Shown one piece after another: positions 1 to 30,810 of a DNA stretch of 30,810 bases. Below the pieces are notes generated by a model. It was given only the letters and a program-made list of their open reading frames with translations, searched no databases and had not been told where the DNA came from. This DNA comes from a virus. How positions within the stretch are numbered: the first letter of the stretch is position 1; each line of letters starts with the position of its first letter. The stretch spans positions 1-30,810 of the IMG/VR virus record IMGVR_UViG_3300042564_000308; one strand, written 5' to 3'. Position numbers and translations under genes: made by a program.

Positions 1-2842
1 CATTACCGATATCTCTCATATAAGCAGACATTTCTTTGCCAGCAGATGTAAGTAATATTCTAAAAGCTTTAATTGATTGTGGTCTATTTAAGTTCCTAAA
101 TATCTGTGCAAACTCTACCGTAGAACTCACTGCAGCTAAAGGTAGAGCAGTAATAGTAGATAAGAAATTAACAGTACCTAATGCACCTTTAATATAAGGA
201 TTAGTAATAGGATGGAAATTACCTGAGCGCATACTGAGAAAATCTTTAATTTCTTTAGCTATAAAGGAAGCAGTAACATTATCAATAGTACCTTTGTTTA
301 CGGATGCTTGTATTAAGGAAGCTAACTTAGCACCATCTTTACCAATAATATTTTTATTAACATTAATAGCAGCAGCTTTACTTGATAAAGAATAAGCATT
401 GTTTAATATATCATTAGATAAATACTTAGCAAACCTAGCTCTGTTTCCTGGCTCGTTTAAAGCTTTAATAAGAACATCTTTGTCTTTTAAACTAGCAGTT
501 ACTTCAGTAAAAGGATTAATATCATCATTAAATACGTCATCAATAGTAGTATTATCTCTGTTGTTCATTAAAGAATTAGCAATTTCTCCTGCTTCTTTTG
601 CAGAAACTTTTAATCCTACTTCTAAATCCTTAAGAAACTCTTTATACTTTTTAGTAATAATAGTTTTGTCAATAGGCGACTGCTCTAAAAATGATTTAAA
701 AGTTAAAGTAGAACCTGTTGCATTGTTATAACCGTTAATAAGATTAGTAATCTTACCAGCATACTCGGACAATTGCTCTTTGTATTGATTATTAACTCCG
801 AAATTAATACCTAAACTATTAGCTAATTCATTAGCTGTTTGGTCAGGGTAAAGATTCATATTATAAGAAATACGTTCTAAACCATCAATAACTTTTGGAT
901 CATTAAACAAACTATTAATTTGAGTTTCATTTAAACCTTTAAACTTACTAAGCATTTCTTCTTTAGTACCGAAATTACTAAATATCTTAGCACTCAAAAG
1001 AGCTTGGTGTTCATCAATAGATCTACCATTAACAGGTCTTCCATAACCTAAGAACGTAGCAAGAGAACCCATATACTCGTCAGCATGTTGCATGTTCTTC
1101 ATAATGGTACCACTGTATTTACCAAACAAAGAAACAATACCCTTATCAACCCACCAAGATCCCGTCTTAGCGGATATACCTTCTGTCTGTCGCTTAGAAG
1201 TTTCTAACAAAGCAAGCTCTTCAATAGTCTTATTGTTTTCAGGTTTACCAAATGTTTCTAATTGTATTTCAGCAGCAGAAGGAATGTTACCACGCTCTTT
1301 ATTCATATTCTCTCTAAATGCAGAATCACTAGTAATTTCTGTAGGTGATATTCTATTTGTTAATGTAGAAACAGTAGTGCTACCGCCACTCATAACCCCA
1401 CCAAGCAAGCCACCACCAACAGCCGCATTAAGCATTCTGTTCTTTAATTTATTTTGTTCTGCACTATCTGTAGGTAAGGACAATGTAACTTCTTCGCCTA
1501 AATAACCAGCTAATTCTTGTAATGATTCTGTAACTGATTCAGTTAAACCGCCAACAGCAATAGACTTACCAATAGCTTTTGGTCCTAAATTTGACTTAAT
1601 AGTAGCAACTCTTAATGCTTCACCTACTTCTTTAGTAGCTTCTTTTAAACTGTTTTTAATTAACTGTTCTGCTGCTTCATCACCAATGCCTTTAAGCATT
1701 AGTTCTTTCTTAACCATTTGCTGAGTAGCTTGTTTAGTTATATCTAAACCCGGCTTAAAAATAAAACCAAGGGCTAACCTATCTAAAGCTGTTTGAGTTA
1801 ATCCAGAAGCAATAGCAGCAGTAGCGTTTTTGTTTTCTTCTTTTTGGTTGTTCCAAGTGTTACCAATATAAATTCCAGCAGGAATAGATAAAGATAAACC
1901 ATAAGTTAATGGTGCAGCTAAAGTAGAAACAATAGTTGTTAACATTTGTGGGGCAGACACTGCAGCCTGACCAATAGAAAAGTCAACAACCTTACCTAAT
2001 GTGTCTAGCTTCCAGTCACCATTGTCATCGAAAGCCTCTGGTTGTTTTAAGTAAGGTAACTTTTCTAAGTTATCTTGTACACTTCTTACGTTAGCACTAC
2101 CAATGTCTCTTAACCAATCAACTCCAGTACGATCACCAATCATTTCAAGAGTTCCAAACAAACCCTTTTTAATTTCTTTACCGCCAATACTTAAACCAGT
2201 ACTAAGAGTAGTGTTTGTAACACCACGTTCATCTTCATCAGGTCTAACTAAAGAAGGTCCAACGAAATAATCAAAGTCTGCTTGATTAAATTGTTTGGCT
2301 GTTGTTGTTCTTAACTTAGAAAAAACTCTCTGATTAGGATACATTTCACCTATGAGATTAGAATACATCTCATCTGCAATAGTAACCTTACCTTCTAATT
2401 CTCTTTGCCTACGATCTAGTTTACCATAGGCTTCACTAGCTCTTTGTGAAGGAGTACTTTCTTTATAAAGATCAGTGTAACCTTTATATAACAACTCATT
2501 AGTTAAAGCTCTACCTCCTGAGTAAAGATCACCTAACTCACGACCATAAATATCTTTATTTCCACTTAGCTCAGGTGTTGTAAAACCACCACCTTTAATC
2601 GTATCAGCAACTAATTCAGATTGTGTATCAGCACCTAACTGAGCACCTTTAATTTTACCGGGTAAAAATTTAGCGCTTTCTCTAGTATTAATACCTTGTA
2701 AACGTAATGTTGAGTCAGGAAAGGAAACAGTATCAGCATCTTTTAATTTAATGCTGTCTGTTCCCGTATCCATAACAGAGGGTTCAGGGATAGACTTTGC
2801 GTCTATTCCCATACCTATAAGTATTTCTTTAAGTCTATCCAT
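1..2842 (-). CDS. Very large internal virion (ejection) protein, C terminus beyond the window
   Basis: An open frame begins with ATG at 2842 and stays open to the left edge, giving 947 visible residues with no stop. An AGAGG ribosome-binding site lies just upstream, and the start is 8 bases past the end of the muramidase gene. A hydrophobic stretch at about residues 286-327 (many Ala, Leu, Ile, Gly) is followed by NATAAIASGLTQTALDRLAL and by a segment containing GGLTESVTESLQELAGYLGE (about 430-450), then a Gly-rich turn (about 473-485). Gly/Glu-rich 'GLTE..QE' segments beside hydrophobic helices are typical of the giant ejection proteins of podoviruses (T7 gp16-like). The rest is mostly helical and polar. 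By position and composition I infer that it is packaged in the capsid and ejected ahead of the DNA to cross the inner membrane. No catalytic motif is visible in the part seen. A polyvalent protein of another kind is the main alternative. Confidence 0.7.
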   Translation of the reverse strand, partial: MDRLKEILIGMGIDAKSIPEPSVMDTGTDSIKLKDADTVSFPDSTLRLQGINTRESAKFLPGKIKGAQLGADTQSELVADTIKGGGFTTPELSGNKDIYGRELGDLYSGGRALTNELLYKGYTDLYKESTPSQRASEAYGKLDRRQRELEGKVTIADEMYSNLIGEMYPNQRVFSKLRTTTAKQFNQADFDYFVGPSLVRPDEDERGVTNTTLSTGLSIGGKEIKKGLFGTLEMIGDRTGVDWLRDIGSANVRSVQDNLEKLPYLKQPEAFDDNGDWKLDTLGKVVDFSIGQAAVSAPQMLTTIVSTLAAPLTYGLSLSIPAGIYIGNTWNNQKEENKNATAAIASGLTQTALDRLALGFIFKPGLDITKQATQQMVKKELMLKGIGDEAAEQLIKNSLKEATKEVGEALRVATIKSNLGPKAIGKSIAVGGLTESVTESLQELAGYLGEEVTLSLPTDSAEQNKLKNRMLNAAVGGGLLGGVMSGGSTTVSTLTNRISPTEITSDSAFRENMNKERGNIPSAAEIQLETFGKPENNKTIEELALLETSKRQTEGISAKTGSWWVDKGIVSLFGKYSGTIMKNMQHADEYMGSLATFLGYGRPVNGRSIDEHQALLSAKIFSNFGTKEEMLSKFKGLNETQINSLFNDPKVIDGLERISYNMNLYPDQTANELANSLGINFGVNNQYKEQLSEYAGKITNLINGYNNATGSTLTFKSFLEQSPIDKTIITKKYKEFLKDLEVGLKVSAKEAGEIANSLMNNRDNTTIDDVFNDDINPFTEVTASLKDKDVLIKALNEPGNRARFAKYLSNDILNNAYSLSSKAAAINVNKNIIGKDGAKLASLIQASVNKGTIDNVTASFIAKEIKDFLSMRSGNFHPITNPYIKGALGTVNFLSTITALPLAAVSSTVEFAQIFRNLNRPQSIKAFRILLTSAGKEMSAYMRDIGN

Positions 2843-2850
2843 GTTACCTC

Positions 2851-5800
2851 TTATTTTTTAAATGTATCCAAAGCAAACAATGCAAATGCAGTATTTCTAT
2901 CTGAGTTCTTATATCTGTTTTGTATACCGTTAGTATTAGCAGCCCATACTTTTGCTAGTCTTGCTATCTCAGCGTCAGGTGTTGTATTAGTTTTATTCTT
3001 AGAAACAAAAAGATTAGCTGAATCCCTAAGAGCAAGGATATCGTCAGCTGACATTAGTCTACCTGACTTTTTATCTAGGGTAACTAGCTTATCAGACAAC
3101 TTACCACGCTCTCTAAATTCACCAGCAGCTAAATAAGGAGTAATATCTTTAGTGTTTTTAAAGGTACCAGACTCAATATCATTTGCTAATTGTTCTGCTG
3201 CAATAGTAGTAATCTTTTCAATTTCGTTTTGAACAGCACGATCGTCTAAATTAACTTTGCCCCTGAAAAAACTTTCAACTTGGCTAGCAGCTGATCCAGC
3301 AGTAACAAGCCCTTTTCTTTCTGGGTTAGCTTTACCTTTAACATTAGATGCACCAAAATAACTTTCGACAATTGGTTCAAATATATTTTTAGAAAGCTTT
3401 TCTGAAAACTCTTGAGCACGTTTTAACTTGGCTTGATCACCATATTTATTAGAATCCCATTTGTCTAAGAAAGAACCTTGAGCCATCAAAGCATCAAAAG
3501 GAAAACTCTTATCTCCAATGCGAACCATTTGAACAGTTTGACCTTTACTAGGACCAAATTGTTGAACTGTTTCGTATACCCAAACAGGGTCTCCGGGCTT
3601 AAATACTTGACCATTAAGCTTAGTAGGTGTAGTAACAGTCATAAGCTCAGATTTACCATTACGAATAAACGATGTTTTTATTTGTGGTGCTTCACCTTTT
3701 TGACCGCCCTTAAACCAGTTTCGCACTTCCATAGCATCACGACCTTCTTTAACCATTGCTGATTCAAGTGCTTTATTTTCTTCGCGAGTTATATCTTCTT
3801 TTCTTAATTCACGGTCTCTGGCAATACGTTTGTCAAGTAATTCTTCTTGTTGATTAAAACGTTTGTCTTGTTGTTCAGCCGCAAAAGTTTCAGCTTGACG
3901 TCTATCAGCTGCTTGAAGTGTATTTAAACCAGCAACTCGTAAAGAACCACCAACAGATCCACCAGTTAACATACCGCCAGCAGCTAAAAGACCAAAGCGA
4001 ACAAGTTCTTTATCGTTAAACAAACCTTTAGGTCCAAAAATACCTTCTAAGGCTTTAGCAAGAAATCCCTTTTTCTCTTCAGGTGTTCCCTGCATTTGTG
4101 TTGCTTGTCTAACTGCTTCGCTAACAGTATCAAGTTCTTTTCTTGATTCTAAACCAAGAGTATTAAACCTATCAACATTTTGTTTATTAGAAAGACCATT
4201 ACCAACAAGTTCAGGAACTTCTGTTTGTGGCCCCTCTCCTAAGGCTATATTATAAGCTTGATCGTTACCAATAGCTTTTTCATTTTTTGAAATATCAATT
4301 GGTTTAGGTATTTCGTTATCCACAGATACCGGTACATTTGTAGTTGTAACTGCCTTTTGTGCTGTTAAATTTTTATTTAAATCAGGAGGAGCTACGTTAA
4401 AAATAGGTGCTCTAGTATCTGCTAATGTGGGTATAGGTTGGTTAGCTCTAGCCAAAACTTCTTTAGCTGCTTGAATAACCCTTGGGTTACTACTCGTAGC
4501 TAAGTCTTGTTTAGCAATTAATACTTCACGACCTGATGGTGGATTTGTATTAACAACAACCTCAGGTTTAACAACAGCCAAAGGAGATGCTAAAGGAGAT
4601 TGAGGTTCTTTAGTATCTAATGTACCAGCTTGAGCTGATGGGATAATAACATCAGTAGCCGCATCAGCAATTTTACCAAGATCTTTAACCCTGTTAGACC
4701 ACCCTTCTTGAAACTTTTTTTGTGAAGGATTATTCTTAACAATTTTGTCTACATATTTTTGTCGCTCTTCTAAGTACTTAGCAGGGTCACCACCAGATCT
4801 TTCTAAAAATCTTTTAGCTGTACCTGAACCTTTATTAAATGCAGTATCAAAATGAATCTCTCTAAGAGCTGGATCTAATTTATCAATTTGATTTTTATCC
4901 CAATAGTCTCTCTTAGCAATCTCAATAGCTTGTTCCTTAGTAAGATTTTTAATATCTAAATCTGGGTAAGCCCTTTGGCTAATACCATATTTTGTTGCAC
5001 CGCCTTTATCACCCTTAACTTTGTGAAAAGCTTTATCTTCACTAGGATATTCTCTTTGAAATACTTTTTCAATAATTGTATTAAAGTCAGAAGGTTGACT
5101 TGTTGGCTGAGCTAAAGGAGCTACAACAGGCGGTTTAGTAGGATCTTGACCTGCAATGTAATTAAGGAATCTATCAAGGTAAGATACATTATCTGAACCG
5201 TCTTGATAACCAGCAGCAGACTGTACTTGCTGAGGTACTACACCGTATGTACCATTAGCATAATTAGCCTGAGCAGAAGAACCACGTTTAAAGTCGGGTA
5301 CACTCATAGTACCATTCATAAATGAAGATCCGGGTACGTCTGGATGACGATAAGCTAACGATGGTACACCACTAGTACCGTCTGCATTATACATAGGGGC
5401 ATCTGAGTTACGTACGTCTACTGCACCGTCACGAAGCCTATTAGCTTTACGACCTTCTTCTACCATACGCTTAATAGCTTTTTTGTTTTTAGGGTCTTGC
5501 GCTGCAGCACGAGGAATAACAGCCTCTCCAGGAGTAAGCATAGCAGGAACTGTGTCAGTACCTTGTGCCTTAAATATAGGGGATTGAGGCAAGCTACGTT
5601 GACCTTGTTTGAACATACCAGTACCCGCCATAGGATTCTGAGTTGGAATACCTAGCTTTTGTTTATTCATTCTAGGAGCTGGGATACCCATATCCTTAAG
5701 TTTAGCATTATTAACTTGTTCTTTATGACCTAAACCTTGATTAGCTTTTGCGGCTGCTTCTTGGAGTTTGATCTGATGTAATTGCTGTTTACGCATTTCA

Positions 5801-5886
5801 TCAAGACCCATCTTAGCTTCTTCACGAGCTTCTTTATTTTGGAACTTGAGATATTCTCTTTGTTGTTTACCTGATAATGGTGCCAT
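2851..5886 (-). CDS. Internal virion protein with GH108 muramidase domain
   Basis: This 1011-residue protein starts at ATG 5886 behind an AAGGAA site. Residues 1-60 are charged and helical. Residues 109-123 (GTDTVPAMLTPGEAVIP) match a motif common in tape-measure and ejection proteins. Residues 165-235 hold degenerate GTxxVP repeats. Residues about 268-405 look like a glycoside hydrolase 108 domain followed by the linked peptidoglycan-binding part: a Glu-rich start (E273, E279 and E283 are candidate acids), then GDKGGATKYGIS at 292-303, YWD at 328-330, HFDTAFNKGSGTA at 345-357 and FQEGWSNRV at 392-400. GH108 enzymes cut the MurNAc-GlcNAc bond. The long remainder (about 410-1011) is a linker followed by helical sequence with a hydrophobic Gly-rich patch near 630-660. 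As part of the ejection set, it would locally digest cell wall during DNA entry. The muramidase call is strong; which Glu is catalytic is uncertain. Confidence 0.82.
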   Translation of the reverse strand: MAPLSGKQQREYLKFQNKEAREEAKMGLDEMRKQQLHQIKLQEAAAKANQGLGHKEQVNNAKLKDMGIPAPRMNKQKLGIPTQNPMAGTGMFKQGQRSLPQSPIFKAQGTDTVPAMLTPGEAVIPRAAAQDPKNKKAIKRMVEEGRKANRLRDGAVDVRNSDAPMYNADGTSGVPSLAYRHPDVPGSSFMNGTMSVPDFKRGSSAQANYANGTYGVVPQQVQSAAGYQDGSDNVSYLDRFLNYIAGQDPTKPPVVAPLAQPTSQPSDFNTIIEKVFQREYPSEDKAFHKVKGDKGGATKYGISQRAYPDLDIKNLTKEQAIEIAKRDYWDKNQIDKLDPALREIHFDTAFNKGSGTAKRFLERSGGDPAKYLEERQKYVDKIVKNNPSQKKFQEGWSNRVKDLGKIADAATDVIIPSAQAGTLDTKEPQSPLASPLAVVKPEVVVNTNPPSGREVLIAKQDLATSSNPRVIQAAKEVLARANQPIPTLADTRAPIFNVAPPDLNKNLTAQKAVTTTNVPVSVDNEIPKPIDISKNEKAIGNDQAYNIALGEGPQTEVPELVGNGLSNKQNVDRFNTLGLESRKELDTVSEAVRQATQMQGTPEEKKGFLAKALEGIFGPKGLFNDKELVRFGLLAAGGMLTGGSVGGSLRVAGLNTLQAADRRQAETFAAEQQDKRFNQQEELLDKRIARDRELRKEDITREENKALESAMVKEGRDAMEVRNWFKGGQKGEAPQIKTSFIRNGKSELMTVTTPTKLNGQVFKPGDPVWVYETVQQFGPSKGQTVQMVRIGDKSFPFDALMAQGSFLDKWDSNKYGDQAKLKRAQEFSEKLSKNIFEPIVESYFGASNVKGKANPERKGLVTAGSAASQVESFFRGKVNLDDRAVQNEIEKITTIAAEQLANDIESGTFKNTKDITPYLAAGEFRERGKLSDKLVTLDKKSGRLMSADDILALRDSANLFVSKNKTNTTPDAEIARLAKVWAANTNGIQNRYKNSDRNTAFALFALDTFKK

Positions 5887-5895
5887 AGTATTTCC

Positions 5896-6789
5896 TTAAA
5901 ATATTTTTAGCTTCTTAGCTAAAAGCCCTGCACCAATAGCCCATCCTACGGGGTTAGATGCAAGAGCCGCCATAGCCGCACTGCCTCCAGCGCCTAAAGC
6001 ACCACCTAAACCAGCGGCACCTGAGCCAGCACCTAGCGCACTAGCAGCAGCACCGCCTTCAGCTAAAGCAGCACCAGTAGTAGCCGCATTTGTTAATGCT
6101 GCAGCACCTGCTGAACCACCCATACCGCCAAGAGCCATATCTGTAGCTGCTGCTTGAGAAATAGCTTGAGCTTCCGCTAATGGTCCTGCCATTTTATATG
6201 CGTTATAACCTGCTGTAATACCCTTATCAGCCGCATCAACACCTTTAGTCATAGCCATAGAAGCTAATTGTTGTTGTGTTTGATCAGGGACACGACCCAA
6301 AGCTTGCTCAGTAGACGGTCTAATCTCTGCCGCCATAGGTGCTGCAGACCTACTATTAACCCAATCCCATGGATCATCTACACCAGTAGTACCCATAGCA
6401 TAACCAGGAACACTTGTTGTACCGTCAGCAGCCATATAAAAGCTTGGATCTTGAAGTACGTCATATGGCTTTTCGGTTACTGTTGGGTTAGCTGTTGAAG
6501 GCGGATTTAATGATGGATTAATTGTTGAGGGTAAGTTTAATGATGGATTAAATGTTTGATTTGAATTAGAATAAACATTACCATAAGTAATAGGAGTACC
6601 CATAGCAGTCTTTTGTGGTTGCATTGGCCCAGCACCCTTACCACCGCCCATAGAGGGTTGAGTAGGCATAACAGCAGGACTCATTACATCAGCACTTGGC
6701 TGATTTGCCATATTAAATACCGAGGGGGTAGATTGTGGTTGTCCTTGTTGAGGAACAACTGAAGTTGGCATACCTTGTGATCCAGCCAT
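5896..6789 (-). CDS. Gly/Ala-rich probable ejection protein
   Basis: This 297-residue protein starts at ATG 6789, and its start overlaps the preceding stop by one base (TAATG). Residues 1-110 are low-complexity Pro/Gln/Asn/Ser sequence with a 10-residue tandem repeat (NPSLN.PST) near 81-100. Residues 121-137 contain GTTSVPGYAMGTTGV, a motif that recurs in the next protein. Residues 205-290 are extremely rich in Ala and Gly, and the protein ends ASNPVGWAIGAGLLAKKLKIF in form: a hydrophobic segment plus a short basic tail. Small hydrophobic Gly/Ala-rich proteins next to the large ejection proteins fill the role of T7 gp14, which inserts in the outer membrane. I infer the same role from position and composition, not from a recognised family. 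The end of the gene lies 9 bases before the next start. Confidence 0.65.
   Translation of the reverse strand: MAGSQGMPTSVVPQQGQPQSTPSVFNMANQPSADVMSPAVMPTQPSMGGGKGAGPMQPQKTAMGTPITYGNVYSNSNQTFNPSLNLPSTINPSLNPPSTANPTVTEKPYDVLQDPSFYMAADGTTSVPGYAMGTTGVDDPWDWVNSRSAAPMAAEIRPSTEQALGRVPDQTQQQLASMAMTKGVDAADKGITAGYNAYKMAGPLAEAQAISQAAATDMALGGMGGSAGAAALTNAATTGAALAEGGAAASALGAGSGAAGLGGALGAGGSAAMAALASNPVGWAIGAGLLAKKLKIF
6494..6553 (-). repeat. Two tandem 30-base units inside the Gly/Ala-rich protein gene
   Basis: Two adjacent 30-base units (6494-6523 and 6524-6553) differ at only a few positions. On the coding strand they encode two copies of a 10-residue Asn-Pro-Ser-Leu-Asn...Pro-Ser-Thr unit. Being in frame, a gain or loss of a unit would not disrupt the protein. 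Confidence 0.8.
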
Positions 6790-7670
6790 TATTTACCTCC
6801 AGTCGCTTGTTGTCTTGCAGGGTTACCATAAATAGTTGAAGCATAACGCTGAAGACCTTGCCAACCTGCGTCAAGACCTTGTTGATCAATACCACGTTGT
6901 TCACCACCAAGTTTAGCGATGTTACCAACACCTGTGTTAACAATGTTAGCACCTGTTGATGCACCGCCTTGAAGAGCTTGTTCAGCCGCAAGACGTGTGC
7001 TAACATCACCTGACCTAAGATTAGCCAAGTTAGTAGCAGCATTAAGAGTACCTGTCTGAGTACCTGCCAAAGCTTGTTCAGCGGCAAGTCGGTTTCTAAA
7101 CATATTGTTTTCATATTCAGCATCAACCTTAGCAAGCTGACCTGTAGTCTCAGCGTTCTGAGCACCTTGCATAACAGCTTGTCGTGCAGAACCTAATGTA
7201 CCTGCTTGACCAAAACCAGTATTCAATCCTGAGACTTTCTTTTGTGCGTCAAGTAGGATACCTTGTTTTTGAGCCGCAAGAGTTTCAGCACTAGGGGCCA
7301 TAGCCATACCAGTAAGTCGTTTAGCTTGGTCAGCCATAGAGCCTGTAGCACTACTAATCAAAGCTTCAGAGCCAGATGTATCAACACCAGTAGAAGCAAG
7401 GTTAGCCAAGCGACCTGATTGATCACTCAAAGCACCAGCAGCACCTGTAGTTGTTGCACCAATAAGGTTAGCACCACCACCAAAAGCGTCTTGCTGAAGT
7501 CTTGATGCACCAGCTACTTTGCCCAGATCACCTGATCTATAACCAGCTTCAGCAGCATTACCAACATTTTGTAGGTAGGGTTGCGCCCAATCAGGAATAC
7601 TACTTACTGTACTAGTACCTCCACCACCACCGTAGTTCCTTTTTATAGAACCATTAATTTTATATTTCAT
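6789..7670 (-). CDS. Gln/Ala-rich structural protein, probably internal virion
   Basis: This 293-residue protein starts at ATG 7670, which overlaps the preceding TGA as ATGA; an AAAGGA site lies upstream. Basic N-terminal residues and a GGGGG stretch lead to SSIPDWAQPYLQNVGNAAEA (about 23-42), a pattern seen in a family of podovirus virion proteins encoded beside ejection proteins. The rest is helical, rich in Ala, Gly and Gln, without membrane segments. It contains two near copies of RLAAEQAL, at about residues 193-200 and 226-233, so it is probably built from related helical hairpins. The family has no experimentally fixed function that I can name. The context (GNAT-fold protein before, ejection proteins after) supports an internal or tail-proximal virion component. 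Confidence 0.6.
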   Translation of the reverse strand: MKYKINGSIKRNYGGGGGTSTVSSIPDWAQPYLQNVGNAAEAGYRSGDLGKVAGASRLQQDAFGGGANLIGATTTGAAGALSDQSGRLANLASTGVDTSGSEALISSATGSMADQAKRLTGMAMAPSAETLAAQKQGILLDAQKKVSGLNTGFGQAGTLGSARQAVMQGAQNAETTGQLAKVDAEYENNMFRNRLAAEQALAGTQTGTLNAATNLANLRSGDVSTRLAAEQALQGGASTGANIVNTGVGNIAKLGGEQRGIDQQGLDAGWQGLQRYASTIYGNPARQQATGGK

Positions 7671-8086
7671 TCTAAATCCTTTCGCATTACTACGTAAGCT
7701 TCTTTAAATCCAGATACATACTTTGGTAGTACCTTTGCCCATCCTGGACGACCCCATTGTTCAATAGCTTTACAGCCAGAATCACGGGCAAATTGTTCCA
7801 CTGTAGGGAACACCTTAGATTGTTCTTCAAAGTCACTACCAGAAAAAGCAATGATGTGAAGTGTTTTGTGTTGAGAGTATTGTAAGTATTGAGTAAGACC
7901 AACACCTATAATATTTAAACCATCATCTACTACCGCCCAACATTGAACGTATTCATTGAGGATCTTCTTAAGATAGTCTGTAAGTGATGATTCTCCTTGG
8001 CTATGCTCAATTACTTTACTCAGATACCCTGAGATAACAGACCAATGTTGAACTGTCTGGTCGGGGGTTAGTAGAATTATTTTCAT
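7667..8086 (-). CDS. Degenerate GNAT-fold protein
   Basis: I place the start at ATG 8086 (MKIILLTPDQ), five bases after the upstream stop, giving 139 residues. An in-frame GTG at 8110 would add eight residues but would overlap the upstream gene by 19 bases, and neither start has a clear ribosome-binding site. The C-terminal half reads like the later strands and helices of an acetyltransferase fold: WAVVDDGLNIIGVGLTQYL, LHIIAFSG, FARDSGCKAIEQWGRPGWAK, then LPKYVSGFKEAYVVMRKDL in form. The acetyl-CoA-binding loop (R/Q-x-x-G-x-G/A) is not visible, so the protein may have the fold without the activity. It overlaps the next gene by ATGA. Similar small proteins occur in structural modules of aquatic podoviruses. 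The target or role is unknown. Confidence 0.62.
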   Translation of the reverse strand: MKIILLTPDQTVQHWSVISGYLSKVIEHSQGESSLTDYLKKILNEYVQCWAVVDDGLNIIGVGLTQYLQYSQHKTLHIIAFSGSDFEEQSKVFPTVEQFARDSGCKAIEQWGRPGWAKVLPKYVSGFKEAYVVMRKDLE

Positions 8087-8091
8087 ATTAT

Positions 8092-8514
8092 TTATGGTGG
8101 TGTTGGCCACACTACGTTTAATGGATATCCGGACTGATCAGGTATATCACGAAGCTGTTGGCGATATACTGCCCAAGCTTCTTGTTGTTGTTGAGTTAAA
8201 GGTCCGTTAGGCAGCTGAGTCCAATCAGATTGATACAATAAAAATTTTCTTTTTTCTAAAATATCATTTTCTGCTTGCTTTTCATTTGCAATCCATTGTT
8301 TTGTAACGAAATCAAAAGAAAACCATGCGTTTGGTTTTGGAGGTATTTTTATTTTTTGTTCAGTAACTATATCAATATAGTACTCACTGCCATCAATGTT
8401 ATCTTGTAAATAAGATTCATTTAATAAATTATAATTTAAATTTAATTCATCTTCTATACATGATAGATTTTTAATAATTTGGCCAGTTGTTTTTGAATAA
8501 ATAGTATAAATCAT
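8092..8514 (-). CDS. Tail fibre assembly chaperone-like protein
   Basis: This 140-residue protein starts at ATG 8514 and is coupled to the fibre gene by an ATGA overlap. The C-terminal half contains RKFLLYQSDWTQLPNGPLT followed by a QQQEAWAVYRQQLRDIP helix and a closing PLNVVWPTPP. This 'L..SDWTQ ... W..YRQ.LRD ... P..V.WP..P' pattern is that of the phage tail assembly chaperone family (Phage_tail_APC). Such proteins are encoded directly after fibre genes and help the fibres fold or trimerise. The N-terminal half probably contacts the fibre (Tyr/Asn-rich, 'SGEYYIDIV'-like strands). Its position directly after the 1343-residue repeat protein makes that protein the likely client. Confidence 0.78.
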   Translation of the reverse strand: MIYTIYSKTTGQIIKNLSCIEDELNLNYNLLNESYLQDNIDGSEYYIDIVTEQKIKIPPKPNAWFSFDFVTKQWIANEKQAENDILEKRKFLLYQSDWTQLPNGPLTQQQQEAWAVYRQQLRDIPDQSGYPLNVVWPTPP

Positions 8515-11500
8515 CTTTTAAATTGTTGTACAACAAATGTTCTGTTATTAAATGCAAATGGTTGAACCATCAAACCACCAATTGGGTTTTTCGTAGTAAT
8601 TGCTTCAAATGATACTGTTACAGCTCCAGATGGAATAATTACTCCCGAAGAAAATTGGCTTCCTCTTAAATTAATAGTCTCGGTAGTTCCATCACTTTTA
8701 AACCATTTTATATAAAATGCACAAGTATCATTTACATTAACACCATCATCATCACTAGCCCCAGATTGAACTAAACTAGCAAAGGCTTGGGCAAGCCATT
8801 GAGAAACTGTTCCAGCGCTTGTTGTTGTTAAGCTAGCAAGCGTATAAAAGGTATCATAAGAATTAAGATATATAGTGTTTGTATCTAAAGATTGTGATAC
8901 TAATGATACAGCATTAGTATTAATATTACCTGTAGCAACTACGTTACCGTTAAGGTACATAGCACTACCATTGTAAGTAATATTAGTAGAATTATTACCT
9001 AAAGCAAATGTACCATCACTATTAATTCTAGCACCTGAGCCAGTCATGCTAGTCCCAGATATTGCTGGAGACGTACCTACTTGAAGGTTATTAGACCAAA
9101 TAGTTCCTGCAGCAATCTTTTCTGCTGTAATAGCTTCTGAGCTAATCTTGATAGCTGTAATAGCGTTAGTAGCTATCTTGTCTGCAACAATAGCACCTGC
9201 TGCAATCTTAACTGCAACAACAGAGTTAGCCGCAATAGCGTCTGCAGTAACTGAGTCTGCAGCTAGCTTAACTGCTGTAATGGCACCAGCCTCAATCTTA
9301 TTTGCTGTAATAGCATTAGCGGCAATCTTGTCTGCTGTTACTGCATCAGCATTAATCTTAGCCGCTGTAACAGCGTTAGCATTAATCTTATCAGCGGTAA
9401 CAGCATTGGCAATAATTTTATCAGCAGTAACTGCGTTAGCCGCAATGTTAACTGCGATAACAGCATCAGCCGCAATCTTACCCGCAGTAATAGCACCCGC
9501 ATTAATCTTAACAGCAGTAACTGCGTTAGCCGCTATCTTGTCTGCGGTAACTGCGTCTGCATTAATTTTAATTGCGGTAATCGCATCAGCTGCAATCTTA
9601 TTTGCTGTAATAGCGTCTGCCGCTATCTTGTCCGCAGTAACTGCGTCTGCACTAATCTTAGCGGCAGTAATAGCCCCTGCATTAATCTTATCTACTGTAA
9701 CTGCATTAGCACTGATCTTATCTGCAGTGACTGCGTCTGCCGCAATCTTAACAGCTGTAATTGCATTAGCTTCTATGGTAGCTGCAGTAACCGCATTAGC
9801 GGCAATCTTACCAGCAACAACTGCATTGGCTGCAATAGTAGATGCGGTAACTGCGTCTGCGGCAATCTTACCTGCTACAACAGCCCCTGCTTCAATAGTA
9901 GTTGCTGTAACAGCATTAGCCGCAATCTTACCTGCTACAACAGCGTTAGCCGCTATCTTATCAGCAACAACAGCATTAGCAGAAATCTTATCTGCAACAA
10001 TTGCATTAGCAATAATCTTATCGGATGTTACAGCATTACTACCAATCTTAGTTTCAGTAATAGCGCCTGATCCCACCTTAGCTTCTGTAACTGCTCCAGC
10101 CGCAAGCTTTAAATCGTTTACCGCATCGTTAACTAGTTGTGCAGTATTAACAGTTCCTGAATTAAGGTTACCTGTTGCAGCACTAATAGCCGCAATGTTA
10201 GTCTTAGTAGCTGTAACAGCTCCAGCAGCAATCTTGAGATCGCTTACTGCGTTATTAACTAATTGTGCTGTATCAACAGTACCTGAGTTAAGGTTACCAG
10301 TCAAAGCGCTTATAGCAGCAAGATTAGTTTTTGCAGCTGTAACGGCATTAGCCGCTATCTTAGCTTCAGTTACTGCACCAGCAACTAAATTAGCCGCATT
10401 AACAGTGTCTGCTTTAAGGTTGCCTGTTGTAGCATTAAGAGCCGCAATATCTGTTTTAGCGGCTGTGATAGCACCATCTAGAATTTTTAAACTAGAAACA
10501 GCATTGTTAACAATTTGATCAGTACCTACTGTACCACTGTTAAGACCGCCTGTTAAAGAGCTTATAGCGGCAATATCCGTTTTAGCCGCAGTGACTGCGT
10601 TAGCCGCTATTTTAGCGCTTGTAATCGCATTAGCAACAATATTAGCAGAGGCTACTGTATCAGCTTTAAGGTTACCAAGAGTGTTATCTAAAGCGGCAAG
10701 GTTAGTCTTTGCAGCTGTAACTGCTCCATCAAGAATTTTTAAATTACTTACGGCATTATTAACAATTTGTGCTGTGCTAACTGTATCAGGGTTAAGATAA
10801 CCTGTTAATGGGCTTAAAGCAGCTAATTCTGTTTTAGCGGCTGTAATAGCTCCATCAAGAACCTTAAGAGATGTAACAGCCCCATCAGCTATTTTAACTG
10901 TTGTAACAGCATTGTTATTTATTTTATCTGTTGTAACAGCATTGTTAACAATATTACCATTAGCAACAATATTACCATTAAGAGTTAACACAGTACCATT
11001 AAACGCAACGTTGGTGGTAGGATTACCTAGAACAAAATTACCATTAGAATACAAGTGTGTACCTGAACCAGTCATTGTTGTACCACTAAGCAGTGGTGAT
11101 GACCCAACAATAATTTCACCTGAGGTTAATGTACCCATATTAGCTGTAAGAGCCGCAAGGTTTGCTACAGTAATTTTGTCTGCTGTAACTGCTCCAGCCG
11201 CAATCTTATCAGAGATAACAGCACCAGCTTCAATCTTAACAGACGTAATAGCTTGGGCCGCAATAGCTTGAGCACCAATAGTAAATGCCGCAATGTTAGC
11301 GCCTGTAATAGTATTAGCAAAAATCTTGTCGCCTGTAATTGTACCTGCTGCAATGTCTGCGGCAACGATAGTTCCTGCTGCAATTTTACCTGCCACAACT
11401 GAGTTAGCGGCAATAGCATTGGATGTTACGGAGTCAGCCGCAAGCTTATTAGCAACAATAGACCCAGCCGCAATAGTGTTTGTTGTTACTGCGTCTGCGG

Positions 11501-12542
11501 CAATCTTACCCGCTACAACTGCATTAGCACTGATCTTATCTGATGTGATAGCATTAGCCGCAATTTTATCTGCAACAACAGCATTGGTGGCAATCTTGTC
11601 TGCTATAACAGCATTAGCAACAATCTTAGGTGATGTGATAGAATCAGAAGCAATCTTTGTTTCTGTAATAGCTGCTGTAGCAATCTTAACTTCTGTAATT
11701 GCATTGGCAACAATGTTAGCCGCATTTACTGTGTCAGCCTTAAGATTACCTAAAGTAGTATCTAATGCAGCAAGAGAAGCTTTGTTAGCTGTAATAGCAC
11801 CATCAAGTACTTTTAAATTAGTTACAGCATTATTCACAATCTGTGCAGTATCTACTGTATCTGGATTAAGATAACCAGTAAGGGGGCTAAGAGCCGCCAC
11901 ATTGGTTTTAGCCGCAGTAACTGCACCGTCAAGTAACTTTAAATTAGTTACAGCATTAGTTGCAATTTGAGCCGCAGATACTGTGTTAGGTCTTAAGTCT
12001 CCAAAGGCTTGATCAAGAGCCGCTACGTTAATCTTTGTAGCTGTAACTGCATTGGCGGCAATCTTAAGCTCGGTGACTGCATTATTCATAATCTCATTAA
12101 AAGAGATTGTAGATGGAGGAACAACAATATCTAAGTCAATAGCATTACCATCATCCTGTTTCCAATGATAGTCTGGAGCAGAAGTATTAACAGCAAATTT
12201 AATCTTTCTACCACCAAGAATAAGGTAATATAAAAAATTAATAGTACCAAATGGAAAGATAGACTTGTACCAAGTATAGTCTGCTGGATTAGTTGACTCA
12301 GTAGATGTGCTACTATTATAGATACCAAAGTAAAGCTTAAGAGTAGGTGTATTAGAAAAACCTGTGCCTACATTGTCATCAGCATATTTAACATGGATAT
12401 ACTGGTAAGTATAAGAACCCGGATCTCCAGCTGGGAGATCAGGATTTGGCTCAGTACCACCAGACAACCCATCAATATTTAAACTTAAATCAAACAAATA
12501 AGCATCAAGCTCTTTATCCCCTGTAATAGGTGGATTAAACAT
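8511..12542 (-). CDS. Giant repeat-built tail fibre/tail protein with duplicated architecture
   Basis: This 1343-residue protein starts at ATG 12542, two bases after the preceding stop, behind a perfect AGGAGG. Residues 1-150 form a unique N-terminal domain rich in Tyr, Gly and Pro, presumably the virion anchor. Then come three 42-residue units (xAALxxxTGxLxxDTVxxAQIV...AVT.K), an array of 10-residue units (A-[DNG]-A-[VI]-T-A-x-K-I-x) and a cap module containing SGTTMTGSGTH (about 465-530). The same order then repeats with six 42-residue units, about 32 ten-residue units and a second cap with SGTSMTGSGAR (about 1140-1215). A unique C-terminal domain of about 130 residues ends VVQQFKR and is probably the receptor-facing tip. 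The 10-residue period would suit a beta-solenoid or a stacked trimeric shaft. Related Ala/Thr/Ile repeats occur in the C-terminal parts of phage host-specificity proteins. No enzymatic motif was seen. Confidence 0.8.
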   Translation of the reverse strand: MFNPPITGDKELDAYLFDLSLNIDGLSGGTEPNPDLPAGDPGSYTYQYIHVKYADDNVGTGFSNTPTLKLYFGIYNSSTSTESTNPADYTWYKSIFPFGTINFLYYLILGGRKIKFAVNTSAPDYHWKQDDGNAIDLDIVVPPSTISFNEIMNNAVTELKIAANAVTATKINVAALDQAFGDLRPNTVSAAQIATNAVTNLKLLDGAVTAAKTNVAALSPLTGYLNPDTVDTAQIVNNAVTNLKVLDGAITANKASLAALDTTLGNLKADTVNAANIVANAITEVKIATAAITETKIASDSITSPKIVANAVIADKIATNAVVADKIAANAITSDKISANAVVAGKIAADAVTTNTIAAGSIVANKLAADSVTSNAIAANSVVAGKIAAGTIVAADIAAGTITGDKIFANTITGANIAAFTIGAQAIAAQAITSVKIEAGAVISDKIAAGAVTADKITVANLAALTANMGTLTSGEIIVGSSPLLSGTTMTGSGTHLYSNGNFVLGNPTTNVAFNGTVLTLNGNIVANGNIVNNAVTTDKINNNAVTTVKIADGAVTSLKVLDGAITAAKTELAALSPLTGYLNPDTVSTAQIVNNAVSNLKILDGAVTAAKTNLAALDNTLGNLKADTVASANIVANAITSAKIAANAVTAAKTDIAAISSLTGGLNSGTVGTDQIVNNAVSSLKILDGAITAAKTDIAALNATTGNLKADTVNAANLVAGAVTEAKIAANAVTAAKTNLAAISALTGNLNSGTVDTAQLVNNAVSDLKIAAGAVTATKTNIAAISAATGNLNSGTVNTAQLVNDAVNDLKLAAGAVTEAKVGSGAITETKIGSNAVTSDKIIANAIVADKISANAVVADKIAANAVVAGKIAANAVTATTIEAGAVVAGKIAADAVTASTIAANAVVAGKIAANAVTAATIEANAITAVKIAADAVTADKISANAVTVDKINAGAITAAKISADAVTADKIAADAITANKIAADAITAIKINADAVTADKIAANAVTAVKINAGAITAGKIAADAVIAVNIAANAVTADKIIANAVTADKINANAVTAAKINADAVTADKIAANAITANKIEAGAITAVKLAADSVTADAIAANSVVAVKIAAGAIVADKIATNAITAIKISSEAITAEKIAAGTIWSNNLQVGTSPAISGTSMTGSGARINSDGTFALGNNSTNITYNGSAMYLNGNVVATGNINTNAVSLVSQSLDTNTIYLNSYDTFYTLASLTTTSAGTVSQWLAQAFASLVQSGASDDDGVNVNDTCAFYIKWFKSDGTTETINLRGSQFSSGVIIPSGAVTVSFEAITTKNPIGGLMVQPFAFNNRTFVVQQFKR
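8910..9119 (-). repeat. Cap module, second copy
   Basis: This stretch encodes a non-repetitive beta-rich module with the order VGTSPAISGTSMTGSGARI, then GTFALGN, NITYNGSAMYLNGNVVATGNI. It closely matches the module encoded at about 10940-11160, so it is one of two copies. Each copy ends one round of the repeat architecture. Confidence 0.75.
9120..10079 (-). repeat. Array of about 32 tandem 30-base units (10-residue protein repeat), second copy
   Basis: Units of exactly 30 bases run for about 960 bases with no insertion or deletion; each encodes A-x-A-[VI]-T-A-x-K-I-x. The phase is kept so strictly that the same codons align every 30 bases. Third positions vary (for example gcg/gca/gct), so selection for protein sequence, not recent copying alone, keeps the repeat. 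Confidence 0.85.
10083..10838 (-). repeat. Six 126-base units (42-residue protein repeat), second copy
   Basis: Six consecutive 42-residue units share the frame [TA]x[LI]AA[LI]xxxTGxLxxxTVxxxx[LI]V followed by a half that resembles two 10-residue units (...AVxxxKIxxGAVTAxK). Boundaries are approximate, read from the translated sequence. Confidence 0.78.
10940..11160 (-). repeat. Cap module, first copy
   Basis: It encodes VGSSPLLSGTTMTGSGTHL, then GNFVLGN, NVAFNGTVLTLNGNIVANGNI, the counterpart of the module at about 8910-9119. Here it lies in the middle of the protein, between the first 10-residue array and the second set of 42-residue units. Confidence 0.75.
11179..11718 (-). repeat. Array of about 18 tandem 30-base units, first copy
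   Basis: The same 10-residue unit as in 9120-10079, again with exact 30-base phasing. A repeated 'caatctta' segment ends at 11208 and again at 11688, 16 units apart. Confidence 0.82.
11660..12037 (-). repeat. Three 126-base units (42-residue protein repeat), first copy
   Basis: Three 42-residue units open the repeat region, beginning around INVAALDQAFGDLRPNTV. They are half the number found in the second copy (10083-10838). The right-hand boundary with the 10-residue array is approximate. Confidence 0.72.
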
Positions 12543-12544
12543 TA

Positions 12545-14068
12545 TTACCTCCTGTCTGCTGGTCTAACATCAAACGATATCATTGGTAGTCTCCAATAAT
12601 CTGTTGATGTAATATATAAGTTCATTACACGACCATTAACTCTTGGGTCTACCTTGTAGCCCTGTGATTTTTGATTATTAGGTAGGAATGTAAATACATC
12701 CTCTGCGGTATATGTTGGTTCGTCAATATAATTGTTTTGACCACGTACTTTAATACTGATACTTGCTGTTGAAGATACTTTATCAAACACAGGATATATC
12801 GAGTTAATAATAGAACTAGCTGTTAAGTCACCTGTATTAATTTTCTTTGATACATAAGAGTCATATGGAACAAAGGTAGTACCATTGTACATAAGATAAG
12901 CATCATTAGTAATTAATGTTTGTGTGCTGGTAGTTGTAAACAACAACTCTTGTTTAGCATAAACAAAAGTACTATTTAAATTTTGTGGAGCATTAAACGC
13001 ATATGTAACGCTAGCTAATTGTCTCTTTGTCCATGTATTATTTTTATAATTAAAGATAAGAGCTTCGTTACATACTGTAGAAGATCCTTTAGGATAGTTA
13101 ATCCAGATTTCTTTATAGAATGGATTACGTACTACGTGTACCTTACTGATTTGTGCTTTATTTAAATTATTAAAGAAATACTTTTTAATTCTAAAGTCAG
13201 CAATAGATTCAATATTACCTGAACCATTGTGAATATAAATATCATTACGATCTACAACAAAATGGTTACCGTCAAACTCGCATACACAATCTGTACCGAG
13301 GATACCATAAGACTTTGAATAAGGAGTTACTTTAGATATTGTTCCAATGGACAATATATTAATACTGTCTTCAGAATAAATAAACATGTTACCTCTAAGG
13401 TCAAGCATATCTAATACTTGGGAAGTAGAGCTTAATTCAAACTCATCAGCTGTGTCTGTTGTAGTTCCGGGTTGCCATACTTGAGGGATATTACCTGTAG
13501 GTGCTTGAACAGACACACGTACTGTTCCGGGAGCATAGGTTACAATACCGTCTTGTGTTAAAGTTAAGTTAGCTGCAACAAGAGAATAATTAAATGATCT
13601 AATAACTCGAGCTGTTACAGTAAGACCCGCAACATAGTTCCATCCAGGAAGTGGTTGAAAGGTTGATCCTGCTGAAGGACTACCATACAGACAGTACAAA
13701 GGTGTTGTCTGACCATTGTTTACAATAATAGCAAAGCCACCGTTAAATTGTGTACCTTGCCAATCACTGTTGTCATACACTACGTCTGCTGAAGTAAACA
13801 TATTTGATGTATTACCAGCAGCATCTACTCGAACGATAGCTCCATTCTTAGCAAAGATATTATAACCTTGATCAGGTCTTTTCCAGTGAATACCATAGTT
13901 AGGAGCAATAGCTACAGTCCTGTATGCTGCTTCTCCAGTAATTGTTTGTACTGCATTATCATCAAACCGAACATTGAGTACATCAGAAAAAACATTAGGA
14001 GGAACAATTAAAGGGGATAGGTCTGTGTTGAGACCTCCCTTACCTAGGTCTGTAATTGGTGTTGCCAT
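12545..14068 (-). CDS. Tail nozzle / stabilisation-like virion protein
   Basis: This 507-residue protein starts at ATG 14068 (MATPITDLGKGGLNTDLSPL) behind AAGGATATCTT. The opening 'GGLNTDLSPLIVPPNVFSDVLNVRF' style of sequence (Gly-Leu-Asn-Thr-Asp, then Pro-rich, then a strand with Asn-Val-Arg-Phe) is typical of the beta-rich podovirus proteins that close the tail (nozzle, or P22 stabilisation-protein type). The whole protein is rich in beta-forming residues with repeated short blades such as GFAIIVNNGQTTPLY, NMFIYSEDSINILS, NHFVVDRNDIYIHNGSG and EIWINYPKGSSTVCNEALIF in form, suggesting a beta-propeller. There are no membrane segments. Its position after the lysis cassette and before the second fibre fits a distal tail part that the fibre attaches to. 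Exact homology to T7 gp12 or P22 gp10 is not claimed. Confidence 0.65.
   Translation of the reverse strand: MATPITDLGKGGLNTDLSPLIVPPNVFSDVLNVRFDDNAVQTITGEAAYRTVAIAPNYGIHWKRPDQGYNIFAKNGAIVRVDAAGNTSNMFTSADVVYDNSDWQGTQFNGGFAIIVNNGQTTPLYCLYGSPSAGSTFQPLPGWNYVAGLTVTARVIRSFNYSLVAANLTLTQDGIVTYAPGTVRVSVQAPTGNIPQVWQPGTTTDTADEFELSSTSQVLDMLDLRGNMFIYSEDSINILSIGTISKVTPYSKSYGILGTDCVCEFDGNHFVVDRNDIYIHNGSGNIESIADFRIKKYFFNNLNKAQISKVHVVRNPFYKEIWINYPKGSSTVCNEALIFNYKNNTWTKRQLASVTYAFNAPQNLNSTFVYAKQELLFTTTSTQTLITNDAYLMYNGTTFVPYDSYVSKKINTGDLTASSIINSIYPVFDKVSSTASISIKVRGQNNYIDEPTYTAEDVFTFLPNNQKSQGYKVDPRVNGRVMNLYITSTDYWRLPMISFDVRPADRR
12548..12553 (-). promoter_or_regulatory. Perfect AGGAGG ribosome-binding site of the giant repeat fibre
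   Basis: AGGAGG lies five bases before ATG 12542 and sits inside the last codons of the upstream gene. It is one of only two full-consensus sites noticed here, suggesting high translation of this fibre. Confidence 0.75.
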
Positions 14069-14100
14069 AAGATATCCTTTTTATTACTAATAGGTACCGA

Positions 14101-14559
14101 TTAAGTTTTATTATATTCTTCTTCGGTTAATAGACCTGACTTGTATTTATTTGCAGGTCGGAAAATAGTTAGCTTCTGACCCCGCATTTCAGGTGCAAAA
14201 GAAATATGAGTCCAACGACCATACTCGTGAATCATCTGATCAAATTTAATTCCAGCGGCTTCAATGGCTTTGCATACTGCTAACGGATTACCGTAGGACG
14301 ATGTAAAGTCAATAGCCCAACCATCCATGTGGGAGGATACTCGTGATCCACCAACGGCTACGTTTACTTCAGGTAGTCTAAGCCAAGAGTTTACGCTGAT
14401 AGGTTTACCGAGTACAGCACGTATCTGTTGCATACCCTCAGCGGCTTTCTTCATGTTCTCAAGTTGACGTTCGTCTGGTTGATTGTTGATACCCATTCGA
14501 ACAGCTGTGTCTGAATGTGTAGCTTCTTCGAGTGTAAAGTTTTCACTTAGCTTTGTCAT
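14101..14559 (-). CDS. M15-family peptidase (endolysin)
   Basis: This 152-residue protein starts at ATG 14559, overlapping the holin stop by four bases, with AAGG upstream. It matches the Peptidase_M15_3 pattern of phage lysins: NFTLEEATHSDTAVRMGINN at the N terminus, SVNSWLRLPEVNVAVGGSRVSSHMDGWAIDF in form at 55-85, and HEYGRWTHISF at 111-121. The zinc ligands expected for the family are H77, D84 and H118, with E112/H111 near the catalytic site. The enzyme would cut peptide cross-links or stem peptides in peptidoglycan. There is no signal peptide, so it depends on the adjacent holin for release. The length is normal for a single-domain M15 lysin. The short basic C-terminal tail has no wall-binding domain. 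Confidence 0.88.
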   Translation of the reverse strand: MTKLSENFTLEEATHSDTAVRMGINNQPDERQLENMKKAAEGMQQIRAVLGKPISVNSWLRLPEVNVAVGGSRVSSHMDGWAIDFTSSYGNPLAVCKAIEAAGIKFDQMIHEYGRWTHISFAPEMRGQKLTIFRPANKYKSGLLTEEEYNKT

Positions 14560-14963
14560 TTCTTAACCTTGTCTGCAATCTTTTCCATAGTGCGTCCACC
14601 AAAGTAAAACGACATAACTAACATACCCCATTGACCCAGTAGTTCTACATAGGCTCCACGGGTTTCGTAATCAAAAATTGATGCAATAGCAAAGCCAGAG
14701 TAAGCTGTTAACAAGAATACTAAAGTTAGTGGTCGGATATTTTTAGACATCCATGAGTCACTCACCATATCAGCTTGCATACGTTGAGTGAGATTATTTT
14801 GTTCGGTCTCATATAGTTTAGTTTCATTAGCCATCTTAGCTAACTCACCATCATGAGCCATCTTTTGTAGCTCTAATTGAGCCTTAGCTTTTTGTTCGGG
14901 GTCTGGGATAAGCTTATCAATGAGCTTACCACCTACGTTTAACAGGGCATCTAGTCCTAGCAT
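14556..14963 (-). CDS. GTA-type three-TM holin family protein
   Basis: This 135-residue protein starts at ATG 14963. The N-terminal third (LDALLNVGGKLIDKLIPDPE) is amphipathic, residues 24-70 form a charged helix, and two clear hydrophobic segments follow at about 79-97 (TLVFLLTAYSGFAIASIF) and 104-121. This order, including IPDPEQKAKAQLEL and SWMSKNIRPLTLVFLL in form, is that of the holin family first described for gene-transfer-agent release (PF11351). Such proteins form the membrane lesion that lets the lysin reach the wall. The gene is directly followed by the M15 lysin with an ATGA overlap, the usual holin-lysin pairing. It has the strongest ribosome-binding site of the cassette. Confidence 0.85.
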   Translation of the reverse strand: MLGLDALLNVGGKLIDKLIPDPEQKAKAQLELQKMAHDGELAKMANETKLYETEQNNLTQRMQADMVSDSWMSKNIRPLTLVFLLTAYSGFAIASIFDYETRGAYVELLGQWGMLVMSFYFGGRTMEKIADKVKK

Positions 14964-14970
14964 ATGTTTC

Positions 14971-14976
14971 CCTCCT
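14971..14976 (-). promoter_or_regulatory. Perfect AGGAGG ribosome-binding site of the holin
   Basis: AGGAGG is seven bases before ATG 14963 and overlaps the stop codon of the preceding small gene, so termination of that gene would deliver ribosomes to the site. Confidence 0.8.
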
Positions 14977-15217
14977 ATGCGTATTTATCAAAGTGTGTTT
15001 TGTTATTAAATATTTCTATCTCAACAAGATTTTGTCTAGCTCTTTTGTTGTATAATTCTAAAGCTAGTTCATCAATGGTTTGTCTGATCTTATTAGCCCT
15101 AATTACTGCATCATATTCAGACTGTAATCTTTCAACTCTTGTTTCAAAAGCAATTGATTTAACATCGTAAGGGGTAGGAAAAACAAAAGGATACCATTTA
15201 TGTAATGAGGTAATCAT
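14975..15217 (-). CDS. Small unknown protein in the lysis cassette
   Basis: This 80-residue protein (MITSLHKWYPFVFPTPYDVK...) starts at ATG 15217, which overlaps the preceding stop by four bases; AGAGG lies upstream. Residues 25-60 form a charged helix (RVERLQSEYDAVIRANKIRQ). There is no signal peptide or membrane segment. I do not recognise a family. Being sandwiched between a secreted protein and the holin, it may belong to lysis or be a minor virion protein. Strict spacing and a good ribosome-binding site support that it is a real gene. Confidence 0.7.
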   Translation of the reverse strand: MITSLHKWYPFVFPTPYDVKSIAFETRVERLQSEYDAVIRANKIRQTIDELALELYNKRARQNLVEIEIFNNKTHFDKYA

Positions 15218-15507
15218 TTATTAACCTCTTTTTCAACAAGTTGTTGGTAAAGAAAAACTACCTTACTTCTTAATTCTGTGCTATCAGCAGTGCCAGCCCA
15301 TTCAGGTAGGTTATTCCATATTAATACTAAATCTTCTTTACTGCATTTATGACCTTTAAGGTCTAGCCATCTGTTGAGATGGATGTGTCGTTCTAATGGA
15401 TTATGTATTGTCATACTTAACCCATAGAACTCCACTGTAGAGCATCTAATCGTTTGAGAAGATGCTACTGATATCAACAATAGAAATGCAGCTATAAACC
15501 ACTTCAT
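15214..15507 (-). CDS. Secreted small protein, possible lysis accessory
   Basis: This 97-residue protein starts at ATG 15507, coupled to the preceding gene by ATGA and lacking a clear ribosome-binding site of its own. Residues 1-17 (MKWFIAAFLLLISVASS) are a classical signal peptide with likely signal peptidase I cleavage after Ser-Ser. There is no lipobox cysteine, so it is not an Rz1-type lipoprotein. The mature part has two cysteines (C22 and C55, near TIRC and HKCS), which could form a periplasmic disulfide, and ends in a helix with LRSKVVFLYQQLVEKE. The family is unknown to me. Location among holin, lysin and coiled-coil membrane protein genes suggests a periplasmic role at lysis, by inference only. 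Confidence 0.68.
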   Translation of the reverse strand: MKWFIAAFLLLISVASSQTIRCSTVEFYGLSMTIHNPLERHIHLNRWLDLKGHKCSKEDLVLIWNNLPEWAGTADSTELRSKVVFLYQQLVEKEVNK

Positions 15508-15746
15508 TTTAAATGTAGCTTATTGTCTATAGCCAACCATATAGCACCAAAGAAAGCACCAACGATAATCACTGGTTTAACTGCTTTGGCAAACCATTCA
15601 AGAACAATGAATGCACCTTGAGCAGCATTAAAAGCTTTAACAACTTCCTCTGTACTTTTATCTAGTTTATCTACTTTGGCTTCTAACAAAAGAAGTCGTT
15701 CATATATCTGTGAGTGGCTTACTTCTTGTTCTTGAATGATGTTCAT
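15504..15746 (-). CDS. Coiled-coil plus single-TM membrane protein (XhlA-like topology)
   Basis: This 80-residue protein starts at ATG 15746, three bases after the preceding stop, with AAAGG upstream. Residues 10-45 are a helical coiled coil (IYERLLLLEAKVDKLDKSTE), and residues 57-73 are one membrane segment (VIIVGAFFGAIWLAI), with a short tail DNKLHLK. This topology resembles haemolysin XhlA-type proteins and small holin partners. It could assist or antagonise the GTA-type holin, or act as one half of a spanin-like pair with the secreted product that follows. Sequence alone does not decide this. The ATGA overlap with that product supports a shared role. Confidence 0.72.
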   Translation of the reverse strand: MNIIQEQEVSHSQIYERLLLLEAKVDKLDKSTEEVVKAFNAAQGAFIVLEWFAKAVKPVIIVGAFFGAIWLAIDNKLHLK

Positions 15747-15749
15747 CTA

Positions 15750-15989
15750 TTATGCCTTTACTTCTACGTCTTGGATGTCAGGTTCTTGTTTAGTTTCAAG
15801 AGCTTGCTTTAACAAAGCAAAGAAAGCATTACGACCTACTTGGAGTTGGTCAACATTAAACTTTGCTGATTCTAATTTACGATCAAGATCTGCAACATGA
15901 TTCAAAAACATTTGTTGTTCTTGAGTCATGTCTTCGTATTTATACTCGATACCGTCAATAGTTACGGGGGTCTTTTCATTTTTTCCCAT
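15750..15989 (-). CDS. DUF6447-like small protein
   Basis: This 79-residue protein starts at ATG 15989 with AAAGGAAAA upstream. PVTIDGIEYKYEDMTQEQQM at 8-27 followed by a coiled coil with LDRKLESAKFNVDQLQVGRN matches the DUF6447 pattern: a short beta-hairpin naming an 'IDG.EY..ED' motif, then one long helix. Such proteins are frequent in marine and freshwater phages and have no known function. It opens the lysis-like cassette after the largest gap in this region. Confidence 0.7.
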   Translation of the reverse strand: MGKNEKTPVTIDGIEYKYEDMTQEQQMFLNHVADLDRKLESAKFNVDQLQVGRNAFFALLKQALETKQEPDIQDVEVKA

Positions 15990-16074
15990 GATTATTTTCC
16001 TTTTAAATTGCCACTAAATGTCAGGTAGTGACTTCCTGTTTTTTTTTAAAATACAATTTCAGCGCCTATTTAGT
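15990..16074. other. 85-base intergenic gap with weak hairpin and T9 tract
   Basis: This is the longest gene-free stretch in the window. On the plus strand a short imperfect hairpin (CAGG...CCTG, about 16022-16038) is followed by nine T. It would work only for plus-strand transcripts, and there are no plus-strand genes. On the minus strand I see no convincing -35/-10 pair or terminator. It separates the fibre-associated genes from the lysis cassette and may hold a phage-specific promoter that I cannot recognise. Confidence 0.35.
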
Positions 16075-16659
16075 TTAATAGTATGCCGCAGTAAGAGTAA
16101 TCAAAGATGCAGTAGCTACAATGTTTGATCCCCCACTATTAGTAGAAATCTCTATAGTGTAGTCTGCTGTTGTAACGCCAAAACCGCTGGTACGCTGAAC
16201 AAAAACCCCTTGAGTAGTATTTAACTGCAACCACCCAGTAGTACCCGTTGCCGAGTTACCTGCCCCACCAGAGAAAAATGTTCTTGTAAACCGAATCCAG
16301 TATCCCGACCCAACGCCAGTAGTTGTAGGTGTCGCCCAGTTACCTGATTTGCCTGCACTAGCTTCAAGGGTAGCGCTCCAAGTACCATTAGAAAGAAAGT
16401 TTAGCTCTGCAGTAGACGGTTCACCTCCGGCATAAGGTGTTGCGGCAAAAGGCTCGTTAGAAGTTACTGATGACAAAGAAATTGTTACAGCAGACTTACC
16501 CCAACCATCGGACATTGAAATAGTTGTGCCACTTCCAGTCTTCTGAAACAAAGATCTAAGAGCAGAATCATTCATATCAATCGTAGCAGTAGCACTTCTA
16601 CCTAATTCAGTATTTACTTGTGATAAGGATATCGCTGATCCTGATGGGGGTAATGCCAT
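16075..16659 (-). CDS. Probable minor structural protein, beta-rich
   Basis: This 194-residue protein starts at ATG 16659 with AAGGATT upstream. The N terminus SGSAISLSQVNTELGRSATA, followed by IDMNDSALRSLFQKTGSGTT and ISMSDGWGKS, is an adaptor-like module repeated in many small virion or fibre-associated proteins of aquatic phages. The rest (about 60-194) is a beta-sandwich-like domain rich in Thr, Ser and Gly with regularly spaced aromatic residues (WSATLEASAGKSGNW; YWIRFTRTFF; TTGWLQLN). No enzymatic residues are seen. It follows the giant fibre and two small genes, so it may decorate the fibre or tail. I infer the structural role from the module and context. Confidence 0.6.
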   Translation of the reverse strand: MALPPSGSAISLSQVNTELGRSATATIDMNDSALRSLFQKTGSGTTISMSDGWGKSAVTISLSSVTSNEPFAATPYAGGEPSTAELNFLSNGTWSATLEASAGKSGNWATPTTTGVGSGYWIRFTRTFFSGGAGNSATGTTGWLQLNTTQGVFVQRTSGFGVTTADYTIEISTNSGGSNIVATASLITLTAAYY

Positions 16660-16675
16660 TTGTTAATCCTTAAAT

Positions 16676-16858
16676 TTAATTAGCTGAGGGAGGAGGTGGT
16701 CTAATACCACTTTGTTGAGTTGAATAAAAGTCTTGACCTAACTTGCTTAACTTCATAAACAAATCAATGCACTCACCAAGTTGTCCAACAGACAACTGTT
16801 TCATAATGACGTTGAATTCCGCTACTGTTACTTCGCCAATATTAATTTTATCGTTCAT
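16676..16858 (-). CDS. Small unknown protein
   Basis: This 60-residue protein (MNDKINIGEVTVAEFNVIMK...) starts at ATG 16858 with AGAAGAG upstream. It looks like a two-helix protein with a Pro-rich tail ending PPPPSAN. No membrane segment or family is recognised. It is kept as a gene because of spacing (16 bases to each neighbour), a plausible ribosome-binding site and sensible composition. It may be a fibre-associated chaperone. Confidence 0.6.
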   Translation of the reverse strand: MNDKINIGEVTVAEFNVIMKQLSVGQLGECIDLFMKLSKLGQDFYSTQQSGIRPPPPSAN

Positions 16859-16874
16859 ATATCTCTTCTTTTAT

Positions 16875-17228
16875 TTAAGGGGTTGTTGGAGTAGGTTCTG
16901 GAGGTGCCCATGGTAGGGTTGGCTCTGTCACCGGATCAACTTTATCTGCAATTTGTTTTGCAATTTGTTGGTTAACATGCTCTTCATAAAAGCCTGTAAC
17001 TACTGGTTGAATCCAGCTTAACACAATTTCTTGTGTAAGTTGGTCGTAAGGAATGAAGTCAGTTTGTTCAGGATTAGGGTCTAGGGGTGTTGCACCGCTA
17101 AAAGTTCCTGTATTTCCGTTTTCATCCGTACCTGTTTTTGTCCAATAAGTTTGGACTACATAGTCGGTTTCAGTACCAACCTTTGTAACTTTCATGCCTG
17201 TTACGGCCCATGTATATGTAATTGCCAT
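16875..17228 (-). CDS. Small phage protein of the 'TYTW...VVQTYW.K.GTD.NGN' type
   Basis: This 117-residue protein starts at ATG 17228, two bases after the fibre stop, with AAGGAATAA upstream. The N-terminal half is beta-rich (AITYTWAVTGMKVTKVGTET; VVQTYWTKTGTDENGNTG; TFSGATPLDP), with FIPYDQLTQEIVLSWIQPVV leading into a helix and an acidic, Pro/Thr-rich tail. The same pattern is common in cyanophages and other aquatic phages (DUF7936-like), where function is unknown. Its place right after a giant fibre gene suggests a fibre- or tail-associated role. Confidence 0.62.
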   Translation of the reverse strand: MAITYTWAVTGMKVTKVGTETDYVVQTYWTKTGTDENGNTGTFSGATPLDPNPEQTDFIPYDQLTQEIVLSWIQPVVTGFYEEHVNQQIAKQIADKVDPVTEPTLPWAPPEPTPTTP

Positions 17229-17230
17229 GA

Positions 17231-20200
17231 TTATTCCTTAATCAATTTTGTAATAAGTAACTCTAATTTATCTACTTTTGCTTTTAAACTTAGAACTTCT
17301 TGGTCTTGCTCTTTAATAGCCTCAACAAGAACTGAAACAATTTTTGAATAGTCTAAAGATTTTGTTTCTTTAGAATCTTCTTTTCCCGGTTCGCATGTAC
17401 TTGAAGTTAGAACTAATTCAGGGAAAACTAATTCGACTTCTTGTGCTATCATACCAACTGAAAGAGTACCTGTTTCTTTCCAGTTAAAATAAACACCTCT
17501 TAGTCTTTTAACTTTTTCTAAAGGATTATCTATTAGCTTGATATTAGTTTTTAATCTAACGTCAGAGTACGCAGTAATATTGTTTCTTGCAGTTAAATTA
17601 CCAGCCATATCTAGAAATAGATTTCTATTCCAAGCAGAACCATCAACGCCACCACTATTGCCGCCATACCAGTTAATTGTTTGATCCATGGCATGGTGTA
17701 CTAACCAATAAGAGCCAACATCAGTATTTCTTAAGCAATAAGATGGGTAGTTTCCTCTAATCGTAAATTGTTCAGAAACACCAAATGGGTTGTTATTCCA
17801 AGTACCTCTTAATATTTGGTATCTATATGAGCTACCACTAGATGGGTCAGCGTAAAAAGCAGTGTCATTAGCATCGTAAAAAATTGGCGCTCGCATATCA
17901 CCATTAGACTGCCAAATGCCATTATTTAAAATCCAACCTGAAGTATAAGCTGAACTAAAATCACTACCGCCAACACCCCTACGAAACACCCAGCCACGAC
18001 CAACGCTGTCCATTGTTAAGTAGGTGTTATAGCCATCTCCCTGACCTGTTGGATTTGGGAAATTACCACCATTATTTTTAAAACCAATTGCAGAAGTTGT
18101 AGTATTACCAGCACTCCAAAAGAAAATTTGATTTGAAGTGTCGGTAGGGCTTTGATCTCCTCGAATAGCAACACCGTAAAGTGATGATATGCCCTCGGGA
18201 TCAACGTAAAAGTTAGTATTGTTGCTGTCGTAGAAGATTGGTGCTCTCCACGACCCAGAGGCAGTACCATTACCGTTAGCATTTAAAGTGTAAGGTTCAG
18301 CACCGTTTGAATTCCTAAATGTAAATACACCATCACTTGTATTTTGAAAATACAGGTTACCAGAATGCCACTGGATCTTGTTCATTTCACCAGTCCAAGT
18401 AGTGTGATTACCTTGAATAGCTCCACCAATCCTTAATGATACTCCACTACTAGATGGATCTAAATAATAAGTTGTGTCGTTGCTATCATAGAAAATTGGT
18501 GCTCTAAAGGAAGGATTAGTACCACTTACTTGTGCAATTCCAGTGTCGTATGCAACGGAGAAAAAAGTATCAAAAGAAGTTGCTACTGCTTCATTTGTAG
18601 TAAAACGCCAGCTCCAACCATTTCCACTATTATTTGTTGTAATTCTATAAGTAAGAAAACCACCAGTATCTGCAACAGTAAAACCACCTTGTCCTCCAGA
18701 AGCCGCATAAACACGAACAGTACCGTTACCAAGATCAGCATAACCAGCTGTGTTACCACTGTCGTAAAAGATTGGTGTACGAACATCCGTAGCAACAGTC
18801 ATATTGCCGCCAGTGCTTATAGTAGTTCTTAGCGAAGCAGTGCCAGCTGGTACAAACTCAATTGGCCCAGGATCATTCCAAAGATACAAACTTTGATTGC
18901 TAACACTATTTCCAGTAGTTCTGTTTTTAATTAAATATCCATTGCCACCACCAGATTGGTTTAAATGAAGATACGCATAAGTTCCACCAGAATCTGTGTT
19001 TTCTATTGTTTGATAAACCGCACCACCACTTCCCCTTTGAAGATTTACACTTGCATTTGAAGTCCATGCGCCTATATTGGTAGCACCATTTGGGTCTACA
19101 TAAAACGCAGTGTTGTTACTGTCGTAAAAGATTGGTGCACGGTAACTATTATTTGCTTGGGAAAAAGTTGAATTTTCATAAATTATTCCTCGAGCATTTT
19201 CAATTATCGTGTCGCCAAGACTGTGTCGAATATTAAACTGTGCAGGATTTCCAGCAGACTGATTGAAAGACTGAAGAATATAGCCTGAATCGTTTTTATA
19301 GCTATAAATTGGTCCGTAAATGTCTATGTGACTTCTAAAATTAGTAAACGCAACATTTAATGTGTTTATATACGAATTACTATTAGGGTCTACATAAAAT
19401 GCTGTGTCATTACTATCATAAAAGATTGGTGCACGGAAAGAGGCAGTAGCAAAGATTGGAGTTGTTCCCCAACCTAAGTCACGACCCATCTCTATATAAT
19501 TACTTCCACCACCCCAAAATACAAATGGTGATGCAAGCCTATTCGCAGAATCATGTATAACAAATTCCCAATTATCAGCACAGTTTGCAAGTATACCACC
19601 ATTCATACTAGTTGACCAACCACTTGTATAATGGTAATTAGTACCAACATTTCCTAATGCTAAAGAACCTACTTGCATACCCGAAGAATAATCAACGTTA
19701 CCTATAGCTAATTTCGAAAATCTGCTAATATTGTGGGGATCCACATAAAAACTAGTGTCGGTGCTGTCGTAAAAGATTGTGGCACGAATATCAGTGTCGC
19801 TTCTAAAACTTGAATTAGTACCAAACCAAGTAGAATTGTTGTTTATATAGTTGTTGTTTGAGCCTAAATACAGTGCATTACCCATTCTAAAGTTTACGGC
19901 AGTAACCGTATCCATATTAGAAATACCTGCTGGGTCTGTATAAAATCCAGTGTTATTGCTGTCGTAAAAAATAGGTGCTCGGTAATCTCCACTAGTTGTA
20001 TAAGTACCTGTACCGCTTCCTTTGTTTGTCAAGTTTGCAAAATCTACTGATCCTGCTGAACCAGCACTATCAGCGACCCTTGCGGAATCTACTCGAACAC
20101 CATAGGTATTTGCACCGTTCCAACCCATTAATGTTGGGTATGTTCCAGTCCAATTATTTTGTGGGTTGGTGTTGCTACAAGCACCTCCGCTTGGTGTTGT

Positions 20201-23200
20201 GCTAGCTGAAGCATCAAAAATAACGTGGCTGTTGCTGTAGTTTTTCCATCCAAGCATACCAACAACATTGTTAATAACACCAGTGCTGTTCCAATTTCCT
20301 TGCGTACTTGTTAGTAATACTGCGCTACCACTAATATTAATACCCCAAGTTCCAGACGCTCCAGATCCTGTTAAAGATGGTGAGTAGCTTGTATAGTTAC
20401 CCGCATGAAGAACTTGGTTACCATTTTGGGTTATTGCACTAATAGCGTTAAATGCGCCAGCATCTGTTAAAATAGCAACAGTTGTAGAGTCTGCTTGATT
20501 ACGCCAAAGAAATCCGTTGGTGTTGGTATACATGTAAGTATAACCAGAGTTACCAGCAAACAACTTTGCACCACTTACAGTGTTGTATACAGTACCAAGA
20601 AAATTAATGCCTCCAGACATTGTCCCACCCGCTAAAGGTAAATAATTTGGGGCTGAAGTAGCAGTAGCCGCCAACGTAGCCGTAGCAGCATTACCTGTTA
20701 TGTTAATACCCCAAGTACCAGAAGCACCACCACCTGTTAGGGTTGGAGCGTACGAGTTGTAGTTACCTGCGGTAAGTACTTGATTGCCGCTAGCGGTGAC
20801 GGAACCATCTGCCCAAACACGGAGTAAACTAACCGCCCCAGTTCTGTACACACCCCACGATGGAATAGTTCCTGTTGATCCATAATCTTCATACGAGGGG
20901 ATATGTACTGTTAGTATGCGATCAGCGATTGCTGCCCCTCGGCCATAAAACCAATAATTGTTAGCGTTGCTAGTGCCTGCGTTTGTATCTGGGAAAGAGA
21001 TTCCACCCCATTGTTGCGTATTATTAGGAGATACTCGGATTGCACCTGCGTAAGAATCTGCTTCAGCGGATGCAGTAGTAACCAATCGTCCGGTTAACGT
21101 ACCGCCAGCTAAAAGCAAATAAGGACTTAACGCAGCACTAGTGATATACCCGCTAGGATTACTAGAATTATAAGGCGTATATCCTAATGCAGTAGTAACC
21201 ATTCCAGAGGTAATACCTGAAATATAACCGCTAGGGTTAGTAGCATTATATGGAGTAAATCCAAGAGCAGTAGTTACATTTGAACTAGTAATGCCTGTAA
21301 TATATCCATTAGGATTAGTAGCATTATAAGGAGTAAACCCTAGAGCAGTAGTTACGTCAGAAGAATTAAGAGTAATAGCTCCTGTGCGTGTGTTAAAACT
21401 TGTTACACCACCAACAATATTAATTACACCAGTAGCAGAATCATAAGATCCAGCACCTGTAACCGAAATTGCAGAACGAGCACCAGCAGTAGTAATATAA
21501 TTACTTGGATTAGTAGCATTATATGGTGTATAACCAAGAGCAGTAGTAACCATTCCAGAAGTAATTCCAGAAATATATCCTGCAGGATTACTTGTGTTAT
21601 ATCCGTCAGTAATGCCATAACCAGATAGTGTTGTAGGCTTACCTGTAACACCACTAAATGGAACAGATGCAGCACTAGCTACTGACAAAGTAGATTGAGG
21701 AGTTTTAGTCCATAAACCAGTTGAGCTAACATAAACTAATGTATCACCGTTTGTAGGTGACTGAGCAGACACATCGTGTAACTCATCCATTTCATAACCG
21801 TTTTGAATCTTAACTTCAATAGTACCTTGGTTAGCATGACTACGTGTAACTACACCTACATAAACTAAATGCAAAGGTGCATAAGGTTTTGTACTTGTGT
21901 ATGCACCTGCTGTAGCTCCACTAAGATATAATTGGGCACCTTCTGCAAAAGTAGAAGTATCTAAACCGCTTACAACACCAATAACAACTACATAACCATT
22001 TTGGTTGTTGCTAATATCAGCTTGAACCATACCATAAGTTTGTGCTGAGGTAGCGTCACCTGTAGCAAGTGCTTTTGAAACAAGAGCTTTACTCCCATTA
22101 GCTCCAGTAATATACACTAATGTACCTTTAGTAAGAGTAGCGCCCGTTTGGTTACGCACTTGGCTAATCAATGTAGCAGTACTACCTGCAATACCTACGC
22201 TTAAGTCTCTAGATGTACCTGTTGTTGTAATAACAACGCTACCATCATTAGATGTAATAGCGCTTACTGCATTATCAGCTAAAGTACCTTGAGCAGCAGT
22301 CGCATAAGCTGTGCTGTTAGTTGTAGCCGCAGTACCAAGACCAAGGTTAGCCCTTGCTGATACAACGTTAGATACGTCATTAAGGTTATTAACTGCAAGC
22401 AAAGCACCAGCCAAAGAAGCATAAGCCTCCAGCCATGTAGTACCTGAATAAACCTTCATTGCGTTAGTAGTTGTATTAAAATACAATGCACCAGTTACAA
22501 GAGGATTACCATCGTTATCTGTTGTTGGATCTGTTGCTTTCTCACCAAGATATTTATCATCAAAGTTATCAAAAGCCGCTAATGCTTGATCACGAGCCGC
22601 TTCTGCAGCTGCTTGGGCTGTTGCCGCAGATGTTGCGCTTGTTGTAGCATTAGTCGCAGATGTACCTGCAGAAGTAGCAGATGCGGCAGCATTGGTAGCA
22701 GATGTACCAGCAGATGTTGCACTAGTAGCCGCACTAGTAGCTGAGTTAGCCGCATTAGTAGCAGATGTACCCGCAGATGTAGACGAGTTAGCCGCATTAG
22801 TAGCACTCGTAGAAGCGTTATTCGCTTGTGTTGTAGCTGTTGTTGCACTACTAGCAGCACTTGTAGCAGATCCTGCGGCAGATGTAGCACTGGTTGCAGC
22901 ATTAGTTGCTTGCGTAGTAGCTGTTGCGGCAGATGTACTTGCTGAATTTTCGCTAGCTAAAGCATTAGCCGCACTTGTAGCCGCTTCACTTGCTTTAGTA
23001 GTTGCTGTTGATGCTGAACCACTGGCAGATGTTGCTGAAGCTGCTGCATTAGTAGCGGATGTTCCAGCAGCAGTCTCTGATGTAGCCGCATTAGTAGCGC
23101 TTGATGCCGCATTAGCCGCTGAAGTACTTGCTTCAGAAGCTTTAGTAGTAGCGGTTGTTGCAGATGTTGCGGCAGAAGTAGCACTAGTAGCCGCCTCAGA

Positions 23201-24442
23201 AGCTTTAGTCGTTGCTGTAGTAGCCGATGTAGCCGCCTCACCCGCTTTAGTTGTAGCTGTTGCAGCAGATGTAGATGCGCTAGTCGCTGAAGTACTTGCA
23301 GAAGACGCACTGGATGCTGCATTAGTAGCACTAGTAGAAGCACTCGTAGCAGATCCTGCAGCATCAGTCGCAGATGTACTAGCAGCTATTGCCGATGTAG
23401 CGGCATTTGTAGCAGATGTACTAGCCGCAGTTGCGCTTGTTGAAGCACTGTCAGCACTCACAACAGCTTCAGCCGCTTTAGTTGTAGCAGTAGATGCACT
23501 TCCAGAAGCTGATGTAGCTGATGTTGCGGCAGAAGTTGCGCTTGACGCTGCATTAGTAGCCTGTGTTGTGGCTGTAGTAGCGGATACAGCAGCTTCGTTA
23601 GCTTTAGTTGTTGCTGTTGATGCGCTTGCAGCTGCATTAGTCGCAGATGTATTAGCGGCAGAAGCACTTGTAGCCGCATTAGATGCGGAAGTTCCTGCTG
23701 AGGTAGCACTACCAGCAGCATTAGTTGCAGAGGTAGCCGCATTAGTAGCTTGTGTTGTTGCAGTAGCCGCACTTGTAGCGGCAGAGCTTGCAGAAGCACT
23801 TGCCTCTGAAGCTTTAGTTGTTGCTGTTGAAGCACTTGATGCGGCATTTGTAGCCGAAGTAACTGCTTCACTAGCTTTGGTTGTTGCGGTAGACGCTGAG
23901 TTAGCGGCACTTGTAGCAGACGCACTTGCGGCTGTAGCTTGAGTGGTTGCTGTAGTAGCGCTAGTAGCGGCACTTGTTGCGCTTGTAGCGGCTTCAACTG
24001 CTTTAGTTGTTGCTGTAGTTGCTGAAGTGCTTGCAGATGTTGCGCTATTAGCGGCATTAGTTGCACTTGTTCCAGCGGCAGTTGCGCTATTAGCGGCACT
24101 AGTAGCACTACCTGCAGCATCAGTTGCGGAAGCTTCAGCTTCTTCTACTGCATTACCAATTTGTTCAAGAGACTGAGCCGCTTCTGCTGCACTTAAAGCA
24201 GCCTCACCAGCACTTTGTGCGGCAAGATTAGTATAACTAAGCGAGTCAGCCGTATCTAAATTATCATATTCACCACCAGCAGACAAATTACCGGTAGCAC
24301 CTGGATTTACTTGATAACCACCCTCCCCATCACTTCCATCATATTGAATAGGGTATGAAGAAATACCTGACGAACCATCGTCATTGTATTCTCCACCAAC
24401 TGAAGGGGTAGTAGTACTACCCGGTTTTTCTTCGTATGCCAT
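17231..24442 (-). CDS. Giant S74-capped tail fibre (2403 residues)
   Basis: The gene starts at ATG 24442 with CAGGGAG upstream. Residues 1-75 are an acidic Gly/Ser/Tyr-rich head. Residues 75-625 are a heptad stalk of Ala, Ser and Thr (SATNAAT-type units). Then come a linker with KYLGEKATDPTTDNDGNPL (about 633-651) and a beta domain with RNQTGATLTKGTLVYITG, continuing to YEMDELHDV (about 760-890). Residues about 940-1106 carry four TTALG[YF]TPYN..NP units, and about 1484-2204 carry eight APIFYDSN.T.FY.DP units. The last 111 residues are an intramolecular chaperone of the S74 peptidase family, starting SDVRLKTNI at S2293, with a terminal coiled coil. The family cleaves itself at that Ser after trimerisation, leaving the mature fibre. 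The tip sequences before S74 should bind the receptor. The head is not T7 gp17-like, so attachment to the tail is unclear. Confidence 0.88.
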   Translation of the reverse strand: MAYEEKPGSTTTPSVGGEYNDDGSSGISSYPIQYDGSDGEGGYQVNPGATGNLSAGGEYDNLDTADSLSYTNLAAQSAGEAALSAAEAAQSLEQIGNAVEEAEASATDAAGSATSAANSATAAGTSATNAANSATSASTSATTATTKAVEAATSATSAATSATTATTQATAASASATSAANSASTATTKASEAVTSATNAASSASTATTKASEASASASSAATSAATATTQATNAATSATNAAGSATSAGTSASNAATSASAANTSATNAAASASTATTKANEAAVSATTATTQATNAASSATSAATSATSASGSASTATTKAAEAVVSADSASTSATAASTSATNAATSAIAASTSATDAAGSATSASTSATNAASSASSASTSATSASTSAATATTKAGEAATSATTATTKASEAATSATSAATSATTATTKASEASTSAANAASSATNAATSETAAGTSATNAAASATSASGSASTATTKASEAATSAANALASENSASTSAATATTQATNAATSATSAAGSATSAASSATTATTQANNASTSATNAANSSTSAGTSATNAANSATSAATSATSAGTSATNAAASATSAGTSATNATTSATSAATAQAAAEAARDQALAAFDNFDDKYLGEKATDPTTDNDGNPLVTGALYFNTTTNAMKVYSGTTWLEAYASLAGALLAVNNLNDVSNVVSARANLGLGTAATTNSTAYATAAQGTLADNAVSAITSNDGSVVITTTGTSRDLSVGIAGSTATLISQVRNQTGATLTKGTLVYITGANGSKALVSKALATGDATSAQTYGMVQADISNNQNGYVVVIGVVSGLDTSTFAEGAQLYLSGATAGAYTSTKPYAPLHLVYVGVVTRSHANQGTIEVKIQNGYEMDELHDVSAQSPTNGDTLVYVSSTGLWTKTPQSTLSVASAASVPFSGVTGKPTTLSGYGITDGYNTSNPAGYISGITSGMVTTALGYTPYNATNPSNYITTAGARSAISVTGAGSYDSATGVINIVGGVTSFNTRTGAITLNSSDVTTALGFTPYNATNPNGYITGITSSNVTTALGFTPYNATNPSGYISGITSGMVTTALGYTPYNSSNPSGYITSAALSPYLLLAGGTLTGRLVTTASAEADSYAGAIRVSPNNTQQWGGISFPDTNAGTSNANNYWFYGRGAAIADRILTVHIPSYEDYGSTGTIPSWGVYRTGAVSLLRVWADGSVTASGNQVLTAGNYNSYAPTLTGGGASGTWGINITGNAATATLAATATSAPNYLPLAGGTMSGGINFLGTVYNTVSGAKLFAGNSGYTYMYTNTNGFLWRNQADSTTVAILTDAGAFNAISAITQNGNQVLHAGNYTSYSPSLTGSGASGTWGINISGSAVLLTSTQGNWNSTGVINNVVGMLGWKNYSNSHVIFDASASTTPSGGACSNTNPQNNWTGTYPTLMGWNGANTYGVRVDSARVADSAGSAGSVDFANLTNKGSGTGTYTTSGDYRAPIFYDSNNTGFYTDPAGISNMDTVTAVNFRMGNALYLGSNNNYINNNSTWFGTNSSFRSDTDIRATIFYDSTDTSFYVDPHNISRFSKLAIGNVDYSSGMQVGSLALGNVGTNYHYTSGWSTSMNGGILANCADNWEFVIHDSANRLASPFVFWGGGSNYIEMGRDLGWGTTPIFATASFRAPIFYDSNDTAFYVDPNSNSYINTLNVAFTNFRSHIDIYGPIYSYKNDSGYILQSFNQSAGNPAQFNIRHSLGDTIIENARGIIYENSTFSQANNSYRAPIFYDSNNTAFYVDPNGATNIGAWTSNASVNLQRGSGGAVYQTIENTDSGGTYAYLHLNQSGGGNGYLIKNRTTGNSVSNQSLYLWNDPGPIEFVPAGTASLRTTISTGGNMTVATDVRTPIFYDSGNTAGYADLGNGTVRVYAASGGQGGFTVADTGGFLTYRITTNNSGNGWSWRFTTNEAVATSFDTFFSVAYDTGIAQVSGTNPSFRAPIFYDSNDTTYYLDPSSSGVSLRIGGAIQGNHTTWTGEMNKIQWHSGNLYFQNTSDGVFTFRNSNGAEPYTLNANGNGTASGSWRAPIFYDSNNTNFYVDPEGISSLYGVAIRGDQSPTDTSNQIFFWSAGNTTTSAIGFKNNGGNFPNPTGQGDGYNTYLTMDSVGRGWVFRRGVGGSDFSSAYTSGWILNNGIWQSNGDMRAPIFYDANDTAFYADPSSGSSYRYQILRGTWNNNPFGVSEQFTIRGNYPSYCLRNTDVGSYWLVHHAMDQTINWYGGNSGGVDGSAWNRNLFLDMAGNLTARNNITAYSDVRLKTNIKLIDNPLEKVKRLRGVYFNWKETGTLSVGMIAQEVELVFPELVLTSSTCEPGKEDSKETKSLDYSKIVSVLVEAIKEQDQEVLSLKAKVDKLELLITKLIKE
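17234..17566 (-). other. S74 self-cleaving chaperone tail of the giant fibre
   Basis: This segment encodes S2293-E2403. The conserved SDxRLKxNI start and GMIAQEVELVFPELV core are visible. In this family the Ser and the Lys of 'LK' form the catalytic dyad (S2293 and K2298 here), and the chain is cut just before the Ser. The closing helix (EVLSLKAKVDKLELLITKLI) would trimerise the chaperone. Confidence 0.82.
17830..19990 (-). repeat. Eight APIFYDSN repeats in the fibre
   Basis: Eight degenerate copies of [YFWIMV]R[AT][PT]IFYD[SA]xxTxxYxD[PL], spaced about 60-120 residues apart, lie before the chaperone. Each precedes a variable beta segment. One copy is weakened (FYDSGNTAGYADL). They look like repeated docking strands of a trimeric beta-fibre. 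Confidence 0.82.
21130..21620 (-). repeat. Four TTALG[YF]TPYN repeats in the fibre
   Basis: Four copies, mostly about 32 residues apart but with a longer interval after the first, of TTALG[YF]TPYN[AS][TS]NP then [GN]YIT/S are encoded here, followed upstream in coordinate by LLLAGGTLTGRL. A fifth, partial copy reads YGITDGYNTSNPAGYISG. The motif is common in phage fibre shafts. Confidence 0.8.
22580..24215 (-). repeat. Ala/Ser/Thr heptad stalk region
   Basis: About 1.6 kb encodes SAT.A.. seven-residue units (21 bases) with interspersed ATTKA/ATTQA variants. Ala occupies the coiled-coil core positions. Three-base periodicity and biased codon use keep all frames on both strands nearly stop-free. 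Confidence 0.85.
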
Positions 24443-24454
24443 TCTTACTCCCTG

Positions 24455-25366
24455 TTATATCAGACCATTGGTATTAAAGTTAATTTGAACGTTACCACCA
24501 GATGCTCTACGGAATTTTTCTTCACTGTTAACAGAGGAAATATTTTCTAGGAATTTGCCTTGATATCTTTGTTCCATCTTTTCATCGAACAAATAGGCTC
24601 CTAGATTATATAACGCTCCCCAGATTAACATTCTTTCATTTTGATCTCTTAACCAGTTAGGTACTTCTTTTCCTGTATACATTTTTGTTGTAACAGGTGT
24701 GTTGTATGCTGTAGCCGCTTCGATAGTAGAGAAGCATTTTGTTATACCATCTTTGGTTGAAAAGTAAAGATTAGTACCGCCAGACGCTACCAATTCAAGA
24801 TAAGGTTGGTTAGCATCAGACAAACTAATAATATAATTAATAGGTGAAACGTTATACACTGCATTCAAAGCAGGTAGTCGTTTATAATAATGTATCTCTA
24901 CAATAGCACCAACAGCTAATTGTGGGTGAATATATATTTTGTTCTTTTCCCACATCCAGTTGTATACTGAGTACTTCTCACTATACAAGTCAAAGAAAGT
25001 ACGTTTATCAGTTACTTCATTAAATACCTTACTTACATTAGATGGGAAGGTAGAGTATGAAGTACCAATATTATCTTGTGCAATAGTTCTGATATACACA
25101 AATTGTGTTAAATCTTCTGGAATATAGAATGATGTATAGGCATTACCATAAGGTAATCCTGCACTGTTTTCCCCTAAATTATCATCAGCAGTAACCGTAT
25201 AACGTACTACTTCTTCTAATGGAGGAATTCTTAATAGTCGATAGCATTCATCGGCAGAATAATCTAAGCAATCTTCAATTACGCTATCAGGTATAGTATT
25301 TACTTCGGGTTTGTTTGACCAGTCCCGTACCTTATCTACGAGTGCGTCATATCGGGGTGTTGCCAT
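24455..25366 (-). CDS. SU10-type tail adaptor protein
   Basis: This 303-residue protein starts at ATG 25366 with CAGGAG upstream. It has a helical N terminus (YDALVDKVRDWSNKPEVNTI; DCLDYSADECYRLLRIPPLE), a beta-rich middle with a strand/loop containing FYIPEDLTQFVYIRTI, and a C-terminal helix reading NERMLIWGALYNLGAYLFDE followed by LENISSVNSEEKFRRASGGN. This pattern is that of the SU10-type phage adaptor family, functionally equivalent to the T7 gp11 tail tube that joins portal and nozzle. It lies between the head genes and the first fibre, as expected for a connector. It would form a 12-fold ring under the portal. Length is typical. Confidence 0.78.
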   Translation of the reverse strand: MATPRYDALVDKVRDWSNKPEVNTIPDSVIEDCLDYSADECYRLLRIPPLEEVVRYTVTADDNLGENSAGLPYGNAYTSFYIPEDLTQFVYIRTIAQDNIGTSYSTFPSNVSKVFNEVTDKRTFFDLYSEKYSVYNWMWEKNKIYIHPQLAVGAIVEIHYYKRLPALNAVYNVSPINYIISLSDANQPYLELVASGGTNLYFSTKDGITKCFSTIEAATAYNTPVTTKMYTGKEVPNWLRDQNERMLIWGALYNLGAYLFDEKMEQRYQGKFLENISSVNSEEKFRRASGGNVQINFNTNGLI

Positions 25367-25385
25367 GAGTTATTCTCCTGTAATA

Positions 25386-25709
25386 TCAGAGTGCCCTTAC
25401 ATTACTTGTTTTAAGTAAGGGATAGTCTGTTTCAATAATTTGTTTTAATCGTCTTAGGTTTGCAGGCTCATGCATGAATGTATCTGAGTGAATATCAAGA
25501 CCATACTTAGTCAAGATATCAATAGCTACAATATCAGGGATAATTGCAAAGGAACGGTATGTACGACCGTTGGCGGCAAAAGAATCTAGTTCTCGTTGTT
25601 GTGCTGCATACTCTTTGTATGCGCTTACGTCTTGTTCAAGACGGAAATCTTTTTCATCTGTCTTTACTTGGAAACTGTTTTTGTTTCCTTCTTGTGATAG
25701 AAAGCCCAT
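25386..25709 (-). CDS. Conserved-looking small phage protein of unknown function
   Basis: This 107-residue protein starts at ATG 25709 with AAAGAGGAC upstream. The middle reads GRTYRSFAIIPDIVAIDILT followed by KYGLDIHSDTFMHEPANLRR, and the end LKQIIETDYPLLKTSN. This is a compact alpha/beta protein without membrane segments. Similar proteins sit between capsid and adaptor genes of other podoviruses, which hints at head completion. No function can be assigned. Confidence 0.65.
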   Translation of the reverse strand: MGFLSQEGNKNSFQVKTDEKDFRLEQDVSAYKEYAAQQRELDSFAANGRTYRSFAIIPDIVAIDILTKYGLDIHSDTFMHEPANLRRLKQIIETDYPLLKTSNVRAL

Positions 25710-25722
25710 GTGTCCTCTTTAA

Positions 25723-26010
25723 TTAGTTGGTCATGTAGTTGCTGAAAGCACCGTCATTAGTGAAACAACCATATTCGTATTTTGTATTAGCACCTGTAAA
25801 CGCAGGTGTTGACGCCACCACCAAAGCGCCAGCAGTTCCATTAGCACCGTCATAATATTTTACCTGAGTAATTTTACCACGAATAACTTTTGGTGCGGCA
25901 TAGTCAGAGCCAGCATCAAATGTGTCTGCGGATGTAGCAACATTTACTACATGATTATCAGGAATGTATTGACGAGTACCATCTGTAGCAGTAATTCGTA
26001 GAAATTCCAT
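25723..26010 (-). CDS. Small beta-rich protein after the capsid terminator
   Basis: This 95-residue protein starts at ATG 26010 with AAAAGGAAC upstream. It consists of short strands (EFLRITATDGTRQYIPDNHV; VIRGKITQVKYYDGANG) and a Gly/Ala/Thr-rich end. It is the first gene after the terminator. Size and position would suit a head decoration or head-closure protein, but no family is recognised. Confidence 0.6.
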   Translation of the reverse strand: MEFLRITATDGTRQYIPDNHVVNVATSADTFDAGSDYAAPKVIRGKITQVKYYDGANGTAGALVVASTPAFTGANTKYEYGCFTNDGAFSNYMTN

Positions 26011-26032
26011 TTGTGTTCCTTTTGAGATAAAT

Positions 26033-26064
26033 AAAAAAGGGAAGCGAGGTTTCCCTCACCTCCC
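26033..26064 (-). terminator. Strong intrinsic terminator downstream of the capsid gene
   Basis: On the minus strand an 11-base-pair stem (26054-26064 pairs with 26039-26049, including two G-U pairs) closes a GAAA loop and is followed by six T (26033-26038). It begins 25 bases after the capsid stop and precedes the next gene start by 22 bases. It should cut transcription of the tail genes relative to the capsid, or be read through in part. Confidence 0.9.
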
Positions 26065-26088
26065 CTTCATAGGTTAGTTAGCTAACTA

Positions 26089-27204
26089 TTAAGCGCCAGA
26101 CAAACCAAAGATCATACCGCAACCCTTAGGATTACGGCACTCAAGTGTACCCTCTTCAACGATCTGACCGATGATAGAGTCACCCAGCTGACCAAGGTCA
26201 ACTTCTTGCAGAGGACGCAAGCTAGCGTAGCTGAACCACATTGGGTCATACACGAATGCTGTAAAGTTAGCAACATCGTTAACACCAGTAACGGCAGTAT
26301 TAGAAATACCCATTACGTAGTTAGGAACAACCATGATGTCACCGAAGTCAGACATATAGATCTCGACAGACTGACGGAGCTTGCCATCAGCATCGATATT
26401 TCTACGGACGTTACCGTCACCAGCGTTAGAAGTGGTAGAACCTGCAGACTGAGCCTTAGCAGAGAACACACGACGGTTAGCAGGGGACAACATCAACTTA
26501 GTGGCTTTACCACCGTTTTCATAGATGCCTTGCATAACTGTGTCAACGTGTGACAGAGCCAAAGAGACTTTATCAGCAGAAGTAACACCAGAGAAAGTAC
26601 CGCAAACACCGCCACCTGGATTGGTAGGAGCAGTGTACTCGCCAGGAGTGGTCAACACGTTCAATGCTGTAGCAGGAGTTGTGGTAGCAGCAGTGTAGTT
26701 GATCCAAGACTGATAGCCACCGAAAGTACGGGTGCCAGAGCCGTTAGAAGACTTCCAACCGTTTACCAAGTCAAACTCAACGTCCCTGCGCAACTCGGTA
26801 CCACGCTTTTTGAGCTGGTAAGCGTATTCGTCAGCAACACCTGCTTGGTCAACAGCACGCTTAGTGCCAGTAACTGTAACAGTCTTAGAGTTAATTTGTG
26901 TGTAATTACCCAAACGTGTACGGAAGGGTTCAGCAGCTTGAGCTGCATTTTGTGTAGCGTATGATACGCCTTCAGCAACAGGAGCAGAAGTTGGGGGTGC
27001 CAACTCGTCTGTTTGCCACTCGTGGAACACAGCAGTAGCTTTAGTCTTGCCGATAGACGACAAGAAAGGTGTCTCATCACGAGAAATCATTGAAATAAAA
27101 TTTGCCAAGTCTTCACGCTCACCAGCGTTGACGGCATTACCAGTAGCAGCAGCGCTACGTGCGGCAGCCTTAGGGCCACCTGTTGCAAAAGTTTGTCCAG
27201 CCAT
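26089..27204 (-). CDS. Major capsid protein, SU10 type
   Basis: This 371-residue protein starts at ATG 27204 with AAAAGGAAA upstream. Residues 25-75 read GEREDLANFISMISRDETPF, then LSSIGKTKATAVFHEWQTDE, the signature of the SU10 major capsid family (formerly DUF5309; HK97 fold). Further family-like segments are TRLGNYTQINSKTVTVTGTK, RGTELRRDVEFDLVNGWKSS, NGGKATKLMLSPANRRVFSA and a C-terminal YDPMWFSYASLRPLQEVDLG. The protein would form the icosahedral shell. It follows the scaffold and is followed by a terminator, so it can be expressed to high level. Codon use is noticeably more G/C-rich at third positions than in the neighbours, common for highly expressed capsid genes. Confidence 0.9.
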   Translation of the reverse strand: MAGQTFATGGPKAAARSAAATGNAVNAGEREDLANFISMISRDETPFLSSIGKTKATAVFHEWQTDELAPPTSAPVAEGVSYATQNAAQAAEPFRTRLGNYTQINSKTVTVTGTKRAVDQAGVADEYAYQLKKRGTELRRDVEFDLVNGWKSSNGSGTRTFGGYQSWINYTAATTTPATALNVLTTPGEYTAPTNPGGGVCGTFSGVTSADKVSLALSHVDTVMQGIYENGGKATKLMLSPANRRVFSAKAQSAGSTTSNAGDGNVRRNIDADGKLRQSVEIYMSDFGDIMVVPNYVMGISNTAVTGVNDVANFTAFVYDPMWFSYASLRPLQEVDLGQLGDSIIGQIVEEGTLECRNPKGCGMIFGLSGA

Positions 27205-27229
27205 TTGTTATTTTCCTTTTAGTGAGAAA

Positions 27230-28369
27230 TTAAAGTTTTTTACTCACTGAAGAAATACGTTTTAGAAAATCTAATTCGTCTTGTTTAGACCCTTGACCTG
27301 ATAGAACTTTAGAACGGTTTTGATTAACTGCTTGCTTCTCTTTTTGGGAAGTCGGAGTTCCCTTTTTTGATGGGATGGACTTCACGTTTGGAGATGCCTT
27401 TCGTTTTACTTCACCTGTTTCTTTAGCTGTTTTAAGCTTACGATAATCATTAATAAACTTTACTACGTTAGGGTCATAGACCGCTTCCAGTAGTTGTTCA
27501 GGAATACCTTCTTTGATAGCAAACTCACGAATACTTTTAGCAACTTTTTCTGAGTAATCAGGAATCAGAGTAACAATGTTCTCTTCATACTGTCTCAATA
27601 ACACTTGTTGTTGTTCTATTTGTTGAGCTTGAATCTGTTCAACAACAGCTCTAGTCTGTTCTTCACGTTTGTTACGTGCTTTCCAGTACTTTTCCTGTAC
27701 GTCTTCTAGTTGCTCTTTGAGTTCCCTAGCTGTGTAGGTATCACCTTCTTCTCGGGCTTTATCGATTTCACCCTTGACTTTATGATATTGTTGTGCAAAA
27801 TTAGTTTCAACTGCGGTAAGTTCTTCATTAATAACTGTACCTAATTGAATAATCTCTTGTAGCTTTTCAGCTCGTTCTTGGTCGATCTGTTTCTTCAGTT
27901 CGCCTAATTCGCGCCCCTTTTGAGATAGATGTTTGTCGGTAGAATAACCCTTACGGATTTCTTCTAGGGTAACATACTCGGTTTTACCGTCAACTGTGAC
28001 GGGTACTCTGTACTCCCAGTCAATATCTTCTTCAGAAGGCAAGTCAGCATTTTGGGTAGACGTATCATCCTCAGCTGTATTATCTTCTTCAGAGTCATTT
28101 GACCCTTCCTCTTCATCTAGGTCATTTTCAGATTCGGTATCGTTCTCTTCTTGGGCTTCTTCTTCCGATACTTCGTCTGGACTTGGGACGTCATCACCTT
28201 CTTCTGGTAGAGATTCTTTGTTAAGACCCAACAGTTCTGCTGCTGGAGAATTACGTAGAATGTCATCAAGGCTCTTTACTTCCAAGTCTGCACTATTCGA
28301 TCCGTCATCAAAACTCTGGCTACTGATTTCAGAAGCTGGAGTGCTGGTAGAGAGATGTGGTAGATTCAT
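27230..28369 (-). CDS. Capsid scaffolding protein
   Basis: This 379-residue protein starts at ATG 28369 (MNLPHLSTST) with AAAGG upstream. Residues 50-120 are very acidic (Asp/Glu/Ser). Then a short module VTVDGKTEYVTLEEIRKGYS precedes a long coiled coil (about 155-260; LSQKGRELGELKKQIDQERA and on through many Gln/Glu). A helical segment with PDYSEKVAKSIREFAIKEGI follows, and the C-terminal tail is basic (KRKASPNVKSIPSKKGT). An acidic start, coiled coil and basic tail, right before the capsid gene and after the portal, are what podovirus scaffolds show. The basic tail likely contacts the capsid protein during assembly. Confidence 0.85.
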   Translation of the reverse strand: MNLPHLSTSTPASEISSQSFDDGSNSADLEVKSLDDILRNSPAAELLGLNKESLPEEGDDVPSPDEVSEEEAQEENDTESENDLDEEEGSNDSEEDNTAEDDTSTQNADLPSEEDIDWEYRVPVTVDGKTEYVTLEEIRKGYSTDKHLSQKGRELGELKKQIDQERAEKLQEIIQLGTVINEELTAVETNFAQQYHKVKGEIDKAREEGDTYTARELKEQLEDVQEKYWKARNKREEQTRAVVEQIQAQQIEQQQVLLRQYEENIVTLIPDYSEKVAKSIREFAIKEGIPEQLLEAVYDPNVVKFINDYRKLKTAKETGEVKRKASPNVKSIPSKKGTPTSQKEKQAVNQNRSKVLSGQGSKQDELDFLKRISSVSKKL

Positions 28370-28390
28370 ATTCTTTTACCTTTGTGTCCA

Positions 28391-28627
28391 TTATTGTTTG
28401 GCTTCAGCTTTAGCTTTTTTAGCTACAGCCATACGTTCAGCGAAGTCCGATTTATGGGGTTCCATAATACGGTCAATAGCATCAATTGCATTTGTTAGAT
28501 TAACAAAGGTTGGTGCATAATTCCCTGCTCGACCTACACCGCCATTTGATCCGCATTGGACCAATTCACGTAGGATTTCTTGTCGTGCTTTTTCCAGCAC
28601 ATCTTTCGCTTTACTTAAATCACTCAT
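28391..28627 (-). CDS. Small unknown head-region protein
   Basis: A longer frame is open from 28726, but its first 33 residues overlap the upstream gene out of frame and have poor composition. I use ATG 28627 (MSDLSKAKDVLEKARQEILR), which has GAGGAAA six to nine bases upstream and overlaps the upstream stop by eight bases. The resulting 78-residue protein is an N-terminal helix, a Gly/Asn loop, a second helix containing NAIDAIDRIMEP and an Ala/Lys-rich end. No family is recognised. It lies between portal and scaffold genes. Confidence 0.65.
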   Translation of the reverse strand: MSDLSKAKDVLEKARQEILRELVQCGSNGGVGRAGNYAPTFVNLTNAIDAIDRIMEPHKSDFAERMAVAKKAKAEAKQ

Positions 28628-28985
28628 TATTTTCCTCAGACCCCTCTTGGGTGTTTTTGTTTTGTTGCTGGATGAACTTGACGTTATTACCGTACATTTC
28701 AATACCAACCAGTTTTTCCTTAACACTACCTAATGCCATAGCAGTATGATACAGGTACTCTCGTTCTTTAGAACAGTGAGGTTCTGTCTTCAACCATGTG
28801 ACAAAAAGGTCAGCAAGGATTTCGCTATAGGCATCACCAAAGAATTGCTCACGCTCTCGCTGAACAAACTGTGCTCGACCTAATGCTACTTGGGCTTCAC
28901 GGAAAGGCTCTACTTTGTATTCACCTGTCTCATGATTCATCTTGGGCTTAATCTTCGCTTCAAAGCCTTTTCGATATTTATCCAT
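28620..28985 (-). CDS. Small unknown protein following the portal
   Basis: This 121-residue protein starts at ATG 28985; only a weak AGAAA lies upstream. It is charged, mainly helical (PFREAQVALGRAQFVQRERE; YSEILADLFVTWLKTEPHCS), and ends with a helix reading YLYHTAMALGSVKEKLVGIE and a Gln/Asn/Glu-rich tail. The same overall pattern occurs just after portal genes in related podoviruses. No function can be named; a head assembly factor is a guess. It overlaps the next gene by eight bases. Confidence 0.65.
   Translation of the reverse strand: MDKYRKGFEAKIKPKMNHETGEYKVEPFREAQVALGRAQFVQREREQFFGDAYSEILADLFVTWLKTEPHCSKEREYLYHTAMALGSVKEKLVGIEMYGNNVKFIQQQNKNTQEGSEENNE
28631..28637 (-). promoter_or_regulatory. 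Ribosome-binding site fixing the start at 28627
   Basis: GAGGAAA lies just before ATG 28627, inside the end of the upstream gene. It favours this internal start over the open frame's first ATG at 28726. Confidence 0.7.
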
Positions 28986-28996
28986 AAATTATTTCT

Positions 28997-29023
28997 AGAA
29001 AGACTCCCCCATCTCTGAGGGAG
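28997..29023 (-). terminator. Possible weak terminator or processing hairpin after the portal gene
   Basis: On the minus strand a seven-base-pair stem (CTCCCTC with GGGGGAG; 29017-29023 with 29004-29010) has a six-base loop and is followed by an interrupted T tract (TCTTTCT). It fills the 46-base gap between portal stop and the next start. The poor T tract suggests partial termination or transcript processing. Confidence 0.5.
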
Positions 29024-29031
29024 GGTTATTG

Positions 29032-30810
29032 TTACATCATTGGGTTTTCACCAGCAGCCGCAGGACCAGCCTGTGGTTGTGGCTCTTGACTGCCTTGAGG
29101 TTTACTTGCATCATTATGCGAGTCAGCATCGATGAAAGCCTTAGCCATAGCAAGGAGTTCTTTAACATCAGGCTTAGGAGGTAGTTCAACACCTTCTTTA
29201 GCCGCCTGAATATAAAGCTTACTCCACTCTTGATAACTCTTATCCAAAGAAACCATAAGTTGTTTGGTGTTATCTTGCATGGCATTTTTAGCTTGTACAT
29301 TAGTAAGGTCAAGTGTAGCTTGCCTTTGTGCTATGTCAATCATCTTAACTTGTTCTTCAAGTTGTCTTTGTTTCTCTGCAGCTTGCATTTCAGCTTCTCT
29401 TGACTTCTGAGCTTGTTCAATGAACTTAGGATCAGTGTAGTCAACAAGGAAGTCTAAAGGATCAAGATCCATAGACTCAATAGCTTTGCATGCAATATTT
29501 ACTGCTGCTTGCGGATTAACAGCTCCACCAGCTCCTGCTTGTTGCAGTGCTGGAATAATCTGTTGTCCCACAGTATTCATCTTCTTCATGATATTGCTGT
29601 TACTGTTTTCACCAACATCAACATCAACATAAAGCATCAGGTTACTTGGTAGTGTGCCTGGATCAATAGATTTAAACAAGTCATTCTGATCATAGTATCC
29701 AACTTCTTGACCACGGAGTTTATCCCGCATTGTCTTGTAGATACCCTCACACAAACGCTTAAAGCCTGTTTCAGCAAACCTACGTGCCATAAACTGGATA
29801 CGTACTTGTGCCGCAGACATAGCTCTCTGCATCTTTTCTTCTGAATTACCTGATACATATAGTGTATCATTCAAACCCTGAGCCGCCTTAGACAAACCAG
29901 TAGCTTGTTCTTTATGTAGTTGTAACAACTCAAGAACAGGTACAGTACCAGTACTAATAGTGTCTGGTGTTAGTGCAGCTACAGCTCCGTTAGGGTTACC
30001 ATTAGTTGCAATAATCTGCTTAGGCTTCATGTTTTGTAGAGCACTAAAGTCTACAACATTAGGGTCAGCAAGCTTAGGAGAATAGTTAGTTAAGTAAACA
30101 TTCTCAATAAAACCCCGCATAATAGCGGTTGAGGCAAGGGTTGTCGGGCGAATCATATCAGCCACAGACAAACCGAAGAACTCGTGAGGAACTTCAAAGG
30201 GACAAAGAGTCGCCAATGGAATCATATCACAGTCTTCTTCAAGAAGAATTGTTGAACCAGCAATAATAAAGTGCTTAAGTTCAGCAATACCGTCTCCATC
30301 ACGGTCTACACGTAACCAACACTCGATAACAGTGAGTTGTCGATTAGCTTCAGACGGGAATAACTCCCGTGAATTTCCCCCAAGCCAGTACTCTTCACCA
30401 ACCAGACGCTTACGAGCAGCTTGCTCTTCGGTGTACTTGGTAGCCCAATCGTAGCTACCGTCTCCAATGGCGTCCCAGTCAATATTCTCTGCTATGTCAG
30501 GGAAAAACTTTCTAACTTCAGAACGAGTCATATCGATCTGAATACCCACAAATGCAGCATCATCAAGTGAGTGCGCATCCCGTGTAATACGGAAACATTC
30601 TGGGTGTACGTTCTTAATTAAGACTCGTGTCTTATTATGTTTTCTTTGTAGACGAACATTCTTGTATACCATCTTGTAGACAGCATTACCTTCTTCGTCT
30701 GTATCTAATTCTTGTTCATATTGTAGATCACCAATGATCTCTACATTATCTTCAGCTAACAAAAGATCCAGATTCTCTTGGCTGATAGAGTCAAACTCTT
30801 CAAACTGATA
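29032..30810 (-). CDS. Portal protein, P22 type, N terminus beyond the window
   Basis: The frame is open to the right edge, with 592 residues visible. The first internal start-like codon at 30762 is a TTG inside the frame, and sense codons continue upstream (YQFEEFDSISQENL), so the true start is outside. Family-like segments are VRLQRKHNKTRVLIKNVHPE, IPLATLCPFEVPHEFFGLSV and ADMIRPTTLASTAIMRGFIE, then SEEKMQRAMSAAQVRIQFMA and RRFAETGFKRLCEGIYKTMR, followed by a long C-terminal helix rich in Gln/Lys/Ala and a disordered Gln/Pro end. These fit the P22-type portal family. The protein would form the 12-fold ring for DNA packaging and exit. A terminase gene is expected just beyond the right edge. 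Confidence 0.85.
   Translation of the reverse strand, partial: YQFEEFDSISQENLDLLLAEDNVEIIGDLQYEQELDTDEEGNAVYKMVYKNVRLQRKHNKTRVLIKNVHPECFRITRDAHSLDDAAFVGIQIDMTRSEVRKFFPDIAENIDWDAIGDGSYDWATKYTEEQAARKRLVGEEYWLGGNSRELFPSEANRQLTVIECWLRVDRDGDGIAELKHFIIAGSTILLEEDCDMIPLATLCPFEVPHEFFGLSVADMIRPTTLASTAIMRGFIENVYLTNYSPKLADPNVVDFSALQNMKPKQIIATNGNPNGAVAALTPDTISTGTVPVLELLQLHKEQATGLSKAAQGLNDTLYVSGNSEEKMQRAMSAAQVRIQFMARRFAETGFKRLCEGIYKTMRDKLRGQEVGYYDQNDLFKSIDPGTLPSNLMLYVDVDVGENSNSNIMKKMNTVGQQIIPALQQAGAGGAVNPQAAVNIACKAIESMDLDPLDFLVDYTDPKFIEQAQKSREAEMQAAEKQRQLEEQVKMIDIAQRQATLDLTNVQAKNAMQDNTKQLMVSLDKSYQEWSKLYIQAAKEGVELPPKPDVKELLAMAKAFIDADSHNDASKPQGSQEPQPQAGPAAAGENPMM

Follow-up and report, generated by a model that had tools for sequence, protein, structure and literature searches.

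A putative modular S74 long tail fibre in an SU10-related virus and sequence traces of exchange of its IFYDS-bounded cassettes

The window, meaning the whole stretch of DNA that was analysed, is a 30,810-base virus record. It encodes an SU10-type portal protein (29032..30810, running off the window; PF23899, E 3e-97), major capsid protein (MCP; 26089..27204; PF17236, E 5e-75) and adaptor (24455..25366; PF24175, E 1.4e-8), all on the minus strand and each above its Pfam cut-off. The adaptor is the predicted docking site of a long tail fibre protein, fibre A. Gene order is portal, scaffold, MCP, adaptor, long fibre, lysis genes, nozzle and a second fibre, fibre B. Judged by the capsid protein, the closest named phage is Roseobacter phage CRP-7 (51%), which the available text of PMC6918029 presents as a short-tailed podovirus by electron microscopy. 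CRP-7 gp51, directly behind the adaptor, has a heptad stalk, a joint domain and an S74 domain as in fibre A, and gp42, directly behind the nozzle, is a protein with KIAA-type repeats. The original prediction that the virus is a podovirus is thus well supported by the SU10 families, the capsid likeness to CRP-7 and the matching fibre and nozzle loci of that phage. Together the two fibre genes occupy 36.5% of the window ((7212+4032)/30810), which bears out the estimate that more than one third of it codes for fibres. Downstream of the tail genes, 2851-5886 encodes a protein of 1011 aa in which an endolysin-type domain was recognized (phrog_315); it probably takes part in ejection and has an activity like that of lysozyme.

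Fibre A is a 2403-aa ORF (17231..24442) on the minus strand, as are all of its parts. It starts with ATG 12 nt behind the adaptor stop codon and matches PHROG tail fibre families. The N-terminal dock region (aa 1-62, 24257..24442) was delimited by alignment, and its dock motif is present in 52/52 relatives. The dock peptide, GYxxxPGxTGxxSxGGEYDN, occurs twice in fibre A, at aa 1-21 and 42-62; a regular expression found the same duplication in 11/52 relatives besides the window. An Ala/Ser/Thr heptad stalk follows at aa ~71-616 (22595..24232), recognized by lag-7 autocorrelation (z 15) and present in 47/52 relatives. Its Ala+Ser+Thr content is 82-88% per 100-residue block from aa 101 to 600, and residue identity at lags 7, 14, 21 and 28 lies 15-20 s.d. 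over shuffles of the same residues. Next comes a joint domain with the pattern FDNFDDKYLG...GALYFNTT...W (aa 624-670, 22433..22573), which is common to CRP-7 gp51; FxDxYLG was found in 43/52 relatives. The beta-type domain at aa 728-945 (21608..22261) has tblastn matches in named phages, for example Pseudomonas phage Rollin (42%). Four TPYN units span aa 969-1111 (21110..21538), with TPYN at aa 972, 1037, 1063 and 1089.

The distal part contains an array of eight IFYDS motifs separated by unrelated inserts (aa 1487-2292, 17567..19984), identified by motif scan and insert comparison. IFYD occurs at aa 1491, 1556, 1673, 1771, 1891, 1983, 2069 and 2187, a spacing of 65-120 aa, and a degenerate PIFYDSN-type DNA pattern gave 5 matches in the window against 0.00 expected. 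No collagen repeats were found in fibre A. The chain ends in a Peptidase_S74 intramolecular chaperone (aa 2293-2403, 17234..17566; Pfam E 7e-15) with a predicted cut at Y2292/S2293. The PF13884 match at aa 2293-2345 covers the full 58-position profile with 55.5 bits against a cut-off of 22 and is followed by a heptad-like tail. By sequence the best solved relative is 6f45 in the PDB (E 2e-5), the distal subunit of a long tail fibre. Residues S2293 and K2298 make up a Ser-Lys dyad, five residues apart, the spacing of the catalytic dyad S911/K916 of endoNF (PMC8326128); self-cleavage before S2293 is the expected reading. The heptads, beta domain, four TPYN units, eight IFYDS motifs and S74 domain that had been predicted for this one 2403-residue chain were all found. 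They comprise three repeat systems (heptads, TPYN and IFYDS) rather than the four proposed. The claim of eight IFYDS units holds for the motifs, all eight of which recur, but not for the inserts, which are unrelated, so that only the motif of about 24 aa is common.

Fibre A was then placed among its relatives. Adaptor relatives are encoded at 58 IMG/VR loci, of which 53 were examined; L051, L052, L057, L058 and L060 were dropped as partial matches or contig ends. Several loci are near-duplicates, and pairs among them are not all independent. In 52/53 loci a fibre ORF starts 13-26 nt after the adaptor stop, and the 53rd ends 73 nt past the adaptor. A fibre gene with a GG-type dock motif stands at this place in each of the 52 usable relatives. 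Forty-four of the 52 fibres are complete (193-2206 aa, median 1034.5), making fibre A the longest of 45 complete adaptor-linked fibres; an S74-like SDxRxK motif was found in 16/44. Longer IFYDS fibre ORFs, measured stop to stop, are those of L155 (3759), L132 (3280) and L164 (3118). The N-terminal profile of fibre A had no similarity to SU10 gp12 by hhalign. At the level of sequence, then, these data show the parts of fibre A, their order and its place next to the adaptor.

Fibre B belongs to a different locus. A nozzle-type protein of 507 aa (12545..14068; phrog_3287, E 3e-57) is followed by fibre B, 1343 aa (8511..12542; phrog_892), both on the minus strand. Fibre B consists of a conserved N-domain (aa 1-140), also conserved behind the nozzle in relatives, and AVTADKIAANA-type repeats. 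Thirty records, part of the 58 adaptor loci, were surveyed. The nozzle gene is present in 29/30 and a fibre B match somewhere in 26/30, in 25 of them with the conserved N-domain adjoining the nozzle. One record lacks a nozzle and one ends at it, so fibre B stands behind the nozzle in 25/28 informative relatives. G004, G007 and G009 have fibre A and no fibre B match behind the nozzle; in G004 and G007 the nozzle is directly followed by the next conserved gene. With a fibre at the adaptor in 52/52 relatives and fibre B at the nozzle in 25/28, there are two conserved fibre loci, and the three relatives that have fibre A without a neighbouring fibre B indicate that fibre B is not required in every case. 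Both fibres persist among the relatives, keeping their anchors while their distal parts vary, and fibre A is retained more constantly than fibre B. In line with the prediction of two unrelated fibres, the two genes are different, occupy separate loci and match each other only weakly, in low-complexity sequence (best E 0.013). Complete fibre B proteins range from 281 to 1908 aa (n=21, window included). In the five relatives L212-L216 the N-domain is followed by diverged copies of itself instead of KIAANA repeats. G007 (L225, G007:19800-27519) has two nozzle genes; stop codons interrupt the first, and the second is not followed by fibre B.

Searches with fibre B returned no Pfam match and no PDB sequence match. 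The N-domain alignment gave weak single-member matches in Pfam (E 0.019 or worse) and none in the PDB. An AlphaFold2 model of the N-domain (pLDDT 68) shows a beta domain and, after it, a single long helix, with pLDDT about 80-88 over aa 45-140 and about 50-55 over the helix. Foldseek comparison of this model with the PDB gave a best E of 1.4.

SU10 provides a framework for the function of two fibres. Its genes are arranged as portal (gp6), scaffold, MCP, adaptor (gp11), long fibre (gp12+gp13), lysis genes, gp16, gp17 and gp18. The available text of PMC9509320 assigns gp16 as the short fibre, gp17 as the nozzle and gp18 as the needle; the long fibres bind first, and the short fibres act later and then become part of an extended nozzle. 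The same text places the nozzle domains of gp17 between two propeller blades, with residues 303-308 in nozzle domain 4. The window resembles SU10 in its portal, MCP and adaptor families, in having a nozzle homologue and in the position of the long fibre directly behind the adaptor. It differs in that the SU10 long fibre is split into gp12 and gp13 whereas fibre A is a single gene. Furthermore, the SU10 short fibre precedes the nozzle, whereas fibre B follows it, at the position of gp18. The nozzles differ too: gp17 has 1005 aa, window residues 4-47 align with gp17 5-48 and 45-351 with 468-819, and the ~420-aa region between gp17 residues 48 and 468 that holds the inserted nozzle domains is absent from the window nozzle. 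For this reason the SU10 mechanism is not transferable as a whole. Profiles of fibre B showed no similarity to gp16 or gp18 (hhalign probability 0.1-0.5%, including the gp12 comparison).

The two giant fibres had been taken to suggest two-step adsorption or two receptor specificities. By analogy with SU10, fibre A would make the first contact and a nozzle-held fibre B the second, on another receptor, triggering ejection. The parallel gene order speaks for this proposal, as do the conserved anchors and variable C-termini of both fibres; the three relatives without fibre B behind the nozzle, the nozzle without the SU10 insert and the lack of similarity between fibre B and gp16 or gp18 speak against it. 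We regard the chances as even, and given the differences in nozzle, needle position and profiles it is a fair analogy rather than a demonstrated mechanism. Because fibre B is found where SU10 has its needle and not where it has its short fibre, the existence of two lateral fibres is unproven. Fibre B could instead be the needle or plug at the centre of the tail, with acquired adhesin repeats. Its place directly behind the nozzle and the predicted beta domain with one long helix would fit, but it has neither sequence similarity to gp18 nor a fold match, and we hold this reading to be possible at somewhat below an even chance.

A pattern scan for the IFYDS motif matched at least 120 stretches in viral contigs and 9 in genome_contigs, and these were analysed together with the adaptor loci, additional loci and the window. 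Among the matches listed, 144 distinct fibre ORFs carry one to ten motifs, with the consensus SxRAPIFYDSNNTGYYVDPASTSNL (511 copies). Inserts of 25 to 700 aa were compared, and the 499 inserts among the matches listed formed 235 single-linkage families, of which 164 had a single member. One AlphaFold2 monomer prediction of a cassette with both flanking motifs, made from 7 sequences, reached pLDDT 31.7. A protein-level search with the IFYDS region in named phages returned a sole match, Synechococcus phage DSL-LC03 (29%). Text search for the motif gave no phage paper among its hits, and it is unnamed in the titles or abstracts found on fibre shuffling or mosaicism.

An array of this kind might have grown by tandem duplication inside the fibre A gene, as ordinary repeats do. 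The motif does recur regularly, and among the matches listed inserts are homologous in 11/972 pairs within a protein against 615/123279 between proteins, the former in a few other fibres. However, pairwise comparison of the eight window inserts detected no similarity (best E 0.78), and tandem duplication was rejected as the origin of the array; we consider it very improbable.

Inserts are instead shared between proteins, where 612 homologous insert pairs were found in the 144 fibre ORFs among the matches listed. We asked how often the neighbours of a shared insert are non-homologous. Among the matches listed this was so at 281/284 testable positions for inserts of 30-50% identity, 232/246 at 50-70%, 81/109 at 70-90% and 10/53 at 90-100%. 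In the clearest case, insert 7 of the window corresponds to insert 2 of L003 (78%), insert 1 of L150 (77%) and insert 3 of L163 (74%), and also to insert 2 of L080 (67%) and insert 2 of L064 (55%). L163 has baseplate-wedge genes of the contractile-tail type, and L150 has a major head protein in PHROG 10.

The sharpness of the breaks was examined in 148 insert pairs of 60-97% identity among the matches listed; as these were chosen with both neighbours different, they are informative on the sharpness and place of the break only. Along these pairs, among the matches listed, identity rises from 15% just outside one motif to 65% within it, stands at 47% over the first 20 aa of the insert and 51% over its last 20 aa, reaches 64% in the following motif and falls to 13% past that motif. 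Of the ends of 138 whole-protein alignments among the matches listed, 46% lie no more than 20 aa from a motif, compared with 22% for random placement.

Exchange is also directly visible when individual fibres are compared. L005 comes from a close relative, most of whose aligned DNA is 95-97% identical to the window, but, short motif matches aside, its similarity to fibre A breaks off around aa 1111, within the TPYN units. The L061 record encodes tape-measure, distal-tail and major-tail proteins and represents a long-tailed phage. The SU10 MCP family was not found in it, an absence that is suggestive only since the record is a 26.8 kb fragment. The N-terminus of the L061 fibre differs from that of fibre A and the proximal parts match at 66-80% DNA identity, yet from aa 1340 to 2379 of fibre A the match reaches 94% and 88% DNA identity in two stretches. 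The sole interruption of this match is one complete IFYDS unit of 195 nt (65 codons; 19780..19974, minus strand), in frame in the window and absent from L061. Both of its ends lie inside the motif, and its flanks are 96% (300 nt) and 91% (250 nt) identical. Outside the fibre gene the window and L061 have short repeat-type matches only.

Two-gene arrangements also occur. In L003 the gene directly behind a fibre A of 1668 aa codes for another S74 fibre (1168 aa; L003:14969-18475), which lacks both dock and stalk. This second gene shares aa 728-945 of fibre A at 87% DNA identity, and its C-terminus is, by eye, close to that of the single fibre of L004. Its product may act as a partner at the distal end, or the gene may be an older tip that was displaced.

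Taken as sequence comparisons, these results show that fibres exchange the inserts bounded by IFYDS motifs and gain or lose them as whole units with breakpoints at the motif, and that the exchange crosses short-tailed and long-tailed phages. Near-identical runs on the fibres of different viruses suggest that host-recognition parts are traded block by block. We wondered what part the motif itself plays. Motif DNA is 0.57 identical between random copies among the matches listed and 0.58 between the first two copies of the window; at 57-58% shared DNA there is little for homologous recombination to act on. IFYDS might accordingly be a passive structural cap at domain boundaries, with illegitimate or random recombination and selection keeping the in-frame joints at boundaries. 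The low identity of random copies fits this idea, as does motif DNA barely better conserved than that of shared inserts (0.64 versus 0.57-0.59, among the matches listed). In contrast, the single unit by which the window and L061 differ has its breakpoints inside the motif, which also fits recombination within it, and we put the passive role at slightly less than an even chance. It is a more tentative proposal that IFYDS acts as a universal connector for fibre domains held in a common pool, from which short-tailed, long flexible-tailed and contractile-tailed phages may build their distal fibres by adding, removing or swapping whole motif-bounded cassettes.

Accounts of fibre mosaicism usually concern the exchange of entire genes, tips or modules, and fibre A adds an IFYDS-cassette form to it. 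Adhesin swapping between conserved motifs was reportedly found in T-even gp37 by Tetart in 1998; the exchange motif there is GxHxH. Both systems have short conserved motifs flanking exchangeable adhesin segments. The IFYDS fibres differ in forming an array, with up to ten joints per fibre among the matches listed, and neither GxHxH nor HxH is present in the 2403 aa of fibre A. The T5-like LtfA/LtfB proteins are comparable as S74-type fibres, the T5 LTF being listed in PMC8326128. In DT57C and DT571/2, LtfA/LtfB occur as one or two genes at one locus, with spontaneous in-frame fusion through recombination at shared repeats according to the available text of PMC4728585. The two S74 fibre genes in a row in L003, and the single gene in the window and L004, mirror these two-gene and single-gene forms. 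DT57C and DT571/2 differ in being siphoviruses with another anchor, and the available part of that report describes no IFYDS cassette array (PMC4728585). Alteromonas phages A5 and V22 likewise have fibre modules common to morphologically distinct phages, but there, in the accessible portion of PMC10579305, a whole module moves with a separate chaperone, whereas fibre A would change cassette by cassette within one S74 chain.

We consider it probable that fibre A is a modular S74 long tail fibre with IFYDS cassette joints and that fibre B is a separate, nozzle-tied protein. As the long tail fibre of a podovirus related to SU10, fibre A would, from the families named, most likely form a homotrimer and would dock on the adaptor by its N-terminal peptide. 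The Ala-rich heptads would form a coiled-coil stalk, followed by a middle part made of the FDNFDDKYLG domain, the beta domain and the TPYN units, and by a distal shaft in which IFYDS motifs may connect a series of small domains that differ from one another. The S74 domain would drive trimer folding and then cut itself off before S2293 by means of S2293/K2298. The inserts are candidate receptor-binding parts, and the motif may help recombination rather than only mark tolerated joints. Fibre B, separate and mostly conserved, is probably a tail-tip or needle-position fibre acting after fibre A.

In these fibres the unit of exchange can be delimited on the sequence itself: it mostly measures about 40-200 residues, from one copy of a 24-residue motif to the next, and one fibre pair from different phage types differs by exactly one such unit. 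If this holds, the motif offers a simple means to catalogue candidate receptor-binding domains of environmental viromes and to ask whether habitat-sharing phages with different tails share host-recognition parts. On the more tentative reading of a universal connector, one short motif would tie otherwise unrelated phages into one host-recognition exchange network.

Behind fibre B (7667-8514) are two small genes whose products resemble, by eye, proteins of acetyltransferase type and tail-fibre-assembly type. L061 carries genes of the PHROG types acetyltransferase and tail-fibre-assembly just upstream of its fibre.
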